Source: Oscillospiraceae bacterium (GTDB taxonomy: Bacteria > Bacillota > Clostridia > Oscillospirales > Oscillospiraceae). From it: 64,000 nucleotides of DNA. The position numbers and the translations under genes were made by a program. Positions within the stretch are counted from its first letter, which is position 1, and each line of letters starts with the position of its first letter. This document shows positions 1-64,000 of the stretch, piece after piece. A model generated the notes under the pieces. The model saw only the letters and a list, made by a program, of their open reading frames with translations. It was not told the origin of the DNA and did not search any database. The stretch spans positions 1 to 64,000 of the forward strand of contig WRAB01000011.1 in NCBI GenBank assembly GCA_009780435.1. The letters run 5' to 3'.

Positions 1-127
1 AAACTATATGTGCAAGTGTTTTATAAAACTTAATCAGCTAAAATATACAAATTTTCTCGTTTGCTCAACGGAACAGGGGCCTTTATCAAAACCTACGCTT
101 TTTGAGAGTTTGAAAGGGGAATGGGAC

Positions 128-3100
128 ATGTTAGGGAAGGTGAGAAAAGGGCTTTGTTTGCTGTTGGTGTGCGTAATGTTGGTGACGCTGGTGCCGTCTG
201 CGGCGTTTGCTGTGGAGGGGGAGGCGGTTGTTGAGCCTTTGGCGTTTCAGACGGAGCCGATGATTGCGGCGGGCAACTCCCATACTGTGGCACTACGAAA
301 TGACGGCACTGTTTGGACTTGGGGAGGCAATGAGCGGGGCCAGATAGGCGATGGCACCACATCCCAATCTCGTGCGCTTGTGTCCGTGCAAAACCTGAAT
401 AATGTAATAGCTGTTGCCGCTGGCGGAAATCATACCGTAGCGCTCAAGAACGATGGCACTGTTTGGACTTGGGGGCTTAACTCGTTTGGCCAGATAGGCG
501 ATGATACTACAACCACACGCAATACACCTGTTCCAGTACAAAATCTGGATAATGTAATAGCAGTTGCAGCCGGAGCGTCTCATACTGTGGCGCTCAGAAA
601 CGATGGCACCGTTTGGGCTTGGGGGCGAGGGCCACTAGGCGATGGTACTACAACCAATCATCACACGCCTGTGCCGGTACAAAACCTTGATAGCGTAACG
701 GCAATTGCGGCAGGCAACCAATATAGCGTGGCACTACGAAACAATGGCACTGTTTGGGCTTGGGGTTCAAATAGCAGTGGGCAGCTAGGCGATGGCACTA
801 ACACCTTGCGCCACACACCTATTCCAGTGCAAGACCTAAATAATATAACAGCAATCGCTGCTGGACCGAGCTATACCGTAGCGCTTAGAAGTGATGGCAC
901 TGTTCAAGCTTGGGGCTTTAATAACAGAGGGCAACTGGGCGATGGTACTACAACCCCACGCCGCACACCTGTGCCAGTGCAAAGTCTAGATGATGTAATA
1001 GCAATTGCCGCTGGAGGAGGTTTTACTGGGGGGACTCATACTATAGCGCTCAGAAACAATGGCACCGTTTGGGCTTGGGGTTCGAATATGGACGGCCAAC
1101 TAGGTGATAGCACTACAACCGACAGCCACACGCCTGTGCCTGTACAAAATTTGGACAATATAGTAGCAGTTACCGCTGGAGGAGATCATACCGTAGCTCT
1201 CAAAAACGACGGTACTGTTTGGGCTTGGGGTTTGAATTTCTGGGGGCAACTAGGAAACGGCGCTACGAACCGCAACTCCCCTGTGCAAGTTCGTGGTCTA
1301 GGCGGCGTTGGGTATTTGAACTTAGGTGCAAGTGGTGGTGGCACACAACCACAACCCGGCGAAGATGCCGCCACGCCAGCTATAATAGTTCAGCCACAGG
1401 ACATTCTAGCCGATCATGCCGACCCCGCCACTCTTTACGTTGTGGCTGCGGTTCCAAGGGGTGAGTTATCTTTTCAATGGTTTAGCAGCGCAACTGCGGA
1501 TATTACCGGGCGTTCTCCGGTGCAAGGTGCAACAGGTCCGATGTTTACCCCGCCCAGAGGGGGGAATTCGGTTTTGTACTACTATGTTGTTGTCACCAAT
1601 ACGGATACTGCCGCTACGGGGAGCCAAGTGGCGTCTGTTACTAGCAGGGTTGCTAGGGTGGTGCCGAGTGGTCGACCTCAGCCGCCGACGGATAGAATAA
1701 CTGTAGATTTCTGGGATGGGCATTTTAATCGAACAACGCCGTTAGAAATTAACTGGAATCCACAACAATTTTTTGTTGAGAGCAATGCAATCGTGCGCAA
1801 CAATGATTTGGAAATAGCAGCACTTGTCCTTTCCTCGGCGGCATATGACCGAAGACGTGTTGCAGATACCCTGCATGACTTAGGTTTTTCTAGGTTTATT
1901 AGACAAAGATATGATGTTGATTTTGGTGAACCCGATTCTGTTGCACACACGTTTGCATATAATCCTGATACAAATACTGTAGCCGTTGTTATCCGTGGCA
2001 CAGCAAGTGCGGTTGATAACTTTGGAAATCTTGCCTTTATTGTAGGAAGTCCATCCGCTGCTCGCAATGTGTTTTCCGGCTTGGAATATTTTCTGTATGA
2101 CCTCCGTTCGGCTGGAGAAACCCCTCTTAACTTTTTCATCACAGGGTATAGTCGTGGCGGGGCGGTTGCCGCTATGCTGTCAGACATACTGATTAACCAA
2201 CGACGCATAAGTACAGTGGATCGAACATTCGTATATACCTTTGGTTCGGCGTTGTATGCAGTGCCCCGCAGTGTTCAACCAAATCACATGAATATACATA
2301 ATCTAATAAATGCAGACGACGTTGTCTCAACGACCTTGGGGCTTCCTTTGGGTCGAGGAATGTACGGACACCGACATACTTCCCAGTTCACATTGAGCCA
2401 TCGCAGTCGCTTTCGTGAGCTAACTAGTGTGACGTATAACCCCAGATCAGGCTTAGACTTATGGATGGGAACTTTCATTCTTGGTCACCCACATACAACT
2501 TCAGCATATATGGCAATCTTGCTTGATTTGCGTGACGGTCACACATGGACCAGACCATTGCTCGATGCAGCACGTGTTGCTATGTTCAATAGCCCAGTGG
2601 ATATTGAGGCATTCAACAGTGATGGTGAACTTGTCGCACGAATCGCAAACAATACAGTGGATACCAGCATCATTGGAGAAGTGTTTGCCTGGGTTAATGA
2701 GGGTGAAAAGCAGTTTCATCTTCCGCCAGAGGGTGAGTTCACTTTCCGCCTTACCGCCACGGGTTCCGGCACAATGACCTACAACATTGAAGATATTGCG
2801 CTAAGCACGGGGGAAACTGTTGAACAAAAGTTGTTTGAAAACGTATCTTTATATAACGGCAGAGAGCTTCTCAGCATAGTTGGCGACACCACAGCCACCC
2901 CCGACGTCCGCCTACTCGTCGTTGAAAACGGCCAACCCGTCGCAGAAGTCCTGGAGGACGGTTCGGAAATCCCCATCCTCCCCTTCGCCGACATCTCCCC
3001 CACCTACTGGTTCTACCCCTACGTCCGCAACGTCTTCCAGCGCAACATCATGCAGGGCGCATCTCCCACCGAATTCCACCCGACAGGCGACTTCACCCGC

Positions 3101-3997
3101 TCTATGGTGGTGGCGACCCTCTACCGCATGGTATACGGCGGCCCCGCCCGTGAGATTCCCTATGCCAATAACCGAACCGTATTCAGCGACGTATACGCAG
3201 GCGCCTGGTATTCCCACTACGTCATCTGGGCCTACGACTACGGGATCGTCAGCGGTGTGGGCGAGAATCTGTTTGCGCCGGGGCAGCCCGTGACCCGGCA
3301 AGAGTTCGCTGTGATGATGCACCGGTTCGCCGGCGCCATGGGCCACGATACGGCGGTGCGGCAGGGACCACAGTGGAACAGCTTCACAGACCTCAACCAG
3401 ATCGCCACTTGGCCCGGAGCGAGAGAGGCCCTGACCTGGGCAAACTACCACGGGCTGATCGGCGGCAGACCGGGGCCGATCATTGTCCCCGGCGGAACGG
3501 CCATACGGGCCGAGGCGGCGGCGATTCTTATGCGGTATGTCGAGGCGTTCGGCACTGGCGGTACGCCCCAACGCCCGCCCCAGCAGCCAACGCCAACCGC
3601 GCTCGACGTTCGGGCATTGTTAGGCCAAAATCTGGGCGATGTCCGGCATTTACTCGGAGAGCAGTTAGATGCGTGGGAATGGCTTTTTTTCACTGATGTA
3701 TCTGTTCTCCTCCTCCATTATCCAGAGATTATTATTAATGTATTCGTCTATTATCCAGCCCTCGATGTGAATCCCGAATCCAGGGGACGGGCAAACGTCA
3801 CTTTTGGCAGCATCAACGGATACTCGACCCGTGCCGATGTGCGGAGTGCTTTTGGTGTACCTTATGAGACTGGGGAAACCGAGAATAATCTATTCTATTA
3901 TTTCTATTTCTTAGATGATATATTCGTGTTCTTCGACTTTGATCGAAACGGCCAGCTCCAAGCGATTCATGCCGGACTTTTCGATTGGGCAGCATAA
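128..3997 (+). CDS. Secreted RCC1-repeat / class 3 lipase / SLH surface protein
   Basis: A 1289-residue secreted protein. Residues 1-28 are a signal peptide ending AAFA. About 45-400 hold seven or so RCC1-like repeats of the form HTVALRNDGTVWTWG, which form beta-propellers. About 545-840 look like a class 3 lipase (alpha/beta hydrolase): the nucleophile elbow GYSRGG puts the likely catalytic Ser at 675. About 953-1141 carry three SLH motifs for cell-wall anchoring, followed by a C-terminal domain of unknown type (LLGQNLGDVRHLLGEQL). The reading frame is open from position 8, but I chose ATG 128 because AAAGGGGA lies just upstream and a signal peptide starts there. It stands alone and ends at a terminator. 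Substrate of the hydrolase is not predictable. The domain combination is inferred from motifs. Confidence 0.85.
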   Translation: MLGKVRKGLCLLLVCVMLVTLVPSAAFAVEGEAVVEPLAFQTEPMIAAGNSHTVALRNDGTVWTWGGNERGQIGDGTTSQSRALVSVQNLNNVIAVAAGGNHTVALKNDGTVWTWGLNSFGQIGDDTTTTRNTPVPVQNLDNVIAVAAGASHTVALRNDGTVWAWGRGPLGDGTTTNHHTPVPVQNLDSVTAIAAGNQYSVALRNNGTVWAWGSNSSGQLGDGTNTLRHTPIPVQDLNNITAIAAGPSYTVALRSDGTVQAWGFNNRGQLGDGTTTPRRTPVPVQSLDDVIAIAAGGGFTGGTHTIALRNNGTVWAWGSNMDGQLGDSTTTDSHTPVPVQNLDNIVAVTAGGDHTVALKNDGTVWAWGLNFWGQLGNGATNRNSPVQVRGLGGVGYLNLGASGGGTQPQPGEDAATPAIIVQPQDILADHADPATLYVVAAVPRGELSFQWFSSATADITGRSPVQGATGPMFTPPRGGNSVLYYYVVVTNTDTAATGSQVASVTSRVARVVPSGRPQPPTDRITVDFWDGHFNRTTPLEINWNPQQFFVESNAIVRNNDLEIAALVLSSAAYDRRRVADTLHDLGFSRFIRQRYDVDFGEPDSVAHTFAYNPDTNTVAVVIRGTASAVDNFGNLAFIVGSPSAARNVFSGLEYFLYDLRSAGETPLNFFITGYSRGGAVAAMLSDILINQRRISTVDRTFVYTFGSALYAVPRSVQPNHMNIHNLINADDVVSTTLGLPLGRGMYGHRHTSQFTLSHRSRFRELTSVTYNPRSGLDLWMGTFILGHPHTTSAYMAILLDLRDGHTWTRPLLDAARVAMFNSPVDIEAFNSDGELVARIANNTVDTSIIGEVFAWVNEGEKQFHLPPEGEFTFRLTATGSGTMTYNIEDIALSTGETVEQKLFENVSLYNGRELLSIVGDTTATPDVRLLVVENGQPVAEVLEDGSEIPILPFADISPTYWFYPYVRNVFQRNIMQGASPTEFHPTGDFTRSMVVATLYRMVYGGPAREIPYANNRTVFSDVYAGAWYSHYVIWAYDYGIVSGVGENLFAPGQPVTRQEFAVMMHRFAGAMGHDTAVRQGPQWNSFTDLNQIATWPGAREALTWANYHGLIGGRPGPIIVPGGTAIRAEAAAILMRYVEAFGTGGTPQRPPQQPTPTALDVRALLGQNLGDVRHLLGEQLDAWEWLFFTDVSVLLLHYPEIIINVFVYYPALDVNPESRGRANVTFGSINGYSTRADVRSAFGVPYETGETENNLFYYFYFLDDIFVFFDFDRNGQLQAIHAGLFDWAA

Positions 3998-4013
3998 CCC
4001 ACCCCCACACAAC

Positions 4014-4058
4014 AACCCCCGCCGCGTATCCCTCGGATATACGGCGGGGGTTCGTTTT
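4014..4058. terminator. Terminator between converging genes
   Basis: CCCCCGCCG and CGGCGGGGG arms form a strong hairpin followed by TTCGTTTTG on the plus strand. It sits between the converging surface-protein and PP-loop genes and probably serves both. Confidence 0.7.
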
Positions 4059-4062
4059 GCCC

Positions 4063-5190
4063 CTACATATCGTCATACGTATCCAAGAAGTGGTGCTGTT
4101 TCCCATCCTTTTTATAGGACACAATGGCCTCAATATGCACGTTTTCCACGCTGTTGAAAATATTGCTCTCCACGTATGGATTTGTCTCTTTGAGTGTGCG
4201 GATCAACTGCTTGATCTCTGTGCGCTTGGAGACCATGCCCCCGTCGGTGCTGCACGTATCCGTGAACCGGCAGGCGCACAGGAGGAAGCGGAGGTCGTGA
4301 TAGGTCTGAAAATGTTTGATATCTTTCTCCCGGATGAAATACATGGGGCGGATCAATTCCATGCCGGGGAAGTTTTGGCTGTGGAGTTTGGGCATCATGG
4401 TCTGGAATTGTGCGCCGTGGAGGACGCTCATCAAGATAGTCTCAATCACGTCGTCATAGTGGTGGCCCAGGGCGATTTTATTGCACCCAAGCTCCTGGGC
4501 TTTGCTGTATAGATGGCCCCGCCGCATCCTGGCGCAGAGATAGCAGGCGGATTTGGGGGCGGTAAACACGCTGTCGAAGATATCCGTCTCGAAGATGGTC
4601 AGAGGGATGTTTAAAATCTTGGCGTTGTGCTCAATTAAAGCCCGGTTCTCCGGGGCGTAGCCGGGATCCATGACCAGGAAGATCAGCTCAAAGGGGACTT
4701 TCCGGTGCCGTGTCAGCTCCTGGAACAGTTTTGCCATGAGCATGGAATCTTTCCCGCCGGAGATGCAGACTGCAATCCGATCCCCGGCCTGGATCAGGTC
4801 ATAGGTGCGGATTCCCTTGGTGAATTGGCTGAACAGGGTCTTGTGGAATTTCTTCCGGATACTCGTCTCGACGGCTTCCCACTTGTCCTGATGGGAGAGG
4901 TGCTCCAACAGCCACGCCACATATCCCCCGGCCAGATGACCGGCGGGGAGTCCCCGATCCGTCAGCCGTGCCGCCACGTCTGCGCTGACCAGGCCTTTTG
5001 TGCAATAGAGGATGATTTGCTTCTCTGTGGAGAGAACGTCTGCGTCTTGTTCCAGTGCATCAATCGGCACGTGGAGCGCGCCGGGGATGAAGCCGTTTTG
5101 GTAGGCGTGTTCGCTGCGGATGTCAATGAGGATATAGCTGTCGGGAGAGAGGGTCTGTAGGTCGACGAGGGAGAGTTCTCTTGGTCGCAA
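4063..5190 (-). CDS. Rhodanese-PP-loop ATPase fusion, TtcA-like tRNA thiolation protein
   Basis: Probably adds sulfur to a tRNA base. With a TTG start at 5190 the protein has 375 residues. The N-terminal ~95 are a rhodanese domain with catalytic Cys63 in the loop CTKGLVS. The rest is a PP-loop ATPase of the TtcA/TilS type with SGGKDS at 144-149, the pair CYLC and a late CACRF cysteine pair that could hold an iron-sulfur cluster. TtcA makes 2-thiocytidine in tRNA; the fused rhodanese would supply persulfide sulfur. The frame is open to TTG 5205, but that codon would lie only about 6 bases from the predicted transcription start, whereas TTG 5190 has GGAG 9 bases upstream. The exact target base is inference. 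Confidence 0.8.
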   Translation of the reverse strand: MRPRELSLVDLQTLSPDSYILIDIRSEHAYQNGFIPGALHVPIDALEQDADVLSTEKQIILYCTKGLVSADVAARLTDRGLPAGHLAGGYVAWLLEHLSHQDKWEAVETSIRKKFHKTLFSQFTKGIRTYDLIQAGDRIAVCISGGKDSMLMAKLFQELTRHRKVPFELIFLVMDPGYAPENRALIEHNAKILNIPLTIFETDIFDSVFTAPKSACYLCARMRRGHLYSKAQELGCNKIALGHHYDDVIETILMSVLHGAQFQTMMPKLHSQNFPGMELIRPMYFIREKDIKHFQTYHDLRFLLCACRFTDTCSTDGGMVSKRTEIKQLIRTLKETNPYVESNIFNSVENVHIEAIVSYKKDGKQHHFLDTYDDM

Positions 5191-5217
5191 TGGGATCAGC
5201 TCCAAATGTTTTCGAGT

Positions 5218-5246
5218 ATCATATCATTTGATGCATTTGTTTACAA
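5218..5246 (-). promoter_or_regulatory. Promoter of the PP-loop gene
   Basis: On the minus strand TTGTAA and TATGAT are separated by 17 bases, with the -10 about 27 bases before the chosen start codon. Confidence 0.6.
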
Positions 5247-5249
5247 GAG

Positions 5250-5284
5250 AAACCCCGCACCGATAGCGTTCCGATGCGGGGTTT
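5250..5284 (-). terminator. Terminator of the YjiH-like gene
   Basis: AAACCCCGCA and TGCGGGGTTT form a hairpin just past the stop codon of the YjiH-like gene. On the minus strand it is followed by a partly T-rich tract. Confidence 0.65.
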
Positions 5285-5306
5285 ATAGACATGTACCAGA
5301 TAGATT

Positions 5307-6716
5307 TTAAAATAGCAAATTAGCAAGCAGAACAATGATCGGCAGTGCAAGGATGGTTCTCATCATAAACAGGATGAAGAGTTTTCCAATATTTAGCGGC
5401 ATTTTGGACTTGATAATCAGAACGCCTGTTTCTACCAAGTAGATAATTTGTACGATGGAGAGAATACCGATGATAAATTTCGTTATCTCCGGCACGTCGC
5501 CTATCATGAGGGCAGGGAGGAACATGTCAATAAAGCCTAGCAAGGTAAGGGGCGCAACAGCCATCGCTTCTGGTACTTGAAGAAGTCTCAAGTATTGACC
5601 CATTGGCCATGAAATCCAATCGAAGATCGGGGTGAGCTCTGCAACCATGATTGCCAAGGTCCCCCAAGCGAGGATAACCGGGATTAGATCCATGAAAATG
5701 TTCAGATAGGTTTTTCCGGCGGCTCGGGCCACATCGCCCAAGCCTGATTTTTCCGCTCTTTGGCTGGCCAAAGCAAGAGCCTTGCTTGCAGGCACTTCTT
5801 CGTGGATTTGCTTGCCGACGCCTTCTAGATATGTATCAGGGAGACTGCGTAGCGGCCAGATGCGCGGGAGGATAAAGCCCAAGATAATGCAGGTGATACA
5901 CATGATGAGATAGAAGAGCAAGAAGCGTGTTCCGAGTCCAAGGCGGTGTGCAATAACAAAAGTAAAGGGCAGGGAAACGAATGAGAAGTTGACTGCAATA
6001 ACAGCAGCTTCACGCCCTGTGTAGAACCCTTTCTCATGCTGCGTGCGTGTGATGATGATGGAGACGGCTGAAGAGCCGAACCAAGATGCCATGAGGTCAA
6101 CGGATGCGCGTCCCGGAAGTGTGAATAGTACGCGTACCACTCTTCTGATCAGAACCCCGATGAACTCCATCAGACCAAAGTCAGTAACAAGTGGCATAAA
6201 GGGTACCAGAACAAGGAAGATGACTACCAGACCGGCAGTCAGACCGATCATAACATCCCCTGTGAAGGATGCGATGACGATATCAGGACCGATTCCCAGG
6301 AAAATCATCCAGATAAACACGAAACCGATTGCTTTACTGATGAAGTAGACCGGTGAGCTGAGGAAAGCGTTTCTTAGCGTTTCATTTTCCGTGATGAACT
6401 TCGGTTTGAAGATCCATGCGAGCACGGTTCCTAGAAATGAAATGGTAATAAAGATCAGTGCGAGCATGTATGCAATGGAGAAAACGCCCTCGTTCGCTCC
6501 GATTCCGTAATCAGCGAAAGAAACTGTAGCAAAAAGGTCTCCGAGCAAGTCAATGACCCAGCCGAGCACGATGTTGCGCGACCCGTCTTCGGTTGGGATG
6601 ACGGGCAACATGAACGCACCTATACCTATGAGAGAAAAGATAAGGAACTTTGCCGTGCCAACTGCACTTCTTTTTGGAACATCTTGGACATTGTTGCCGG
6701 GATCTGAATGATTCAT
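5307..6716 (-). CDS. YjiH-like nucleoside-recognition (GATE) domain membrane protein
   Basis: A 469-residue integral membrane protein with about ten hydrophobic segments. The opening FLIFSLIGIGAFMLPVIP and the later WFGSSAVSIIITRTQHEKGF fit the YjiH / nucleoside-recognition domain family, whose members resemble concentrative nucleoside transporters and spore maturation proteins SpmA/B. No substrate is established for the family. ATG 6716 is preceded by AGAAGGAGGATGTTTT, an excellent ribosome binding site. It is a single-gene unit with its own promoter and terminator. Confidence 0.75.
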   Translation of the reverse strand: MNHSDPGNNVQDVPKRSAVGTAKFLIFSLIGIGAFMLPVIPTEDGSRNIVLGWVIDLLGDLFATVSFADYGIGANEGVFSIAYMLALIFITISFLGTVLAWIFKPKFITENETLRNAFLSSPVYFISKAIGFVFIWMIFLGIGPDIVIASFTGDVMIGLTAGLVVIFLVLVPFMPLVTDFGLMEFIGVLIRRVVRVLFTLPGRASVDLMASWFGSSAVSIIITRTQHEKGFYTGREAAVIAVNFSFVSLPFTFVIAHRLGLGTRFLLFYLIMCITCIILGFILPRIWPLRSLPDTYLEGVGKQIHEEVPASKALALASQRAEKSGLGDVARAAGKTYLNIFMDLIPVILAWGTLAIMVAELTPIFDWISWPMGQYLRLLQVPEAMAVAPLTLLGFIDMFLPALMIGDVPEITKFIIGILSIVQIIYLVETGVLIIKSKMPLNIGKLFILFMMRTILALPIIVLLANLLF

Positions 6717-6756
6717 AAAACATCCTCCTTCTTATAAATACAGGTACACTTTGAGT

Positions 6757-6784
6757 ATTATACCAAAAATCGATGAAAAAGCAA
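6757..6784 (-). promoter_or_regulatory. Promoter of the YjiH-like gene
   Basis: On the minus strand TTGCTT and a perfect TATAAT are separated by 16 bases, about 40 bases before the start codon. Confidence 0.6.
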
Positions 6785-7003
6785 GGAGTTTTTGAATTTT
6801 TATTCATTCTTATGCATTTCAACAAAAAAGAAACGGGAATCAAAAACTGGGCTGTGAACCATTCCCATTCCATAGCCCGGTTTATGCAAACAGGAGTATT
6901 TAACCGCTCCTTGGCGCTCTTTATCAAACAGGTATCACAATGATATCGGACATTTTTTACTATTTCACCAAAAAATATGATCCAGCATTGGCGATTTCAA
7001 CAA

Positions 7004-7032
7004 TTGACCAGAGAGAAGAAAGGGTGTATCCT
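7004..7032 (+). promoter_or_regulatory. Promoter of the sugar ABC / GH3 operon
   Basis: TTGACC and TATCCT with a 17-base spacer. The predicted transcription start, near 7039, falls inside the inverted repeat 7035-7080. Confidence 0.6.
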
Positions 7033-7034
7033 TA

Positions 7035-7080
7035 ATCACAAGTAGGGTTTGTTAATCTTGTTCACTAACCTACTTGTGAT
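7035..7080 (+). promoter_or_regulatory. Inverted repeat at transcription start: operator or leader hairpin
   Basis: ATCACAAGTAGG and CCTACTTGTGAT are perfect complements 22 bases apart, and the similarity continues inward (GTTTGTTAA against TTAGTGAA). The element begins at the predicted transcription start of the sugar operon. It could be a repressor operator, perhaps for the ROK regulator at 13.9-15.1 kb, or a 5' hairpin in the mRNA. Confidence 0.55.
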
Positions 7081-7123
7081 CGTATAAGACCACAAAAAAC
7101 AGAAATACGAGGAGGTACAAAAC

Positions 7124-8539
7124 ATGAAAAAGATTCTTTGCCTATTCCTGGTTGTTGTCTTGGTGCTCGCACCTCTTGCCGGCTGCGGTAACAACAACGA
7201 AACACCTGAGGCCCCGGTAGATCAAGGTGCCGCCACGCCCGCACCTGCGCCAGATCCCGATCCGGATCCCGAGCCGGCGGGCGACGGGGGAGTCATCAAC
7301 GTCTGGGCGTTCACGACGGAGATTCCCGATGCCCTTCAGCACTTTATCGACTCAAACCCGGATTTCCCCTACACGATCAATGTAACAGTGATCAGCGACC
7401 AAGACGGTGAGTACGAAGCGGCACTCAACACGGCACTTCTCGCCGGCGGTAGCGCTGCCCCGGACATCTTTACGGCAGAACAGGCATTCGTTGTCAACTA
7501 CACGCAACACGAGTTCTCCAGCTTTGCACTTCCCTATGAAGAGTTGTTTGGTGAGCCTGTACAGCCTCTCGTCGATGCTGCGGGCGTTGCGGCTTTCATC
7601 CAAGAGGCGGGCACGAACCCGGCAGGGGAGCTTGTAGGCCTCGGCTTCCAATCCACCGGTAGCGCCTTTATCTATCGGCGGGATCTGGCAGAGCAAATCT
7701 GGGGCACAGACGATCCGGATGCCGTTGGCGGCCATATCGGCCCGGGCTGGAATAGGTTCCTCGAAGCTGCCGCCCAGGCTGAGGCCGAGGGCATAGCGAT
7801 CCTCTCCGGTGAGGGCGATGCATGGCAGGCCATCCGCCAGTCCCCGAATCCCTGGGTTGTAAATGACACTCTCGTCATTGATGACCAGCGCATGTCATAT
7901 CTCGATATCGGCTATCAACTCTTTAATAACAACTTCACCAACAAGACCAATGCGTGGGGTTCCCAATGGTTTGCCGATATGAGAGGCGAAGTGGAAGAGG
8001 ATACAGAAGGTCCGGTGCGTCCCGTCCTGGGCTATCTCGGCCCCGCTTGGCTCATTAACTACGTCATAGCCGGAAATTCCGGCGACACATTCGGCAACTG
8101 GGCAATCACCACTCCGCCCACGCCGTTTGCATGGGGCGGCACATGGACAATGGCCAATGCCAACGGCAATCCTGATGTCCGTGACGGTGTTGCAACACTC
8201 ATCAGATGGCTCACCCTCGACACCACAGATACCGGATTCCAGTTCCTGTTTGCTAACCAGCTCTTGCCGGGCGCTTCTGCGAAAGATGCCGTTGCGTCAA
8301 GCGTGGTTATGGAACGGTCTGACGGAACCTTGGACTTCCTCGCAGGGCAGGATATGTTTGATATCTTCATTCCGGCAGGCGTTCACGGGAGAGCTTCCGG
8401 CTGGGGTCCGTACGACAGATTCATTGATGACCAGTTTAATAACTTTGCAGAACAATACTTCATGGGCGAGATGACTCGTGAGGAAGCGCTTGACGGGTTC
8501 AGACAAGCCATTCAAGACACCTTGGGCATTGGTTCCTAG
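7124..8539 (+). CDS. ABC sugar transporter, substrate-binding lipoprotein
   Basis: Captures an oligosaccharide outside the cell for ABC import. The 471-residue protein has a lipoprotein signal: MKKILCLFLVVVLVLAPLAG followed by the lipobox Cys at residue 21. A Pro/Asp/Glu-rich linker (about 25-50) follows, then a family 1 extracellular solute-binding fold. It is the first gene of an operon with two MalF/MalG-type permeases and a GH3 glycosidase, so a xylo-oligosaccharide or related beta-linked sugar is a reasonable inference. GGAGGT lies 8 bases before ATG 7124. No ATPase gene is in the operon; as is common in Firmicutes, a shared MsmX-like ATPase elsewhere would power it. Confidence 0.9.
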   Translation: MKKILCLFLVVVLVLAPLAGCGNNNETPEAPVDQGAATPAPAPDPDPDPEPAGDGGVINVWAFTTEIPDALQHFIDSNPDFPYTINVTVISDQDGEYEAALNTALLAGGSAAPDIFTAEQAFVVNYTQHEFSSFALPYEELFGEPVQPLVDAAGVAAFIQEAGTNPAGELVGLGFQSTGSAFIYRRDLAEQIWGTDDPDAVGGHIGPGWNRFLEAAAQAEAEGIAILSGEGDAWQAIRQSPNPWVVNDTLVIDDQRMSYLDIGYQLFNNNFTNKTNAWGSQWFADMRGEVEEDTEGPVRPVLGYLGPAWLINYVIAGNSGDTFGNWAITTPPTPFAWGGTWTMANANGNPDVRDGVATLIRWLTLDTTDTGFQFLFANQLLPGASAKDAVASSVVMERSDGTLDFLAGQDMFDIFIPAGVHGRASGWGPYDRFIDDQFNNFAEQYFMGEMTREEALDGFRQAIQDTLGIGS

Positions 8540-8554
8540 ATTCAGTCTGTAAAA

Positions 8555-8594
8555 GTACAGTCAGGGCGGCGGATATCCGTCGCCCTGATTGTAC
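8555..8594 (+). other. Intercistronic stem-loop between binding protein and permease genes
   Basis: GTACAGTCAGGGCGGCGGAT pairs with ATCCGTCGCCCTGATTGTAC almost perfectly, but no T-run follows. Such hairpins after binding-protein genes typically protect the upstream mRNA and lower expression of the permeases relative to the binding protein. Confidence 0.7.
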
Positions 8595-8618
8595 ATCTCT
8601 ATGTTAGGGGGGATATAA

Positions 8619-9614
8619 ATGAGAAAACGCCATAAGGGTGTGAATTATGCCAAGTACGGATACATATTCTCTATCCCATTCGTCCTGGGCTTTTTAGTGT
8701 TCACGCTCTATCCGCTGGGATATACGGCAGTGCTGGCATTTACGGATTTTTCCGGCGCCGCCTCACTCATTTCGGGTGAGATGAATATTCTGGATGACCC
8801 GTTTGAGAACTTCAGTATGCTACTGTTTGACAATCAGCTGTTTTGGACATCCATTACCAATACATTCAGGATTTGGCTCACGAACTTCATTCCGCAGATC
8901 GTTTTGGCGCTTCTTTTGACCGCATGGTTTACAAACAACAGAAACAAGATCAGAGGCCAGGGGCTGTTCAAGGTGTTGTTTTATATGCCGAATATTATCA
9001 CGGCTGGGTCCATTGCCGTTTTATTTGGCGCTTTTTTTGCCTTCCCATTGGGGCCTGCAAACCATATTCTATCGCTCCTCGGCGTAGAAAATCATCCGTT
9101 TAACTTCACCGCATCTCCGGCGGCCTCACAGAATATTATCGCATTTATACAATTTTGGATGTGGTACGGATACACAATGCTCATTCTCATCGCAGGTGTT
9201 TTGGGGATTAATCCAGAATTATACGAAGTTGCGGAAATCGACGGTGCAAACGGCATTCAGAAGTTTTTCTTCGTAACGCTCCCAAATTTGAAGACAGTCC
9301 TCCTGTTTACTGTCGTCACCAGTATTGTCGGCGGTATTACCATGTTTGATATACCCTGGCTGTTCAATCAGGGCGGCCCCGTCAACTCGACGACGACGGT
9401 GTCACTGTTCATTTACAATCTCGCATTTACCGGCAGACTGCGATATAACGTTGCGGCGGCGGCGAGCATACTTGTATTTCTAATGATAGCCGCACTGTCC
9501 GTTGCCGTGTTTTATCTGCTCCGGGATAAAGATGCAGCACAGCTTAAGAAAGAGGAGCGAGCCCTGCGGCGTGCGCTCAAGGCAGAAATGAAGGGGGTGC
9601 AGGGCAATGGATAA
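8619..9614 (+). CDS. ABC sugar transporter permease, MalF type
   Basis: One of two membrane subunits of the sugar importer. The 331-residue protein starts in the cytoplasm (MRKRHKGVNYAKYGYIFSIP), has six or seven membrane segments, and carries the binding-protein-dependent transport (EAA) loop ELYEVAEIDGANGIQKFFFV, which contacts the ATPase. The start is preceded by TTAGGGGGGATATAA. It overlaps the next permease by 8 bases, so the two are translationally coupled. The C-terminus (about 305-331) is highly charged and cytoplasmic. Confidence 0.9.
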   Translation: MRKRHKGVNYAKYGYIFSIPFVLGFLVFTLYPLGYTAVLAFTDFSGAASLISGEMNILDDPFENFSMLLFDNQLFWTSITNTFRIWLTNFIPQIVLALLLTAWFTNNRNKIRGQGLFKVLFYMPNIITAGSIAVLFGAFFAFPLGPANHILSLLGVENHPFNFTASPAASQNIIAFIQFWMWYGYTMLILIAGVLGINPELYEVAEIDGANGIQKFFFVTLPNLKTVLLFTVVTSIVGGITMFDIPWLFNQGGPVNSTTTVSLFIYNLAFTGRLRYNVAAAASILVFLMIAALSVAVFYLLRDKDAAQLKKEERALRRALKAEMKGVQGNG

Positions 9615-10455
9615 AAGAACAGTCGGCGCACGGATATTCAAATGCGTTGTATACACGGTTTGTATCGTTCTGGCTGTAATAAGCCTCTATCCCTTCTTTG
9701 TCATGTTCCTGAACGCAACACGCAGCACCTCGGAGATTTGGCAAAATCCACTCCCGCTGCTCCCCTCAACACACATGTTTGACAATTTCCGGATCATAAG
9801 GGACATCGGGACATTTGATGCGCTGCTGGGGTTTCGGAACTCATTCATTGTGGCGGGCGGAACAACGATATTGGCAACCTATGTCTCATCCCTGACCGCG
9901 TTTGCGCTTACCGCATACCATTGGAAACTGCGTCAGCCGTTCTTCACATTTATTATGGCAGTGATGATGGTGCCGGCGCAGATTCTCACCATCGGTTATT
10001 TTACAATGGTGTGGCAGCTTGACCTCGTGAACAATTTCCTGCCGCTTATTATGCCAGCCATGGCGGCACCCACCGTCGTCTTTTTCATGCGGCAGTACCT
10101 GCTTGCGACATTTCAGATAGATATTGTAAATTCTGCCAGGATAGATGGGTCGGGTGAGTTTAGAATTTTCAACCAGATCATCCTGCCAATTATGAAGCCG
10201 GCCATTGCGACCCAGGCGATTTTCGTCTTTGTCGGCAGTTGGAATGCGCTATTTTTACCCAGGGTTCTGCTCACAGACCGGGATATGTTCACCATGCCGC
10301 TTATGGTTTCGCTCCTGCAAGGCAATATTTATGATACGGAGTTTGGCGTGGTGTATTTGGGATTGGCTTTATCAATTCTCCCCATATTCCTTGTATATTT
10401 CTTCTTGGCGAGGTATATCATCGCCGGGATACAACTGGGTGCGGTGAAAGGGTAG
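9607..10455 (+). CDS. ABC sugar transporter permease, MalG type
   Basis: Second membrane subunit of the importer, 282 residues and six predicted membrane segments. The EAA loop reads NSARIDGSGEFRIFNQIILP, the usual place for ATPase contact. The C-terminal segment FFLARYIIAGIQLGAVKG is typical of MalG/CUT1 permeases, whose last residues reach toward the substrate channel. ATG 9607 sits inside the end of the upstream permease gene, with AAGGGGGTGCAGGGC as ribosome binding site. It precedes the GH3 gene by 35 bases. Confidence 0.9.
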   Translation: MDKRTVGARIFKCVVYTVCIVLAVISLYPFFVMFLNATRSTSEIWQNPLPLLPSTHMFDNFRIIRDIGTFDALLGFRNSFIVAGGTTILATYVSSLTAFALTAYHWKLRQPFFTFIMAVMMVPAQILTIGYFTMVWQLDLVNNFLPLIMPAMAAPTVVFFMRQYLLATFQIDIVNSARIDGSGEFRIFNQIILPIMKPAIATQAIFVFVGSWNALFLPRVLLTDRDMFTMPLMVSLLQGNIYDTEFGVVYLGLALSILPIFLVYFFLARYIIAGIQLGAVKG

Positions 10456-10490
10456 CAACTGGATTTTTACTTCCCATAGGAGGACATTAT

Positions 10491-12596
10491 ATGGATCGTA
10501 CACAGGCTGTCAAGAAAGCGGAATCCCTCGTTGCGCAGATGACCATAGAGGAGGCCGCCGGCCAACTGCGCTATGACGCACCGGCCATAGATCGTTTGGG
10601 GATCCCCGCCTACAACTGGTGGAATGAGGCCCTCCACGGCGTGGCCCGGGCGGGGACTGCCACCAGCTTTCCCCAGGGCATCGGCATGGCGTCCAGCTTT
10701 GACCCGGATTTAATCCGGCGGCTGGGGGATATCTCCGCTACAGAGGGCAGAGCAAAGTACAATGCCTACAGCGGCCAAGGCGACAGGGATATCTACAAGG
10801 GGCTGACCTTTTGGTCACCCAGTATTAACATTTTCCGTGATCCCCGCTGGGGGAGAGGTCAAGAGACCTACGGGGAAGACCCGGTTTTGACCGCCACTAT
10901 GGGGTGCGCCTATGTCAAAGGCCTCCAGGGGGACGGTCCCGTTTTAAAATCGGCGGCCTGTGCGAAACACTTCGCCGTCCACTCCGGCCCGGAGGCCCTG
11001 CGCCACTCGTTTAACGCAAAAGCCACAAAGAGAGACCTGGCCGAGACCTATCTCCCCGCCTTTGAGGCCCTCGTGCGGGAGGCCAAGGTGGAATCCGTCA
11101 TGGGGGCCTATAACCGCACCAATGACGAGCCCTGCTGCGCCAGTAAAATGCTCATGGTGGATACCCTCCGGGGCGAGTGGGGATTTCAAGGTCACTACGT
11201 CTCAGATTGCTGGGCCATCCGGGATTTCCACGAACACCACAAGATCACCGATACGCCGGAGGAGTCCGCCGCCCTGGCCTTAAAAATGGGCTGTGACCTC
11301 AACTGCGGCAACACGTATCTGTATCTGATGAAGTCCTATGAACAGGGGCTGATTACAGAGGCGGATATCCGCACCTGCGCCGTCCGGCTCTTTACATCCC
11401 GCTATCTCCTGGGGATCATGGAGGGCAGCGAGTTTGATCAGATTCCCTATACCGTGGTGGAGTGTCAGGCGCACTTAGATACCGCCCAAAAGGCTGCGGA
11501 GAAAGCCTGTGTCCTATTGAAAAATGACGGGCTATTGCCCCTGGATCTGTCAAAGATATCCACCGTCGGCGTGGTGGGGCCAAATGCCAACAGCCGTCTG
11601 GCCCTCATCGGCAACTACCACGGCACCGCCTCCCGGTATATTACCGTGTTGGAGGGAATCCAGGACGCCGTGGGGGATCAGGCGCGGGTGCTCTATTCCG
11701 AGGGGTCTCATCTCTTCCGTGACCGGGTGGAACACCTGGCCCAGCCGGGGGATCGGATCTCCGAGGCCAAGATCGTGGCGGAGCACTCTGACGTGGTCGT
11801 GGTTGTGGTCGGCCTCGGCGCCACCATCGAAGGCGAAGAGGGAGACACAGGAAATGCCGCCGCCGCGGGGGATAAGATTGACCTCCTCCTGCCCGAATGT
11901 CAGCGGGAGATGCTAGACGCTGTTGTGGCAGTTGGAAAGCCGACTGTCATCTGCCTCATGGCGGGGAGCGCCATTGATCTGGGTGTCGCCGGAGAGAAAT
12001 CCGGGGCCGTGCTGAATCTTTGGTATCCTGGCGCCCGTGGCGGGAAGACCGCCGCAGATATTCTCTTTGGGAAAGTTTCCCCCTCCGGGAAACTCCCGGT
12101 GACCTTTTATCACAACGACGATCTGGCAGTTATGCCGGAGTTTACGGATTACGCCACCCGTGGCCGCACCTATCGCTTTATGGAGCGCCCGGCCCAGTAC
12201 CCCTTCGGCTTCGGCCTCACCTACGGGGATGTGCATGTGGTGGTTGCCAAAGCGGAACTCGGCATAGATCATGTGGCCGTAACCGCTGAAGTGGAGAATA
12301 CAGGCGCTGTGGATACGGAAGACGTGGTGCAGATCTACTGCAAAAACGTAGGGGCCGCCAACGGGCCGAGAAATCCCCGGCTCGTGGGGTTCCAGCGGGT
12401 ATTTTGCCCCGCCGGAGGCCGGGCGAAAGCGGAGATAGTGATCCCCGAGACCCGCTTTGCCGTAGCGGACGAAAACGGAGCGCGCAATCTGGAGGGCAAT
12501 CCTGTACTATACGTGGGTACCGGCCAGCCGGATGCCCGTACCGCCGCGTTGACAGGCCATCAATCCATTGAAATCCAACTGGATTTCAACGTATAA
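10491..12596 (+). CDS. Glycoside hydrolase family 3, beta-xylosidase / alpha-arabinofuranosidase-like
   Basis: Hydrolyses imported beta-linked oligosaccharides. The 701-residue protein has no signal peptide, so it acts in the cytoplasm. It has the three usual GH3 parts: TIM barrel (about 1-300, with GVARAGTATSFPQGIGMAS and NIFRDPRWGRGQETYGEDP), an alpha/beta sandwich (about 330-560, GLGATIEGEEGDTGN), and a C-terminal fibronectin-III-like domain. Asp239 in YVSDCWAI is the predicted nucleophile. This barrel sequence is closest to the beta-xylosidase/arabinofuranosidase branch rather than beta-glucosidases, from memory of the family. ATAGGAGGACATTAT precedes ATG 10491. Specificity for xylose is inferred. 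Confidence 0.88.
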   Translation: MDRTQAVKKAESLVAQMTIEEAAGQLRYDAPAIDRLGIPAYNWWNEALHGVARAGTATSFPQGIGMASSFDPDLIRRLGDISATEGRAKYNAYSGQGDRDIYKGLTFWSPSINIFRDPRWGRGQETYGEDPVLTATMGCAYVKGLQGDGPVLKSAACAKHFAVHSGPEALRHSFNAKATKRDLAETYLPAFEALVREAKVESVMGAYNRTNDEPCCASKMLMVDTLRGEWGFQGHYVSDCWAIRDFHEHHKITDTPEESAALALKMGCDLNCGNTYLYLMKSYEQGLITEADIRTCAVRLFTSRYLLGIMEGSEFDQIPYTVVECQAHLDTAQKAAEKACVLLKNDGLLPLDLSKISTVGVVGPNANSRLALIGNYHGTASRYITVLEGIQDAVGDQARVLYSEGSHLFRDRVEHLAQPGDRISEAKIVAEHSDVVVVVVGLGATIEGEEGDTGNAAAAGDKIDLLLPECQREMLDAVVAVGKPTVICLMAGSAIDLGVAGEKSGAVLNLWYPGARGGKTAADILFGKVSPSGKLPVTFYHNDDLAVMPEFTDYATRGRTYRFMERPAQYPFGFGLTYGDVHVVVAKAELGIDHVAVTAEVENTGAVDTEDVVQIYCKNVGAANGPRNPRLVGFQRVFCPAGGRAKAEIVIPETRFAVADENGARNLEGNPVLYVGTGQPDARTAALTGHQSIEIQLDFNV

Positions 12597-12603
12597 TACG
12601 ATC

Positions 12604-13710
12604 ATGGGGCCAGAGATTAATCTGGATCATGCCGCCACCACACGCCCGGATCCCACTGTGATCCGGGCGGTCTGTGCTTGTATGGAGCAGTGTGATGCAA
12701 ATCCATCCGCCCCATACGCCGCCGCTGGAGCGGCACGGCGAGAGATACGCTTGGCAAAAGAAGCGCTCTCCCGGATGATCGGCTGTGATCGGACGGAGAT
12801 CATCTTCACATCCGGCGGCACGGAGGCCAATAATCTGGCGCTGCGACAGGCGGCGGGGCGGCATGTGATACTCTCCGCTATGGAGCACAAATCTGTGCTG
12901 GAGGCGGCGAACTTACAGGGGTGTCGGGTGACATTGGTGGTCCCCGATTCCAGCGGCAGAATCAATCCGGCGCAAATTGCAGCGGCTGTCCGGTCAGATA
13001 CGGCGTTGATCTCCGTGCAGTTTGCCAACAACGAGACCGGCGTTCTCCAGCCTGTGGGCGAAATCGGCGCCATGGCCCGGCGGCATCGGATTTTATACCA
13101 CTGTGACGCCGTACAGGCTTTTGGCCACGTACCTATTGACGTGGCGGCGTTGCATGTTGATCTGTTGAGCGCATCGGCCCATAAACTCTACGGGCCGCGG
13201 GGCGTGGGATTTTTATACGTCCGCCAGGGGATTTTAGCCCAACCCCTCATGGCCGGCGGGGGACAGGAGGGGGGCCTGCGGGCGGGTACGGAAAATGTTC
13301 CCGCCATCGCCGGATTCCGTGTCGCCGCCGAATTGGCGGAGGCGGACATGATCCCCCGTGGAGAGAGACTGCGTCAGCTGCTCGACGGGTTTATTTTGCG
13401 GCTCAAAGAAAAAAATCCGGCAATCACAGAGATTGTCGGAGGTGTTCATCGTCTGCCCGGTATCCGCACCCTGCATCTGCCGGGGATATCCAGTGAGAAA
13501 GCCATTGCACAATTGGATCAGCGGGGGATTCGCATTTCCGGCGGCGCCGCCTGCGGATCGGTGGAATCCGGCCCCAGTCACGTGTTGCGGGCTATGAGGA
13601 TACCGGAGGAACAGGCCGATGAGGTCATCCGGATCAGCCCGGGCCGCCACACCACGGAGGTGGAGATGCAGTTGGCGGCAGATGTGATTGGGGCCTTATG
13701 TTTTCCTTGA
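12604..13710 (+). CDS. Cysteine desulfurase, NifS/IscS family
   Basis: A PLP enzyme that removes sulfur from cysteine to make alanine and a protein-bound persulfide for iron-sulfur clusters or thiolated tRNA. The 368-residue protein opens with LDHAATTRP. His95, Asp168 and Gln171 are in the expected cofactor positions, Lys194 in SAHKLYGPRG binds PLP, RAGTEN is present, and Cys317 in GGAACGS is the persulfide cysteine. The frame is open from TTG 12568, but ATG 12604 gives the usual N-terminus. No clear ribosome binding site precedes it; the GH3 stop codon lies 8 bases upstream, so translation may be coupled. Its place in a sugar operon is odd; the rhodanese-PP-loop protein at 4-5.2 kb is a conceivable sulfur acceptor. 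Confidence 0.88.
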   Translation: MGPEINLDHAATTRPDPTVIRAVCACMEQCDANPSAPYAAAGAARREIRLAKEALSRMIGCDRTEIIFTSGGTEANNLALRQAAGRHVILSAMEHKSVLEAANLQGCRVTLVVPDSSGRINPAQIAAAVRSDTALISVQFANNETGVLQPVGEIGAMARRHRILYHCDAVQAFGHVPIDVAALHVDLLSASAHKLYGPRGVGFLYVRQGILAQPLMAGGGQEGGLRAGTENVPAIAGFRVAAELAEADMIPRGERLRQLLDGFILRLKEKNPAITEIVGGVHRLPGIRTLHLPGISSEKAIAQLDQRGIRISGGAACGSVESGPSHVLRAMRIPEEQADEVIRISPGRHTTEVEMQLAADVIGALCFP

Positions 13711-13714
13711 CAAA

Positions 13715-13848
13715 CTCCCTCCGTCAGGCTTCAGCCTACACGTCCCTTACATTGAGGGAGGCTTTGAACCAGTTGGCACAGCCCTTGACCCTATGTATGG
13801 CCCCTTCGTTTACGAGGGGGCTGTCAGCGTGGCTGACTGAGAGAGGAG
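13715..13848. repeat. MITE-like imperfect palindromic intergenic element
   Basis: The left arm starts CTCCCTCCGTCAGGCTTCAG and the right arm ends GGCTGACTGAGAGAGGAG. Inner arms CCCCTTCG and CGAGGGGG, and TCCCTTACATTGAGGGA, form further hairpins. Elements of this style are common between genes in Clostridia. It lies between converging genes and may double as their terminator. Confidence 0.5.
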
Positions 13849-13867
13849 AAGTTGAAGCTATAGCGAT

Positions 13868-15094
13868 CTAGTCGAATTGCAGAGATGCAAAATAGTGTCG
13901 TCGGAGCATTGCGGCGCTGCCTCTGGCGGCGAGCCAGGACAGATCCCGTTTGTCGTATCGGACCTCGAAAATGCCCGTTTCGGGAAAGTAGCGAAATTCG
14001 GCTAACTCCCGTTTGAGACAGTCGTCAAAATGCGAATCAGCTAGAGCGAAATCACCCTGGAAGATGACCACATCGGGGTTGTAAACAAGGGCCAAATTGT
14101 GTAGGCCGACGGCAAAGCAGTGGGCCAGATAGGCCGCGATCCGCCGAGCTGCGGGATTTCCCTGCGCACTGGCCGCAAAAAGTGTCTGGAAGGTGAGGGG
14201 CTCGCCCTGGTTGCACAGGTCGCTGTCAGGTTCCAACAGGTCACAGATGCGCTCTAGGCTGACACTGCGCTCCAAACAGCCGGTTTTGCCGCAGGTACAT
14301 GCAGCGCCGTTGCGGTCTACGATCATATGCCCGATTTCGCCGATCAGGGCGTCTTTCCCGCTTAATACATGGCCGTTTTCGATCAGACACGCCGATAGAC
14401 CCCAGGTACAGAACAGGCTCAAGATACGCTTCTCGGTAAGCTCTGGGTGATCCAGTAAGATGGCGCGGCCACAGGCTCTACCTGCGTTGTCCAGGATGTA
14501 TTGGGGCGTTTTGCCGAAAATGGGCCGCAGATAGTTCTCGATGCGGATATCCCGCCCCCAGCCGGGTGCTTTGGAGTTGTAGTACAGAAGGTTGGTTTTA
14601 CAATCTACCGTACCCGACATGGAGATACCCACGCCGTAGAGATCAGAGAGGGCGACGCCTTGCCGTACCAGATATGGCATGGCAAAAGCCTCTAGACTTT
14701 GAAATACATCATCCAGATTCGCTTCGGCAATATGCGGGAACGCCTCTAAGGCGTACACGTCGCCGACCAAGTTGGAGAGGGCAAACGTGATAGAGGTTGG
14801 CCAAAGGGCGATACACAGGATTTTGCGCCTGTCGGAGAATGTAAAATACTCCGGTCGCTTCCCGCCGAGACTGGAGGATTGGCCCAGTCCGGCCGATTCT
14901 ACAAGGCCTTTTTCACAAAAATATTGGAGTGCTCGCATAATTGTGGGTTTGCTGATTCCTATGGCGGTAGAAATATCCATAATCGTGCACTTTTCCCCGG
15001 ACATGAGATATTCGAGGATTTTCATTCTGTTGACCAGCTTGAGATCGGAGGGTACTCCGATCTGGTCAATTGTAATCTGCTTTGGCACCCACAT
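13868..15094 (-). CDS. ROK-family transcriptional regulator (NagC/XylR type)
   Basis: A 408-residue repressor-like protein. Residues about 20-75 form a winged helix-turn-helix (MDISTAIGISKPTIMRALQY). The rest is a ROK sugar-kinase fold with the sugar loop GEIGHMIVD near 252-260 and the ROK zinc motif CTCGKTGC at 266-273. ROK repressors leave DNA when their sugar binds. It converges on the sugar ABC/GH3 operon and is the obvious candidate to control it, perhaps through the inverted repeat at 7035-7080. Start: ATG 15094 has AGGGGG only 1 base upstream; GTG 15088, two codons in, has better spacing and is a real alternative. Confidence 0.85.
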   Translation of the reverse strand: MWVPKQITIDQIGVPSDLKLVNRMKILEYLMSGEKCTIMDISTAIGISKPTIMRALQYFCEKGLVESAGLGQSSSLGGKRPEYFTFSDRRKILCIALWPTSITFALSNLVGDVYALEAFPHIAEANLDDVFQSLEAFAMPYLVRQGVALSDLYGVGISMSGTVDCKTNLLYYNSKAPGWGRDIRIENYLRPIFGKTPQYILDNAGRACGRAILLDHPELTEKRILSLFCTWGLSACLIENGHVLSGKDALIGEIGHMIVDRNGAACTCGKTGCLERSVSLERICDLLEPDSDLCNQGEPLTFQTLFAASAQGNPAARRIAAYLAHCFAVGLHNLALVYNPDVVIFQGDFALADSHFDDCLKRELAEFRYFPETGIFEVRYDKRDLSWLAARGSAAMLRRHYFASLQFD

Positions 15095-15116
15095 GCCCCC
15101 TATGGTTCATTTTTTT

Positions 15117-15145
15117 GTATTCCCCCGCCGTAGGCGGGGGAATAC
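15117..15145. repeat. Perfect GC-rich palindrome (dispersed family copy 1)
   Basis: GTATTCCCCCGCC-GTA-GGCGGGGGAATAC is a perfect palindrome upstream of the ROK gene. Related copies lie at 19241, 33476 and 61522. Confidence 0.7.
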
Positions 15146-15303
15146 TGTGCAATAGTTTGTTTGGAACAGTTCTTTTTTTATTATAACATAAGCTGTCCGG
15201 TTTACAACAACATATTTACACAAGTGTCGGCAACAAATGTGTGGCGATTGCCGTCAGGGGGATCTGCATATTTTTCAAATGGGGTGTCCTCTTTGTCGAA
15301 GTC

Positions 15304-16128
15304 TTAAAGAACAAATTCGAGGGCAACCAAGCTGAGTGCCATAACAGCCATTCCGGCAAATAGCCACTTCATTACCAAGTGATGCTTCCCATATTTTTGA
15401 GCCGCAGGTAATAGTTGATGGATTGCCACAAACACCATAATTCCGGCTACAGCGGCAAAGGTAACCCCAAATACAGCTTCGATATCTTCGAAAATATTTT
15501 GCCATAACAGCCATGCCACAAATGCGCCTATGACTTGTACAAGCCCTGAGCCGGCAGAAATCAGAAACGCTTTTACCTTGCTGCCGGTTGCATAATAGAT
15601 AGGCGCTGCCGTCGCAATTCCTTCCGGCATATTGTGAATAATGATGGCGATGGCAATTGCGATGCCCATAACCGGGTCATGCATGAGTGCGATAAAGGTG
15701 ATCAGCCCTTCGGGAAAGTTGTGTATGGCGAGGGCTGTGGCAGACATGAGGCCTGTGCGCTTCAACGCCTTTTTCTCCCCTGGGGAAAACTGCATCTCTT
15801 CCTGGGTGTTTGGGTCTAATATCTCTGTAATCGTATCGTTGTGCGGGATGAATTTGTCAATGACTACCATCAGGAGGATGCCTGCAAAAAAAGCAACTGT
15901 TGCAATCAGAAGCCCCAGTTCTTCGCCATATCCATATTCCAAAGCTTCCATGGCTTCCAAAAATATCTCTGCAAATGCGACATAGAGCATGACCCCGGCG
16001 GAAAAACTGAGGCAGATAGATAAAAACTTTGTGTTAGTTGTTTTAGAGAACAAAACCGCCAGACCGCCAACCCCAGTTGCCAAGCCCGCAATCAGGATGA
16101 GCAAAAATGCAAATAACACGTTATTCAT
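15304..16128 (-). CDS. zupT: ZIP-family divalent metal transporter, ZupT-like
   Basis: Imports zinc or other divalent metals across the membrane. The 274-residue protein has about eight membrane segments. The two signature helices carry ALAIHNFPEG and IIIHNMPEG, whose His and Glu residues form the binuclear metal site of the ZIP/ZupT family. The frame opens at GTG 16137, but ATG 16128 has GAGG about 8 bases upstream and is preferred. Upstream lie two palindromic sites (16170-16208) that resemble operators of DtxR/MntR-type metal repressors. The divergent neighbour is a ferritin-like DUF2935 protein, which fits metal handling. Confidence 0.88.
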   Translation of the reverse strand: MNNVLFAFLLILIAGLATGVGGLAVLFSKTTNTKFLSICLSFSAGVMLYVAFAEIFLEAMEALEYGYGEELGLLIATVAFFAGILLMVVIDKFIPHNDTITEILDPNTQEEMQFSPGEKKALKRTGLMSATALAIHNFPEGLITFIALMHDPVMGIAIAIAIIIHNMPEGIATAAPIYYATGSKVKAFLISAGSGLVQVIGAFVAWLLWQNIFEDIEAVFGVTFAAVAGIMVFVAIHQLLPAAQKYGKHHLVMKWLFAGMAVMALSLVALEFVL

Positions 16129-16169
16129 AAAGAGCACCTCGAATCTAAAATCAGATGACCATCCTTTGG

Positions 16170-16208
16170 TTAGCCTATGCTAACTGCAAACATGTTAGCA
16201 TAGACTAA
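16170..16208. promoter_or_regulatory. Two metal-repressor-like operators upstream of zupT
   Basis: TTAGCCTATGCTAA (16170-16183) and TTAGCATAGACTAA (16195-16208) both fit the palindrome TTAGC-N4-RCTAA. They also form one larger inverted repeat. DtxR/MntR-family repressors of Firmicutes bind sites of this kind. They lie between divergent zupT and the DUF2935 gene. Confidence 0.65.
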
Positions 16209-16338
16209 CTCCGCGTGTCAAGTAATTTTGAGAAAAAAGTCGATAATGAAGCCATCTGTCTGATCGTTCTCCGGGCGACAAGTAGCGGGCGGACGCATAT
16301 GGGCATATCATGATAAAAAAGCAGTTAGGAGCATAGAA

Positions 16339-17244
16339 ATGATTACAGAACAACAATATGTCGTGTTATCACTAGAATTACACATGTTTTTTGGCCGCAT
16401 TATGAAAGAGCACGCAATCTTTTTAGAGGCGGGATTTACCCCCGCTAACGCCGAGTTTGAGCGGACGGCAGATCACTATAAAACGCAATTTGAGACTGTT
16501 TTATACAATGCCGTACATTTGGGGAACGGCATGATTCGGCCCGATGTCGTATCTTCCGGCGAAATCGTCACAGACTATACATTGGGGACGGAAGAAAAAA
16601 CACAGCACGCTACCGGTATCGTGATCAACCGGGAGATTACCCGGCTGGAATCTCGTCTCTATGGCAATGTAAGTCCTCAGATCACGCCGGTGCTGATGCA
16701 GCAGGTAAAACACTTAAATATGCATACCAGACCGTTGCTAGATGGATTGATTGATTTTAAAACAAACGTGTTAGATCACGTGTTGTCGTGTAAGTTGTTC
16801 ACGGCCAATTACCCCTTGCTGATTGAACACATACGACGTGAGGCCACGATGTACAGAAGTCATTTGATTGCACTGGAAAGCGGTCAAAATCCCAATGATA
16901 CCTTGAAAGAGACGGAACTTTTTTGGGATCAGATCATGATGGAACACGCGCTGTTTATTCGCGGCCTGCTAGATCCGACGGAGAATGAGTTAATACATGT
17001 ATCTGATGCGTTTGCCCATGAATATGCCGGTTTGATCGAAGAGGCCAGAGTGGCGACAGAGGTGACAATTCACAGTGTGACGGACAAAACCTTGCAGGAA
17101 ACGATAAAATACCGGGATTTTAAAGAGGCGGGGACAAAGGGGATTGCCGCCTGCAAAATTCGCAGTATTATTTTGCCCCTGCTGGCAGATCACGTCCTGC
17201 GAGAGTCCAACCATTATATTAGGTTGCTCCGGCAGTCGACGTGA
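16339..17244 (+). CDS. DUF2935 ferritin-like protein
   Basis: A 301-residue soluble, mostly helical protein of the DUF2935 family. It contains two similar halves, each with an EH-containing helix: FFGRIMKEHAIFLEAG near the N-terminus and FWDQIMMEHALFIRGLL near residue 195. A later helix ends HVLRESNHYIRLLRQ. These Glu/His pairs are arranged as in ferritin-like four-helix bundles and probably bind metal. The family has no established reaction. TTAGGAG lies 9 bases before ATG 16339. It is divergent from zupT across the putative metal-responsive operators, which suggests metal-linked expression. Confidence 0.75.
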   Translation: MITEQQYVVLSLELHMFFGRIMKEHAIFLEAGFTPANAEFERTADHYKTQFETVLYNAVHLGNGMIRPDVVSSGEIVTDYTLGTEEKTQHATGIVINREITRLESRLYGNVSPQITPVLMQQVKHLNMHTRPLLDGLIDFKTNVLDHVLSCKLFTANYPLLIEHIRREATMYRSHLIALESGQNPNDTLKETELFWDQIMMEHALFIRGLLDPTENELIHVSDAFAHEYAGLIEEARVATEVTIHSVTDKTLQETIKYRDFKEAGTKGIAACKIRSIILPLLADHVLRESNHYIRLLRQST

Positions 17245-17264
17245 GTTCATCGGCCTCTATATTG

Positions 17265-18194
17265 TTATTGTACCTTTACTTGTTTTAACAATTCGTCCAC
17301 CACTTCACGGCTTGGGGGAGTGGTTCCCTCTGTGACTGCTGCTCCGGCGGAGGCGGCTATTCCCAGGGCAGCCGCCTCATGGAGGGCCATTCCTTTATGA
17401 AAGGCGTATACAAGAGCGCCGACCATACTGTCGCCTGCGCCTACGGTTGACCGCGCCTGAATCACAAGACCCGGTGTGAACAAGGTTTTCGTCGCGGTTA
17501 CAAATAGTGCGCCCGCGGCCCCCATGGAGACAGCGACCATTTTTATGCCTTTTTCAATGAAGTGTTGGCATAGGGCGGCGTAGCCTTCGACCTCTATCGC
17601 GCCGCGTTTTCCAAAATATTGCATGAGCTCAAATGTGTTCGGCTTAATATAGTCCGGCTTTGCCTCTATTGCCGCCCGGAAGGCCGCACCGTCCGTGTCG
17701 AGGAATACGGTAGCACCTTTTGCCTTGACCATGTGGATCAAATCGGCATATGTGTTCGGCGCCGTATCCCGGGGCAGGCTACCGGCAAACACAAAGGTGG
17801 TATCGGGAGCTGCATGACCCGTCAATTTCTTTTTTAGCGCGTCCATATCATCATCGGATACGGGGTCGCCCGGTTCGTTGAACTCGGTGATCCCGTATTC
17901 TACACTGTGGACTTTCAGGTTTGTGCGGGTGGGGTGGCCTGTTTTTACGAAATCTGCTTGAATCCGCAGGCCGTGGAGCATACGCGCAATTTCCTCCCCG
18001 GATCCGCCGCCCAGAAAGCCGCTGGCTATGGAGTTGCCGCCCAAGGCGGCGATCATTTTCGAGACGTTAATTCCTTTGCCCCCCGCATCCAAGACGATGT
18101 TCTCCAGCCGGTTCAGCCCGCCCGGGACAAGCTTTCTCACCTGTGTGGTCTTATCGAGGGCCGGGTTTAAAGTGACGGTTACGATTTTGCCCAT
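17265..18194 (-). CDS. PfkB-family hexose-phosphate kinase, probable 1-phosphofructokinase
   Basis: Phosphorylates a sugar phosphate, most likely fructose-1-phosphate to fructose-1,6-bisphosphate (or tagatose-6-phosphate). The 309-residue protein starts IVTVTLNPALDKTTQV, a hallmark of the FruK/LacC/PfkB branch, has the substrate motif GGKGINVSKMIAALGG, and the C-terminal PfkB motif TVGAGDSMVGALVYAF, with the catalytic Asp in GAGDS. AGAGGA precedes ATG 18194. No fructose PTS gene is adjacent. It is divergent from the deoC-kinase-epimerase operon and could act on a product of that route. Confidence 0.82.
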   Translation of the reverse strand: MGKIVTVTLNPALDKTTQVRKLVPGGLNRLENIVLDAGGKGINVSKMIAALGGNSIASGFLGGGSGEEIARMLHGLRIQADFVKTGHPTRTNLKVHSVEYGITEFNEPGDPVSDDDMDALKKKLTGHAAPDTTFVFAGSLPRDTAPNTYADLIHMVKAKGATVFLDTDGAAFRAAIEAKPDYIKPNTFELMQYFGKRGAIEVEGYAALCQHFIEKGIKMVAVSMGAAGALFVTATKTLFTPGLVIQARSTVGAGDSMVGALVYAFHKGMALHEAAALGIAASAGAAVTEGTTPPSREVVDELLKQVKVQ

Positions 18195-18234
18195 TGCATA
18201 AATCCTCTTACTATGCTTTTATACTAGATTGACA

Positions 18235-18277
18235 TCAAAAGCGTTTCGCTTTTGAAAGAGCAGGCAAGCGCCTGCTC
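18235..18277. repeat. Two tandem palindromes
   Basis: TCAAAAGCG-TTT-CGCTTTTGA (18235-18255) is perfect and is followed by GAGCAGGC-AAGC-GCCTGCTC (18258-18277). They could be a repeat element or leader hairpins of the divergent kinase gene. Confidence 0.5.
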
Positions 18278-18415
18278 GGCCCATAGCGCCAGTTAAATGA
18301 CGATATTAAGATAGCTGACAGATTGTATTATACATGAAGAGCTAAGAAAAACAAGGGGAGGTGTTTATTTGTCCGCGATAAGATAGATCAGCGCGCAAAT
18401 TAGGTGAGATTTGTA

Positions 18416-18444
18416 TTGACAAATTTGAAGTTTCATGATAATTT
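18416..18444 (+). promoter_or_regulatory. deoC operon promoter with flanking direct repeats
   Basis: TTGACA and TAATTT are 17 bases apart. TGACAAATTTGA occurs at 18417-18428, over the -35, and again at 18458-18469, just past the predicted start. This spacing suits a repressor binding both copies. Confidence 0.5.
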
Positions 18445-18551
18445 TATTATAACATAATGACAAATTTGAGGCGGAGCGATGTACAAGTTTTCATTCGCAT
18501 ATGCCTGTAATATAGATCGACATCGCATGATAGATTTAGGGGAGGATTATT

Positions 18552-19232
18552 TTGATAACATCTATGCAAGCGGCCAGGCTCATTGATATAAGTGCAGTTC
18601 GGACGCCACATACCCGTAGTGACATAGAACAATTGGTGAAATACGCGAAAGCGTATCGCTTCATAAATGTACACGTTTTGCCCAACTGGGTGAAGCTTTT
18701 GGCCGAACTGCTGAAAGAGGAGCCGGATGTATATGTGGGCGCGCCAGTGGGATTCCCCTCCGGGGGACACAAGACAGAAATCAAGTTGGCCGAGGCCAAA
18801 CATCTCGCGGTGGACGGCGTGCAAGAGATGGACATTATGATGAACGTCGGCCGATTTCTCAACAAAGAATACGACTATGTGCTGGATGAACTGACCCAAA
18901 TTATCCGCGATGTACCGAAAGGCGTTTTGACGAAGGTGATTATAGAAATCAACGTCTTAAACGATGCGGAAATGAAGAATGCCTGCGCCCTGGTCATAGA
19001 GAGCGGTGCCGACTTTGTCAAGACGGGTACGGGCTGGGTGCCGGGGGATGCAAATATTGGGCGCATTCGGGCGATGAAAGAAGTCTGCGGAGATAAGATC
19101 AAAATCAAAGCCGCAGGCGGGATCCGCACGCCCCAGGAGTTCTTGGAGTTATACGACATGGGCGTAGCGCGCATGGGGATCAACACAAAGTCGGCCCTTG
19201 AGATTGTCGAGCACTTGAAGGCCTACGAGTAA
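18552..19232 (+). CDS. deoC: Deoxyribose-phosphate aldolase family protein (DeoC-like)
   Basis: A class I aldolase, 226 residues. DeoC cleaves 2-deoxyribose-5-phosphate to acetaldehyde and glyceraldehyde-3-phosphate. Lys157 in FVKTGTGW is the Schiff-base residue; Lys186 in KAAGGIRT and Asp94 in EMDIMMNVG match the other catalytic positions. The N-terminal motif, usually close to DHTLLKP, is changed to DISAVRTPHT, so the substrate may differ. The start is TTG 18552: AGGGGAGG lies 6 bases upstream, while ATG 18564 would be too far away. It is the first gene of an operon with an FGGY kinase, epimerase, dehydrogenase and VOC protein, a context more like sugar or polyol breakdown than nucleoside salvage. 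Confidence 0.82.
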   Translation: MITSMQAARLIDISAVRTPHTRSDIEQLVKYAKAYRFINVHVLPNWVKLLAELLKEEPDVYVGAPVGFPSGGHKTEIKLAEAKHLAVDGVQEMDIMMNVGRFLNKEYDYVLDELTQIIRDVPKGVLTKVIIEINVLNDAEMKNACALVIESGADFVKTGTGWVPGDANIGRIRAMKEVCGDKIKIKAAGGIRTPQEFLELYDMGVARMGINTKSALEIVEHLKAYE

Positions 19233-19240
19233 GTTGAAAC

Positions 19241-19273
19241 TTGTATTTCCCCAGCCTAGGCTGGGAAATACAA
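19241..19273. repeat. GC-rich palindrome (dispersed family copy 2)
   Basis: TTGTATTTCCCCAGCC faces GGCTGGGAAATACAA, one base short of a perfect palindrome, 8 bases after the deoC stop codon. It lacks a T-run, so it may slow or process rather than end transcription. Confidence 0.6.
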
Positions 19274-19337
19274 CAAGACAGTTCATGCAGGAGCAAATAG
19301 ATCATATGGTGAAAAAAAGACGGAAAGGACTGATTTT

Positions 19338-20858
19338 TTGAAAACAGTCATTGCGTACGATTTGGGTACAGGTGGCGTAAAAGCCTCCCTCTACGATGAA
19401 CATGCCGCAACCCTTGCAAAGGTGTTCGTGGAGTACGACACATTTTATCCCGCTACAGATATGCATGAGCAAAGCCCAGCCCACTGGTGGGAAGGCGTTG
19501 TGAAGAGTACGAATATGCTATTGGCGCAAAGCGGACACCGGGGCGAAGATGTGGCCTGTATTGCCCTGTCCGGACACAGCCTTGTGGCGGTGCCGGTGGA
19601 TCAAGATGGGAATACGCTGCTTGCGCAAGTGCCTATCTGGTCCGATGCTCGTGCCGGGACAGAGGTTTCAGAATTTTTCCAAAAAATCGACCCCCGGCAG
19701 TGGTATATGACCACGGGCAACGGATTTCCGGCGCCCTGTTATTCGATCTTTAAGCTGATGTGGATGAAAAAACATCAGCCGGATGTATTTTCCCGCATAT
19801 ACAAAGTTCTGGGGTCAAAAGATTATATCAACTTTAAGCTGACCGGCAACTTTTTTACGGATTACTCATACGCCTCCGGCACCGGTGCGTATGATCTGGA
19901 AAAAGGGGAGATGTGTGACACATTCCTCGCCGCTGCCGGGTTGCCCGCAGAAATTTTTCCGAAACTTGTGGCGTCCAGTCATGTGATCGGGAATCTCACC
20001 GCCCAGGCGGCCCAGGAGCTGGGATTAAGTCAGGCCGCCGTTGTGGCATGTGGCGGCGTGGATAACGCCTGTATGGCGTTGGGCGCAGTGGGCGCTGAGG
20101 CGGGCAATTGCTACACCTCCCTCGGCTCCTCCAGTTGGATCGCCGTGAACGCGGCGAAGCCGATTTTAGATCCGCAGAAAAAGCCCTATGTCTTTGCCCA
20201 TATTGCGCCGGGGATGTTTACGTCGGCTTTTTCCATCTTTTCCGGCGGCAGTTCTCTACGGTGGACCCGGGATAATCTCTGTCGGGATATGGATAGAGAA
20301 AGCGCCTATGGCGAAATGACGGAGTTGGCAAAAGATGTGCCTATTGGAAGTGGTGGCGTACTGTTTAATCCAAGTCTTGCGGGGGGTACATCCCAGGATA
20401 AGAGTCCCCATATCCGCGGCGCGTTTTTAAACCTCTCCCTGGGTACGACGAGAGAGGAACTGGTACGGGCGACCATGGAGGGGATTGCCCTCAACTTGAA
20501 GATGTCGCTGCTCAACCTGAAAGAGCAGGTAGAACTCTCGAACGAGATGCTATTTTGTGGCGGCGGAAGCAAAAGCCCATTTTGGATGCAAATGTTTGCC
20601 GATGTCTTTGAGATGACAATCTTAAAGACGAATATTGACCAGGATGCGGCCTCCGTCGGGGCGGCGGCCATTGGATTTGTGGCTCTGGGTCTCTGGGAGG
20701 ACTACGGGGATATCCAAAAACTCCATGAGACAGAACACAAAATTATACCCATACCAGAACATGTAGCGCAATATAACCGGATTTTCCCGCAATTTGTCCA
20801 CGTCAACACCATGATGAGTGAACTTGGAGACTATATCTATCAATATAACAATCAATAA
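19338..20858 (+). CDS. FGGY-family carbohydrate kinase
   Basis: Phosphorylates a sugar or polyol using ATP. The 506-residue protein starts TVIAYDLGTGGVKASLYDE, the first phosphate-binding loop of the FGGY/actin-fold family, and has the second-domain motifs GGVDNACMALGAVG and FCGGGSKSPFWMQMFAD. It resembles xylulokinase-like members, but FGGY specificity cannot be read reliably from sequence. TTG 19338 is preceded by GGAAAGGACTGATTT. It lies 105 bases after deoC and 21 before the isomerase gene, within one operon ending at the terminator 23417. Confidence 0.82.
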   Translation: MKTVIAYDLGTGGVKASLYDEHAATLAKVFVEYDTFYPATDMHEQSPAHWWEGVVKSTNMLLAQSGHRGEDVACIALSGHSLVAVPVDQDGNTLLAQVPIWSDARAGTEVSEFFQKIDPRQWYMTTGNGFPAPCYSIFKLMWMKKHQPDVFSRIYKVLGSKDYINFKLTGNFFTDYSYASGTGAYDLEKGEMCDTFLAAAGLPAEIFPKLVASSHVIGNLTAQAAQELGLSQAAVVACGGVDNACMALGAVGAEAGNCYTSLGSSSWIAVNAAKPILDPQKKPYVFAHIAPGMFTSAFSIFSGGSSLRWTRDNLCRDMDRESAYGEMTELAKDVPIGSGGVLFNPSLAGGTSQDKSPHIRGAFLNLSLGTTREELVRATMEGIALNLKMSLLNLKEQVELSNEMLFCGGGSKSPFWMQMFADVFEMTILKTNIDQDAASVGAAAIGFVALGLWEDYGDIQKLHETEHKIIPIPEHVAQYNRIFPQFVHVNTMMSELGDYIYQYNNQ

Positions 20859-20879
20859 ATCATTAGGAGGAAAAGCACA

Positions 20880-21854
20880 ATGAAACTAGGATTTTGCGCA
20901 CAAAACTATTCAGAGAAGCCATTACAAGAAGTTTGTAAAATGGTAGCGGACAAGGGATACGAGGCAATTGAAATTGCGACCTATGACGGGAACGGTCAAT
21001 GCGAAGCCGGCGAAATGCTCCAGAGCGGAAAAGCCAAAGAGTTGAGAAAAATGGTAGAGTCCCACGGCCTGTTTATCTCCGCTTTGAGCAACCACGCCGA
21101 CTCACTCCTGATCGGCGGCCCGTGGGGTGAGGACACAGACGGTATCTACAAGGGCACAAAAGAAGAGAAAATCAAATTCGGGACAGAGAGCCTGATCCTG
21201 ACGGCACAGTTGGCCAATGCGTTGGAAGTTCCGGTGGTGATCGGCTTTACGGGCGTTGAAAATTTTGGCCGCTATTTCCCGTTCCCCCATGCAAAGGGCT
21301 GGAAAGCTTGTGAAGATCATTTTGCAGAGCACTTTGGTCCGATTCTGGACAAATTTAAGGAATACGGTGCAAAGTTTGCCGTAGAGCCCCATCCCAACAA
21401 CCTGATCTACGACGTGCACACGGCCAAACGTGCTATTGAAGCAGTGGACAATCATCCATGTCTCGGGATCAATCTAGACCCGGCGAACCTCACCTATCTC
21501 GGTCTGTATGTGGAGACATTTATTGACGAGCTGGCAGGCCGCATCTTCCACGTACACGCCAAGGACGCTGAAATCGTCGCCCACAATGTGGGCAAGGGCG
21601 GTATTCTGATGCAGGGCGAGTGGGGCCGGTTAGATCGTGCGTTCCGCTTCCGCATCCCCGGCTGGGGCGATGTCAATTGGAGAAAAGTAATCACAGAGCT
21701 GGCTATGACAGGCTATGACTACGTGCTCTCCTATGAGCACGAAGACGTCACCATGAGCAGAGCGGATGGCGTTGATAAAGTGGTGGATTATCTGAAACCC
21801 CTCTTGATCCACGCGCCATACGAAGGCAGAAGCGACAAGCTGTTCACCATATAG
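20880..21854 (+). CDS. Sugar-phosphate isomerase/epimerase, xylose-isomerase-like TIM barrel
   Basis: A 324-residue AP-endonuclease-2 fold protein of the kind that epimerises or isomerises ketoses. Metal-ligand style motifs appear in order: EPHPNN, NLDPANL, HVHAKDAE and YEHEDV, matching the conserved Glu, Asp, His and Glu of this superfamily. KLGFCAQNYSEKPLQEV is the first strand and helix. Family members with this length act on D-tagatose, L-ribulose, allulose or inosose; I cannot choose among them. AGGAGG lies 9 bases before ATG 20880. The operon context suggests it supplies the substrate of the FGGY kinase. Confidence 0.8.
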   Translation: MKLGFCAQNYSEKPLQEVCKMVADKGYEAIEIATYDGNGQCEAGEMLQSGKAKELRKMVESHGLFISALSNHADSLLIGGPWGEDTDGIYKGTKEEKIKFGTESLILTAQLANALEVPVVIGFTGVENFGRYFPFPHAKGWKACEDHFAEHFGPILDKFKEYGAKFAVEPHPNNLIYDVHTAKRAIEAVDNHPCLGINLDPANLTYLGLYVETFIDELAGRIFHVHAKDAEIVAHNVGKGGILMQGEWGRLDRAFRFRIPGWGDVNWRKVITELAMTGYDYVLSYEHEDVTMSRADGVDKVVDYLKPLLIHAPYEGRSDKLFTI

Positions 21855-21875
21855 ACGAAAGGGAGGCGCATCCAT

Positions 21876-22931
21876 ATGAAAACAATGAAAGCACAAATAG
21901 TAGAATCGCCAAATAAGATGGTTTACAAAGATATCCCCGTACCGCAAATCAGCAGTGACGAGGTCTTAATCAAAGTCAAATACTGCGGGATATGTGGTTC
22001 AGACTGGAGTATTTTTACCGGAAAATACGCAGCAGAAAAGCTCCCATTGATCACGGGCCACGAGTTCTGGGGCGTTGTGGAGGAATTAGGCGAAAACGTG
22101 ACGGGGCTAAAAGTTGGTGACCGTGTGGCTGTCGATTTGTGTCTGTGTTGCGGGACCTGTTATTTCTGCCGCAGAGGGGATGGGCTCCTCTGTCAAACCT
22201 TTGCCCAGCTCGGCATCCATGTCAACGGCGGATTTGCGGAGTACGTCAAAGCGCCGGGCAAGAACTGTTATGTGATCCCGGACGAGATCAACGACTATGA
22301 CGCCGCGTTTATCGAACCTTTGACCACCACGATCCAGGCCTCCAAGCGGATGGGGTGCGAACTGGGCTCCAGTGTTGTAGTCATCGGCGACGGACTCGGG
22401 ATTCTCCACGCCGCCATGGCAAAGCTGCGGGGGGCGACGCCTGTTATCCTCATCGGGGATAATCCAGGCCGCCTTGCGATGGCAAAAGAGTTGGGCATCG
22501 ACTACTGCATCAATATTAAAGAGACCAACGATGTGGTGGGCAAAGTGTTTGAACTCACCGACGGCATCGGCGCAGACTATGTGATCGAAGCTGTGGGCAT
22601 GTCCAAAACCTATGAGCAGGCCTTTGCAATGCTCCGCCGGGGCGGAAAGTTAGAGGCCTTTGGGATCTGTGCGCCAGACGATAAGGCGGCCCTCTCGCCC
22701 TTTGAGTTTGTGCTGGGCGAGAAGCAGGTCTCCGGCTCCTGTGCGGGAATCGGGAACGACTGGGGGATTGCCATCAACTTGCTCAAATATAAGAGAATCG
22801 ATCCGTCAGCCATGTGCTCTATGATCGTGCCCCTCTCTGAGCTGGAAGATGCGCTCCATGAATTACAGACAAACAATAAACTGGTCAAAGTGCTTGTGAG
22901 CCCGGAAGTGAAAGAGAAGATTGTGCTTTAG
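21876..22931 (+). CDS. Zinc-dependent medium-chain polyol/alcohol dehydrogenase
   Basis: Oxidises a sugar alcohol (or reduces a ketose) with NAD(P). The 351-residue protein has the catalytic zinc ligands in CGICGSD and GHEFWG, and a run of closely spaced cysteines (DLCLCCGTCYFCRRGDGLLC) for the structural zinc. The cofactor fold contains VVVIGDGLGILHAAMAKLRG. It belongs to the sorbitol/threonine dehydrogenase branch of the MDR superfamily. ATG 21876 follows AAAGGGAGGCGCATCCAT. In the operon it plausibly catalyses the first step, polyol to ketose, before epimerase, kinase and aldolase. Confidence 0.85.
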   Translation: MKTMKAQIVESPNKMVYKDIPVPQISSDEVLIKVKYCGICGSDWSIFTGKYAAEKLPLITGHEFWGVVEELGENVTGLKVGDRVAVDLCLCCGTCYFCRRGDGLLCQTFAQLGIHVNGGFAEYVKAPGKNCYVIPDEINDYDAAFIEPLTTTIQASKRMGCELGSSVVVIGDGLGILHAAMAKLRGATPVILIGDNPGRLAMAKELGIDYCINIKETNDVVGKVFELTDGIGADYVIEAVGMSKTYEQAFAMLRRGGKLEAFGICAPDDKAALSPFEFVLGEKQVSGSCAGIGNDWGIAINLLKYKRIDPSAMCSMIVPLSELEDALHELQTNNKLVKVLVSPEVKEKIVL

Positions 22932-22942
22932 GAGGGGAGCCT

Positions 22943-23347
22943 TTGATTATCAAACAAATTGAGCACATTTCCATCAACGTATCCGACATGGAAGAGGCGA
23001 CCCGGTTTTACCGGGATATCCTGGGGTTTTCATATCTGGAGACGGTGTCGGACGAGATGAAAGACTTGGTCTACTTCGCCATACCGGGCGCTGCGCGGCT
23101 TGAGTTGTTCAATTATCGCGGCAAAGCGGTGCGGCCTGCCCCTGTGGACAGTGACATAGAGCCTTTGGGCTATGTCCACTTGGCATTCTTGGTGGACGAC
23201 GTGGACGAGTGGGCGAAACACTTTACAGCCCATACTGTCCCCGTCACATATGGGCCGGAGGATTTACCATCTTTGGGGATGCGCGTATGTCTGTTTACAG
23301 ATCCTGACGGCAATACCCTGGAAATCTGCGCACCCCTTGGCGCATAG
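22943..23347 (+). CDS. VOC (glyoxalase/dioxygenase) superfamily protein
   Basis: A 134-residue single-domain VOC protein with the paired beta-alpha-beta-beta-beta units. It starts IKQIEHISINVSDMEEATRF, with His in the usual first metal position, then YVHLAFLVDDVDEW and FTDPDGNTLEICAP, whose His and Glu are typical metal ligands. Members include glyoxalase I, epimerases and lyases, so the reaction cannot be named. TTG 22943 has GGAGGGG 6 bases upstream. It is the last gene before the operon terminator and only 11 bases after the dehydrogenase gene. Confidence 0.75.
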   Translation: MIIKQIEHISINVSDMEEATRFYRDILGFSYLETVSDEMKDLVYFAIPGAARLELFNYRGKAVRPAPVDSDIEPLGYVHLAFLVDDVDEWAKHFTAHTVPVTYGPEDLPSLGMRVCLFTDPDGNTLEICAPLGA

Positions 23348-23416
23348 GGGTTTGGTAGACGAATCAAGTATACAATGCATCAAAAACAACGTAATAGACC
23401 AGACTTGCACGGCCAT

Positions 23417-23456
23417 GGCTTGAAAGATGAAACCCCTCATTTTTCAAGCCTTTTTT
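23417..23456 (+). terminator. Terminator of the deoC operon
   Basis: GGCTTGAAA and TTTCAAGCC form a hairpin followed by TTTTTT, a textbook intrinsic terminator. It sets the end of the deoC-to-VOC operon. Confidence 0.9.
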
Positions 23457-23484
23457 ACAAGTTGCCCGCGGCAGATTGTAAGCG

Positions 23485-23513
23485 TTGTGCGGCGGCACGA
23501 TTTCTGATATGAT
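23485..23513 (+). promoter_or_regulatory. Promoter of the iron alcohol dehydrogenase gene
   Basis: TTGTGC and TATGAT with a 17-base spacer, 21 bases before ATG 23535; AGGAGG lies in the short leader. Confidence 0.6.
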
Positions 23514-23534
23514 ACAGCACAGGAGGTAGCGCAA

Positions 23535-24701
23535 ATGAATAACTTTGTATTTCACAATCCGACGAAGATTATCTTTGGAAAGGACACCCACTTGGAGGTG
23601 GGCAAAGAGATCAAGCCATATGCGGATAAGATATTATTTGTCCGGCTGGCCAAGGCGTCCATGGAGCGGATCGGGATCTATGACAGCATTATAAAATCCT
23701 TGGACGAACACGGGATTGCATATATCGAATTGGACGGAATCCAGCCGAATCCACGGCTCTCCAAGGTGCGCGAGGGGGCGGAGATCTGTAAGCGGGAGAA
23801 TATCCCATTTATCTTGGCCGTGGGCGGCGGCAGTGTGGTGGATACGGCGAAAGCCATTGCAGCGGCGGCCTGTATGGACAACGACTACTGGGACATTGTA
23901 GAGGGAAAAGTCAAACACGAAAAATCCATACCCCTCGGTACGATCATTACCTATCCAGCCACGGGGACGGAGATGAACGGGAGTTGTGTCATCACCCGGG
24001 ACGAGGATTTATCTAAGCGGGGATTTATCCTGTCCAATCCCACGTTTAGTATCTTGAACCCGGAGATTGCGAAAAGTCTGCCCAAGAACCGGATCGCCCA
24101 GGGGGTTGTAGATATCTTCGCCCACGCCGTGGAGCGGTATTTCACAAACGTGTCCAGCGTCGATCTGACGGATCGGATGTTAGAGGGGGCCATGAAAACC
24201 GTGATCCGGTTTGGGTCGAAATGGTATCATGACGGGTATGACTATGACACAGTGGCCCAGGTCATGTGGACGGCGACCATCGCCCACAATTTCTCCCTGT
24301 GCGTGGGCAGGGTGAACGATTTCGCCTCCCACCAGATTGGCCATGAGCTCAGCGGGGAATATGACCTCTCCCACGGGGAGTCTTTGTCTGTCATTATGCC
24401 GTCTTGGATGCGGTACGTGCGGCACCACGACCCGGCCCGGATGGCCCAGTTCTTTGTGAACACATTCCACATAGAGAACAATTTTTTTGATCCCCAAGAC
24501 ACAATAACCCGGGGGATTCAAGCCATGGAAGCCTTTTTCCAAAGTCTTGACATGCCCATCCGGATTTCAGAGACAGATATTGTAAATTGTGACATTCCCA
24601 AATTGGCCAATCGGGCCACACAGAGCGGGAAAATCACGAGAGGGAACTTCGTTGTGCTAAAAACGGAGGATATTATTAAAATCTATGAGGGCGCACTGTA
24701 G
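23535..24701 (+). CDS. Iron-containing alcohol dehydrogenase (butanol dehydrogenase-like)
   Basis: Reduces an aldehyde to an alcohol (or the reverse) with NAD(P)H. The 388-residue protein has the group III dehydrogenase layout. FVFHNPTKIIFGKDTHLEVG and the cofactor loop ILAVGGGSVVDTAKAIA are in the N-terminal half. Metal-ligand residues lie in GVVDIFAHAVERY, NDFASHQIGHELSG and DLSHGESLSVIMP. It resembles the NADPH-dependent butanol dehydrogenases (YqdH/BdhA type) of Clostridia. It has its own promoter and terminator next to the sugar operon, where it could dispose of aldehyde produced by the DeoC-like aldolase. Confidence 0.88.
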   Translation: MNNFVFHNPTKIIFGKDTHLEVGKEIKPYADKILFVRLAKASMERIGIYDSIIKSLDEHGIAYIELDGIQPNPRLSKVREGAEICKRENIPFILAVGGGSVVDTAKAIAAAACMDNDYWDIVEGKVKHEKSIPLGTIITYPATGTEMNGSCVITRDEDLSKRGFILSNPTFSILNPEIAKSLPKNRIAQGVVDIFAHAVERYFTNVSSVDLTDRMLEGAMKTVIRFGSKWYHDGYDYDTVAQVMWTATIAHNFSLCVGRVNDFASHQIGHELSGEYDLSHGESLSVIMPSWMRYVRHHDPARMAQFFVNTFHIENNFFDPQDTITRGIQAMEAFFQSLDMPIRISETDIVNCDIPKLANRATQSGKITRGNFVVLKTEDIIKIYEGAL

Positions 24702-24721
24702 GGTGCGCCCTACAGTTTTTT
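24689..24721 (+). terminator. Terminator overlapping the dehydrogenase stop codon
   Basis: GGGCGCAC and GTGCGCCC pair, followed by TACAGTTTTTT. The TAG stop codon (24699-24701) lies in the hairpin. Confidence 0.8.
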
Positions 24722-24731
24722 GATTTCGGAA

Positions 24732-24760
24732 TTGACAGATCAAGGCGTGTCCTGTAAAGT
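24732..24760 (+). promoter_or_regulatory. Promoter of the phosphodiesterase gene
   Basis: TTGACA and TAAAGT are 17 bases apart, with the predicted start about 20 bases before ATG 24787. Confidence 0.5.
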
Positions 24761-24786
24761 AGGAGGCGTGTGCAGAAAGTAAAAGG

Positions 24787-25887
24787 ATGGCGGTTCGTAT
24801 GGTTGTAATCAGTTTTGACGGTGTTGGAGACTGGGAGTTTGAGCAGATGGCAAACGATCCGATATCCTATCCGAATATTGCAAGATTTAAAGAGCAGAGC
24901 CTCTATCGGGGGCATGTCAAGACCGTGTTCGTATCCAATACGTACCCCGTTCACGCCACCATCTCCACAGGGAAGTTGCCAAAAGAACACGGGATTATCT
25001 CCAATCTCACAGGCCCGAAACGTGCACGCAGATGGACGCAGATGGAGAAGGCCATCCAATCCGAGACCATTTGGGAGGCCGCCGCCGAGCGTGGCCTGTA
25101 TACGGCGGCGATTTTATGGCCCACCACCTGCGGGGCGAAACATATCTGGTGGAACTTCCCGGAGGTACATACCCACGGAAACGAGTATCAGATTGTGGAA
25201 CATATGCGCCACGGCAGTGTTTTCTTTCAGCTTCGAGCCCTGTTTGTCCACGGTTTAAAACTCTGGGACGCCACTGCAATTGCCCTGGATCGTTTTACGA
25301 CTGCGATCACCTGTGATCTGCTCCGCAAGAAGCAGCCTGATCTGACCCTGCTCCATTTGCTGGCCTATGATCTGATCAGCCATAAAGTGGGCAGTCAGGC
25401 AAAGGCGCTGGACAAGGCGAGAAAATCCCTGGACGACAGCCTGGGCAAGTTATTGGATGCCGCCGGAGATCGCCCGGTGCTGGTCTTCGCCGACCACGCC
25501 CATCTGGACGTCTATGAGGCAATCAATCTGGAGAAGCTGTTCGATGCGGAACTGTTCGAGCAGTGTGGCGGATGCGCATTTTTTGAACAACCGATTGTGG
25601 GCATTGAGAACTATCCCTGGTTCGGGCGATTTCTGACAGAGCAAGAGATGGATGAGAGCGGATATAGAGACAAGGCGGTTTTCGGGGTCGCCGCGAAGCC
25701 GGGGTATTGCTTTGCGGAGAAAAAGCGCGGATCCAACCATGGATACCCGGCTGACTACGAGAATTACAGGGTATTTTACGCTCTGGGCGGCAAACACGTG
25801 CCGCCGGAATGGCTGGCGGAACCGACTTTTGGAGATGTGCGGGATATCACGGCGGTCATATGTAAAGAATTAGGGCTCACCCTGTAG
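24787..25887 (+). CDS. Alkaline phosphatase superfamily phosphodiesterase / nucleotide pyrophosphatase
   Basis: A 366-residue cytoplasmic protein of the type I phosphodiesterase branch. Metal- and substrate-binding motifs appear in order: VVISFDGVGDW (Asp), SNTYPVHATISTG (nucleophilic Thr), LAYDLISHKVG (Asp and His), VFADHAHL (Asp-His) and SNHGYPADYENY (His). Such enzymes cleave phosphodiesters or pyrophosphates; the substrate is unknown. ATG 24787 is close behind AAAAGG, and ATG 24799 is a possible alternative. The gene is followed by two UMF1 transporters, possibly in the same transcript. Confidence 0.8.
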   Translation: MAVRMVVISFDGVGDWEFEQMANDPISYPNIARFKEQSLYRGHVKTVFVSNTYPVHATISTGKLPKEHGIISNLTGPKRARRWTQMEKAIQSETIWEAAAERGLYTAAILWPTTCGAKHIWWNFPEVHTHGNEYQIVEHMRHGSVFFQLRALFVHGLKLWDATAIALDRFTTAITCDLLRKKQPDLTLLHLLAYDLISHKVGSQAKALDKARKSLDDSLGKLLDAAGDRPVLVFADHAHLDVYEAINLEKLFDAELFEQCGGCAFFEQPIVGIENYPWFGRFLTEQEMDESGYRDKAVFGVAAKPGYCFAEKKRGSNHGYPADYENYRVFYALGGKHVPPEWLAEPTFGDVRDITAVICKELGLTL

Positions 25888-25949
25888 GAACGTTCCGGAA
25901 GACGTGTCAAAATGCGATATACAAATTATGCAAAAAAAGGCGGAGTGGG

Positions 25950-27257
25950 ATGTTTAAGCGGTTGAGCAAACAAGAAAAAGCTTGGGTGTTGTACGATTTG
26001 GCGGAATCACCGTATACCATAACGGTGATGGCGACGATTATGGGCATGTATTTCTTGGCATCTGCCGAAGCGGCCATTGGGGATATTGTTGTCGCCAATG
26101 CCTATTGGAGTTTCGGGACGGCGGCGGCCATCGTATTTATCGGGTTATTGGCACCGATTATCGGAACGCTTACGGGGTACATAGGGAAGAAAAAATTAGT
26201 GTTTAACCTGTTTGTCGGGCTGGGTGTTTTGGCCACGGCAGGGATTGCGTTTGTGCCGGAGCACATGTGGTTTGGCTTGCTGTTTATGTATATTTTATCA
26301 CTCATCGGATATTCAGGCGCCAACAAGGTGTATAACGCATTTTTGGTGGATGTCTCTCCCAACGAGCGAATGAATCGTGTTTCAACTTTTGCATTTGGCG
26401 TGGGGTATCTTGGCTGTGTTCCGCCCTTTCTCGTCAGCATTGCACCGATTCTTTTGATACAGCTGGATATCATCTCCATGTCCATGGTGACGGCATATCG
26501 CATTGCTTTTTTGATTACCGCCGTGTGGTGGATTGTGCTTACGATTCCCATGTTTCGGCACGTCAACCAGAAATACGGGGCGCCAATGGAGTCCCAGTAT
26601 GTACGCAAAAGCTTCGTAAGCGTATGGCTCACATTCAGGGAAATCTGTAAACATAAACCGGTTTTGCTGTTTCTCCTTGCATTTTTCCTTTACAGCGACG
26701 GCTTGAACTCCATTGTCAGTTTGGCGACGGCCTTTGGCGTAACGATTGGAATCGGGCAGGTTGACCTCTTACTTGTGCTTTTGGTGATGCAGCTTGTGGC
26801 GGGTCCGTGTGCCATTATATACGGACGCATGGCGGATAAATTTGGCACAAAAAAGACGATTTATTTTGGTATCGGGACGTATGTCGTGGTTTGTCTCATT
26901 GCGCTTTTGATGAACCCCGCACGGGATGTTCGCTTTTTAACAGGTCTGTTCTGGGGACTTGCCATGTTGATCGGCACGGCACAAGGCGGTATTCAGGCAT
27001 TGAGCCGTGCTTACTTTAGCAAAGTTGTTCCGAAAGAAAAATCAAATGAATTTTTCGGCTTTTACAATGTCTTTGGGCGCCTCGCCTCTATCATTGGAAC
27101 CACCTTATTTGGGGTGATCTCCCTGTGGACGGGACAACCGCACTTTGGCATTGCAGGCATTGCGGTATTGTTCATATTAGCGGCGATTATTTTCAAATTT
27201 GTACCGGACGATAAAGAAATTTCTTGGGAAGACAAACAGTCCAGCATTTCAGTTTAG
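25950..27257 (+). CDS. UMF1-family MFS transporter, tandem copy A
   Basis: A 435-residue membrane transporter with about twelve membrane segments. The N-terminus KAWVLYDLAESPYTITV and the central loop SYGRMAD-like IIYGRMADKFGTKK fit the UMF1 (Vps22/Atg22-like) group of the major facilitator superfamily, whose bacterial substrates are mostly unknown. It is a close tandem paralogue of the next gene: within the first 30 residues only positions 4 and 27 differ. It ends with a short extra tail QSSISV. ATG 25950 follows AAAAAAGGCGGAGTGGG. Confidence 0.85.
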   Translation: MFKRLSKQEKAWVLYDLAESPYTITVMATIMGMYFLASAEAAIGDIVVANAYWSFGTAAAIVFIGLLAPIIGTLTGYIGKKKLVFNLFVGLGVLATAGIAFVPEHMWFGLLFMYILSLIGYSGANKVYNAFLVDVSPNERMNRVSTFAFGVGYLGCVPPFLVSIAPILLIQLDIISMSMVTAYRIAFLITAVWWIVLTIPMFRHVNQKYGAPMESQYVRKSFVSVWLTFREICKHKPVLLFLLAFFLYSDGLNSIVSLATAFGVTIGIGQVDLLLVLLVMQLVAGPCAIIYGRMADKFGTKKTIYFGIGTYVVVCLIALLMNPARDVRFLTGLFWGLAMLIGTAQGGIQALSRAYFSKVVPKEKSNEFFGFYNVFGRLASIIGTTLFGVISLWTGQPHFGIAGIAVLFILAAIIFKFVPDDKEISWEDKQSSISV

Positions 27258-27316
27258 CGCGACAATAAAGGCATGTCACAGTGAATACACAAAGTATATA
27301 GGAGAGGGAGAGCCGG

Positions 27317-28603
27317 ATGTTTAAGTGGTTGAGCAAACAAGAAAAGGCTTGGGTATTGTACGATCTGGCGGAATCGCCGTACACCATAACGGTGTTGGCG
27401 ACGATCATGGGCATGTATTTCTTAACATCAGCAGAGGCCGCAGTCGGGGATATTGCTGCAATGTCTTATTGGTCGTTTGGAACGGCGGCGGCTACACTGT
27501 CTATCGGGTTATTGGCGCCGATTATCGGAACGCTTACGGGGTACATCGGGAAGAAAAAACTGGTATTTAATCTGTTTGTCGGGCTGGGCATTTTGGCTAC
27601 GGCAGGGATTGCGTTTGTGCCGGAACACATGTGGCTTGCCCTGCTCCTGATGTATATTTTATCATTCATAGGGTATTCAGGTGCCAACAAGGTGTACAAC
27701 GCATTTTTGGTGGACGTCTCTCCCAACGAGCGAATGAATCGTGTCTCAACCTTTGGCTTTGGGGTGGGCTATCTCGGTTGTGTTCCGCCCTTTCTTGTCA
27801 GTATTGCGCCGATTCTTCTCATACAGCTGGGTCTCATTTCTATGCCCATGGTGACGGCGTATCGTATTGCCTTTTTGATTACTGCCGCATGGTGGATTGC
27901 GTTTACGATTCCCATGTTTCGGCACGTCAACCAAAAATACGGGTCGCCAATGGAGCCCCAGTATGTGCGCAAAAGCTTTGTGAGCGTATGGCTGACGTTC
28001 AAAGAAATCTGCAAACATAAATCGGTTCTGCTGTTTCTCCTGGCATTTTTCCTCTACAGTGACGGGCTGGGCTCCATTATCAGCCTGGCAACAGCCTATG
28101 GTATGACCATTGGGATTGGACAGGTTGATCTCTTGCTGGTGCTTTTGGTGACACAACTTGTGGCGGGCCCATGTGCCATTGCATACGGACGATTGGCGGA
28201 TAGATTTGGCACAAAAACCATGATTTATTTTGCCATTGGGACATATATTGTGGTTTGCCTCATTGCGCTTTTGATGAATCCCGCACGGGATATTGGCTTT
28301 TTAACGGGCCTCTTTTGGGCGCTTGCCATGTTGGTCGGCACTGCACAGGGCGGCCTGCAGGCATTGAGCCGTGCTTATTTTGGCAAGATTGTTCCGAAAG
28401 AAAAATCAAATGAATTTTTCGGATTCTATAATATTTTTGGACGCCTCGCCATGGTGATTGGGACTACTTTATTTGGGCTTATTTTGCGATGGACGGAACA
28501 AGCACACCTTGGAATTGCAGGCATTGGTATATTGTTTGTTTTAGCGGCGATTATTTTCAAATTTGTGCCGGATGACAAAGAGATTTCTTGGGCTGATAAA
28601 TAG
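27317..28603 (+). CDS. UMF1-family MFS transporter, tandem copy B
   Basis: A 428-residue paralogue of the preceding transporter, aligned with it along the whole length and ending GTNLK-free at DDKEISWADK. Differences are spread through the membrane segments (for example SAEAAVGDIAAMSYW against SAEAAIGDIVVANAYW), so the duplication is not brand new. AGGAGAGGGAGAGCCGG precedes ATG 27317, and the 59-base gap between copies carries no visible terminator, so they are probably co-transcribed. Function is not known beyond transport. Confidence 0.85.
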   Translation: MFKWLSKQEKAWVLYDLAESPYTITVLATIMGMYFLTSAEAAVGDIAAMSYWSFGTAAATLSIGLLAPIIGTLTGYIGKKKLVFNLFVGLGILATAGIAFVPEHMWLALLLMYILSFIGYSGANKVYNAFLVDVSPNERMNRVSTFGFGVGYLGCVPPFLVSIAPILLIQLGLISMPMVTAYRIAFLITAAWWIAFTIPMFRHVNQKYGSPMEPQYVRKSFVSVWLTFKEICKHKSVLLFLLAFFLYSDGLGSIISLATAYGMTIGIGQVDLLLVLLVTQLVAGPCAIAYGRLADRFGTKTMIYFAIGTYIVVCLIALLMNPARDIGFLTGLFWALAMLVGTAQGGLQALSRAYFGKIVPKEKSNEFFGFYNIFGRLAMVIGTTLFGLILRWTEQAHLGIAGIGILFVLAAIIFKFVPDDKEISWADK

Positions 28604-28631
28604 TCTAGCATTTTGGGGAGGTGCAGTAGCA

Positions 28632-29039
28632 GTGAAACGATTCTTCCAGGAGTTCCGAGAATTTGCCCTCCGGGGTAACGTGATGAGCCTGGCGGTGGGG
28701 ATGCTCATCGGCATGGCGTTCCAAGCCGTGGTGACTTCCCTGACGGACAATATTCTATCCCCGCTCATCGGACTGCTTATCGGGCAGAATTTTGACGCTT
28801 TGACCTGGGATGTGATGGGGGTCAGCCTGGGATACGGTGCGTTTATCACGGCGGTGCTGAATTTTATCATCATGGCATTCGTGGCGTTTTTGATCGTCCG
28901 GACCATGAACAAGCTGCAATCTGCAAAGGAACAGGAGGCGGAGGCGTCCGAGCGCCACTGCCCCTTCTGTCAGACCCAGTTGCACCTGGAAGCTGTCCGT
29001 TGTCCGGCCTGTACGTCGGAGGTGGCTGCAGGTGGGTGA
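28632..29039 (+). CDS. mscL: Large-conductance mechanosensitive channel with C-terminal zinc ribbon
   Basis: MscL opens under membrane stretch to release osmolytes. The 135-residue protein starts VKRFFQEFREFALRGNVMSL, the conserved N-terminal helix and first membrane segment with the gate, and a second membrane segment lies at about 70-95. After a charged linker the C-terminus has two CxxC pairs (CPFCQ and CPACT), a zinc-ribbon-like tail that ordinary MscL lacks. GTG 28632 is chosen because GGGGAGG lies 10 bases upstream; the frame stays open into the transporter gene. It overlaps the next gene by 8 bases. Confidence 0.88.
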   Translation: MKRFFQEFREFALRGNVMSLAVGMLIGMAFQAVVTSLTDNILSPLIGLLIGQNFDALTWDVMGVSLGYGAFITAVLNFIIMAFVAFLIVRTMNKLQSAKEQEAEASERHCPFCQTQLHLEAVRCPACTSEVAAGG

Positions 29040-29514
29040 ACACACCGGAAAATTTGTAATTCATTCCCGGAAAAGGACCGCAATACTCCATCTGCTGGTC
29101 GGGCTGTTTTCCCTTCTTGTCGGGATTCCGGCCGCGGTGGAGGGCGTCTATTCGCCGAACTTTATGTTCGGGGTGCTGTGTTCTGTTCTTGCTGTCGTAT
29201 GTTTATATCGCAGCATATCGCTGTCTGTATGGAAATGCACAGTAGAGGGAGAGCACATCACCTATCGCTCTCTGTTTCGGCGCGGGGCCATAACATTCTC
29301 TGATATTAAAAGCGTGGTGCCGAAGAATTGGAGAAACAGGGGACGGTATGGAGGTGTGAGTGATAGCTTTGTCGGCATTGATCTTCACTCCGAGACAAGG
29401 AAATTATTTCACATACACGGATCGAAAGTCGGTTTTCGTGCGTTTGTGGCAAGCTTAGAGGAACGGGGCATTCCCGGTGCGGAACAGTTGCCGAAAGGAA
29501 TACAGTGGCGCTGA
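29032..29514 (+). CDS. Membrane protein with PH-like domain, unrecognised
   Basis: A 160-residue protein with two hydrophobic segments at about 17-36 and 44-62 (HLLVGLFSLLVGIPAAVEG and FGVLCSVLAVVCLYRS), then a soluble C-terminal half rich in beta strands, ITYRSLFRRGAITFSDIKSV, that resembles bacterial PH domains of the YdbT/YcxB kind. GTG 29032 overlaps the end of mscL, so the two genes are translationally coupled, which hints at a shared role at the membrane. No function can be named. Confidence 0.65.
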   Translation: MGEHTGKFVIHSRKRTAILHLLVGLFSLLVGIPAAVEGVYSPNFMFGVLCSVLAVVCLYRSISLSVWKCTVEGEHITYRSLFRRGAITFSDIKSVVPKNWRNRGRYGGVSDSFVGIDLHSETRKLFHIHGSKVGFRAFVASLEERGIPGAEQLPKGIQWR

Positions 29515-29532
29515 GCTGACACGGATAAAAAC

Positions 29533-29581
29533 AAACCCAGTAAGGGAGAGAGTGTGAAATCTCCTCTTACTGGGTTTTTCT
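29533..29581. terminator. Bidirectional terminator between mscL operon and nagA
   Basis: AAACCCAGTAAG faces CTTACTGGGTTT, followed by TTC on the plus strand and preceded by A-rich sequence giving T's on the minus strand. It serves the converging transcripts. Confidence 0.85.
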
Positions 29582-29594
29582 GATCCAAGGAATC

Positions 29595-30713
29595 TCAAGA
29601 GAGTATCTCACCCCGCAGAAACACCGCCCGGATGGACAAGTCCTCATTTAACAACACCAAATCCGCATATTTCCCCGGTGCGATACTGCCCCGCTGATGG
29701 AAGATGCCCAGGGCCTTTGCCGGGTTGACGCTGGCGCACTTGACGGCGGTGGCCAGGGGGATTCCCATCTCGGTCACAGCGGTGCGCAGGCAGTCCATGA
29801 GATTCACCACGGAGCCTGCGATGGAGTCGCCCTCTACGAGGCGGGCGCATCTGCCCCGCACCTCTACGGCCAGGCCGCCCAGATCGTAGACCCCGTCTGC
29901 CATGCCGGTGGCCGACATGTTGTCGCTGATGAAGATGATCCGGTCGTCGCCGAACATCCGCAGGGCTGCACGGACTGCGCTGGGGTGGACGTGGACACCG
30001 TCGCAGATCAGCTCCGCACGACAGTCCAACGCATCCATGGCGGCGCCGATGACGCCGGGATCCCGGTGGTGGAGAGGCGGTGTGGCGTTGAAGAGATGGG
30101 TCACCTGTCGTGCGCCGTGGGCGAATGCCGCTTGCGCCAAAGTATAATTCGCCTCCGTATGGGCCACGGAGCACACGATCTCGTCGCCGAGGGCATCAAT
30201 GAGGCAGATTGCACCGTCCATCTCCGGGGCGACGGCCAGGAGCTTTACCATCCCCCCCGCCTGGGCCTGTAGGCGGCGCACCAGTTCCACGTCGGGCGGT
30301 TGGATATAGGCGGGGTTTTGCGCACCGCACTTCTTTGGAGAGAGAAACGGCCCCTCTAAATAGAGCCCGGCAAAGGCTGCGCCCTTTAGATCGGCGTGGG
30401 TGGCGATTTGCCTGCAGGCTGCCGCCAACTGATTCTCCGGAAGAGTTAGGAGCGTGGGACAAATTGCGGTGATCCCGTTTTCCGCCAGATAGTGTGCCAT
30501 ATCCGAGAGTCCCTGGGCGTCCGTGTCAGAGAAATCGTGGTCCACACAGCCGTGGATGTGGAGGTCAATCAGGCCGGGGATGGCGTAACATCCGGTGGCG
30601 TCAATTATCTCGCCGCCCGGGGCGGTATCGGCGAAATACTGCCCGGAGATGGCGATATCGCCGGATGCAAATCCGCCGTTTTCTTGGAAGACCTTTGCGT
30701 GTTTGATAAGCAT
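29595..30713 (-). CDS. nagA: N-acetylglucosamine-6-phosphate deacetylase
   Basis: Removes acetate from GlcNAc-6-P to give glucosamine-6-P. The 372-residue amidohydrolase has the metal motif IDLHIHGCVDHDF, the strand FAGLYLEGPFLSPKKCGAQ, CSVAHTEANYTLAQ, VTHLFNATPPLHHR and FISDNMSATGMADG, with the catalytic Asp in SDN. The family is usually about 380 residues. GGGG lies 10 bases before ATG 30713. It is the last gene of the GlcNAc PTS operon; a 118-base repeat separates it from the CBM9-like gene. NagB, which uses its product, is at the other end of the locus. Confidence 0.93.
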   Translation of the reverse strand: MLIKHAKVFQENGGFASGDIAISGQYFADTAPGGEIIDATGCYAIPGLIDLHIHGCVDHDFSDTDAQGLSDMAHYLAENGITAICPTLLTLPENQLAAACRQIATHADLKGAAFAGLYLEGPFLSPKKCGAQNPAYIQPPDVELVRRLQAQAGGMVKLLAVAPEMDGAICLIDALGDEIVCSVAHTEANYTLAQAAFAHGARQVTHLFNATPPLHHRDPGVIGAAMDALDCRAELICDGVHVHPSAVRAALRMFGDDRIIFISDNMSATGMADGVYDLGGLAVEVRGRCARLVEGDSIAGSVVNLMDCLRTAVTEMGIPLATAVKCASVNPAKALGIFHQRGSIAPGKYADLVLLNEDLSIRAVFLRGEILS

Positions 30714-30750
30714 ACTGTTCAGCCCCTAAGATATTATAGTTTCGCACAAG

Positions 30751-30868
30751 GAAAACACCCGGCTCTGCGGAGCCACCCTCTTTAACGAAAGAGGGTGAAG
30801 ATGAAGGATCGTGCAAATCCCGCCCTCTTTCGTAAAGAGGGTGCTGCCCGCAGGCGGCGGGTGTTTTC
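30751..30868. repeat. MITE-like element with 10-base terminal inverted repeats
   Basis: GAAAACACCC at the left end and GGGTGTTTTC at the right end are perfect complements. Inside are mirrored copies of CCCTCTTT-AACG-AAAGAGGG and CCCTCTTTCG-TAAAGAGGG. At 118 bases with no coding potential it fits a miniature palindromic element inserted in the operon. Confidence 0.6.
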
Positions 30869-30873
30869 TCCAC

Positions 30874-31524
30874 CTAATCTATCGTATTTTCGCCGGGGGA
30901 GACGATCTCCGCCCTGGCGAAGTGCGCCGGTAAGTGAAAATTGGGTTTTTCCACCGGGATGGGGTGATAGGCTCCAAAGTGCAGGATAGCGGGGTCCTCT
31001 GCGATCTTGTAGAAGTTGCAGAAGAACGTGTCCCCCGCTTTGAAGTTGGGCACTCCAAGCCGCCCCAGCAGAGAGTCGGGGATCAAGAGCTCCGCCGTCC
31101 AGCGATCCGGCTCAATAGCGGCCTTCACACCCGTCATGGCGTATTCTGCGTCGGTGATGAATTGGCGGCCCTGTCTGCCGTGGCCGTATTTGGCATACAT
31201 GGCGCCGTTGGCGTTGATCTCGAAATTCAAATACAAACAATCGTTAGACGGGGGTGCGGTCTGTCTCAAATTGGGATCGGGGAAGGCGAAGAACGCCTCC
31301 ATGGCGCTGTCCTTGCAGACCATGTCCCGGTGGTTGTGAAACGCCCGCTTGGGGTCTTGCTCTATGCAGGTCATGCGGAGAAATAGTCCTTGTCCGTCGA
31401 GATAGGCCATTTGGCCGAAGGTCTCCGGCTCTCGCAGGGACTCCCATAAATAGTGGTTGACCCGGAAAATGGGACAGCCATCCAGCTCCGCAGGGGCGTT
31501 GATGATGTGGATTGGATAGATCAT
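30874..31524 (-). CDS. CBM9-like carbohydrate-binding domain protein
   Basis: A 216-residue stand-alone protein resembling family 9 carbohydrate-binding domains as found in cytoplasmic or unattached Firmicutes proteins. Stretches such as DCLYLNFEINANGAMYAKYG, RWTAELLIPDSLLGRLG and FFCNFYKIAED are typical. There is no signal peptide, so it is predicted to be intracellular, which is unusual for a carbohydrate-binding module. The frame opens at GTG 31530, but AGGGGG then directly abuts it; ATG 31524 has correct spacing. It sits between the PTS EIICB gene and nagA, suggesting a role tied to amino-sugar uptake. Role unknown. Confidence 0.7.
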   Translation of the reverse strand: MIYPIHIINAPAELDGCPIFRVNHYLWESLREPETFGQMAYLDGQGLFLRMTCIEQDPKRAFHNHRDMVCKDSAMEAFFAFPDPNLRQTAPPSNDCLYLNFEINANGAMYAKYGHGRQGRQFITDAEYAMTGVKAAIEPDRWTAELLIPDSLLGRLGVPNFKAGDTFFCNFYKIAEDPAILHFGAYHPIPVEKPNFHLPAHFARAEIVSPGENTID

Positions 31525-31547
31525 AGGCACCCCCTAGATATGAAATA

Positions 31548-31575
31548 GGGGGCGGATGCTGCCTCATCCGCCCCC
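31548..31575 (-). terminator. Hairpin after the EIICB gene
   Basis: GGGGGCGGATG and CATCCGCCCCC pair perfectly. On the minus strand TATTTCAT follows, so it may be a partial terminator or a stabilising hairpin before the CBM9-like gene. Confidence 0.6.
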
Positions 31576-31613
31576 TGTTGTTTTATCTGGTATCTATTGT
31601 GCGGATGATGCTA

Positions 31614-33080
31614 TTATAGCATCTTTTGGATCTCGTCTGCAACAAATTGTACCTTGGTGCCGACGATTACCTGGACAGAGGTCTTGCTGGGACGAATCAC
31701 ACCGGCGACGCCAGCGGATTTGATCTTCTTCTCGTCCACTTGCAGATAGTCTTTGACCTCAACACGCAGACGGGTGGAGCAGTAGTCCACGGAAGTCACG
31801 TTGTCCTTGCCGCCGAGGCCCTCTAGGATCGTGGCGGCGACGGCAGCGTAGTCATCGCTGGCGAGAACGACGGATTTTTCCGCTTCCAAATCTTCTTCAT
31901 CTTCCCGGCCCGGAGTCTTGAGGTTGAACTTTTTGATGAGGAAGCTGAACAAGAAGAAATACAGGAAGAAATAGAAGATGCCAAAGGGAATTAGCCAAAA
32001 TTGACCGATGGCGAAAGGCACCCTTGTGCTCAAGACAAAGTCAATGAGCCCGGCGCTGAAGGTGAAGCCTGCAAACCACTGGAATGTAGCGACAATAAAC
32101 ATGGATATGGCTGTCAGGACGGCGTGTACTAAGTACAAGAAAGGTGCTACGAACATGAAAGAGAACTCAACGGGCTCGGTCACGCCTGTGACGAAAGCGG
32201 TGAGCGCTGCTGCCGACATGAGACCGTAGACGATTTTCTTGTTCTTATCTTTGGCGTTTCTGTACATGGCCAAACACGCACCGGGCAGACCGAACATCAT
32301 AATCGGGAAGAAACCAGCCATGTACATGCCGGTGGTGCCGAGGACACCGGGGCCACCCAGACCGGCAGGATTCCAGAAGTTGCCCAAATCGTTGATTCCA
32401 ACGAGGTCAAACCAGAACACCGCATTGAGGGCGTGGTGCAGTCCGGTGGGAATGAGCAGACGGTTGAAGAAACCGTAGAGTGCGGCACCAAAAGCGCCCA
32501 AGCCGGCAATCCACTCGCCGAAAGTTACCAGCGCACCGAAAATGACAGGCCAGATGAACATGAGGATGATGCCAAGTCCGCTCATGACTGCTGCCGCTAC
32601 GATGGGTACCATTCTTCTTCCGGAGAAGAACGAGAGTGCTGCGGGCAACTCTTTTTGATAGAGCCGATTGTAGAGGAAAGCGGAAAGGCAACCAACCAGT
32701 ATGCCGACGAAGACATTTTCAACACCAGCGAAAGCGGCACCTTCGATCTCGGTGAGTCCCCGCCCCCAGAGCCACTCTAGGTTTTCGGGATCAAGAATGT
32801 TGGTTACCACCAGCCAGCCAACTAAGCCAGCTAACGCTGCGGCGCCGTTTTTGTCTGTGCTCAGACCAAAGGCGAGACCGATTGCAAACAAAATGGGGAT
32901 ATAATCCAAAATTCCGCCACCGGCAAGAATTAGGAATGTGCCAATCGTGGCGAGGACACCTTCTCCGCCCCAATCTGGGCCAAGTATGGCGTAGCCGATG
33001 CCGATCAAAAGACCACCGGCAGGCAGAGCGGCGACTGGCAGCATGAGCGCTCTACCGAGTCTTTGCAATGATTTCATCAT
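31614..33080 (-). CDS. nagE: PTS N-acetylglucosamine/glucose-type transporter, EIICB
   Basis: Brings the sugar in and phosphorylates it. The 488-residue protein has an EIIC membrane domain (about 1-390) with the substrate-site motif LLIPTGLHHALNAVFWFD and TEPVEFSF, then an EIIB domain (about 405-488) whose phosphocysteine is Cys434 in VDYCSTRL. The glucose/GlcNAc family lengths fit; placement with nagA, nagB and the absence of a fused EIIA point to GlcNAc. Phosphate would come from the separate EIIA (35150-35650). AGGAGGAAATTTCACT precedes ATG 33080. Confidence 0.9.
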   Translation of the reverse strand: MMKSLQRLGRALMLPVAALPAGGLLIGIGYAILGPDWGGEGVLATIGTFLILAGGGILDYIPILFAIGLAFGLSTDKNGAAALAGLVGWLVVTNILDPENLEWLWGRGLTEIEGAAFAGVENVFVGILVGCLSAFLYNRLYQKELPAALSFFSGRRMVPIVAAAVMSGLGIILMFIWPVIFGALVTFGEWIAGLGAFGAALYGFFNRLLIPTGLHHALNAVFWFDLVGINDLGNFWNPAGLGGPGVLGTTGMYMAGFFPIMMFGLPGACLAMYRNAKDKNKKIVYGLMSAAALTAFVTGVTEPVEFSFMFVAPFLYLVHAVLTAISMFIVATFQWFAGFTFSAGLIDFVLSTRVPFAIGQFWLIPFGIFYFFLYFFLFSFLIKKFNLKTPGREDEEDLEAEKSVVLASDDYAAVAATILEGLGGKDNVTSVDYCSTRLRVEVKDYLQVDEKKIKSAGVAGVIRPSKTSVQVIVGTKVQFVADEIQKML

Positions 33081-33130
33081 AGTGAAATTTCCTCCTTCTT
33101 AAAATTACATGTACTTATTTTTGTCTTACC

Positions 33131-33155
33131 GCCCCCGATTGGCAGCATCGGGCCG
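33131..33155 (-). other. Intercistronic hairpin between ptsH and EIICB gene
   Basis: CCCGAT and ATCGGG arms with flanking GGC/GCC form a small hairpin without a T-run; possibly an mRNA processing or stability element. Confidence 0.4.
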
Positions 33156-33164
33156 ATAAGTGGT

Positions 33165-33422
33165 TCACAAGTTTTCTGCCAAAAATGCTTTTAATCCCTC
33201 TGCGGCCAACTCCTCATCCGGGCCGTCGAAGGTCATGGTGAAGGTGTCTCCCGTCTTGAGGGATAGCCCCATTACGCCCATGATCCGCTTGGCGTCCACC
33301 ATCTTGGCGGGGGTGCCGATTTGTACGGCGCTTTGGAATTCGCTGGCCTTTTTGACCAGATGGGCCGCCGGGCGGGCGTGTAGTCCCAGTTCGTCTTTGA
33401 TCGTATGCTGAATCTCTACCAT
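33165..33422 (-). CDS. ptsH: HPr phosphocarrier protein lacking Ser46
   Basis: Carries phosphate from EI to EIIA. The 85-residue protein has His15 in LGLHARPAA, the residue phosphorylated by EI. The regulatory region reads DAKRIMGVMGL, where Firmicutes HPr normally has KSIMGVM: position 46 is Arg rather than Ser. HPr kinase could therefore not phosphorylate it and it should not act as CcpA corepressor in the usual way. The frame opens upstream at 33464, but ATG 33422 gives a standard N-terminus and follows AAGGAGGT by 11 bases. It lies between EI and EIICB genes. Confidence 0.92.
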   Translation of the reverse strand: MVEIQHTIKDELGLHARPAAHLVKKASEFQSAVQIGTPAKMVDAKRIMGVMGLSLKTGDTFTMTFDGPDEELAAEGLKAFLAENL

Positions 33423-33475
33423 ATATTGCAGTACCTCCTTTTTTGGGGGAGTGGACAAGCCCACTGAAGATTTTC

Positions 33476-33508
33476 TTGTTTTCCCCCGCCTTTGGCGGGG
33501 GAAAACAA
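33476..33508. repeat. Perfect GC-rich palindrome (dispersed family copy 3)
   Basis: TTGTTTTCCCCCGCC-TTT-GGCGGGGGAAAACAA lies between ptsI and ptsH. A hairpin this stable inside the operon could uncouple HPr from EI levels. Confidence 0.7.
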
Positions 33509-33524
33509 ATTTAAATCAGTGCAA

Positions 33525-35141
33525 TCAATCCATATCCCTGATGCGTTTTCTCATCTCCAGCACAGAGGCCGGGGCGACGGACAATTCATCGAACCCCATG
33601 TTGAGCAGTGTGGCGGTCACGGCGGGGTCGGCGGCCAGTTCGCCGCAGATCCCGGCCCAGATACCGTTATCACGGGCGCTGTCGGCGACGATCTGGAGCA
33701 TTGCCAGCACCGCCGGGTGATGGGGGTCGTAGAACCGATCCAATTTATGATTTTGCCGATCAATGGCCAGGGTGTACTGGGTCAGATCGTTGGTGCCTAC
33801 GCTGAAAAAGTCCACTTCTTTTGCCAGGGCGTCTGCGACCATAACGGCCGCCGGGGTCTCGATCATAATGCCCAACGCTACGTCTCGGATCGGAAGCCCC
33901 TCGGCGGTCAGTTCCCGCCGGATGGCCGCCGCCTGTTCCTTGCAGTGGATCACTTCCCACAGGGATGTAATCATGGGGAACATGATGGCGATATTGCCAA
34001 AGGCGGAGGCCCGATAGATGGCCCGGAGTTGTGTGCGGAAAATCTCCGGCCTGTCAATGCAAATGCGAATTCCCCGGAGGCCCAGGGCGGGATTTTCCTC
34101 CTGGTCTAAGTCAAAGTAGTCAACTTTTTTGTCGGCCCCCATGTCCAGGGTGCGGATGATGACCTGTCTGCCGCCCATGGCCTCTGCCACTCGGCGGTAG
34201 ACGGCAAACAATTCCGCCTCGGTGGGGTAATCCGATCTGCCCAGATAGGAGAACTCACTGCGGAACAGGCCGACCCCCTCGGCGTCGTGTTCCAATACGG
34301 ACTGGATATCCTGGGTGCCGCCGATGTTGGCGAACAGGCGCACGGTCTGACCGCTTTTAGTGGCCGTGGGCAGCCCTCGCAACCCGTCCAGGGATTCCTG
34401 CCGGAGTCGGGCCTCTTGCCGCCACTGTGCCATTTTCTCCCGGACGATCTGGTCGGGTTCCAGATAGCAGAGGCCGCCTGTGCCGTCTACGATGATCTCT
34501 CTGCCGTCTATGGCGGGATCCAGGGGGATATCTGTCTGGATGACACAGGGGATCCCCATGGTCTGGGCCAGGATTGCGGTATGGGAATTGGACGACCCCA
34601 GGCGGATGACAAAGGCGGCGATGTGGGCTCGATCCATCTGTAGGGTTTCGCTGGGAGTGAGATCCTCCGCCACCACCACGGTGGGGCCGGTGAAAGCGTG
34701 GGAGTGCCGCCGACCCAGCAGGATATCCGTCAGCCGCTGGGAGAGGTCTGATACATCTGTGGCTCTGGCCCGCATATAGGGGTCATCCAGGGCGGCGAAA
34801 AAGTCGGAGAACTGTTTTCCGGCCTGGGATACGGCATAGGGTGCGGAGACTTGCTCCGTTTGGATCATTTGCTGGACGGCGTCATTGAAGTCGCCGTCTT
34901 CCAGCATCAGGCGCTGGACGTCGATGATCATGGCCTGTTCCTCACCCAGTTCCGCTGCTGTTTTTTCAAATAGCTGTTTCAGTTGTCCGTCGGCTTTGGC
35001 TTTTGCGGCCAGGAACCGTGTCCACTCCTGATCAGGGGTTCCCCCGGGGGTCTGTTGGATTGCCGTATCCGCTTTTTGCAAGAGATAGACCGTGCCGAAC
35101 GCAATACCGGGACAAATGCCTTTTCCTTGATGTGTGGTCAT
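33525..35141 (-). CDS. ptsI: PTS enzyme I
   Basis: Transfers phosphate from phosphoenolpyruvate to HPr, the first step of the PTS. The 538-residue protein has the HPr-binding and phosphohistidine domains in the N-terminal half, with His187 in GSSNSHTAILAQTMGIP as active site, and a C-terminal PEP-binding barrel with FRSEFSYLGR, IRTLDMGADKK, FFSVGTNDLTQYTLA and GICGELA. Slightly shorter than the usual 570. GAGGTGACCC precedes ATG 35141. It lies between crr and ptsH. Confidence 0.93.
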   Translation of the reverse strand: MTTHQGKGICPGIAFGTVYLLQKADTAIQQTPGGTPDQEWTRFLAAKAKADGQLKQLFEKTAAELGEEQAMIIDVQRLMLEDGDFNDAVQQMIQTEQVSAPYAVSQAGKQFSDFFAALDDPYMRARATDVSDLSQRLTDILLGRRHSHAFTGPTVVVAEDLTPSETLQMDRAHIAAFVIRLGSSNSHTAILAQTMGIPCVIQTDIPLDPAIDGREIIVDGTGGLCYLEPDQIVREKMAQWRQEARLRQESLDGLRGLPTATKSGQTVRLFANIGGTQDIQSVLEHDAEGVGLFRSEFSYLGRSDYPTEAELFAVYRRVAEAMGGRQVIIRTLDMGADKKVDYFDLDQEENPALGLRGIRICIDRPEIFRTQLRAIYRASAFGNIAIMFPMITSLWEVIHCKEQAAAIRRELTAEGLPIRDVALGIMIETPAAVMVADALAKEVDFFSVGTNDLTQYTLAIDRQNHKLDRFYDPHHPAVLAMLQIVADSARDNGIWAGICGELAADPAVTATLLNMGFDELSVAPASVLEMRKRIRDMD

Positions 35142-35149
35142 GGGTCACC

Positions 35150-35650
35150 TCACTTTTTTGTAAACGAGATGATTTCGTCGCCTTGGCGCACGGCCTTTCC
35201 GGCGGGGAAAGAAAAATTGTCAAAGTCATCGCTGTTGCAGATGACGATGGGAGTCACAATATCAAATCCTGCTGTGGCGATAGAGATCAGGTCGAACTCC
35301 AGGAGCAAATCCCCCGGCTTGACGGCATCCCCCTCCCGGATGCGGGGGGTGTAGTGGGCGCCTTTGAGCCGGATGGTGTCCAGCCCCACGTGGATGAGTA
35401 TCTCGGCGCCGTCGTCGGAGGTCAGTGTCACGGCATGACCGGTCTCAAACAGTTGGGTCACCGTGCCTTGTACCGGAGACACGACACGCCCCTCCGCCGG
35501 ACGGATGGCGACGCCACGGCCCAGCATCTCTTCCGAGAAGGTGGGGTCGTCTACCTCTGTGATGGGGATTCGCTCCCCGCACATGGGGGCGAGGATGGAA
35601 ATCCGTTCCGATTTGTTTTCCAATGTGCGCTTTCGTCTCCCGAACATCAT
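35150..35650 (-). CDS. crr: PTS glucose-type EIIA
   Basis: Soluble EIIA of the glucose/GlcNAc family, 166 residues. His72 (TGHAVTL) and His87 (GAEILIHVGLDTI) form the active pair, with His87 as predicted phosphorylation site; SPVQGTV and YTPRIREGDAVKPGDLLLEFD are standard family blocks. It would pass phosphate from HPr to Cys434 of the EIICB. ATG 35650 overlaps the antiterminator stop codon by 4 bases (ATGA), so translation is coupled, and AGGGGG lies 6 bases upstream. Confidence 0.92.
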   Translation of the reverse strand: MMFGRRKRTLENKSERISILAPMCGERIPITEVDDPTFSEEMLGRGVAIRPAEGRVVSPVQGTVTQLFETGHAVTLTSDDGAEILIHVGLDTIRLKGAHYTPRIREGDAVKPGDLLLEFDLISIATAGFDIVTPIVICNSDDFDNFSFPAGKAVRQGDEIISFTKK

Positions 35651-36495
35651 TCAGATCCCCCTGTTTTTAATCTCACATGCCGGATGTGGATGGTGAGCCT
35701 GCTGATCTCTTCTTTTGACAGTGTATACTGGTGGGCCTGAACTGTCATGGCCGATACCACTTTGGCGCACTGCATTTCCTCCGGATATTGTGCCGCCAGG
35801 ACTTCAAAAAATCCGTCGTCGCCGTATTCCGGTAGCAGTTCGCCCTGGATGATCCGCTGGGCCAGGTAGCGGAGATGTGTGAAAAACCGCTCACAGTGGT
35901 AGTTGCCCGTGGCCATGACATATCCTGTCTCGTCTGTGACGATGGCGAGGATTTGATCCATCAGTTTTGTGGCCCGGAACGTCTCGCTGATGGAGATATC
36001 GTATTCCGCGTTGAGTATGTGCATGGCGATGGATGCGGCCTCGTCCTCTGGCATGTCGATATCCAGTTTTTGCTGCATCAGCCGAAGGGCGTACACGCCG
36101 ATTTCAAATTCTTTGGGATAGAAGCGACGGACTTCCGGGAGCAGAATATTCTGAAACTCCATCCCCTGCCTGTGCCGGGTGACTGCAAAGCTGATGTGGT
36201 CGGCCAGGGTAAAATATGCGGCCTCATTGAGGCGTTTGCCCAGGTGTTCTTTCGCATAGGTGAGGATCTCATCCGTGAGTTCAATGTACGCCGTGGGCAG
36301 GGAGGCGAACAGATCTTTCAGCCGGTCCATGTTGTTTTGGTTGCTCATGACAAATATTTTGTCGATCTTTTCCGACGGGATTTTCATGCCTGGATTCGCC
36401 TTGTAGCCCAGCCCTTTGCCAATCACAACGACTTCTCTGCCATTATGGTCAAGGGCGCTGACAATATTGTTGTTGATCGGCTTAAACACTTCCAT
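35647..36495 (-). CDS. BglG-family transcriptional antiterminator (LicT-like)
   Basis: Binds an RNA hairpin to prevent termination when its sugar is available. The 282-residue protein has an N-terminal RNA-binding domain (about 1-55, VFKPINNNIVSALDHNGREV), then two PTS regulation domains. Conserved His residues lie in LADHISFAVTRH in PRD1 and FFTHLRYLAQR in PRD2, and would be phosphorylated by HPr and the EII. The frame extends to 36543, but ATG 36495 is the family start and follows GGGGG. Its own leader carries a RAT site and terminator, so it controls itself and the downstream PTS genes. Specificity for GlcNAc is inferred from the operon. Confidence 0.9.
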   Translation of the reverse strand: MEVFKPINNNIVSALDHNGREVVVIGKGLGYKANPGMKIPSEKIDKIFVMSNQNNMDRLKDLFASLPTAYIELTDEILTYAKEHLGKRLNEAAYFTLADHISFAVTRHRQGMEFQNILLPEVRRFYPKEFEIGVYALRLMQQKLDIDMPEDEAASIAMHILNAEYDISISETFRATKLMDQILAIVTDETGYVMATGNYHCERFFTHLRYLAQRIIQGELLPEYGDDGFFEVLAAQYPEEMQCAKVVSAMTVQAHQYTLSKEEISRLTIHIRHVRLKTGGSE

Positions 36496-36510
36496 ACAAA
36501 CAAACCCCCA

Positions 36511-36570
36511 AAAAACGAAAAACCAAACTTCACAACTGCGCAAAGCTACGCATTCATAAAATTTGGTTTT
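36511..36570 (-). terminator. Conditional leader terminator of the GlcNAc PTS operon
   Basis: On the minus strand AAAACCAAA (which includes the 3' end of the RAT site) pairs with TTTGGTTTT, followed by TCGTTTTTT. RAT folding and terminator folding exclude each other. Confidence 0.85.
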
Positions 36571-36593
36571 GCCTGCATTACCAGTTACAGCCC
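36565..36593 (-). promoter_or_regulatory. Ribonucleic antiterminator (RAT) site
   Basis: The 29-base minus-strand sequence begins GGGCTGTAACTGG and ends TAATGCAGGCAAAACC. It closely matches LicT/SacY-type RAT targets, whose core is TTACTG...GCAGGCAAAACC. Its last bases form part of the terminator stem, the classic antitermination arrangement. Confidence 0.9.
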
Positions 36594-36629
36594 AAAGGTA
36601 TTCACTTTTTGTTCACAATTTATATGTAG

Positions 36630-36658
36630 ATTAAAACGCAAAACGAATCTATTGTCAA
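36630..36658 (-). promoter_or_regulatory. Promoter of the antiterminator-PTS operon
   Basis: On the minus strand a perfect TTGACA and TTTAAT are 17 bases apart, 37 bases upstream of the RAT site. Confidence 0.75.
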
Positions 36659-36755
36659 TAGCCGTGACGCAAAAAGAATGGAAAACACCAAACATTGGAG
36701 AAATTGCACATTCTATCCCTTGTACATTTATTCAATATACCGAAAAATGGGGCAA

Positions 36756-37481
36756 TTAAAACTTGGACAGCGCCGCTTCGTCAGCGATGACGATCAGATT
36801 GTTGTGGAGTTGCAGGATGCTGGCGGGGACAGTAGACGTGATGGGGCCTGTGAGGCTGCGGTGGAGGGCTTCGGCCTTCCCTGCGCCGGTCACTAAGAGC
36901 AGAGCCAGCCGGGCGTTTAGGATGGGCCGCATCCCCAGAGTGTAGGCCTGGGTGGGGACGTCTTCCCGGCGCTGGAAAAACCGTTGGTTGTCATCGATTG
37001 TCGCATCGGTCAGATCGACGATATGGGTATCTGCGACGAAGTGGTCACCGGGCTCGTTGAAGGCGATGTGACCGTTGGAGCCGATGCCGAGGACTTGCAG
37101 GTCAATGGGGCCGAGATCAGAGACCAGCTGATCGTACCGGGTACAGGCGTCTCGGGCGTCTAGATTTTTCCCGTCGGGCAGATAGGCGTTCTCCGGGCGG
37201 ATGTCGATGTGGTGGAACAGGTTGTGCCACATGAAATAGTGGTAGCTGGCCTCGTCCTCTGATCCCAGGCCCACGTATTCGTCCAGGTTTACACTCCGGC
37301 ATTGGGCAAAGCTGGCCTCGCCCCGCTCATATGCCGTCACCATATTCTGATAGGTGCCCACAGGGGTGGACCCGGTGGCCAAGCCCAGGACGGAATCGGG
37401 TTTTGCACACACTTGCTCCAGCAGAATCTCTGCGGCCCGTGCGCTCATCTCCTCATAATTTGCAACTGCGATTAGTTTCAT
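36756..37481 (-). CDS. nagB: Glucosamine-6-phosphate deaminase
   Basis: Converts glucosamine-6-P to fructose-6-P and ammonia, completing GlcNAc breakdown. The 241-residue protein has SVLGLATGSTPVGTYQNMV, SVNLDEYVGL with the catalytic Asp, LGIGSNGHIAFNEPG with the catalytic His, and LLVTGAGKAEAL. This is the short Firmicutes form without the allosteric tail of E. coli NagB. GAAAGAGGTGTGAACG precedes ATG 37481. It is the gene upstream of the RAT-controlled operon and has its own upstream region, with an AGTACGGTACT palindrome at 37523-37533 that could be an operator. Confidence 0.93.
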   Translation of the reverse strand: MKLIAVANYEEMSARAAEILLEQVCAKPDSVLGLATGSTPVGTYQNMVTAYERGEASFAQCRSVNLDEYVGLGSEDEASYHYFMWHNLFHHIDIRPENAYLPDGKNLDARDACTRYDQLVSDLGPIDLQVLGIGSNGHIAFNEPGDHFVADTHIVDLTDATIDDNQRFFQRREDVPTQAYTLGMRPILNARLALLLVTGAGKAEALHRSLTGPITSTVPASILQLHNNLIVIADEAALSKF

Positions 37482-37632
37482 CGTTCACACCTCTTTCATC
37501 GTATTGTTTGTGAAGTAATTTAGTACGGTACTTATTATGCCATAAACAGGGCGCAATTTCTATACACCGTACGCAAAAATGCGCTATAAAAATTTGTGTG
37601 CGATTCTGTTTAGATTGTCTATAAAGTATCGG

Positions 37633-38316
37633 CTATGACAGCTTGACCGGCACAGGCACCCCGATGGTCAGGCTGTTTTCCGTGACGGTGCAATCCAGGG
37701 CGGTTATCGTTACGCCGACACGTTTGGCGGCGGTCAGTGTTTCCCCGAACGCCGAGTGGGTGTTGTAATTGGGAGTAAAATAGCGTATATTGTGCATTTG
37801 AATCACGAATACCACCTGGGCCTCATATCCCGCCCGGACACAGTGGATCAATTCGTTTAAGTGCTTCACGCCCCGCTCTGTGGGGGCGTCCGGAAACAGG
37901 GCCACGCCGTCGTCTTCCAATGTGACGCCTTTGACCTCAATGAAAATGTTGCGAGCCCCGGCCTCCACGTAGAAATCAAACCGGCTGCCGCCGTATGCCG
38001 CCTCTGATTTGATGTGGGTAATGCCGTCTATGAACTGCCCGGCCTGCAAATGTTCCAGAAAGACTTTGTTCGGTGCCTGGCTATCTATATTAATGAGCCG
38101 AGGACCTTTCCAGACGGCGATCAGGCTATAGTTCGTCTTTCTGGCCGGGTCGTCTGATTTCTGTAACACGACCCTTGCACCGGGGACGAGTAGCTCCTTG
38201 CAGCGCCCTGTATTTTTCACATGGGCGACGACTGTTTCGCCGTCGATCTCCGCGTGGGCAATAAATCGGTTGGGGCGGGAGAGGAATATGCCGGGAAGCG
38301 TATTGGTGTAGATCAT
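37633..38316 (-). CDS. sfsA: SfsA family protein
   Basis: A 227-residue SfsA protein, a family with an OB-like N-terminal domain and a restriction-endonuclease-like C-terminal domain, first linked to sugar fermentation in E. coli. Motifs include RPNRFIAHAEIDG, HVKNTGRCKELLVPGARV, SRFDFYVEAG and IFIEVKGVTLE; the Asp and Glu-x-Lys match the nuclease-type active site. The frame opens at 38409, but ATG 38316 yields the standard length and follows AGGAGG by 11 bases. Its role is uncertain. Confidence 0.92.
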   Translation of the reverse strand: MIYTNTLPGIFLSRPNRFIAHAEIDGETVVAHVKNTGRCKELLVPGARVVLQKSDDPARKTNYSLIAVWKGPRLINIDSQAPNKVFLEHLQAGQFIDGITHIKSEAAYGGSRFDFYVEAGARNIFIEVKGVTLEDDGVALFPDAPTERGVKHLNELIHCVRAGYEAQVVFVIQMHNIRYFTPNYNTHSAFGETLTAAKRVGVTITALDCTVTENSLTIGVPVPVKLS

Positions 38317-38390
38317 AGTGGGGGTATCCTCCTGCATTTGGGAAAATTCGTTCTTTTTCTGCGAAAATAGAACGTTTTCGCGCTTTTTTG

Positions 38391-38419
38391 TTGACACTCT
38401 TGGAAACAATATGTAAAAT
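38391..38419 (+). promoter_or_regulatory. Promoter of the kinase/FHA-ABC cluster
   Basis: TTGACA and TAAAAT with a 17-base spacer, giving a leader of about 100 bases before the first gene. No other strong promoter was seen before 50.4 kb on this strand. Confidence 0.65.
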
Positions 38420-38527
38420 TGAACGCGGGGAAAAAGCGTGACATGCGGTAAGGGAAAATTGGAATTACACCAGGCGGATATTCAGGTGTTACCATAGAGC
38501 TATCTTAATTTTAGGGAGGCAGTAAAC

Positions 38528-38938
38528 ATGCAAAAGACAAAGCTTGGGATTTCAGTAGGGTTGTTCGGCGCGGCACTTTATTTCGTAGGACTTATTAGTA
38601 TTATACCACTAGTGGTAATGGCGGGGTTTGTACTTCTCTTTGAGGAGAATGAATGGCTGAAAAGAACAGCGGTCAAGGCGGTCGGCGTCGTTCTCTTCTT
38701 CACCATTTTATCCTCGATCGTTGGACTTGTGGGCAATTCCTCGTCTCTGCTTGAGAATTTCGTGCTCTTGTTTAGGGGATCGATTGATTTGGCTTGGCTC
38801 AATCGGGTTTTGTCGATTGTCCGGACCGCCATTTCGTTTGCGCAGACCCTGTTCCTGCTGATGCTTGGATTTAAGGCGTTGAAACAAGGAAATGTAAAGC
38901 TTGGTTCTGTCGATAACGCGATCAACAAACATATGTAG
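38528..38938 (+). CDS. Small membrane protein, first gene of kinase cluster
   Basis: A 136-residue protein with about four hydrophobic segments (LYFVGLISIIPLVVMAGFVL, VGVVLFFTILSSIVGLVG, and one near 105-120) and a short charged C-terminus. It vaguely resembles DUF996-type membrane proteins, but I do not recognise it with confidence. TTAGGGAGGCAGTAAAC precedes ATG 38528. It is followed at 13 bases by a zinc-ribbon protein, at the head of a ten-gene run encoding phospho-signalling components. Confidence 0.6.
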   Translation: MQKTKLGISVGLFGAALYFVGLISIIPLVVMAGFVLLFEENEWLKRTAVKAVGVVLFFTILSSIVGLVGNSSSLLENFVLLFRGSIDLAWLNRVLSIVRTAISFAQTLFLLMLGFKALKQGNVKLGSVDNAINKHM

Positions 38939-38951
38939 GGGGGAATTTATA

Positions 38952-39569
38952 ATGTCACTATTTGATGAGATTGGAAAAAAGCTGGCGCAGACCAGCCAGA
39001 GCGCGGCGCAAAAAGCAAAAGACCTGACGGAAACGGCCAGGCTGAACGGGATGATTTCTGAGGAGGAAAAGCGTATCAATAACGCGTTCCAACAGATTGG
39101 AAAAGCATATTATGAGACATATGGCAGGAGTCCCGATCAGCTTTTTGCGCAGCTAATCGCCGGGATCAACGATTCAAAGGAAAAAATGACTGCGTACGCA
39201 GAGCAGATCAAGCAGATCAAAGGGATTGCGAACTGTCAGAAATGTGGCGGAGAAGTTCCCTATAACGCACCGTTTTGCAGTTCCTGCGGCTCGCCTATGA
39301 ATACTGCGCCGGTTCCGGAGGCCTCGACGGATAGCGTCTTGTGTCGCCTGTGTGGTGCGTCTGTTGCATCGAAGGCGGCGTTTTGTACCAGTTGCGGCAA
39401 TAAAATTGAGCAGGTCGTTGACGCTGTGCCGCCTGTGGAGGCGGAGCCTGTTGTCGTGGAGCCACAACCGATTATCCCGCCGGAACCGGCTACAACGCAG
39501 TGTCCGGGGTGCGGAAGCGAGCTGGCTACGAACACGGCATTTTGCTTAAACTGTGGACAGAAAATTTGA
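38952..39569 (+). CDS. Coiled-coil protein with three zinc ribbons
   Basis: A 205-residue soluble protein. The N-terminal ~85 residues form a charged helical region (SLFDEIGKKLAQTSQSAAQ) likely to be a coiled coil. Three CxxC...CxxC zinc ribbons follow: CQKCG/CSSCG, CRLCG/CTSCG and CPGCG/CLNCG, the last two separated by a Pro/Glu/Val-rich linker. The frame opens earlier at 38901, but ATG 38952 has TAGGGGGGAATTTAT upstream. Probably a scaffold; no enzymatic motif is seen. Confidence 0.7.
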   Translation: MSLFDEIGKKLAQTSQSAAQKAKDLTETARLNGMISEEEKRINNAFQQIGKAYYETYGRSPDQLFAQLIAGINDSKEKMTAYAEQIKQIKGIANCQKCGGEVPYNAPFCSSCGSPMNTAPVPEASTDSVLCRLCGASVASKAAFCTSCGNKIEQVVDAVPPVEAEPVVVEPQPIIPPEPATTQCPGCGSELATNTAFCLNCGQKI

Positions 39570-39606
39570 TTGCTATGCGAGTAAGAACACAGGGGGGAAT
39601 GATAGT

Positions 39607-40107
39607 ATGTTCTGTAGAGAATGTGGTGCACAAGTTGAACCGGGTGCGAGATTTTGTGGCGCTTGCGGAGGAATTGTAACGGGGCAGCCGTCAGGTCAGG
39701 CGAATCAATTTGCAACTGTATCACCGCGTGATAATGGGCAATCCGTCGAAAAAGCAAATCACAGGAAGATCGGTATGATCGCCTGTGGGGTTGTCCTGCT
39801 GATTGTGATTGTTGGTGCCATTGTACTATTTTCATCGGGTGGGAATCGGGATCGGCATTTGATCGGCACATGGGAATCGACAGACATGTGGATCGAAAGT
39901 CAACTGGAATTTCGCAGAAATGGCAGCGGCGTAGAAACGTGGTGGGAGAGCGAGTTTGTATTTACATGGCGGACGGATCGAGATGGTCGTCTGTGGAAGC
40001 AGTATGATGAAGGGGATGAGTGGTGGGTCTACTACGAAATCGTAGGGGACATGTTAAGGCTGACAACGGAATGGAATGAACTTTTGGAATATCGAAAAGT
40101 AGAGTGA
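39607..40107 (+). CDS. Zinc-ribbon membrane protein with lipocalin-like extracellular domain
   Basis: A 166-residue protein. It starts MFCRECGAQVEPGARFCGAC, one zinc ribbon in the cytoplasm, then a polar linker, a single membrane segment (about 58-78, GMIACGVVLLIVIVGAIVL), and an outer domain LIGTWESTDMWIESQLEFRR with several tryptophans and beta strands, similar in style to lipocalin-like DUF5640-type domains. AGGGGGGAATGATAGT precedes ATG 39607. The same layout, zinc ribbon then membrane segment, recurs in the cluster. Confidence 0.65.
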   Translation: MFCRECGAQVEPGARFCGACGGIVTGQPSGQANQFATVSPRDNGQSVEKANHRKIGMIACGVVLLIVIVGAIVLFSSGGNRDRHLIGTWESTDMWIESQLEFRRNGSGVETWWESEFVFTWRTDRDGRLWKQYDEGDEWWVYYEIVGDMLRLTTEWNELLEYRKVE

Positions 40108-40117
40108 GCGGGACAAA

Positions 40118-40918
40118 ATGAATTATTGTATTGCGTATACCGTGCTTTGCAACACAGGGCTGGTTCGGACAAAAAATCAAGACAATTTTTGGTGTATGGG
40201 CGAATTTCTAAAAAGCGAAAATGATGGGGTGGCAGACCCCATTACTGGGACAGCGGACACAAAGCGTATACCGGCCTTTGCCGTTTTTGATGGGATGGGC
40301 GGGGAACAGCAGGGCGAGGTCGCCGCATACATCGCCGCCAACACGTTTGATGTCGGATATAAAGAGAGTCCCAAACGTGACGTCAAGCAATTTCTGTTAG
40401 ATGCCTGTGCCAATATGAACAACGCGATTTGTGTGCACATAAAAGAGCAGCATCTCCGCAGTTCAGGCGCGACTGCTGCGATACTTATGTTTGGCAAACG
40501 GGATATTTATGTCTGCAATATTGGGGACAGCCGAATCTATCAGTTCAGTGATGATACGTTGACGCAAATATCCCACGATCACAGTGAGACCGGCATGATA
40601 GACAGGAAGCCGCCGCTCACACAGCATTTGGGGATCCCCGAGACGGAGTTTGTCATTGCGCCGTATGTGGCAAAGGGATTGTATGAAAAGGGAGATAAAT
40701 ATCTGATTTGCTCCGATGGGTTGACGGATATGGTCTCCGAAGCGGAAATCGCCAAAACAATGACGGAGAACAGCAGTATTGAACAAGGCGCCGAGGTGCT
40801 TTTGCAAAAAGCCCTGGAAGCGGGCGGCCACGACAACATCACATTGATACTGTGCGAAATTCGCAGGCAAGGACTCCAGATATTCAATAAAAATATTGTA
40901 GGGGGCGCGTCAAAATGA
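40118..40918 (+). CDS. PP2C-family Ser/Thr protein phosphatase
   Basis: Removes phosphate from Ser/Thr, presumably reversing the two kinases that follow. The 266-residue protein has the full set of PP2C metal motifs: RTKNQDNF, FAVFDGMGGEQQGEVAA, NIGDSRIYQF, LICSDGLTDMV and AGGHDNITLI. It is similar to Stp/PrpC phosphatases of Firmicutes, usually about 245 residues, with a short insertion after NFWCMGEF. The start overlaps a modest ribosome site GAGCGGGACAAA. It overlaps the first kinase gene by 4 bases. Confidence 0.92.
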   Translation: MNYCIAYTVLCNTGLVRTKNQDNFWCMGEFLKSENDGVADPITGTADTKRIPAFAVFDGMGGEQQGEVAAYIAANTFDVGYKESPKRDVKQFLLDACANMNNAICVHIKEQHLRSSGATAAILMFGKRDIYVCNIGDSRIYQFSDDTLTQISHDHSETGMIDRKPPLTQHLGIPETEFVIAPYVAKGLYEKGDKYLICSDGLTDMVSEAEIAKTMTENSSIEQGAEVLLQKALEAGGHDNITLILCEIRRQGLQIFNKNIVGGASK

Positions 40919-43275
40919 GCATTGAAAAATTAAGTAACATCTGGCCGGATTGGCAGGTGGTTGAACAACTGGGGGAAGGGTCCTTCGGCAAAGTTTACAA
41001 GGTTTTGCGAGAGGAACACGGTGTGACCTCCACCGCGGCCGTAAAAGTCATTTCCATCCCCCAAAATGATGCGGAACTGGCCTCCATACGCGCAGAGGGG
41101 ATGGACGAGACGGGAACCCGCTCCTATTTTGAAGGTATTGTGACAGATTTCGTGGGCGAAATCAAGTTGCTGGAATCGATGAAGGGGACCGCCAACGTCG
41201 TCAGCGTAGAGGACTATAAGGTGCTGGAGAAAACCGACAAGATCGGCTGGGATATCTTCATCCGCATGGAGCTTCTGACCCCGCTCAACGACTATATTGC
41301 CGGTAGAGCGCTGACAGAGGCGGAGGTTATCAAGCTGGGGCAGGATATTTGTTCCGCATTGGAACTATGTGCCCAGCGGGACATTATGCACCGGGATGTC
41401 AAGCCGGAAAATATCTTCGTCTCCTCCTTCGGCGACTTTAAACTCGGAGATTTTGGGATTGCCCGCAAACTGGAAAAAAGCAACGACTCCTTGTCACGCA
41501 AGGGTACGCCGAACTATATGGCGCCGGAAATCGACATGTCTAAGGAGTACGATGCCACGGTGGACATATACTCCCTGGGGCTGGTACTCTACAAATTGCT
41601 CAATAACAATCGGTTGCCGTTTTTGGATCCGAATGCCCAATTGATACAGTATCAAGACCGCAAAGACGCGCTGAATCGCCGTTTTGACGGGGAGCCACTG
41701 CCCGCGCCGATCAATGCGAGTCCCCACTTGGCACAAGTAATTCTGGTCGCCTGTGCCTTTCGGCCCGCAGAGCGGTTCCAATCGCCGACGGCGTTTAAAA
41801 ATGCGCTGGGGGCAGTTCTGGGAGCGGCACCGGCCCCGATTCCTCCAAAGCCTGTTCCTCCACCGGCTCCGCAGAAGCCTGCTGACGCGGCGAGTGATAT
41901 GGACAAAACCATGACGGGACGCCGTCCGCCGGAAGCTAGGCAGCCAGTTGCACAGGAGCCGGATGTGCCTATTGCCTCTTTCGGCAGAGAGAAGAAAAAG
42001 AAGTCCAAAGCGAAGGGCGTCCTAATTGCGCTTCTTGTGCTTATTGTCCTCGGCGGCGCGGCAGTTGGCGCATACATTTTGAATCCGGGCGGCATTTTTG
42101 ATGGTGTACACGATGTTGTCGGCGGCATCATTGGCGACCCGGCGGCGGACGTCATCACCGCCCTGGAAGAGGGGAACCATGCAGAGGCCTTGTCTCTGGC
42201 AGAGGAGGCGGATGGCGACGCGCTACAGAGAAGACTGGAAGAGCGCCTAGATACGCTGGAGGCCGATTTCAGGGCCGAGAATGTAGCGTTTGCCGCGGTG
42301 ACAATGGAACTGGACACCATTGGAAGGATGAACGTATCCGGACTTTCCAGCGCTTTGACCGCGACGCGGAGTTCAATCAACAATCTCAACGCCTCCCGGA
42401 CGGCGTTCAATACGGCGGAGACGTTGTTTGAAAGCGGCGATTATGCCGCGGCCATTACCCAATACAGGCTGGTCATTCAAGACGACCCTAATTTTGAACG
42501 TGCGTTAGCAGGCGTAAATAATGCCACAAGCGAATACCGCTACAGGGTGTTGTCCGATGCGAATGAATATGCGAGCAGACATGATTATGAGAGCACCATT
42601 AGAGTCTTAGACAACGGACTACGGGTAATTGAGAACGACTCGACACTAATGGAAGTGCGCATCCTAAATGAGCAGAGGTTCATAGCTGCTACGATCTCCC
42701 AAGCCGACACGCTTGTCGCTGAGGGTAGACATGACGATGCTATCGCGCTAATCAATGGCGCATTGCAAACGGTTCCTGGTGATGACCAGCTAACGAGCCG
42801 GCGAGATGAAGCGACAGCGGCAAGACCTGTGGGCTTATCGACTGTTGTTGTGGTTGATTCAAGTGCTTACAGCCACAGTGAAGATATTTTTACAGACTCC
42901 TTTGGAAACCATCATCACGAATCATTCCAGTTTACCCCGCGAGCTAACGGGTGGAGAAATCGCTATGAATATAGTGATTCTGGAAATTCTTCATATGCTG
43001 TTTATAATTTGAACGGCAACTTCAGAACTTTTACCGCTGATATTGTTGCTCCTAGCGGTCTCCATTCGGATGTAGAATTTCTGATCGAAATTACCTTTGA
43101 AGACAATCGCACTCCCATAACTTTTGTTGAAGGATATACTGTGCGCACAGGAACGCGTCGCATAGAGGTAGATGTTTCCGATGTTACGACAATGACTATT
43201 ACAGTCAGAGTAAGAGGTGGTTCGTCTACTTTGCAACATAGTATTCGTTTGGTAAATGCTGAATTGGCCAGATAA
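40915..43275 (+). CDS. Membrane Ser/Thr protein kinase 1 with TPR-like outer region
   Basis: A 786-residue receptor kinase. The kinase domain (about 13-300) has GEGSFG, Lys44 (AAVKVI), HRD at 159-161, DFG at 179-181 and YMAPE, so it should be active. A Pro-rich linker leads to a membrane segment at about 367-388. Outside are helical repeats at about 400-620 (FNTAETLFESGDYAAAITQY resembles TPR) and a C-terminal beta-rich domain at about 640-786 of unknown type. GGGGGCGCGTCAAA precedes ATG 40915. There are no PASTA repeats, unlike PrkC. It is paralogous to the next kinase. Confidence 0.9.
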   Translation: MSIEKLSNIWPDWQVVEQLGEGSFGKVYKVLREEHGVTSTAAVKVISIPQNDAELASIRAEGMDETGTRSYFEGIVTDFVGEIKLLESMKGTANVVSVEDYKVLEKTDKIGWDIFIRMELLTPLNDYIAGRALTEAEVIKLGQDICSALELCAQRDIMHRDVKPENIFVSSFGDFKLGDFGIARKLEKSNDSLSRKGTPNYMAPEIDMSKEYDATVDIYSLGLVLYKLLNNNRLPFLDPNAQLIQYQDRKDALNRRFDGEPLPAPINASPHLAQVILVACAFRPAERFQSPTAFKNALGAVLGAAPAPIPPKPVPPPAPQKPADAASDMDKTMTGRRPPEARQPVAQEPDVPIASFGREKKKKSKAKGVLIALLVLIVLGGAAVGAYILNPGGIFDGVHDVVGGIIGDPAADVITALEEGNHAEALSLAEEADGDALQRRLEERLDTLEADFRAENVAFAAVTMELDTIGRMNVSGLSSALTATRSSINNLNASRTAFNTAETLFESGDYAAAITQYRLVIQDDPNFERALAGVNNATSEYRYRVLSDANEYASRHDYESTIRVLDNGLRVIENDSTLMEVRILNEQRFIAATISQADTLVAEGRHDDAIALINGALQTVPGDDQLTSRRDEATAARPVGLSTVVVVDSSAYSHSEDIFTDSFGNHHHESFQFTPRANGWRNRYEYSDSGNSSYAVYNLNGNFRTFTADIVAPSGLHSDVEFLIEITFEDNRTPITFVEGYTVRTGTRRIEVDVSDVTTMTITVRVRGGSSTLQHSIRLVNAELAR

Positions 43276-43317
43276 TCAAGAATAAACAAGAGTAGAAGCA
43301 TTGTAAGGGGGATGGAG

Positions 43318-45444
43318 ATGAGCATTGAGCGACTGGGCGCCATCTGGCCGGAGTGGCAGGTTGTGGAGCAACTGGGCGAAGGGTCTTTCGGCAAAGTCTA
43401 CAAGGTGGTGCGGGAGGACCACGGCGTGACCTCCACCGCCGCCGTAAAAGTCATCTCCATCCCCCAAAACGACGCGGAACTGACCTCTATGCGGGCGGAA
43501 CGACTGGACGAGACGGGGATGCGCTCCTACTTTGGCGGCATTGTCGCAGATTTCGTCAATGAGATCCAGATGATGGAATCTATGAAGGGGAACTCTTATA
43601 TCGTCAGCGTTGAAGATTACAAGGTGTTGGAGAAAACTGATAAAATCGGCTGGGATATCTTCATCCGCATGGAGCTTCTGACCCCCCTCAACGACTATAT
43701 TGCCGACAGGGAACTGACGGAGGCGGAAGTAGTCAAGCTGGGACAGGATATTTGCGCGGCGTTGGAGTTGTGTGACCAGCGGAAAATTATCCACAGAGAC
43801 ATCAAACCGGAGAATATTTTTATATCTGCGCACAAGAACTTCAAGGTGGGTGATTTTGGGGTCGCCCGGGAGCTGGGAAAGACCAGCGGCTCTCTGTCCC
43901 AAAAGGGCACATATAACTACATGGCACCGGAAATCACCACGTCTACGCGATATGATGCCACAGTGGATATATACTCCCTGGGGCTGGTGCTCTACAAACT
44001 GCTCAATAATGATCGGCTGCCGTTTCTGGATCCGAAGGCCCAGTTGATACAGTATCAGGATCGCAAAAATGCCATTGATCGCCGGTTGAGCGGAGAGGCA
44101 CTGCCTGCGCCGATCAATGCGAATCCGCAGTTGGCGCAAGTGATTCTGACCGCCTGTGCGTTTCACCCCGCCGCGCGATTCCAATCGCCGACGGCGTTCA
44201 AAAATGCGCTGGGCGCGGTTCTGGGAGCGGCGCCGATCCCTGGGCCGCCGGATGATATGGACAAAACAACGTCGGTGCGCCGCGCACCCCCCGCACCCCC
44301 CGCGCCGCCGCAACCACCGCCTCCACCATCGCCACCGCCGCCACCTCCACCGTCCGGTGGAGGCAGGAAAGTCGGTGTGATTGCCCTGGTGATCCTGGTG
44401 ATTCTGGCGATTGGCGCTTATGGCATATGGTACAATGATCCCTTCGGCTTCTTTGATTCATCGGAGCACACGGTGGTGTTTTATCTAAATGATGGAACGA
44501 GTACAGTGTTTGGTGCGCCTGTCACTGTAGAAGAGGGGGACACCGTAGCGCTCCCGTTCTATACGCCCCACCGGGCGGGCTATACATTTCTCTACTGGAC
44601 GAGAGACCGCGCCGGCAACTACCGCTATAACTTTGACACACGCGTGACGGAGGATACCTCTCTCTATGCCCAATGGGGCGAAGTCGTCCCTGTATATGAT
44701 GGACCTGCTATAGTAGATGAGACATATGATGAAATGCTTGCACCGGAATATACAGATACGCCACCGGAACTCAGCCACTTCGTGGCGTTTGATATGGGGG
44801 CGATTGATGGAATTATATCGCAGCGGGCGAGTCCTTCGGATGTGGCGGTCTCCATTCTTGATTTAAACACAATGGAGATGCATGTAACCGCAAACGGCAA
44901 TACGCCTTTTGTCGCCAGCGGGTTTTACGCCCCTCTATACAACATTGTTCTCTCGCACAGTAGCGCGCGTCAGACGGCGGATACAATGATGGCGACAATG
45001 GATAATGCCGCCGCAAATGCGCTGATTGAAGGAATAGGCGGATTTGCGCAAGTAAATGGGATACTAAGTAATTTGGGATTTGCAGAGACGCGCTTCGGGC
45101 GCAATTTCGGTGATGTTGAGGCGAGCAGAAGGGGACATGAGAACTATACCACAGCGCGGGAGGCGGCTTGGATACTGGGTGAGTTGTATGAGAACGGCGG
45201 CTATTTGAAGATGAGTTTCGATTTGACGCGAGATGGCGTTATTTTGCCGGGCGGGATTGTCGTCTATGCACATAGGGGAGCGGGGATTGGCGCCGCATAT
45301 AACGTGTTTGCCGTTATTGTCACGCCATCCGTCAACTATGTCGTTGTGGTTTTGACGAGTGGGCTGGGAAGCGACAGTGCCGCGCCTATTGTATCAGAGC
45401 TTTTGGCGAATATCCAACAGCAGATGGAGCAGATACATGGGTAA
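43318..45444 (+). CDS. Membrane Ser/Thr protein kinase 2 with degenerate beta-lactamase-like sensor
   Basis: A 708-residue receptor kinase. The kinase domain is nearly that of kinase 1 (four differences in the first 30 residues), with HRD at 159-161 and DFG at 179-181. A run of prolines precedes a membrane segment at about 352-372. Outside are an InlB/Flg_new-type repeat (about 384-453, RAGYTFLYWTRDRAG) and a class A beta-lactamase-like domain (about 480-708). Compared with the next gene product, that domain keeps the motif Ser but has Tyr for the Lys of SxxK, MDN for SDN and HRG for KTG, so it is probably a non-catalytic ligand sensor. ATG 43318 has AAGGGG 7 bases upstream; ATG 43312 is too close. 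Confidence 0.9.
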   Translation: MSIERLGAIWPEWQVVEQLGEGSFGKVYKVVREDHGVTSTAAVKVISIPQNDAELTSMRAERLDETGMRSYFGGIVADFVNEIQMMESMKGNSYIVSVEDYKVLEKTDKIGWDIFIRMELLTPLNDYIADRELTEAEVVKLGQDICAALELCDQRKIIHRDIKPENIFISAHKNFKVGDFGVARELGKTSGSLSQKGTYNYMAPEITTSTRYDATVDIYSLGLVLYKLLNNDRLPFLDPKAQLIQYQDRKNAIDRRLSGEALPAPINANPQLAQVILTACAFHPAARFQSPTAFKNALGAVLGAAPIPGPPDDMDKTTSVRRAPPAPPAPPQPPPPPSPPPPPPPSGGGRKVGVIALVILVILAIGAYGIWYNDPFGFFDSSEHTVVFYLNDGTSTVFGAPVTVEEGDTVALPFYTPHRAGYTFLYWTRDRAGNYRYNFDTRVTEDTSLYAQWGEVVPVYDGPAIVDETYDEMLAPEYTDTPPELSHFVAFDMGAIDGIISQRASPSDVAVSILDLNTMEMHVTANGNTPFVASGFYAPLYNIVLSHSSARQTADTMMATMDNAAANALIEGIGGFAQVNGILSNLGFAETRFGRNFGDVEASRRGHENYTTAREAAWILGELYENGGYLKMSFDLTRDGVILPGGIVVYAHRGAGIGAAYNVFAVIVTPSVNYVVVVLTSGLGSDSAAPIVSELLANIQQQMEQIHG

Positions 45445-46363
45445 GAAACTTGTGTGGATCGGATTGTTTTTTGTCATTGTGGGTCTCACTGCGCTACTGA
45501 CTGCATGTCAAACTCCCGTCTCCGCGGTGGTTGAGCAGACACCTAAAGTGACGCCGGTTGCGCCTGAACTTTCCCCGGTGCCGCCCGCGACACCGATCCC
45601 CGAACCGACACCGAGGCCGACCCCCGAACCGGCGGAAGCAACGGCGAGGGAAAATCCCTTTACGGAAGAACCCCTGCGCCTACATGCACAAGATGTGTAT
45701 TACAGCATCTATTATTTTTCAGAGGGTGCACGGTACACCAATGGGGACTCCCCCAAGATGCCGGCGGCAAGTGTCATCAAAGTGTTTATCATGCAATACG
45801 CCTATTCGCGCATAGAGCAGGGGGAACTGTCCGAGGATGATATCATAGGGGGGCAGAATGTCCGCAGATTGATTGAAGGGATGATTCAGCAAAGCGACAA
45901 CACCGCGACAAATATATTGATTGACTATTTTGGTATGGAGGCGTTGAATCAGTTCTTTTTGCGCCAAGGGTTTACAGAGACAGTGCTACAGCGGAGAATG
46001 TTGGATCACGAGGCCAGGCGCCAAGGGCTTGACAACTACACGTCCACGAGAGATGCAATGGCATTTCTACAGCGTCTGTATCACAACCGCCCGATATATC
46101 CATATAGTGAAATGCTTGCAATCATGGAAGGGCAAGCGGTGCGGACGAAAATTCCCTTACTTCTTCCGACCGATACAGTTGTGGCAAATAAGACCGGAGA
46201 GCTACATGATGTTGAGAACGATATCGGGTTGGTATTTATGGAAGACACGGCCTTTGCAATTGTAGTGCTGACAGACGGCGTAACAAACGGCGGGGCGGTA
46301 CGGCAGGCAATCGGCCAGTTGGCGCGACAAGCGTATGAGTATAATAGAGGAGAATTCAGATGA
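45437..46363 (+). CDS. Class A beta-lactamase-like serine hydrolase lipoprotein
   Basis: A 308-residue lipoprotein: hydrophobic start then lipobox LLTACQ, a Pro/Thr/Glu linker, and a class A beta-lactamase fold. All catalytic motifs are present: Ser112 and Lys115 in AASVIKV, SDN at 153-155, KTG at 252-254. Such proteins may be beta-lactamases or enzymes acting on peptidoglycan peptides. ATG 45437 overlaps the kinase 2 stop by 8 bases. Its fold matches the degenerate sensor domain of kinase 2, suggesting the sensor arose from it. The frame opens at 45359, but the signal peptide sets the start. Confidence 0.88.
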   Translation: MGKKLVWIGLFFVIVGLTALLTACQTPVSAVVEQTPKVTPVAPELSPVPPATPIPEPTPRPTPEPAEATARENPFTEEPLRLHAQDVYYSIYYFSEGARYTNGDSPKMPAASVIKVFIMQYAYSRIEQGELSEDDIIGGQNVRRLIEGMIQQSDNTATNILIDYFGMEALNQFFLRQGFTETVLQRRMLDHEARRQGLDNYTSTRDAMAFLQRLYHNRPIYPYSEMLAIMEGQAVRTKIPLLLPTDTVVANKTGELHDVENDIGLVFMEDTAFAIVVLTDGVTNGGAVRQAIGQLARQAYEYNRGEFR

Positions 46364-46830
46364 AAATTGTAGGTTGGATATTAACCATTATAGGGAGCAA
46401 CGGTTTAACCGGTACGTTGGTCGCGAAAAACAGCATTCGATATAGTGTGGATCATCTGGCGGAACATATTTTAGAAATCATTGAGAGCCTCGTTGCGGAA
46501 ATCGTTGGGACTGAGCAAGGCCTCATCGCCTCGTTAGTGGGGATGTTGATGGATGCTTTTACGGACAACCTTGCGGAGGGCCTTGTGGGAATACTGGGGG
46601 TTGATCAAGGGTTTGTACGAATGGTAGATACGTTGTTTTACCTCTCAATCGGCGTGTTGATTATTGGCCTAGTCGTCCTGGCGATCGGGTATATCAAGGG
46701 CGCAAAAGCGCAATGGCAGTCAACCCAGCAGGCCGTATACCCTGAATCCGGTGACCAGACAGGACACACGGAGTACGAGACACCCAGTTCATGGAAATTT
46801 TGCCCCCACTGCGGACAAAAGGTGGAATAA
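46360..46830 (+). CDS. Membrane protein with C-terminal zinc-ribbon half
   Basis: A 156-residue protein. A hydrophobic N-terminus (KIVGWILTIIGSNGLTGTLV) is followed by an amphipathic region, a second membrane segment at about 92-112 (YLSIGVLIIGLVVLAIGYI), and a polar tail ending FCPHCGQKVE, a single CxxC that could pair with another ribbon. Not recognised. ATG 46360 overlaps the previous stop by 4 bases, so it is coupled to the hydrolase gene, and the next gene starts 2 bases after its stop. Confidence 0.6.
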   Translation: MKIVGWILTIIGSNGLTGTLVAKNSIRYSVDHLAEHILEIIESLVAEIVGTEQGLIASLVGMLMDAFTDNLAEGLVGILGVDQGFVRMVDTLFYLSIGVLIIGLVVLAIGYIKGAKAQWQSTQQAVYPESGDQTGHTEYETPSSWKFCPHCGQKVE

Positions 46831-46832
46831 GT

Positions 46833-49166
46833 ATGAGCCGGGATATCTTTGATCAAACAACATATTACCGGCAGCCGGAGGAAACGCATTCCGCCGGCTC
46901 TGTCCGCGTAACGATTTTTGACGGGATAGCCGAGCCGGTGGAGTTGGATTTGGCCGACTTTGGAAAAGCGGTCATCACCTTTGGGCGGGAAGTGGGCAAC
47001 GATATTCAGCTTCGCTCCCACTACGTTTCCCGTAGACACGGTCAGATTCGGCTGGTCAACGGGCAATGTATGATCGAAGATTTGGACAGCCGCAACGGGC
47101 TTATCTTCAATGGAGAATCCATCCGTAGCCGGATTGTAGAAGATGGGGATTCTATTCGTATTGACGACGGTGTGGAGACTACCGCCCAAGGTGTACTGAT
47201 GGTGTTTTCCCGCCATGATGGCGAATCCGACTGGCGGACATTTCGCCTTGCAAATCACATGGAGACGACCATCGGGCGGGACAAGGGCTGTGATATTGTC
47301 CTCGACCATGTGAGCGTCTCCAAAATCCACGGAAAAATCATCGCGAGGGGCAACGCATATTATCTTGTTGATCACAACAGCACCAACGGCATTGTTGTAA
47401 ACGGGAAAAAGGTTGAGGGCAAGGTTCAGCTGCACGAAAAAGATGTCATCCTCATCACCAACTCGAAGCTGATTTTCGGCGGCGGTAAACTCTCCTATTG
47501 CTGTTTCAAAAAGGGCATCAGTGTGGATGCGTCGCACTTGGTCAAAAAGGTGGATAGAAATCGCAAGACCATCTGCAACGACGTCAGTTTGCGTGTCAAC
47601 CCTTGCGAACTGGTGGCGATTGTCGGCGGATCTGGTGCGGGGAAATCTACGGTGATGAACTGTATCAGCGGATACAGTCTGCCGACGGAGGGGCGCGTAG
47701 CGGTCAACGGCGTTGATCTCTACGAAAACTATGACGCGCTGAAAAACATCATCGGTTATGTGCCGCAGCAGGACATCGTGTTTGACAACCTTACCGTTGC
47801 AGACATGTTGGGCTATGCCGCTGAACTGCGGCTGCCAAAAGACTTTACGGAACAAGAGCGGCGAGACGTGGTTACCCGCGTAATCGACAGCGTGGAATTG
47901 ACCGCTCACAGAGAAAAAATGATCAAAAATCTGAGCGGCGGACAGAAGAAGCGGGCCAGTATCGCGGTAGAGCTCCTGTCCGACCCAAATCTGTTCTTTT
48001 TAGATGAACCGGCCTCCGGCCTTGATCCCGGCACAGAGCGCAATTTAATGGCAACGCTGAAGGCGATGGCGGTAAGCGGGAAAACCGTAATATTTGTCAC
48101 CCACAGCACGTTGAACCTGGGTGTGTGCGATAAAATTGTGTTTATGGGAGCGGGCGGTAACCTATGCTTTTACGGGACCCATGACGAGGCGCTACAGTTC
48201 TTTGGGGTTGCAGACATCGTAGACGTGTACAATCTCATGACAAATAATCCGCAAGTTTATAAAGATAAGTATTTGAGAGAACAAAAGAATACGGATCGCC
48301 ATGCCGGGCAAAAATCTTCTGCGATGCCGAAGCAGTCTACGGGACACGGCTGGGCGCAGCAAGTGGCGGTGCTGTGCAAGCGCCATCTGCACATCATGCG
48401 CAATGACCGCATTCGTCTGTTGCTGATTTTGCTACAGGCGCCGCTTCTGGGCGCGTTGATTGCGCTTGTGGCGGACGGAGAGCAGTTTGTACAATTTGAG
48501 ATTACCAGAAGTTTATTGTTCGCCATGGCCTGCTCCGCTTTTTGGATTGGGATTCTCAATTCGATTCAAGAGATCTGTAAGGAGCGGAATATCCTCAAGC
48601 GGGAGTATATGACCGGCCTGCGGCTGGATTCATACATATCTTCGAAGATTTTTGTGATGGGTCTAGTCTGTGCCGTGCAGGCATTTCTGCTGACCACGGT
48701 ATTCGTGTTGTTGGTCGGACAGCCGGATCAGGGCGTGATGTTTGGGGCGTATCTGGAACTCTTGCTCACGACCTTTTTGACGGCGCTGGGGGCATCCGCA
48801 ATGGGACTTTTTGTCTCTTCTCTGTTCAAAAATGCCGACAGAGCCATGACCGTTGCACCGCTTCTGCTCATGCCGCAACTCCTGTTCTCCGGCATGATTT
48901 TTCAGTTGGAGGGCGCATCTGAACTTATTTCGTGGTTCACGGTCTGTCGGTTTACCATGCAGGCATATGGCACGACGGCGGATTTAAACAGTCTGCCGAC
49001 GAGATTGGAGCAACAGGGGATTCCCATAGAGCGCGAAGCGGAGAGCTTCTTTACATTTTCCTGGACAAACTTTACGTTCTCGTTGCTCATGCTGTGCGTA
49101 TTTGTCGTGGTGTTTTCGATTTTAGCCGGATACGTATTGCGGAGCATCAAGAGAGAGCGAAATTAG
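46833..49166 (+). CDS. FHA-FHA-ABC-ABC2 exporter, Rv1747-like
   Basis: A 777-residue half-transporter. Two FHA domains that bind phosphothreonine come first: about 45-115 (FGREVGNDI...SRRHGQ...SRNGLIFNG) and about 130-215 (IGRDKGCDI...SKIHGK...STNGIVVNG). Then an ABC ATPase with Walker A at 265 (GGSGAGKST), signature at 367 (LSGGQKKR) and Walker B at about 386-392, and an ABC-2 membrane domain with six segments (about 520-777). This order matches mycobacterial Rv1747, a transporter whose FHA domains bind a threonine-phosphorylated site set by the neighbouring kinase PknF. ATG 46833 has GGTGG upstream. Export substrate unknown. Confidence 0.92.
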   Translation: MSRDIFDQTTYYRQPEETHSAGSVRVTIFDGIAEPVELDLADFGKAVITFGREVGNDIQLRSHYVSRRHGQIRLVNGQCMIEDLDSRNGLIFNGESIRSRIVEDGDSIRIDDGVETTAQGVLMVFSRHDGESDWRTFRLANHMETTIGRDKGCDIVLDHVSVSKIHGKIIARGNAYYLVDHNSTNGIVVNGKKVEGKVQLHEKDVILITNSKLIFGGGKLSYCCFKKGISVDASHLVKKVDRNRKTICNDVSLRVNPCELVAIVGGSGAGKSTVMNCISGYSLPTEGRVAVNGVDLYENYDALKNIIGYVPQQDIVFDNLTVADMLGYAAELRLPKDFTEQERRDVVTRVIDSVELTAHREKMIKNLSGGQKKRASIAVELLSDPNLFFLDEPASGLDPGTERNLMATLKAMAVSGKTVIFVTHSTLNLGVCDKIVFMGAGGNLCFYGTHDEALQFFGVADIVDVYNLMTNNPQVYKDKYLREQKNTDRHAGQKSSAMPKQSTGHGWAQQVAVLCKRHLHIMRNDRIRLLLILLQAPLLGALIALVADGEQFVQFEITRSLLFAMACSAFWIGILNSIQEICKERNILKREYMTGLRLDSYISSKIFVMGLVCAVQAFLLTTVFVLLVGQPDQGVMFGAYLELLLTTFLTALGASAMGLFVSSLFKNADRAMTVAPLLLMPQLLFSGMIFQLEGASELISWFTVCRFTMQAYGTTADLNSLPTRLEQQGIPIEREAESFFTFSWTNFTFSLLMLCVFVVVFSILAGYVLRSIKRERN

Positions 49167-49180
49167 GTTGGAGGGCGAAC

Positions 49181-50410
49181 ATGGGGCAGGAGAAGCTGGA
49201 CTTTCAGGCGATTGATCAGTTTAGTCAGACCGTGATTAACTCGCTGGACTTTACAAAGCGCTCGGAAGACCTATTTTATGATACCGTTGATTTGGCGGAA
49301 TTTCAGGATAAAGATGCAGAGACGATTTTCAATTGTCTGAAAAACGAAATCCGCCTGATCCCCTTTGGCGATTATCTGAAACGATATATTTACTTGAAAA
49401 CGGGGATGGCGGGGGATTACTGCGCCGTCGATGTGCGGGAATATCAGCACATTATTGTGGATTCTTTCGCTGAAAACAATACGCCGAAGTCATTTTCCGA
49501 AACCACGGCTAAAATGAGCGCACTTTCAAAAAATTGGTTGACACAGGTGACGGTGAACCGTTCTGTCATATTTCTGCTGGGGTTCGGGCTCAACATGAGC
49601 GCAGAAGATGTTTCCAGGTTCTTGACCAAAGCACTGTGTGAGCGAGATTTTAATTTCAAAGACCCGGTGGAGATCATCTATTGGTATTGCTTTAAAAATG
49701 GCTATAAATTTTCTAAAATGCTTGCGCTGAGACGGCAATATGAAGCGTTAGCGCCTACCTTTGGCTACGCCGTTTATGGGGATAGGACAGTCGGGGTGCG
49801 TGATACCATCAAAGGCGTCAAAGACGACGAAGCGCTGTTGCGGTATCTGGCGGGGTTCAAGCAGGGCAATCTCACAGGTTCAGCCGGTATGACCGCAGGG
49901 CAATGGTTTTCTGATTTGTATCTAAAATGCAAAGGTCTGATTGCCGATTTTTACAATGCAGACGAGCTGGAACGGCGCGCAAACAAGACATGGAGTCCGG
50001 CGGACATTACCGAGGGAGATGTCGAAAAAGTGCTGTGTTGCGGGACGCCGGTCAATCACAGCGGCAACTTGGAGAGGCTATCTGCCTCGAAACTTTCCAA
50101 ATATTTTAGTGGCAAACGGTTTAGCAGACAGCATATCGCGGCCCTTCTGTCAAAATCGGTTGCGGTTGATCGCTTTGATTTGATGACCCTCAACTTCTTT
50201 CTTTTTTCACAAAATGAAGCATACGCCCACGACAGGAAGAACCGGTATATCGCGTTTGTTGACAGCACGAATGAGATGTTAGAAGCGTGTATGATGGGTG
50301 AGTTGTATATTGCGAATCCATTTGAGTGTTTTTTGCTGATGTGTATCCTATCAGACTGCCCCCTGGCGACCTATGCCGATGTCTGGGAGATGTCTTTTGA
50401 TGGGGCGTAA
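49181..50410 (+). CDS. Unrecognised 409-residue protein ending the kinase cluster
   Basis: A soluble, mostly helical protein with no signal peptide or membrane segment and no family I recognise. It opens GQEKLDFQAIDQFSQTVINS, contains WLTQVTVNRSVIFLLGFGLN and a Trp/Tyr/Cys-rich middle (EIIYWYCFKNGYKF), and ends LATYADVWEMSFDGA. GGAGG lies 7 bases before ATG 49181, 14 bases after the exporter stop; the frame extends far upstream into the exporter gene but those codons are a shadow. Position suggests a regulator, adaptor or substrate of the kinase-exporter system. Confidence 0.7.
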   Translation: MGQEKLDFQAIDQFSQTVINSLDFTKRSEDLFYDTVDLAEFQDKDAETIFNCLKNEIRLIPFGDYLKRYIYLKTGMAGDYCAVDVREYQHIIVDSFAENNTPKSFSETTAKMSALSKNWLTQVTVNRSVIFLLGFGLNMSAEDVSRFLTKALCERDFNFKDPVEIIYWYCFKNGYKFSKMLALRRQYEALAPTFGYAVYGDRTVGVRDTIKGVKDDEALLRYLAGFKQGNLTGSAGMTAGQWFSDLYLKCKGLIADFYNADELERRANKTWSPADITEGDVEKVLCCGTPVNHSGNLERLSASKLSKYFSGKRFSRQHIAALLSKSVAVDRFDLMTLNFFLFSQNEAYAHDRKNRYIAFVDSTNEMLEACMMGELYIANPFECFLLMCILSDCPLATYADVWEMSFDGA

Positions 50411-50425
50411 CACATAGGGGGCATA

Positions 50426-50466
50426 AAAAGTGGTCTTACAACATCGAGATGCTGTAAGACCACTTC
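50426..50466 (-). terminator. Terminator of tRNA-fMet
   Basis: AAGTGGTCTTACA and TGTAAGACCACTT pair perfectly. On the minus strand TTTTTATG follows, ending the tRNA transcript; it also blocks read-through from the kinase cluster. Confidence 0.85.
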
Positions 50467-50469
50467 TAC

Positions 50470-50546
<77 letters not shown>

Positions 50547-50561
50547 GTGTTGGAGAAACTT

Positions 50562-50590
50562 ATATTACCACAGGTGACGGGGCGCGTCAA
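50562..50590 (-). promoter_or_regulatory. Promoter of tRNA-fMet
   Basis: On the minus strand TTGACG and TAATAT are 17 bases apart, about 15 bases upstream of the mature tRNA 5' end. Confidence 0.75.
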
Positions 50591-50797
50591 GGGGAAATTT
50601 GAGGCGCGTATTATTTTTGAAATTTTTTTGCGAAAATGAAAATTAAGGATTGTACGATGGCGAAAATTGGTGTATGATGAGGGGACGTGTGCATGAGCAT
50701 ACATAATATTCCAGGGGGCAATGTCTGCGGTATGCTGGCTTTGACACATTCCCCCAAGGGACTTTATTACAGTTATGTTACATTCCGCTTTTTCGGA
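50591..50797. other. Intergenic region upstream of the S-layer promoter
   Basis: No gene recognised. A weaker promoter-like pair, TTGACA (50741-50746) and TTATTA (50764-50769) with a 17-base spacer, lies upstream of the main S-layer promoter, and GGGGG-AATGT / ACATT-CCCCC arms around 50712-50755 could form a hairpin. Confidence 0.4.
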
Positions 50798-50826
50798 TTG
50801 ACAAATTCTAGGGCCAGGGATATAAT
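50798..50826 (+). promoter_or_regulatory. Perfect consensus promoter of the S-layer gene
   Basis: TTGACA, 17 bases, TATAAT: an exact match to the vegetative consensus, as expected for a very highly expressed S-layer gene. It leaves a leader of about 125 bases before ATG 50960. Confidence 0.9.
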
Positions 50827-50959
50827 TCGTGTAAATTAAAAATGCGCGGCCTGACTATGCCCATTTTTGGTGCTCCTACCCGACGAACTGCTCATACGCA
50901 AACAGGGGAACGGGTGTTGTACATAAAAACAAAAAACATTTGTAGGAGGAAAAAATCGC

Positions 50960-53767
50960 ATGAGAAAGTCAAGAAAGATCCTTGCTCTGGCGCTGGCCCT
51001 GTTGATGATTATCGGCTTGGCCAATCCCGCCTTTGCAAACAACATCAACAATATGCACGACATTGATGATGTTACCCCGCGTTACATGCCCGCTGTTGGT
51101 GTTTTGTTTGGTCTGAACATCATGAGGGGTACAGACGCAGAGCGCATTGAGCCACAGCGTGACTTGGAACGTTCCGAGTTCGCAGCGCTCATCTTCCGTA
51201 TGATGACCGGCGGCAATGAAAGAGTGCCTGTCTCATACGTGCAGATCTTCGACGACGTGCCGATGACCGACTGGGCAGTCCACTACATCGCCTGGGCACA
51301 CTCACAGGGCATCATCGTCGGCCGCGGTGACGGGACCTTCGGCCCCCGCGCTACCGTGACCCTGCAAGAAGCTGCCGCCATGCTGCTCCGCGCCTTGGGC
51401 CGTGACAGCACAAACACAGAGTACCAAGGCGACAACTGGGCGCTGAACGCCTGGAGAGACGCCATTCAATTTGGTCTGACCAGAACTCTGCTGGGTACTT
51501 ATGATGGCACCATGTACGCCACCCGTGAAATCGCCGCACAGATGGTCTTCAACGCACTGTGTGCCACCCGCTGGCTGTGGGTTCCCGGTCTGGGCATCTA
51601 CATTACCAGAGCTGGCACCTATGGGGACCTGTTTGGCTTCTGCCACAGCGATGCCGTTAGAGGCATGGTTATGAACTTAGGTGTGGACGAAGATGTAGTT
51701 ATTGAACTACTTGTAGAACTCCCGAATAATGGCGGCGCTCCCATAACAGAATTGTCGTTCGATGGGAATGCACGTCCACAAGAAGTTGGCCGCATTGTCG
51801 ATGCCTTCGTCAATGACTCCGGTGAAATCATCTTCTTGCATGTCATCTCCACTGACTATGTTGTGCCTGCTCGCACTGGCCTTCCGGCCGCAGCAGATTC
51901 AGTTCTTTTGAGAGAGCTTGAGGTGCAACCAGGCCCTAACGCAACAATCGAAGAGATGTTGCTCTTCCCGAACTTTGTGCTCTACGATGAGACACTTGAT
52001 CTAAGGGAAGATGAGCGTCCCCGTGGGATGCATGAACAAGCCGTTGCCTACGTCCTTTGGGATGGCGAGTTTGTATCCGCTGTATTTGCAACCAAATGGA
52101 TCGCTGATCTAATGATCATGCCAAATGGTGACGTTAGCCTGACCAGACTGGAAGCAGGTCTTGATGACGGTTTTGCAGGCGAAAGATATGCAGATGATGA
52201 TCCTCTAACCAATGTTGACAACGGTGAGATGGAAGTGATTGCAGCTCCTGAGCGCATCGTCAACAATTCCAGCGTTAATCTGAACGCGAGAAACACGCGC
52301 CACTTCGTCAATGTAGAGCAGATCGGCAATAATTTCTATATTACCGATGTGGAGTTCTTTATCGGCACTGCAGATGCGTTCCAGCACGCCGCCGGTACCC
52401 TCACCATTGACGGTGTGACACGTATCTTTGACGTGGATGACCTCAATCAGCTCTCTGTGAGTCTGCGTTCTATCCATTGGGAACCCTTCACATTGGCAGA
52501 CCCCGAACTGCTTCCCCTTGAGTTCACATTCTGGATCAGCGGTGTGACTGGCGCTGTTGTCGCAATCGAACGTGCACCAGATATCGCCAGCATTGCATAC
52601 ATCCTGCGCGCCGGAGAGCGTACAGATGAATGGGGTCGTATCCAGTTTATCGCTGAAGTTGCATACATTGACGGCACAACGGCGATTCTCGTAACTGAAG
52701 AAAGTTTCGAAGACTTTGTAGATAGTGTTATTTGGTTACAAGAAGGTACGCGAGGCTGGGTTAACGATGGAGATGTTTCCGTAAGTGCCCTCACAAGTGA
52801 TAACGATGAGCTTAACCCTCGGGAAACCGATAACAGACTAGGGGCGGTTCACACATGGACACACCTCATCCCTGCGGACGTTCTTGACGCAGGCAATGCT
52901 GTTGACTTTGCTGTTGGCGACTACGAACCCGAAAGCTTGTTCATTAGCAGTAACGCACGCTTTGTGTATCTGGATGTTGCAGATCGTGCAACGCGAGATG
53001 CAGAGCTCAACGGCATTCCCTTCACGGCAACCGGCACCCATCGCGGACAAATTGCCCCCGGAACTACGTTCTGGTTTGTACAGTCTAGCGAAGGCTACCT
53101 GAACATGGTATTTGTCATTGCACCACACAGCGATTTTGCCGCCGGTCAAATCGTATTCCTGCCAGGCCCGTTTGAAATGCACGCAGGCGGAACACAGTTC
53201 ACCCATATTGCCTACAGCGCAACAACTGGTGAGCGTATCACGATCAATAACGGCGTGACAATGCAGGGTATCACAACCAACGCCATGATCGCAGCATTTG
53301 AAACTGCCGGTGGAATCGAATGGGATCCAGACTTAGACAATGCACCAGTAGATGGTATTTGGCATGTGCCTCGCGGGTTCTATCAAGTACATGTAAATGC
53401 ACTTGGCGTACAGACGCTAATCCCGCTTCTCGGCGGTGATGAAGACGGTATCTTCCTCTTCGGTGCCCAAGAATTCAACAGCTTCGATAGCGAAATCGTG
53501 ATTGAAACTGTAACTGCTGCGATTCCGAACCGCGTTTACCACATTGATGAAGAAGGTCTGAATCAGTGGGTAAATCAAGGAGAACTTTCGACAATTATTG
53601 TTGACCTCCGTGGCATCAACTCGCTCAGCCCTGTGTGGCCTGCGCCTGTTACGGATCTAGTGTTGGAAGAGGAAATGACAGTTGCGTTTGTTCGCCTCGC
53701 CAACATCGTTGCTCCTCATGGTGTAGACTTCATCACGATTGCATTCATCTTGGATGAACTTGACTAA
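50960..53767 (+). CDS. S-layer protein with N-terminal SLH domains
   Basis: A 935-residue secreted protein, likely the main S-layer subunit. Residues 1-27 are a signal peptide (KILALALALLMIIGLANPAFA). About 35-215 hold three SLH motifs (for example IFDDVPMTDWAVHYIAWAH and GRGDGTFGPRATVTLQEAA) that bind pyruvylated wall polymer. The rest is a long acidic beta-rich region with no known enzyme motif. AGGAGG lies 10 bases before ATG 50960, the promoter is perfect and codon usage is smooth, all fitting high expression. A strong terminator follows. Confidence 0.88.
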   Translation: MRKSRKILALALALLMIIGLANPAFANNINNMHDIDDVTPRYMPAVGVLFGLNIMRGTDAERIEPQRDLERSEFAALIFRMMTGGNERVPVSYVQIFDDVPMTDWAVHYIAWAHSQGIIVGRGDGTFGPRATVTLQEAAAMLLRALGRDSTNTEYQGDNWALNAWRDAIQFGLTRTLLGTYDGTMYATREIAAQMVFNALCATRWLWVPGLGIYITRAGTYGDLFGFCHSDAVRGMVMNLGVDEDVVIELLVELPNNGGAPITELSFDGNARPQEVGRIVDAFVNDSGEIIFLHVISTDYVVPARTGLPAAADSVLLRELEVQPGPNATIEEMLLFPNFVLYDETLDLREDERPRGMHEQAVAYVLWDGEFVSAVFATKWIADLMIMPNGDVSLTRLEAGLDDGFAGERYADDDPLTNVDNGEMEVIAAPERIVNNSSVNLNARNTRHFVNVEQIGNNFYITDVEFFIGTADAFQHAAGTLTIDGVTRIFDVDDLNQLSVSLRSIHWEPFTLADPELLPLEFTFWISGVTGAVVAIERAPDIASIAYILRAGERTDEWGRIQFIAEVAYIDGTTAILVTEESFEDFVDSVIWLQEGTRGWVNDGDVSVSALTSDNDELNPRETDNRLGAVHTWTHLIPADVLDAGNAVDFAVGDYEPESLFISSNARFVYLDVADRATRDAELNGIPFTATGTHRGQIAPGTTFWFVQSSEGYLNMVFVIAPHSDFAAGQIVFLPGPFEMHAGGTQFTHIAYSATTGERITINNGVTMQGITTNAMIAAFETAGGIEWDPDLDNAPVDGIWHVPRGFYQVHVNALGVQTLIPLLGGDEDGIFLFGAQEFNSFDSEIVIETVTAAIPNRVYHIDEEGLNQWVNQGELSTIIVDLRGINSLSPVWPAPVTDLVLEEEMTVAFVRLANIVAPHGVDFITIAFILDELD

Positions 53768-53780
53768 CCAACCCCAGCAC

Positions 53781-53855
53781 CCCACCATGACCCCATGGTG
53801 ACCCCCAAGTAAAACCGAAAGCCCGCCCAGCGCAATCGCGCGGGGCGGGCTTTTG
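53781..53855 (+). terminator. S-layer terminator, repeat copy 1 of 5
   Basis: A small ACCATG/CATGGT hairpin, then AAAACCGAAAGCCCGCCC and GGGCGGGCTTTTGTG forming a strong intrinsic terminator just after the S-layer stop codon. The same ~75-base unit recurs at 54182, 54658, 55063 and 55486. Confidence 0.85.
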
Positions 53856-53870
53856 TGCGGTGTGTGGGTG

Positions 53871-53900
53871 TTGACAAGAGGGAGCGTGTGGGTGTATAAT
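53871..53900 (+). promoter_or_regulatory. Antitoxin RNA promoter, unit 1
   Basis: TTGACA and TATAAT with an 18-base spacer, driving a short RNA toward the toxin gene on the opposite strand. Confidence 0.75.
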
Positions 53901-53906
53901 GAGTAT

Positions 53907-53995
53907 ACGAAAAGGAATTGCCGCTTTTGGCGAGGCGGCTCAGTCCTAAATGGTTACCGAGACGCCTTGACCATCAAGGCGTCTCATGTTATTTT
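53907..53995 (+). ncRNA. Antisense antitoxin RNA, TA unit 1
   Basis: Predicted from the promoter to the hairpin GAGACGCCTTGA/TCAAGGCGTCTC (53959-53985) with a T-rich tail. Its 3' end runs into the 3' end of the toxin transcript on the other strand, as in txpA/RatA-type systems. Ends are estimated. Confidence 0.6.
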
Positions 53996-54078
53996 CTCCT
54001 GCTTTTACACAGGGCAATAACAGCCAGGAACAACGTGACGAGTGCAAAAAGCACATCGTATGTAACGTATGCATCCAT
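53989..54078 (-). CDS. Holin-like type I toxin peptide, unit 1
   Basis: A 29-residue peptide: a short polar start, one hydrophobic helix (VLFALVTLFLAVIAL) and a basic tail CKSRRK. This is the layout of holin-like type I toxins of Firmicutes, which insert in the membrane. ATG 54078 follows AAAGGGGGTGATGCT. Its promoter and the convergent antisense RNA complete a type I module. It is too short for routine gene finding. Confidence 0.75.
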   Translation of the reverse strand: MDAYVTYDVLFALVTLFLAVIALCKSRRK

Positions 54079-54132
54079 AGCATCACCCCCTTTCGGGAGT
54101 GACCGGGCCGCCTAGCGGAAATTCCTGGTATT

Positions 54133-54161
54133 ATTATACAGGATGAAATAGGTTATTGCAA
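54133..54161 (-). promoter_or_regulatory. Toxin promoter, unit 1
   Basis: On the minus strand TTGCAA and TATAAT are 17 bases apart. The sequence is identical in unit 3. Confidence 0.75.
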
Positions 54162-54181
54162 GTGTTGTGTTGACAAAGCAT

Positions 54182-54260
54182 CCCACCATGTGACCCCATG
54201 GTGAAATCCAAGTAAAACCGAAAGCCCGCCCGGCGCAATCGCGCAGGGTGGGCTTTTGTG
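54182..54260 (+). terminator. S-layer-type terminator, repeat copy 2
   Basis: Same unit as at 53781, with a few changes (GCCCGCCCGG and AGGGTGGGC arms). It separates TA units 1 and 2. Confidence 0.75.
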
Positions 54261-54278
54261 CGGTGTGTGTGGGGGGAG

Positions 54279-54307
54279 TTGCCAAACTTTGTTGCGTAGT
54301 GTATAAT
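54279..54307 (+). promoter_or_regulatory. Toxin promoter, unit 2
   Basis: TTGCCA and TATAAT with a 17-base spacer on the plus strand; this unit is inverted relative to the other three. Confidence 0.75.
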
Positions 54308-54362
54308 GCAAATAGGAATTGCCGCTAGGCGGCCCGGTCACTCCCGAAAGGGGGTGTTGCTT

Positions 54363-54446
54363 ATGGTTACATATACCGAACTGTTCCAGTTTGGCATGTT
54401 ACTTGTAGCAGTTATCGCCCTGTGTCTTCGGCACAGGCGTAAATAA
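54363..54446 (+). CDS. Holin-like type I toxin peptide, unit 2
   Basis: A 27-residue peptide starting MVTYTELFQFG, with hydrophobic core MLLVAVIALCL and basic tail RHRRK. AAAGGGGGTGTTGCTT precedes ATG 54363. It is a close relative of the unit 3 peptide: apart from the core they share MVTY, ELFQFG and AVIALCLRHRRK. The antisense RNA comes from the minus strand in this unit. Confidence 0.75.
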   Translation: MVTYTELFQFGMLLVAVIALCLRHRRK

Positions 54447-54533
54447 ACCGAGCACGCCTTAGCATTTGTGCAAGGCGTGCTCAACTCCATCTAGGACTGG
54501 GCCGCCCTACCACAGGCGGCAATTCCTTTTCAT
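54441..54533 (-). ncRNA. Antisense antitoxin RNA, TA unit 2
   Basis: Runs on the minus strand from the promoter at 54540-54569 to the hairpin GAGCACGCCTT/AAGGCGTGCTC (54450-54482), followed on that strand by GGTTTATTT, overlapping the toxin gene end. Ends are estimated. Confidence 0.6.
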
Positions 54534-54539
54534 GTACCC

Positions 54540-54569
54540 ATTATACACCCACACGCTCCTTCTTGTCAA
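54540..54569 (-). promoter_or_regulatory. Antitoxin RNA promoter, unit 2
   Basis: On the minus strand TTGACA and TATAAT with an 18-base spacer, nearly identical to the antitoxin promoters of units 1, 3 and 4. Confidence 0.75.
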
Positions 54570-54657
54570 TACATCCTTCGATACTTTTGGCCAGTTCCTC
54601 TGGCATGGAACCTGACCGAGGGAGTTGTGTGTGTTGACAAGGAATCACCCCAGCAAC

Positions 54658-54733
54658 CCACCATGACCCCATGGTGAAATCCAAGTAAAACCGAAAGCCC
54701 GCCCAGCGCAATCGCGCGGGGCGGGCTTTTGTG
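54658..54733 (+). terminator. S-layer-type terminator, repeat copy 3
   Basis: AAGCCCGCCC and GGGCGGGCTTTTGTG arms as in copy 1; it separates TA units 2 and 3. Confidence 0.75.
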
Positions 54734-54751
54734 GCGGTGTGTGTGTGGGTG

Positions 54752-54781
54752 TTGACAAGAGGGAGCGTGTGGGTGTATAAT
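54752..54781 (+). promoter_or_regulatory. Antitoxin RNA promoter, unit 3
   Basis: TTGACA and TATAAT with an 18-base spacer; same flanks as unit 1. Confidence 0.75.
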
Positions 54782-54787
54782 GGGTGT

Positions 54788-54880
54788 ACGAAAAGGAATT
54801 GCCGCTTTTGGCGAGGCGGCTCAGTCCTACAAGAGAACAGAGCACGCCTTGCACAAAGCTAAGGCGTGCTCGTGTTATTT
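54788..54880 (+). ncRNA. Antisense antitoxin RNA, TA unit 3
   Basis: From the unit 3 promoter to the hairpin GAGCACGCCTT/AAGGCGTGCTC (54840-54871) followed by GTGTTATTT, overlapping the toxin gene end. Ends are estimated. Confidence 0.6.
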
Positions 54881-54958
54881 ACGTCTGTGCCTAAGGCACA
54901 GGGCAATAACAGCTATAATCAATAAGCCGAACTGAAACAATTCTGCATATGTAACCAT
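54875..54958 (-). CDS. Holin-like type I toxin peptide, unit 3
   Basis: A 27-residue peptide starting MVTYAELFQFG, hydrophobic core LLIIAVIALCL, tail RHRRK. It differs from unit 2 only in the residue after MVTY and in the core. ATG 54958 follows AAGGGGGTGTTGCT. Gene, promoter and antisense RNA are arranged as in unit 1. Confidence 0.75.
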   Translation of the reverse strand: MVTYAELFQFGLLIIAVIALCLRHRRK

Positions 54959-55013
54959 AGCAACACCCCCTTTTGAGGAGTGACCGGGCCGCCTAGCGGC
55001 AATTCCTGGTATT

Positions 55014-55042
55014 ATTATACAGGATGAAATAGGTTATTGCAA
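55014..55042 (-). promoter_or_regulatory. Toxin promoter, unit 3
   Basis: On the minus strand TTGCAA and TATAAT with a 17-base spacer. Confidence 0.75.
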
Positions 55043-55062
55043 GTGTTGTGTTGACAAAGCGC

Positions 55063-55139
55063 CCCACCATGACCCCATGGTGAAATCCAAGTAAAACCGA
55101 AAGTCCGCCCGGCGCAATCGCGCGGGGCGGGCTTTTGTG
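55063..55139 (+). terminator. S-layer-type terminator, repeat copy 4
   Basis: Same unit as copy 1 with small changes (AAAGTCCGCCCGG). It separates TA units 3 and 4. Confidence 0.75.
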
Positions 55140-55157
55140 GCGGTGTGTGTGTGGGTG

Positions 55158-55187
55158 TTGACAAGAGGGAGCGTGTGGGTGTATAAT
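55158..55187 (+). promoter_or_regulatory. Antitoxin RNA promoter, unit 4
   Basis: TTGACA and TATAAT with an 18-base spacer; the promoter is conserved although the downstream RNA is different from units 1-3. Confidence 0.75.
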
Positions 55188-55193
55188 GGGTAT

Positions 55194-55292
55194 ACGAAAG
55201 GCGTTGCCGGTAAACGGTTAGCCTAGAGAGAACAATGAGTTATTCGGAAAATAACCGCTTGCTTTCAGAGGGCTGGGCGGTTATTTCCTGTC
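55194..55292 (+). ncRNA. Antisense antitoxin RNA, TA unit 4
   Basis: From the unit 4 promoter to the hairpin GGAAAATAACCGC/GCGGTTATTTCC (55246-55288), which also covers the toxin stop codon on the other strand. Ends are estimated. Confidence 0.55.
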
Positions 55293-55364
55293 TAAGTAGT
55301 TTATTAGCATTATAATCAACACCGCAAAAGCGAGCATTAACGATATAGCTTCAAATACTGACAA
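55281..55364 (-). CDS. Holin-like type I toxin peptide, unit 4 (classic Hol_Tox type)
   Basis: A 27-residue peptide starting MSVFEAISLML, with hydrophobic core AFAVLIIMLI and tail NYLDRK. This is very close to the classic putative holin-like toxin of Firmicutes (start like MSVFEALSLM, tail like DRKKK). It starts with TTG 55364 behind AAAGGAGGTGAGGCCCA. It is a different subtype from units 1-3, yet sits in the same module layout. Confidence 0.8.
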   Translation of the reverse strand: MSVFEAISLMLAFAVLIIMLINYLDRK

Positions 55365-55432
55365 TGGGCCTCACCTCCTTTCGGAGGATATTGGCTAACC
55401 GCATACCGTACGTAACTGGCAACGCCGCCTAT

Positions 55433-55461
55433 ATTGTAAACTACGCAGTATGCCTTGTCAA
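55433..55461 (-). promoter_or_regulatory. Toxin promoter, unit 4
   Basis: On the minus strand TTGACA and TACAAT with a 17-base spacer. Confidence 0.7.
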
Positions 55462-55485
55462 CATCCCCTGACCAACCCCAGCAAC

Positions 55486-55560
55486 CCCACCATGGCCCCA
55501 TGGTGGAACCCAAGATCAAACCGAAAGCCCGCCCAGCGCAATCGCGCGGGGCGGGCTTTG
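55486..55560 (+). terminator. S-layer-type terminator, repeat copy 5
   Basis: Last copy of the unit; the final tract reads GGGCGGGCTTTGC rather than TTTTGTG. It ends the TA array just before the holin gene. Confidence 0.7.
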
Positions 55561-55643
55561 CACTTGTTCGCTCCCATTCGCCCATAACGGTGTATCATTG
55601 CGCCAGAACTAGTACGCAACGAACAAAAAGGAGTAGATACGAG

Positions 55644-56084
55644 ATGCGGGCAGAGTGGAAGATGGGGGGCGCTGCGGGATTGGCGGCGTTGTCGGCGATT
55701 TGGGGCTGGTTCGGTTGGCTGGTGGTGCTGTGGATTTTGTGTATGGTGGTGGACTATGCCACGGGTACGGCGGTGGCCTGTAAGCGGGGGAAATGGTCGT
55801 CCGGCATGGCCCGGGACGGGATATGGGGTAAGCTGGGAAGTATAATCGTGGTGCTGGTGACCGTGGGGCTGGATGTTGGGATCGGGCTGATCCTAATGGA
55901 GATGGAGGCCCTGCCGTTTACGTATACCGTGCTACTTAGCCCCATAGTGATCTCCTGGTATATCCTCACAGAGATGGGCAGCATCCTGGAAAATGCCGGC
56001 GCACTGGGTGCGCCCATGCCGGATTTCCTGGTGCGCTGGATCGCTGCGCTACAGCGGCGCGTGGAGCGGATGGGGGAGGAGTAG
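55644..56084 (+). CDS. Phage-type holin, TcdE/holin_4_1 family
   Basis: A small membrane protein that can form lesions in the cytoplasmic membrane; relatives serve in phage lysis or toxin release (TcdE). The 146-residue protein has a first membrane segment (LVVLWILCMVVDYATGTAVA) with the family VDYATG motif, KWSSGMARDGIWGKLGSIIV, a third segment near 80-110 and a charged C-terminus. AAAGGAG lies 10 bases before ATG 55644. The frame opens earlier at 55455 through the terminator repeat, which is a shadow. No endolysin or phage gene is adjacent. Confidence 0.8.
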   Translation: MRAEWKMGGAAGLAALSAIWGWFGWLVVLWILCMVVDYATGTAVACKRGKWSSGMARDGIWGKLGSIIVVLVTVGLDVGIGLILMEMEALPFTYTVLLSPIVISWYILTEMGSILENAGALGAPMPDFLVRWIAALQRRVERMGEE

Positions 56085-56131
56085 GGGCGGCAACCTGCCG
56101 CCCGTTTATTCCACTGTACCGTTTACAAATG

Positions 56132-56169
56132 AAAGCCCAGGTCTGCACAAAAACGCAGACCTGGGCTTT
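56132..56169. terminator. Bidirectional terminator after holin and ABC permease
   Basis: AAAGCCCAGGTCTGC pairs perfectly with GCAGACCTGGGCTTT between converging genes. Confidence 0.85.
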
Positions 56170-56179
56170 GCTGATATCC

Positions 56180-56563
56180 CTAGCCAATCTTCACATCCCG
56201 GCGGCGGTAGCCCATGAAGCCGAGAACTATGAGGACTACGGCGATGAAAGTCAGGATCCCAAGGGGAAGAAAATTTTGTTCCTCCAAAGGGAGGCGGGGG
56301 ATGTGACCGAAGGGGGAGAGCCGGAGCACCCACGCCGGGAAATCAGCCAGAGACCCCATGTAGACGACGAAGAAGCTGAACCCCAAGTATCCATAGGCGA
56401 GGCCTGTGCGGTTGGGGAAAAATCCTGTCAGGGCGGCGGCCAGACCGAGGATCACCCAGATGGCGGGCAGATAGTTGAGGGCGGCCTGGAGATAGGTCAC
56501 GAGATCCGGGGCGGGGGTCACCACTGCGGCGGCGGCACCCCAGAGAGAGAGGATAGCGATCAC
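56180..56563 (-). pseudogene. C-terminal fragment of the ABC-2 permease, separated by an amber codon
   Basis: This 127-codon stretch is in the same frame as, and directly follows, the TAG codon ending the previous permease part. It encodes the remaining membrane segments (ALNYLPAIWVILGLAAALTG, LGFSFFVVYMGSL, GILTFIAVVLIVLGFMGY). Its first codon GTG adjoins the TAG, so restart of translation is possible in principle, but there is no ribosome binding site. Permeases of this operon type are normally one chain of about 530 residues, so this is best read as the tail of a gene broken by a nonsense mutation, or a read error. Confidence 0.7.
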
Positions 56564-57793
56564 CTAGAATACGACGCTGGCCACCAAGGCGATCCCGAAA
56601 TAGGAGCCAAACAGCCTGTATCGACAGACGCTGGCACCCAGGATTTGCTCTGTGCAGCCGTTTTTCTCCTCACTGCGCACCCGGAGCATGAACCCCACAA
56701 TGGGAATCGCCCCAATGACAGACATGATGACCATGAGCAGGCCCACAAACTGTTCTGTGTAGGATACGCCGTCCATATGTCCGGCGGCGAACATGGTCTG
56801 GAGCATGTCACTCCCCTCAATGAAGGTGTCCATCTCGTTCAAGACGGAGCCATACATGAGGCCGAACAGGGCCAGGACGCCGGCCCATACGATCAGAGCA
56901 GTTCTGGAGAGCCGCAGGGCGAGACCCGGAGGGGTGGACAGGAGCAATCCCCCGTGGCGTCTGCCGGGTCTGGCGGCGATCAACCCCTGGCCCAGGTCAC
57001 GGGTCTTGGCGAAGAGCAGGGCCAGAAGCACAAGGGCGGCGAAGCCCGCCAGAAGTACGAAAATGGGCCAGAGATAGTTCCCCACATAGACTTGCGCCCG
57101 GGAAATGAGCCCCAGAGGGGATAGGAGGGAGAGGGCCTCTGCGCTGACATCGCCGATGCCCCGGAGAAGATATGCACCCATTAGGAATAGGAGTGAAAGA
57201 CCCGATGCGGTGCGGTTGTTGCTGGAGATCTGACAGAATACCGCCGTGGCCCCGGCAAATACGAGGCCGGCGGCGCCCATGGCGGCGCCGAAGAGGAGCG
57301 ATCCGCCCAGGGGCATGTTTTCGATCTGGAAAGCGGCCATCCCAAAGCCGGTGAGCAGGGCCATGACCACATTGACTTTCACTGCGGTGAGAAGCGCTGC
57401 CGCCAGATTGGAGAGCCGTCCCACGGGCAGGGAGCGAATGACCTCCAACCGGCCCTCCTCCTCATCCTGCCGGGTGTGGCGGGTGATGAGGAAGATGTTC
57501 ATCGCACCGGCGAACAGAGCCATGATGACCAGCATAAAATTCGTATACATGGCACCGGCGTGATAGTTTTCCAGGCCGTAGACCGGGCCGACCATGGCGA
57601 TCATGGCGGGGTTTTGCATCATCTCGCCCATGGCGGCCAGCTCCTCCGGGGTGCCGAACATATTATTCAGGAGGGGTACACAGAGGACGGTCATTCCCAC
57701 CACACCGAAGAGCCAGGCGGGGATGCGAATCCGATCTCGCCGCAGGATGAAGCGGACTTGGGCCAGGGTGCCGGAAAATAAATTCTTTATCAT
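56564..57793 (-). CDS. ABC-2 type exporter permease, truncated by amber codon
   Basis: A 409-residue N-terminal part of a large ABC-2 permease. It has about nine membrane segments (WLFGVVGMTVLCVPLLNNMF, FMLVIMALFAGAMNIFLIT, LFGLMYGSVLNEMDTF) and ends GIALVASVVF before TAG 56564-56566; the frame continues unbroken for 127 more codons. Permeases paired with a TetR regulator and one ATPase usually have about 530 residues with both halves in one chain. If expressed as is it would lack the last membrane segments. CTATGATA start region follows a GGGAGGGG ribosome site. Confidence 0.75.
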   Translation of the reverse strand: MIKNLFSGTLAQVRFILRRDRIRIPAWLFGVVGMTVLCVPLLNNMFGTPEELAAMGEMMQNPAMIAMVGPVYGLENYHAGAMYTNFMLVIMALFAGAMNIFLITRHTRQDEEEGRLEVIRSLPVGRLSNLAAALLTAVKVNVVMALLTGFGMAAFQIENMPLGGSLLFGAAMGAAGLVFAGATAVFCQISSNNRTASGLSLLFLMGAYLLRGIGDVSAEALSLLSPLGLISRAQVYVGNYLWPIFVLLAGFAALVLLALLFAKTRDLGQGLIAARPGRRHGGLLLSTPPGLALRLSRTALIVWAGVLALFGLMYGSVLNEMDTFIEGSDMLQTMFAAGHMDGVSYTEQFVGLLMVIMSVIGAIPIVGFMLRVRSEEKNGCTEQILGASVCRYRLFGSYFGIALVASVVF

Positions 57794-57806
57794 GGTGATC
57801 CCCTCC

Positions 57807-58682
57807 CTATTCGTAGTGGCGCATGAAGAGCTGCTCTAAGGTGGGTGGCGTACTCTCCAGGGCGACGATGCCGTACTGGGTGAGATAGGTCATGGTCTGG
57901 CCCAGGGTCTCCGTATCCACGCTGAACATGGTGCCGGATGCCTCTTCTAAGATATCGTGGACGCCGGGCTGGGCGGCGAGGGTCTCTAAGGGCCGCTCTG
58001 TCTTGACGGTGATGCTGGTGCGGGTCAGATGCCGCAGCTCCTGGAGGGTACCGGTCTCGATCACTTCACCCTGGCGGATGATGCTGACCTTGTCGCAGAG
58101 CCGCTCCACCTCTTGCAGGATATGGCTGGAGAGGAATACGCTCTTGCCCTGGTCTTTGACCTCCTGCACGCACTGTTGGAAGACCTGTTCCATGAGGGGG
58201 TCCAGGCCAGAGGTGGGCTCGTCTAAGATGTACAAATCCGCCTCGGAGGCGAAAGCCGCCACCAGAGCCACCTTCTGCCGATTGCCCTTGGAGTAGGTGC
58301 GGCATTTTTTGGACGGATCCAGATCAAACCGCTGGATCAGATCCTCCCGGTAGGACTTGTTGCCGTTCCTGCGCAGACGGACAAAGAGATCAATGACCTC
58401 GCCGCCGGTGAGGTTGGGCCAGAGGTTCACGTCCCCCGGAACGTAGGCGATTCGCCTGTGGATATCCACGGCATCTCTCCAGGCGTCTTGGCCGAAAACT
58501 GTTGCGCTGCCCTCTGTGGCCTGTAAAATCCCCAGTAGGACACGGATCGTCGTGCTCTTCCCGGCGCCGTTGGGGCCGATGAAGCCGTAGACCTCCCCCT
58601 CTTTGACCTCCAGATTAACGCCGTTTAACGCGGTGAGCTTCCCAAAGCGCTTGGTCAGGTTTTGTACGGATACGATAGACAT
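57807..58682 (-). CDS. ABC exporter ATP-binding protein
   Basis: A 291-residue drug/antibiotic-type ABC ATPase. It has Walker A GPNGAGKST, the Q-loop region, the signature YSKGNRQKVALVAAF (a YSKG variant of LSGGQ common in this branch), Walker B LYILDEPTSGLD and the switch His in SSHIL, with an ~80-residue C-terminal extension. The frame is open to 58853, but ATG 58682 gives the standard N-terminus MSIVSVQNLTKRFG with GAGAGGAG upstream. It partners with the permease 13 bases downstream and is preceded by the TetR gene. Confidence 0.9.
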   Translation of the reverse strand: MSIVSVQNLTKRFGKLTALNGVNLEVKEGEVYGFIGPNGAGKSTTIRVLLGILQATEGSATVFGQDAWRDAVDIHRRIAYVPGDVNLWPNLTGGEVIDLFVRLRRNGNKSYREDLIQRFDLDPSKKCRTYSKGNRQKVALVAAFASEADLYILDEPTSGLDPLMEQVFQQCVQEVKDQGKSVFLSSHILQEVERLCDKVSIIRQGEVIETGTLQELRHLTRTSITVKTERPLETLAAQPGVHDILEEASGTMFSVDTETLGQTMTYLTQYGIVALESTPPTLEQLFMRHYE

Positions 58683-58705
58683 AGGTGAACGCTCCTCTCT
58701 CAATT

Positions 58706-59356
58706 TTAGTCGCAATAGAACAGGGTTTTCAGGTCTTCCGTGTAAGTGTCGTACTCCTCCCAGTAGCGGGTCATATCCAGGTCGGCCATCTTCTCTGGGG
58801 GAGCGGTGCGAACCACGTTGATAATGTGCTGGGTATATCCCTCCATGGCCCAAGAGAGATAGCGGATCAGCCGCTCCTGGGGGATATCGGGCCGGAGGCG
58901 GGAGGTATCGGCTGCGATGAACAGCTCGCCCATCACACGCTCCCGCAGGGCGGTGAGCTGGTGAAAGTTCTGGCTTGTCGCCTCCGATACTGTCACCTCT
59001 TCCGGGTTGAGATATAGCCGTGTGATAAAGTGAAATAGGGCGGGGTTTTCCAGTTGAAGTTCCATTTTGAGCCGGGTGGCGTATTGAAACGTCTCAATGA
59101 TGCCCAGTTGATCCGGGCGGGCCTGGAGGATTTTCATATGCGTCTCCAACTGTTCTCGGCATTGGTCAATCAGGGCGTGATAGAGTTCTAGTTTGCTGCC
59201 GAAGTAGTAAAAGAGCATCCCCTTGCCGATGCCCGCCGTCTGGACGATCCGGTTGGTGGAGGCTTTCTCATAGCCGTGATCTCCGAACTCCGTCATGGCG
59301 GCGTCAAAAATGATCCGCTGTTTTTCTTTCGGTAACGCTAAAAATGCTTCTGTGAT
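58706..59356 (-). CDS. TetR/AcrR-family repressor lacking a standard in-frame start
   Basis: Probable repressor of its own exporter operon. The helix-turn-helix spans RIIFDAAMTEFGDHGYEKAS and AGIGKGMLFYYFGSK; a ligand domain follows. The only in-frame ATG (59296) would cut off the first helix. The natural N-terminus, TEAFLALPKEKQRI, continues upstream to ATC 59356 and then a TGA stop. ATG 59363 is in another frame: removing one T after it would give a normal family start (MPITEAFLALPKEK). AAGGCGG lies 9 bases before ATC 59356. Either a frameshift next to the start codon, a read error, or a rare ATC start. Confidence 0.7.
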   Translation of the reverse strand: MTEAFLALPKEKQRIIFDAAMTEFGDHGYEKASTNRIVQTAGIGKGMLFYYFGSKLELYHALIDQCREQLETHMKILQARPDQLGIIETFQYATRLKMELQLENPALFHFITRLYLNPEEVTVSEATSQNFHQLTALRERVMGELFIAADTSRLRPDIPQERLIRYLSWAMEGYTQHIINVVRTAPPEKMADLDMTRYWEEYDTYTEDLKTLFYCD

Positions 59357-59385
59357 AGGACATCACCGCCTTTGTCAATTTGATC

Positions 59386-59436
59386 GACCATTTTGGTCTA
59401 TAGTGTCAATATACCACAATCGACCACAGTGGTCAA
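59386..59436 (-). promoter_or_regulatory. TetR operon promoter with two operators
   Basis: On the minus strand TTGACC (59431-59436) and TATATT (59408-59413) are 17 bases apart. Two palindromes of the form GACCA-N3-TGGTC lie at 59422-59434, overlapping the -35, and at 59386-59398, past the transcription start. This is typical of TetR autoregulation. Confidence 0.75.
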
Positions 59437-59539
59437 TAGGGAAAACGAAAATTTTTACATTAGTTCCTGTCACCGACAAAAAGTCCAATTGAAAACAAGG
59501 AAGAATGAAGTGCTTTTACCTGTCCAAACACGCCAAGAA

Positions 59540-59568
59540 TAGACAACCCCAGGAAAATAGTGTATACT
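59540..59568 (+). promoter_or_regulatory. Promoter of the mannosyltransferase gene
   Basis: TAGACA and TATACT with a 17-base spacer, about 45 bases before ATG 59613. Confidence 0.55.
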
Positions 59569-59612
59569 AACTCGACAAACATCTCGTATTACATGCCACA
59601 GGAGGATGTGTC

Positions 59613-61514
59613 ATGCGCTTTTTGGAAAGCTTACGTGCAATACTGGAAATGCACCCCTTTGCGCTATTTTTAATGGCGCTCTTGATCTGTTTTTTGATCG
59701 CTCTCGCCATCTACTATCTCTGGGCGATTCAGCCCCGGAAGGGGACCGTGGAGTGGATCCATATGCAGAAAAAAGAGCCCTTCCGCTTCCAGGCGGCACG
59801 CTATCCGCTGGATCGGTGGGACGCCGTGGCCATCGCAATTATCATGATCCTGTGGGCGGTGATCGCCTTTTGGAATTTGGGGGATATGAGAACCCCCCAG
59901 AGTTTCCACGTATTTGAAGACGAAGTGATCGAGATCAACTTGGGCCGGGAGACGGAACTTGGTCGAATCCGCTATTTCTCCGGTCTCAACACGGGGGAAT
60001 ATAACCTGGCCATTTCCGGCGACAGAGTTCACTGGCACAGTGTAGAGGGCATGACCCAAGATTTTGTCGGCGTATTCAAGTGGAATGAGGTGGAGAACCA
60101 ACACGATATCGCTGTGCAGTATATTCGCCTCTCTGCCGACGGGGCGCTACACCTGGGGGAATTGGCCATATACGATGTCGCGGGCAATCGACTGGACCCC
60201 CAGGGCTTCACCCTCTGGTGGAGCAACCCGGAAGTACAGAGCGACGCCCTTTTTGATGAACAACATCTAATTCCGGAGCGGAGTACGTTCATGAACAGCT
60301 TCTATTTTGATGAAGTCTATCACGCCCGGGCGGCCTATGAGCATCTTAACGGGATGTATCCCTTTGAGCGTTCTCACCCGCCTCTGGGGAAAGTTTTCAT
60401 CTCCATCGGCATCGCGATATTTGGGATGGTGCCGTTCGGCTGGCGGTTCATGGGGACACTGTTCGGGGTCTTGATGCTCCTGCCCCTCTACTGTATGATC
60501 AAGGGGATGTTCGGCAAACGGCTGGTGGCCATCTGCGGGACGTTGGTCTTTGCCTTCGACTTTATGCATTACACTCAGACCCGGATCGCTACGATTGACA
60601 CCTATGCAGTATTCTTTATTATTCTTATGTTCTGGTTCATCTACCGCTATATCAGTCTCCCCTATGAGACGCCGTTTCACAAGACCCTGCCGGATTTGTT
60701 CTTCGCGGGCCTGTTTTTCGGTCTGGGGGCGGCCTCGAAGTGGACCAGTCTCTACTTCGGCCTGGCCATGGCGCTCCTCTATCTGGTATATCAAATCCTG
60801 CGGGGGCGGCACTGGATACACGCGGGAAAAACCGGGGCCTTTTGGGGCTATTTGGCCAAGACGGTGGGCGTTTCCATTGGATTTTTTATCGTGCTCCCAG
60901 GCATCATCTACTATCTCAGCTATATCCCCTACGGTCAGGCCCTGGGGTACAGCTTATTTAGCAGGGACTACTTGCAGTACGTCCTGTACAATCAGCAGTT
61001 TATGTGGTACTATCACGCGGGGCTCGTCGCTACACATCCGTTTTCCTCCTACTGGTATCAGTGGATTTTCAACATCCGGCCCATCCTCTACTATCTGGAG
61101 TTTCTGCCCGATGGGACACGATCCGCTTTTGCCGCATTTGGTAACCCCGCCCTCTATTGGGGCGGCCTACTGGCTATGATCAGCTTGCCCATATCGGCCA
61201 TCCGCCAGCGGGACGGCAGAGCCCTTGCCATCTTCGTGGGGTACATGACCCTGCTCGCGCCCTGGCTCTTCATCTCCCGGTTGGCCTTTGCCTATCACTA
61301 TTTTACCAACACGATTTTCTTGGCTCTGGCCCTGGCCTATGTCTTCAACCGGATTCTGGAGCGGCAACGGGGATACCACCGGGCGACGATTATCGCCTTT
61401 ACAGCGGTGACAATTGGGCTCTTTATCCTGTTCTATCCCGCCCTGTCCGGGATGCCGGTGACGGAATCCTATCTTCGGATATTCCTCAGATGGTTGCCCT
61501 CTTGGCCCATCTAA
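59613..61514 (+). CDS. PMT-family protein mannosyltransferase (GT39) with discoidin-like insert
   Basis: A 633-residue membrane glycosyltransferase that moves a sugar from a lipid carrier to an extracytoplasmic target. There are about eleven membrane segments. The key acidic motif FYFDEVYHARAAYEHLNG (Asp-Glu) follows the first loops, and ERSHPPLGK and THPFSSYWYQW are PMT-type motifs. Unusually, an approximately 120-residue beta-rich segment (about 100-220, IEINLGRETELGRIRYFSG ... HLGELAIYDVAGNRL) in the first outer loop resembles an F5/8 discoidin carbohydrate-binding fold. AGGAGG precedes ATG 59613. It probably glycosylates surface proteins such as those with SLH domains. Confidence 0.85.
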   Translation: MRFLESLRAILEMHPFALFLMALLICFLIALAIYYLWAIQPRKGTVEWIHMQKKEPFRFQAARYPLDRWDAVAIAIIMILWAVIAFWNLGDMRTPQSFHVFEDEVIEINLGRETELGRIRYFSGLNTGEYNLAISGDRVHWHSVEGMTQDFVGVFKWNEVENQHDIAVQYIRLSADGALHLGELAIYDVAGNRLDPQGFTLWWSNPEVQSDALFDEQHLIPERSTFMNSFYFDEVYHARAAYEHLNGMYPFERSHPPLGKVFISIGIAIFGMVPFGWRFMGTLFGVLMLLPLYCMIKGMFGKRLVAICGTLVFAFDFMHYTQTRIATIDTYAVFFIILMFWFIYRYISLPYETPFHKTLPDLFFAGLFFGLGAASKWTSLYFGLAMALLYLVYQILRGRHWIHAGKTGAFWGYLAKTVGVSIGFFIVLPGIIYYLSYIPYGQALGYSLFSRDYLQYVLYNQQFMWYYHAGLVATHPFSSYWYQWIFNIRPILYYLEFLPDGTRSAFAAFGNPALYWGGLLAMISLPISAIRQRDGRALAIFVGYMTLLAPWLFISRLAFAYHYFTNTIFLALALAYVFNRILERQRGYHRATIIAFTAVTIGLFILFYPALSGMPVTESYLRIFLRWLPSWPI

Positions 61515-61521
61515 ACGAAAG

Positions 61522-61543
61522 GTTTCGCCGTAGGCGGGGAAAC
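61522..61543. repeat. GC-rich palindrome, shortened (dispersed family copy 4)
   Basis: GTTTCGCC-GTA-GGCGGGGAAAC, the same core as copies 1 and 3 but with three bases missing from the left arm, lies 8 bases after the mannosyltransferase stop codon. Confidence 0.55.
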
Positions 61544-61574
61544 ACAATACGATCTTTTGCGCCTGGGAGGCCTT

Positions 61575-62390
61575 ATGCTATTTGATTTTCATCTGCACTC
61601 AAATGTCAGCAGTGACAGTGACGAACCCATGGAACATATCGTCCGCACTGCGATTGCCAAAGGATTTTCCGGTATCTGCTTCGCCGACCACTGCGACCTG
61701 ATCTCCTATGAGGCGCCCGGAGTGAGGCTTGCGGACTGTTACGAGCTCTGGGAACCCAGCTACGGGGAGATTGCCCGAATTCGGGCCGAATTTGGAGACG
61801 AGATCGAAATCCTCCACGGCATGGAACTGGCGGAGATCGCCCAGGACGAAGAGCGGGCCAGGCAATATGCCAACCCGCCGGGATTGGATTTTTTATTGGG
61901 TTCCGTCCACGCAGTGACGGGACACTCGGATTTCGCGTTCATCCACTTCGCGGATATTCTGGATATTTCTGGACTGATGGCGGCGTATTTGGACGAGAAT
62001 ATCCGTATGGCGGAGATCAATGTCATGGACGCCGTTGGCCACGTGGGGTATCCTAGCCGGTATCTGGCCCGCCAGGGATTTCCTACGTTTGATTTGATGG
62101 AGTACGAAGATCAACTCCGCCACCTATTTGAGATTCTGATCCAAAACGGGCGGGGGATTGAGGTCAACACCTCCGGCCTCCGTCAGGGGTTGGGCTTTCC
62201 CTATCCCAGTTTCCCGGCGCTCAAACTCTACAGAGAACTGGGCGGCGAGATCATCACCGTGGGATCCGACGCCCACCGGGCAGTGGATACAGGGGGCTGT
62301 GTCCGGGAGGGATATGATCTCCTCCGGGAGGCAGGATTTCGCTACACCACCGTGTTCCGGCAGAGAAAGCCCGCATTTATCAAGCTGTAA
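61575..62390 (+). CDS. PHP-domain phosphatase, histidinol-phosphatase (HisJ)-like
   Basis: A 271-residue PHP-family phosphoesterase. The metal-site motifs appear in order: FDFHLHSNVSSDSD, FADHCDL, GMELAEI, GSVHAVTG, VGHVGYPSR and GSDAHRAVDTG. The best-known relative, HisK/HisJ, removes phosphate from histidinol phosphate; without other his genes nearby that exact role is uncertain. The frame opens at 61557, but ATG 61575 with GGGAGG upstream gives the family start MLFDFHLH. It lies 14 bases before the rpiB gene. Confidence 0.82.
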   Translation: MLFDFHLHSNVSSDSDEPMEHIVRTAIAKGFSGICFADHCDLISYEAPGVRLADCYELWEPSYGEIARIRAEFGDEIEILHGMELAEIAQDEERARQYANPPGLDFLLGSVHAVTGHSDFAFIHFADILDISGLMAAYLDENIRMAEINVMDAVGHVGYPSRYLARQGFPTFDLMEYEDQLRHLFEILIQNGRGIEVNTSGLRQGLGFPYPSFPALKLYRELGGEIITVGSDAHRAVDTGGCVREGYDLLREAGFRYTTVFRQRKPAFIKL

Positions 62391-62404
62391 AGGAGCGTGT
62401 CCAC

Positions 62405-62842
62405 ATGATTGCACTGGCGAGTGACCACGGGGCTTACGCATTGAAAGAAAAAATAAAGGCCCATCTGATGGAAAAAGGACTCCAAGTCGAGGATTTCGGC
62501 ACGTATTCCCCGGAGAGTTGTGACTATACAGATTTCGTCGCCCTGGCGGCCAGAGCTGTAGCCGACGGGCGATGCCAGCGGGGGATTATCCTCTGTACCA
62601 CGGGGGTCGGAGCCTCTATATCTGCCAATAAGATCCGGGGGGTTCGTTGTGCGCTCTGTACGGATTCCTTCATGGCGGAGATGACCCGGCGGCACAATGA
62701 TACGAATATGCTGGCCCTCGGGGCCGGAATCACGGGAGACTTACTCAGCCTGCACATTGTAGACACTTGGTTGGGTACGGCCTTTGAAGGCGGCCGCCAT
62801 CAGCGGCGGGTGGATAAGATTATGGGGCTGGAAGAAGCGTAG
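62405..62842 (+). CDS. rpiB: Ribose-5-phosphate isomerase B / sugar-phosphate isomerase RpiB family
   Basis: Interconverts ribose-5-P and ribulose-5-P (or a related hexose phosphate). The 145-residue protein opens MIALASDHGAYALKEKIKAH, has VEDFGTYSPESCDYTDF, the catalytic region LCTTGVGASISANKIRGVR with the usual Cys, and RRHNDTNMLALGAG. Length is typical. Position in the RpiB/LacA/LacB family is clear but the substrate is inferred. AAAGGAGCGTGTCCAC precedes ATG 62405. Confidence 0.88.
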   Translation: MIALASDHGAYALKEKIKAHLMEKGLQVEDFGTYSPESCDYTDFVALAARAVADGRCQRGIILCTTGVGASISANKIRGVRCALCTDSFMAEMTRRHNDTNMLALGAGITGDLLSLHIVDTWLGTAFEGGRHQRRVDKIMGLEEA

Positions 62843-62870
62843 GAGAGGCTTCGGCATTATATTTTTTGAT

Positions 62871-62900
62871 TTGACATGTCCACGATGCGTGTGGTAGAGT
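62871..62900 (+). promoter_or_regulatory. Possible promoter of the zinc-uptake genes
   Basis: TTGACA and TAGAGT with an 18-base spacer, ahead of the small membrane gene at 62934. The -10 is weak. Confidence 0.4.
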
Positions 62901-62933
62901 GGGGCGAAAGGGTTGTAGACAGAAGGTGAGGAC

Positions 62934-63230
62934 ATGAACCGAAGACAGTTTTACAAAGCGCTTCTACTCCTATTTGCCCTGGTGATTCTCTGTGCCGGTG
63001 TGCTCGTTATCTTTGCCTCCGCCATACATGCGGGCTGTGTGGCGCAATCTTGTGTTCCATGTTTAAGCCTGGCAAAACTCCAAGAGAGCATCCGGCAATT
63101 TGGCGGAGTATTGGGGTTCGCCGCGGGGCTTTTGACGCTCCTGGTGTTCTCGCGTATTGCGGTAGAAGAATGGATCAGAGCACGATGTGGATCAGATCTC
63201 GTGGGCTTGAAAATGAGGTTGAACAATTGA
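62934..63230 (+). CDS. Small two-segment membrane protein, unrecognised
   Basis: A 98-residue protein with a hydrophobic N-terminal segment (LLLLFALVILCAGVLVIFAS), a short loop containing three cysteines (HAGCVAQSCVPC), and a second segment near 58-76. AGAAGGTGAGGAC lies just before ATG 62934. No family is recognised. The cysteine-containing outer loop and the adjacent zinc-binding lipoprotein gene hint at metal handling, but this is inference. Confidence 0.6.
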   Translation: MNRRQFYKALLLLFALVILCAGVLVIFASAIHAGCVAQSCVPCLSLAKLQESIRQFGGVLGFAAGLLTLLVFSRIAVEEWIRARCGSDLVGLKMRLNN

Positions 63231-63243
63231 AATAGAGACCTTC

Positions 63244-63302
63244 GCGACAAAGAAAACGACGCCTGGATACCGGGTGGCGCGACTTTGTCGTTTTGCATTT
63301 TT
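63244..63302 (+). terminator. Hairpin before the zinc lipoprotein gene
   Basis: GCGACAAAG and CTTTGTCG arms with an inner CGCC/GGCG pair, followed by TTTTGCATTTTTT. It ends the small membrane gene transcript or acts as a leader attenuator for the next gene. Confidence 0.7.
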
Positions 63303-63334
63303 TAAATTTTAGAAAATGATCGGAGGGGTTTACT

Positions 63335-64000
63335 ATGAAACGAATCTTATTTTTAATTGTTATCATGGCATTATTTTTATCCGCATGTAGCGGCCAGCCG
63401 GAAACGCTCGCCCCGACGGAGACGCCGACAGCAGAGGTGGTTGAAACGCCCGCACCGGTGGAAGACCGCCTAAATGTAATCGCGACCATCTTCCCGCAAT
63501 ATGACTTTATCCGCCAGATCGCAGGAGACCGGGTAGATCTCGCCATGTTGATCTCTCCCGGCGCGGAGAGCCACGCCTTTGAGCCGACGCCCCGCGATAT
63601 GATCGCATTAAACGAGGCAGATCTACTTATTTACGTGGGCGGCCACGGCGATACCTGGGTGGATGCGATTTTGACCTCTCTGGACAATGAGAACATAGGC
63701 CGCGTGGCGCTGGTGGATCTGGTGGACACCGTGGAAGTGGAGCACGACCACGATCATTACCACGGACATACCTGTGCCCATGATGAACACCATCACGATT
63801 GCGACGATGACCACACCTGTAGCGATAATCACCACCATGGCGACTGCAGCGATGACCATCACGATTGCGACGATGACCGCCATAGTGATTGCGACGATGA
63901 TCACCATCACGACTGTGATGACCATGACCATGTGCATCTGGATGAACACGTCTGGACCTCGCCGCAAAACGCCATTTTGATTGTGAAAGCGTTGACGGAA
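63335..64000 (+). CDS. Zinc/manganese ABC transporter binding lipoprotein (ZnuA/AdcA-like), partial
   Basis: The first 222 codons of a metal-binding lipoprotein, open to the window end. A lipoprotein signal (FLIVIMALFLSACS, Cys at residue 18) leads to a short Pro/Thr/Glu linker and the cluster 9 binding fold: LNVIATIFPQYDFIRQIAGD, PGAESHAFEPTPRD with a metal His, and YVGGHGDTWVDAI. Residues about 135-205 form a very long His/Asp/Cys-rich loop with repeats such as HDCDDDH, where ZnuA normally has a shorter His-rich loop. LDEHVWTSPQNA after it is the third metal-site segment. GGAGGGG lies 7 bases before ATG 63335. Zinc is the most likely ligand. Confidence 0.88.
   Translation, partial: MKRILFLIVIMALFLSACSGQPETLAPTETPTAEVVETPAPVEDRLNVIATIFPQYDFIRQIAGDRVDLAMLISPGAESHAFEPTPRDMIALNEADLLIYVGGHGDTWVDAILTSLDNENIGRVALVDLVDTVEVEHDHDHYHGHTCAHDEHHHDCDDDHTCSDNHHHGDCSDDHHDCDDDRHSDCDDDHHHDCDDHDHVHLDEHVWTSPQNAILIVKALTE

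Follow-up and report, generated by a model that had tools for sequence, protein, structure and literature searches.

In Bacillus subtilis, LicT and its ribonucleic antiterminator (RAT) sites at bglPH and bglS serve the beta-glucosides, and ptsGHI is antiterminated by GlcT with glucose as the sugar. The GlcNAc genes of the same species are controlled by the GntR-type NagR (PMC6148471). A GlcNAc antitermination operon has been established experimentally in Enterococcus faecalis: NagY-nagE shows a 16.6-fold induction that is mostly lost without nagY, a Kd of 4.18 nM between NagY and the leader, and no catabolite repression (PMC9981650). GlcNAc antitermination is thus not unprecedented (PMC9981650).

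Here we describe a locus in which a LicT/RAT-type transcriptional antitermination switch very probably controls a GlcNAc phosphotransferase (PTS) operon. It lies on the minus strand of the window, by which we mean the whole 64,000-nucleotide stretch of DNA that was analysed, and runs 5' to 3' as nagB, promoter, RAT, terminator with U-tract, licT, crr, ptsI, ptsH and nagE. Its features are as follows.

36756-37481, minus strand: nagB, glucosamine-6-phosphate deaminase, directly upstream of the switch (TIGR00502, 269.2 bits, cut-off 236.9)
36630-36658, minus strand: promoter TTGACA-17-TTTAAT, assigned from its sequence
36565-36593, minus strand: RAT, 29 nt, assigned as the sole genome match and from fold and pair counts
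36511-36570, minus strand: intrinsic terminator and U-tract, with a 5' arm that overlaps the 3' end of the RAT, assigned from fold, nascent-chain series and conservation
35647-36495, minus strand: licT-like antiterminator of 282 aa, CAT_RBD and two PRDs (Pfam, LicT structures, PRD histidines)
35150-35650, minus strand: crr-like EIIA of the glucose family (PF00358, TIGR00830)
33525-35141, minus strand: ptsI, enzyme I (TIGR01417, 541.9 bits, cut-off 341.7)
33165-33422, minus strand: ptsH, HPr with His15 but Arg for Ser46 (PF00381, alignments; start with GGAGG)
31614-33080, minus strand: nagE, GlcNAc-type EIICB (TIGR01998, 586.7 bits, cut-off 553.2; TIGR02002, 417.8 bits, cut-off 591.8)
31547-31576, minus strand: perfect hairpin of 12 bp, rich in GC, separating nagE from the CBM9 gene, with a tail that is T-poor on this strand
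30874-31530, minus strand: CBM9_2-family protein (PF16011), a neighbour of nagE in two relatives too
29595-30713, minus strand: nagA, GlcNAc-6-phosphate deacetylase (TIGR00221, 301.3 bits, cut-off 225.65)

The switch and its antiterminator

A preliminary description of this DNA had placed a promoter, a 29-base RAT with a named core and a terminator built on the end of the RAT, in that order, before a BglG-type antiterminator gene and a whole PTS operon, and each of these elements was recovered. The -35 box TTGACA (36658-36653) and the -10 box TTTAAT (36635-36630) are separated by 17 nt and agree with consensus at 11 of 12 positions. The RAT (36593-36565) reads GGGCTGTAACTGGTAATGCAGGCAAAACC, with the named core at 36576-36565, and the foot of its hairpin is extended by UUUGG/CCAAA to 36596-36562. 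A terminator hairpin is predicted at about 36570-36520 (-22.8 to -24.6 kcal/mol); it shares the 3' arm of the RAT and leads into a U-tract with slight interruptions. All of this falls within 36511-36658, ahead of the licT ATG at 36495, and the genes behind it are licT-crr-ptsI-ptsH-nagE, with successive gaps of -4, 8, 102 and 84 nt.

The predicted folding energy of the leader is -40.3 kcal/mol, whereas its shuffles average -27.8 +/- 3.0 (z -4.25; 0/200 shuffles as low). When the nascent transcript was folded, the energy prediction gave the RAT hairpin (-7.7 kcal/mol) at most lengths of ~62-98 nt, after which the terminator takes over the RAT 3' arm. By predicted folding, RAT and terminator are therefore mutually exclusive, the overlap that characterizes LicT-type antitermination; the RAT also has the length of ~29 nt, the conserved sequence and the hairpin that mark the BglG/SacY (LicT-type) class. 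Searching the 2.16-Mb genome (96.7% complete) with a RAT pattern at up to 3 mismatches returned a single match, this one, with 0 mismatches; the reversed control pattern had no match in the same genome, and a covariance model built from 14 RATs likewise located this site and no other, even with E allowed to reach 10. The leader had no match in Rfam at the gathering threshold. A simple scan missed the promoter, because its rules require A as the second base of the -10 box, and also the terminator, probably because they are unfit for a long stem with an internal mismatch. A match to the catabolite-responsive element with 2 mismatches (36630-36643) overlaps the -10 box and is unconvincing; at this tolerance of up to 2 mismatches the window holds 31 matches with 21.0 expected (sd 4.8).

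The product of licT has a CAT_RBD and two PRDs by Pfam, the domain set of BglG/SacY (LicT-type) antiterminators. Its solved relatives are the LicT PRD structures 1tlv (E 2e-43) and 1h99, the LicT-like N-terminal part 6twr, 3rio, titled as a PtsGHI operon antiterminator, and 1l1c (LicT). All four PRD histidines are present, at residues 100, 159, 207 and 270. We call the protein LicT-like because its score falls just under the cut-off of the LicT equivalog NF046042 (295.3 vs 300); that of the GlcT equivalog NF047357 is also missed (206.4 vs 320). No other CAT_RBD protein was found in the genome, which accordingly has one regulator and one RAT. Such a pairing of a single regulator with a single target would allow the sugar specificity of GlcNAc antitermination to be tested free of cross-talk from other LicT proteins.

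We propose that transcription would begin ~130 nt ahead of licT and that, unless relieved, RNA polymerase would stop at the terminator. By homology, an active LicT-like protein would bind the RAT hairpin and hold the strand that the terminator needs, giving read-through into licT-crr-ptsI-ptsH-nagE. Following the LicT model, phosphate would pass from NagE/EIIA to PRD1 in the absence of GlcNAc and turn LicT off, and in its presence would go to the sugar and leave LicT active; HPr~P acting on PRD2 would support LicT activity. All four PRD histidines are in place. GlcNAc-6-phosphate would then be deacetylated by NagA and deaminated by NagB. The loop would make its own phosphate carriers, because enzyme I and HPr are encoded in the same operon.

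It could also be that the leader is dead or minor and that expression of the operon depends on read-through from nagB, which lies upstream on the same strand with 260 nt between it and licT, or on internal promoters, such as a weak promoter-like site inside licT (35748-35720). Read-through from nagB would however run into the same RAT and terminator, promoter-like sites in the region occur at chance number (7 found, 5.8 expected), and the promoter scan found no internal promoter before ptsH. Moreover, the RAT-terminator-licT order is kept in 13 of the 31 GlcNAc-type loci described below and the RAT stem carries compensatory changes, so we regard expression independent of the switch as extremely improbable.

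Downstream of nagE, the CBM9_2-family gene and then nagA follow after gaps of 83 and 160 nt. Their place in the nagE transcript is only a candidate one because the GC-rich hairpin intervenes; this hairpin is possibly the end of the operon, perhaps a partial one, and could either terminate the transcript or shield its 3' end. The CBM9_2-family gene repeatedly adjoins nagE (window 30874-31530; L034, 5475-6098; L092), with 68% and 47% identity in the relatives. Elsewhere in the window, judging from the translations, a PP2C-like phosphatase ORF precedes a pair of large Ser/Thr-kinase-like ORFs that resemble each other (40915-43275 and 43312-45444, all within 40118-45444), and two adjacent, very similar transporter-like ORFs (25950-27257 and 27317-28603) look like a tandem duplication.

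The sugar and the RAT loci of relatives

The operon had been described as one for GlcNAc, and the set of GlcNAc genes turned out to be wider than had been noted, with nagA downstream and nagB directly upstream, each above the cut-off of its own model. NagE exceeds the cut-off of the GlcNAc model TIGR01998 by 33 bits and falls below that of the glucose model TIGR02002 by 174 bits, so that the protein models support its assignment as a GlcNAc-specific EIICB. In three relatives (L035, L037 and L043) the EIICB falls slightly short of the GlcNAc cut-off.

To place the locus among relatives, we collected RAT matches at E <= 0.01, present in 43 of 394 genomes of the order, and added loci found earlier; a single-protein search of genome contigs gave one relative, L050, and the genome search the others. 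With the 18 weakest matches (E above 2.2e-5) left out, 75 loci, window included, were classed by the best tblastn match of the window proteins and two reference EIIs: 31 are GlcNAc-type, 23 glucose-type, 14 beta-glucoside-type and 7 other. The GlcNAc-type loci take the form RAT-licT-crr-ptsI-ptsH-nagE in 11 cases (window included), RAT-licT-crr-nagE in 2, RAT-crr-(ptsH)-nagE with nagB and/or nagA in 11, RAT-ptsH-nagB-nagA in 3 (EIICB being matched in part in one of them) and RAT-nagB in 4. Altogether nagB and/or nagA lie downstream of the RAT in 18 of the 31, and these breakdown enzymes of GlcNAc-6-phosphate with RATs of their own are, in our judgement, the best evidence for the sugar. GlcNAc is well supported as the sugar by the score of NagE above the cut-off of the GlcNAc model, by the presence of nagA and nagB on either side of the operon, and by the RATs that lead nagB and/or nagA in these 18 loci.

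This evidence also bears on whether glucose, either by itself or alongside GlcNAc, is what the switch and its EIICB handle, as a GlcT-like or dual-specificity system. The EIICB does belong to the glucose family, its solved relatives are glucose EIICBs, and no other glucose-family EIIC occurs in the genome, the second of its 2 PF02378 matches being of the lactose/cellobiose type. In addition, a Clostridium beijerinckii PTS of this kind is reported to complement both glucose and GlcNAc mutants of Escherichia coli (PMC4706839). However, the failed glucose model, the adjoining nagA and nagB with their RAT-led counterparts in relatives, and the existence of a separate glucose-type RAT group (23/75) all argue against it, and we consider it improbable as a whole; uptake of glucose alone is unlikely, and dual uptake of glucose and GlcNAc is possible.

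The preliminary description had also implied that control of this kind is rare at GlcNAc loci. NagR control in B. subtilis agrees with this (PMC6148471), whereas the NagY-nagE operon (PMC9981650) and the 31 GlcNAc-type loci among 75 speak against it. The earlier reading is thus partly supported, being right on mechanism and sugar and overstated on rarity. Since a LicT-like match is found in only 11 of the 149 nearer genomes (own included), the system is patchy in the window's own family.

The elements of the switch are conserved among the GlcNAc-type loci. A terminator overlapping the RAT, here a hairpin of <= -15 kcal/mol with at least 6 T of 8 and a 5' arm that starts in or just after the RAT 3' part, is present in 31/31 of them (window included) and in 7/155 sequences with the downstream part shuffled. 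A promoter with at least 10/12 consensus positions lies within 100 nt upstream of the RAT in 21/31, compared with 76/1550 shuffles. We also aligned 32 RAT matches (30 distinct) by fitting them to a covariance model, and in this alignment pairing holds in 100% of the cells of the upper helix and in 77% of those of the lower helix. One pair of the upper stem is U-A in 16 and C-G in 14 of the 30 distinct RATs, and another is C-G in 29 and U-A in 1. Cells changed on both sides number 18, a value reached by 0/500 shuffles; pairs with two-sided changes number 4, a value reached by 131/500 shuffles, and this measure does not stand out. An alignment made with MAFFT only has 9 two-sided-change cells, reached by 4/500 shuffles. 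Because the first alignment is model-fitted and the sequences are related, these double changes support rather than prove conservation of the RAT hairpin.

In a tree of 62 LicT-like proteins, the GlcNAc-associated ones require 2 label changes (shuffled mean 19.6) and thus form two groups. The window protein falls in a GlcNAc group of 13 rows with support 99/91, beside L034 and L050, although several long branches make deeper placement unsure.

HPr and enzyme I of the operon

In the genome there are 5 matches to HPr, one of them weak, along with 3 enzymes I and 2 PF02378 EIICs. Of the two enzymes I outside the operon, one is close to a PTS of the lactose/cellobiose type that comes with a chitin-disaccharide deacetylase gene, and the other adjoins an ascorbate-type EIIC; these are further PTS loci of the genome (L051, G000:C17, and L052, G000:C7), each with an enzyme I and an HPr of its own. 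The operon is therefore not the genome's only general pts operon.

With ptsI and ptsH inside the operon, LicT might sense general PTS phosphorylation rather than GlcNAc, the operon then being a general ptsHI unit in which nagE is incidental. Two loci of relatives are in keeping with this: L123 and L124 have a RAT directly before ptsI (in L124 with ptsH between), with no EII among the proteins searched for; these are putatively general PTS enzymes under antitermination. The further enzyme I genes and HPrs elsewhere in the genome argue against such a role here, as do L034 and L050, where ptsI and ptsH are missing from this operon, and we hold general sensing to be very unlikely.

The HPr of the GlcNAc operon (33165-33422) has His15 and an Arg at position 46 in place of the HPr-kinase serine, the residue by which bacteria of this sort ordinarily restrain the uptake of sugars. 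Because of this replacement, it would not be phosphorylated at position 46 by HPr kinase, whose gene is present in the genome. The same pattern recurs in relatives, in counts that are not independent owing to shared descent: all 28 HPrs in RAT operons have His15 and none has Ser46, position 46 being Arg in 19/19 of the GlcNAc-type, in 1/1 of the other type and in 5 of the 8 glucose-type HPrs (the rest Y, H and K, 1 each). Among 31 HPrs outside known RAT operons in 17 genomes, 24 have Ser46, two of these being fragments without the His15 part. The loss of Ser46 is not limited to RAT operons, as the other 7 carry K, Q, K, T, N, N and N.

The gene neighbours were inspected for 14 Ser46 HPrs that resemble the C4 HPr, and uvrC adjoins 13 of them. 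Six of the 14, all from one genus, have Tyr15, and a further separate Ser46 HPr (G015) has Phe15; a separate Ser46 HPr without His15 is thus found in seven other genomes (Tyr15 in 6, Phe15 in 1; L161, L162, L166-L169 and L178). The uvrC-linked HPr of the window's own genome keeps both sites (His15 and Ser46). The Crh/HPr pair of Bacillus shows that the functions of HPr can be divided between paralogues (PMC3526391, PMC9631020). Given these residues, a division of labour between the RAT-operon HPr and the separate Ser46 HPr is possible. We tentatively suggest, with more doubt than confidence, that across the order antiterminated GlcNAc operons carry a phosphorelay-only HPr (His15, Arg46) through which both the GlcNAc switch and GlcNAc transport escape catabolite control by HPr kinase, and that the separate, often uvrC-linked Ser46 HPr, having lost His15 in several genomes, serves there only as a Crh-like co-repressor. 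A Ser46-less HPr within a GlcNAc operon could show whether a private phosphocarrier exempts one sugar from HPr-kinase catabolite control.

The receiving side of this phosphorelay varies as well. In the LicT of four GlcNAc operons (L035, L038, L095 and L133), one or both PRD2 histidines are lost (N/D, N at the second, D/C and L at the first, respectively), and in three relatives a PRD1 histidine is Asp. Given these losses, phosphate control is predicted not to be uniform among relatives. In the four operons the HPr-dependent activation of LicT may be lost or mimicked, and without PRD2 histidines the input from HPr~P would be cut as well. This pattern fits, though it does not show, a trend that frees the GlcNAc operon from general catabolite control.

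Comparison with known systems

The locus shares with LicT/RAT of B. subtilis the RAT sequence, its hairpin and overlap with the terminator, and an antiterminator with CAT_RBD and two PRDs bearing four histidines. It differs in its sugar, GlcNAc, and in that licT belongs to its own target operon, alongside general PTS genes. Like GlcT/ptsGHI, it is an antiterminated operon with a glucose-family EII, ptsH and ptsI, but its antiterminator matches the model of GlcT much less well than that of LicT. The uvrC-linked HPr of relatives, with Ser46 but Tyr15, recalls the Crh/HPr pair; the operon HPr here lacks Ser46, whereas the Bacillus partner HPr of Crh keeps both sites.

NagY-nagE resembles the locus in having a BglG/SacY-family antiterminator, an autoregulated leader and a RAT that overlaps the terminator before a GlcNAc PTS transporter, and it differs in consisting of two genes, with a one-protein EIICBA and a RAT that follows the consensus poorly (foot GCRUGGA) (PMC9981650, PMC12502629). 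In the window the RAT follows the LicT consensus, EIIA and EIICB are separate proteins and the operon includes ptsI and ptsH; the likeness of its LicT-like protein to NagY is one of function. Our search of the open-licence literature turned up no account of GlcNAc operons under LicT control in this group or of an HPr with His15 and without Ser46 in such operons, nor the combination of a GlcNAc antitermination operon with its own enzyme I and a His15/Arg46 HPr. The type of switch is well known, and the operon with its private enzyme I and Ser46-less HPr is a variant of it.

Follow-up and report, generated by a model that had tools for sequence, protein, structure and literature searches.

A receptor Ser/Thr kinase with a degenerate Beta-lactamase2 ectodomain, encoded next to an intact PBP-A-like counterpart in an Oscillospiraceae bacterium

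A receptor Ser/Thr kinase, kinase 2, carries at its outer end a Beta-lactamase2 domain that has lost all three catalytic motifs, and the gene that follows encodes a lipoprotein in which these motifs are intact. Both genes lie in a 64,000-nucleotide stretch of DNA from an Oscillospiraceae bacterium (GCA_009780435.1, WRAB01000011.1:1-64000), a Clostridia genome of gut type; the whole stretch is called the window here. Dead/live gene pairs of this kind recur in other genomes, the dead domains form a single clade, dead and live members have diverged in a correlated manner, and in the window the inner part of the dead protein has been swapped for a kinase. A sequence-only reading of the window had proposed a receptor kinase with a dead penicillin-recognising fold beside its intact counterpart; the Pfam assignments and the motif loss bear this out.

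Work on how receptor kinases sense the state of the cell wall, a long-standing question, has mostly dealt with PASTA repeats. In kinase 2 the part that reads the wall seems to be a dead form of a stem-peptide-cutting enzyme, and it is paired with a live form. At least 13 other genomes carry such a dead/live pair with different inner domains, and this points to a little-noticed route of wall sensing. The pair offers a natural comparison of live and dead forms in which ligand and mechanism can be tested directly. It is also a clean case of pseudoenzyme evolution, in which a single dead clade and its live partner lineage have stayed together in several families of one bacterial class.

Kinase 2 and the neighbouring genes

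The features of the cluster are given in Table 1. Residue numbers of kinase 2 are counted from an alternative ATG at 43312, which gives a protein of 710 aa; the start at 43318 gives 708 aa and reads MSIERL, the same as kinase 1. The frame is intact from either start.

Table 1. Features of the kinase 2 cluster; coordinates are counted from the first nucleotide of the window
Feature	Coordinates	Strand	Description and evidence
PP2C phosphatase, first gene of cluster	40118..40918	+	Pfam 4e-15; NCBIfam Stp1/IreP 2.7e-44, below cut-off
Kinase 1, paralogue of kinase 2	40915..43275	+	TPR and NPCBM-like outer part
Kinase 2 ORF	43318..45444	+	Receptor Ser/Thr kinase with dead Beta-lactamase2 ectodomain; Pfam, translation, start context
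Kinase domain of kinase 2	43357..44196	+	Residues 16-295; active-type; Pfam
TM helix of kinase 2	44371..44433	+	Residues 354-374; sequence
Flg_new (Listeria-Bacteroides) repeat of kinase 2	44467..44673	+	Residues 386-454; Pfam E=4.8e-13
Dead Beta-lactamase2/PBP-A-type domain of kinase 2	44800..45441	+	Residues 497-710; Pfam, tree, profile comparison
ASGFYAPLY at SxxK position, kinase 2	44914..44940	+	Alignment
MDNAAAN replacing SDN, kinase 2	44998..45018	+	MDN is residues 563-565
YAHRGAG replacing KTG, kinase 2	45265..45285	+	HRG is residues 654-656
Live partner, PBP-A-like lipoprotein	45437..46363	+	308 aa; lipobox LTAC; ASVIK 45767-45781, SDN 45893, NKTG 46187
Small membrane protein	46360..46830	+	C-terminal zinc ribbon; weak Pfam Zn_Ribbon_1 match, 0.0055
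Double FHA fused to ABC-2 transporter	46833..49166	+	Pfam FHA 1.3e-32, ABC_tran 6.7e-30
Conserved last gene of cluster	48956..50410	+	True start unsure

Kinase 2 has the fold of a Hanks-type Ser/Thr kinase (Pkinase, E=1e-42 in Pfam) with the glycine loop GEGSFGKV, the VAIK-type lysine (AAVKVI), HRDIKPEN (HRD..N) and GDFG (DFG). There is one TM helix in all, with a proline-rich stretch just before it. The outer domain belongs to Beta-lactamase2 (PF13354; E=3.6e-15, 56.3 bits against a curated cut-off of 22 bits). In direct BLASTP it aligns with the product of the next gene, as had been claimed, at 30% over 149 aa (E=8e-14). Both ORFs are intact as placed, and they overlap by 8 nt.

The class A beta-lactamase triad (Ser70xxLys73, SDN, KTG) is absent from kinase 2. 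SDN has become MDN and KTG has become HRG, exactly as the sequence-only reading had it. The third change that it described, SxxK to SxxY, stands as a loss of the motif, and the exact SxxY depends on the register of the alignment. A gap-free register anchored on the first strand and on K-x-P places Ser536-Gly-Phe-Tyr539 at this position, and most automatic alignments set Phe or Gly opposite the serine and Pro or a gap opposite the lysine (Phe-Tyr-Ala-Pro). Lys633, in YLKM and outside all three motifs, is the only lysine among residues 481-710 (230 aa), so the loss of the SxxK and KTG lysines is certain under any alignment.

The ectodomain is assigned to the penicillin-recognising type of fold from sequence profiles, the AlphaFold model of the domain, built from four alignment rows, being too weak as structural proof (mean pLDDT 47.7, pTM 0.43). 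The Foldseek matches of this weak model are, among those listed, class A beta-lactamases or fusions containing one, with a TM of ~0.35. An unrelated fold, or homologues that keep the catalytic residues, had been named as observations that would count against a dead penicillin-recognising domain. Profile comparison ties the dead domains to class A/PBP-A folds: the subfamily dead-1 matches an independent live alignment with 98.2% probability (E=4e-14), and it matches the subfamily dead-2 over the full length with 98.6% (E=6e-16). Relatives of the dead domain were found to lack the catalytic residues as well.

The neighbour, in agreement with the earlier claim, keeps SVIK, SDN and KTG and thus the full triad. 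Calling the pair beta-lactamase-like is right at the level of the family, of which the neighbour is a clear member (PF13354; E=2.4e-43, 148.4 bits against the Pfam cut-off of 22 bits), and less apt for the enzyme itself. Its omega loop has no ExxLN motif in the alignment and so no glutamate of the Glu166 type found in class A beta-lactamases, and it scores 71.3 bits against the NCBIfam class A model NF033103, for which the cut-off is 200. Compared with solved structures, the family profile matches PBP-A of Thermosynechococcus best (7e-48). For the neighbour, a model of moderate quality (pLDDT 60, pTM 0.62) gave PBP-A chains in all of the ten top Foldseek positions; in single-sequence comparison 4ewf and 4hes rank slightly above PBP-A. 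With the triad kept, an omega loop without the glutamate, and profile and fold both nearest to PBP-A, the neighbour appears better described as PBP-A-like than as a beta-lactamase, with a predicted DD-peptidase activity. PBP-A is a DD-carboxypeptidase/endopeptidase specific for amidated muropeptides (PMC11189452).

The genes of the cluster are probably co-transcribed, because adjacent genes, all on the same strand, overlap or almost touch. The FHA-ABC protein likely reads phosphothreonine. The last gene, which has no match in Pfam, NCBIfam or PADLOC, is an uncharacterised partner of Ser/Thr kinase signalling; it is kept at the end of kinase/PP2C/FHA clusters in many Clostridia, including Blautia (phmmer down to 2e-147). 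A role of the cluster in anti-phage defence was considered and rejected: the PADLOC matches of the kinases are generic kinase similarity, and the live partner and the last gene have no match.

Recurrence and descent of the dead/live pair

Searches at the level of family, order and class, followed by reading of the loci, gave 14 tandem pairs including that of the window. Gene A of each pair encodes a cytosolic part, a TM helix and a degenerate domain; the product of gene B is an intact enzyme. By a motif test for SxxK, SxN and KTG, the triad is missing in A (14/14) and full in B (14/14), figures that describe tandem pairs of the dead/live type since the pairs were chosen for being tandem. The window pair has the form of such a cassette, a TM-anchored dead domain adjoining a live partner, the two falling in matching dead and live clades.

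In 12 pairs the inner part of gene A consists of one to three zinc ribbons; in the window it is the kinase, and at locus L210 it is a degenerate kinase-like part (Pkinase 0.0011 in Pfam, with HRD and DFG not readable). The live domain of L210 is fused to a part that is PP2C-like by a weak phmmer match only (2.8e-6), which Pfam does not confirm. The kinase-like/dead protein and the PP2C-like/live protein adjoin each other there (5111-9135), and at L211 an N-terminal part similar to the PP2C-like part of L210 was recognised by eye. A second active-type kinase with a dead domain is found at L212 as a lone fusion (Pkinase 2.5e-37, Beta-lactamase2 3e-14). Three kinases stand in a row at this locus (573-5932), and the one of 705 aa has an N-terminal zinc ribbon-like stretch in addition to the dead Beta-lactamase2 ectodomain.

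Dead domains without a live partner were seen only at L084 and L212 in the loci read. In most Clostridia that have the live enzyme no dead partner was recognised, which means that elsewhere this enzyme operates on its own. Tandem live/live Beta-lactamase2 genes also occur (L044, a congener); tandem arrangement alone therefore does not imply a dead/live pair. A pattern search of the genome contigs returned no close relatives of the kinase 2 outer domain, and viral contigs gave nothing useful. When the whole ectodomain was searched against 150 genomes of the family, most matches were to Flg_new repeats.

A maximum-likelihood tree was built from 47 domains. All 16 dead domains, that of kinase 2 included, form one clade (97/97), and the motif loss, being common to this clade, is not chance drift in one protein. 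The dead domain of kinase 2 is thus a member of an old dead lineage that is accompanied by live partners. It clusters with the five dead domains of L202-L206 (100/99), and the neighbour clusters with the partners of exactly these loci (100/100). The groupings of L063/L083/L064 and of L207-L209 likewise match between dead and live parts, and the pairwise distances of dead and live domains are correlated (Mantel r=0.885, p=5e-5), a correlation that could partly reflect vertical descent. The window pair comes from family f1, and in both trees it joins pairs of families f35 and f43 and not the f1 pairs L063, L064 and L083 (genomes G165, G166 and G572). This grouping across families points to cassettes inherited as units, and not only along with the species. 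An origin of the dead domain as a recent duplicate of the neighbour was also considered and is ruled out by the tree, in which the domain falls in the old dead clade and not in that of the neighbour.

Where SxxK stood, the dead-1 subfamily has an invariant G-F-Y-x-P-x-Y. Half of its invariant columns (12/24) are found no more than 7 positions away from the three lost motifs (p=7e-4, for a span picked post hoc). The invariant motif and the position of these columns suggest that the pocket region is probably kept for binding.

The kinase part of kinase 2 is 81% identical to the kinase domain of kinase 1, as compared with 78% to its nearest outside relative, L123 from the Oscillospiraceae MAG Co191P1bin82, and the two kinases of the window are sisters in the tree with moderate support (94/85). 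The cluster of L123 has the PP2C, kinase 1, FHA-ABC and last genes, with kinase 2 and its partner missing from the interval. None of the three congeners searched has the insert either, which may mean that the kinase version is recent and of narrow distribution. Kinase identity and the gene content of L123 argue for an insertion in which a duplicated kinase was joined to a dead domain and arrived with the live partner. In the kinase subfamily (~100 members, 79 named loci) the outer parts are TPR/NPCBM-like, PASTA-like, leucine-rich-like, Flg_new and others, assigned partly by eye, and the dead domain is present in none of them except kinase 2; the kinase subfamily itself is thus not the carrier. 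The genomes with these pairs are assigned to the Clostridia through those relatives of the kinase that have names. The kinase 2 sequence comes from a 40-contig draft genome, and some of the relatives' genomes are draft MAGs.

Candidate function and comparison with known systems

That kinase 2 and the product of the next gene form a two-part envelope sensor is the favoured reading and, in our estimate, an evenly balanced proposition, for which we infer the pairing, the ligand and the signalling. The live partner would sit on the outside of the membrane as a PBP-A-like serine acyl-enzyme of the DD-peptidase type. Its dead relative, the ectodomain of kinase 2, has lost the chemistry and probably retained the pocket region, and would bind either the live partner or a similar ligand (the ends of stem peptides or muropeptides). 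The live enzyme may make, remove or compete for the ligand, or its acylation state may be what gets read. The kinase, PP2C and FHA-ABC proteins would pass the signal inward, with PP2C as the off switch. Most relatives have a zinc ribbon inside, swapped here for a duplicated copy of the adjoining kinase. The sequence-only reading had taken the dead domain for a sensor of wall peptides or beta-lactams; such sensing, of muropeptides or of beta-lactams, is conjectural, and acylation as in BlaR1/MecR1 is impossible for a dead domain. A wider proposal is more tentative: the Clostridia would have a recurrent two-gene sensor whose inner modules (zinc ribbon, Ser/Thr kinase, kinase-like, PP2C-like) are swapped between lineages, and in which the stem-peptide reaction of the live enzyme sets the signal read by the dead receptor.

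Strict gene pairing and correlated divergence suit protein contact as well as a shared ligand, and dead/live heteromers are a common fate of pseudoenzymes. The dead domain might be a docking subunit with no ligand of its own, which tethers the live lipoprotein or controls it allosterically, maybe inside-out; the usual inner part, a zinc ribbon and thus no known signalling enzyme, would fit such a role. We find this rather unlikely, as the invariant residues of dead-1 cluster at the former active site and not over the surface, which is weak evidence for use of the pocket, and as a kinase for the inner part suggests outside-in signalling. New catalysis by the dead domain through other residues, for example the Tyr of GFYxP or the retained Asn and Gly, would agree with the conservation of the replacement motif in dead-1. 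The replacement residues differ between the subfamilies, however (GFYxP in dead-1, SxLVxxP in dead-2), so there is no common new catalytic set, and this explanation is very improbable. It is hardly credible that kinase 2 is without function, either as a chimera created in assembly or because its outer domain is a decaying copy of the neighbour. The exact fusion was found in one genome only, the 40-contig draft, but the frame is open, the kinase motifs are intact, the 8-nt overlap with the partner is in place, the domain sits in the old clade (100/99) outside that of the neighbour, the partner is equally orthologous (100/100), and L212 provides a second kinase-dead fusion.

The sensor proposed for kinase 2 shares with BlaR1 and MecR1 a penicillin-recognising outer domain on a membrane signalling protein. 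The BlaR1/MecR1 sensor is acylated through a live serine. It binds beta-lactams, and the output is a metalloprotease (PMC6925264). Kinase 2, in contrast, has no acylation residues (no SxxK) and no protease domain, and its output is a kinase. With this precedent (PMC6925264) and a penicillin-recognising fold on a receptor, the pair might be taken for a beta-lactam sensor or resistance device, in which the live enzyme or the dead domain detects the drug and the kinase induces resistance. Such a counterpart of BlaR1/MecR1 is improbable: the dead domain has lost the nucleophile-lysine pair that acylation requires; the live enzyme, without the deacylating glutamate loop and with PBP-A as its best match, should be inhibited and not hydrolyse the drug; and Pfam and NCBIfam revealed no resistance gene or regulator in the cluster. 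VbrK of Vibrio parahaemolyticus, a sensor kinase connected with beta-lactams in the literature, is a histidine kinase and is not known to have a penicillin-binding fold.

PASTA kinases (PrkC, StkP, PknB, Stk1) are, like kinase 2, membrane Ser/Thr kinases with PP2C and FHA genes nearby and an outer part thought to read wall material. Kinase 2 differs from them, as had been noted, in having no PASTA repeats and a dead enzyme fold in their place. It scores 130.6 bits against the PrkC/PknB model NF033483, for which the cut-off is 450, and the same genome has a separate PrkC-type kinase with three PASTA repeats (L061). PBP-A of Thermosynechococcus elongatus (TLL2115; PDB 2j7v, 2j8y) resembles the neighbour in its triad, in an omega loop without the catalytic Glu, in profile and in fold. 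Neither a dead partner nor a signalling protein has been described for it, and kinase 2, unlike PBP-A, has lost the entire triad. A protein of clavulanic acid synthesis uses a class A-like domain outside resistance; there the domain is fused to an isomerase/cyclase-like domain, and neither receptor nor pair is described. The part of the literature that was covered contained no instance of a dead beta-lactamase fold on a kinase or on a zinc-ribbon protein, and in the accessible portion of a 2005 survey of bacterial kinase architectures beta-lactamase appears only as a substrate of Pkn2.

Other arrangements of Beta-lactamase2 genes

In Blautia and relatives, a live Beta-lactamase2 gene is convergent to the end of a cluster of kinase, PP2C and unknown genes (eight loci). 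At L188 (4959-9411) a 1067-aa kinase with a large unidentified ectodomain is followed directly by a live Beta-lactamase2 gene. In a congener, two Flg_new repeats occur in one protein together with a Beta-lactamase2 domain in which SxxK is intact (L043, 6166-7416); the Flg_new of this protein is the best match to that of kinase 2, at 45%.

Motif loss was also seen in other settings. A PP2C-like protein at L213 (2950-4581) has a Beta-lactamase2 domain that has lost SxxK (DRLID) and KTG (RSG), yet it falls among the live domains in the tree; its motif loss appears to be independent of the dead clade. A 1486-aa cell-wall hydrolase-like protein at L221 (3930-8387) combines an SGNH-like part with a Beta-lactamase2 domain without SxxK and KTG (ANFIDLF, GNKVGRE).
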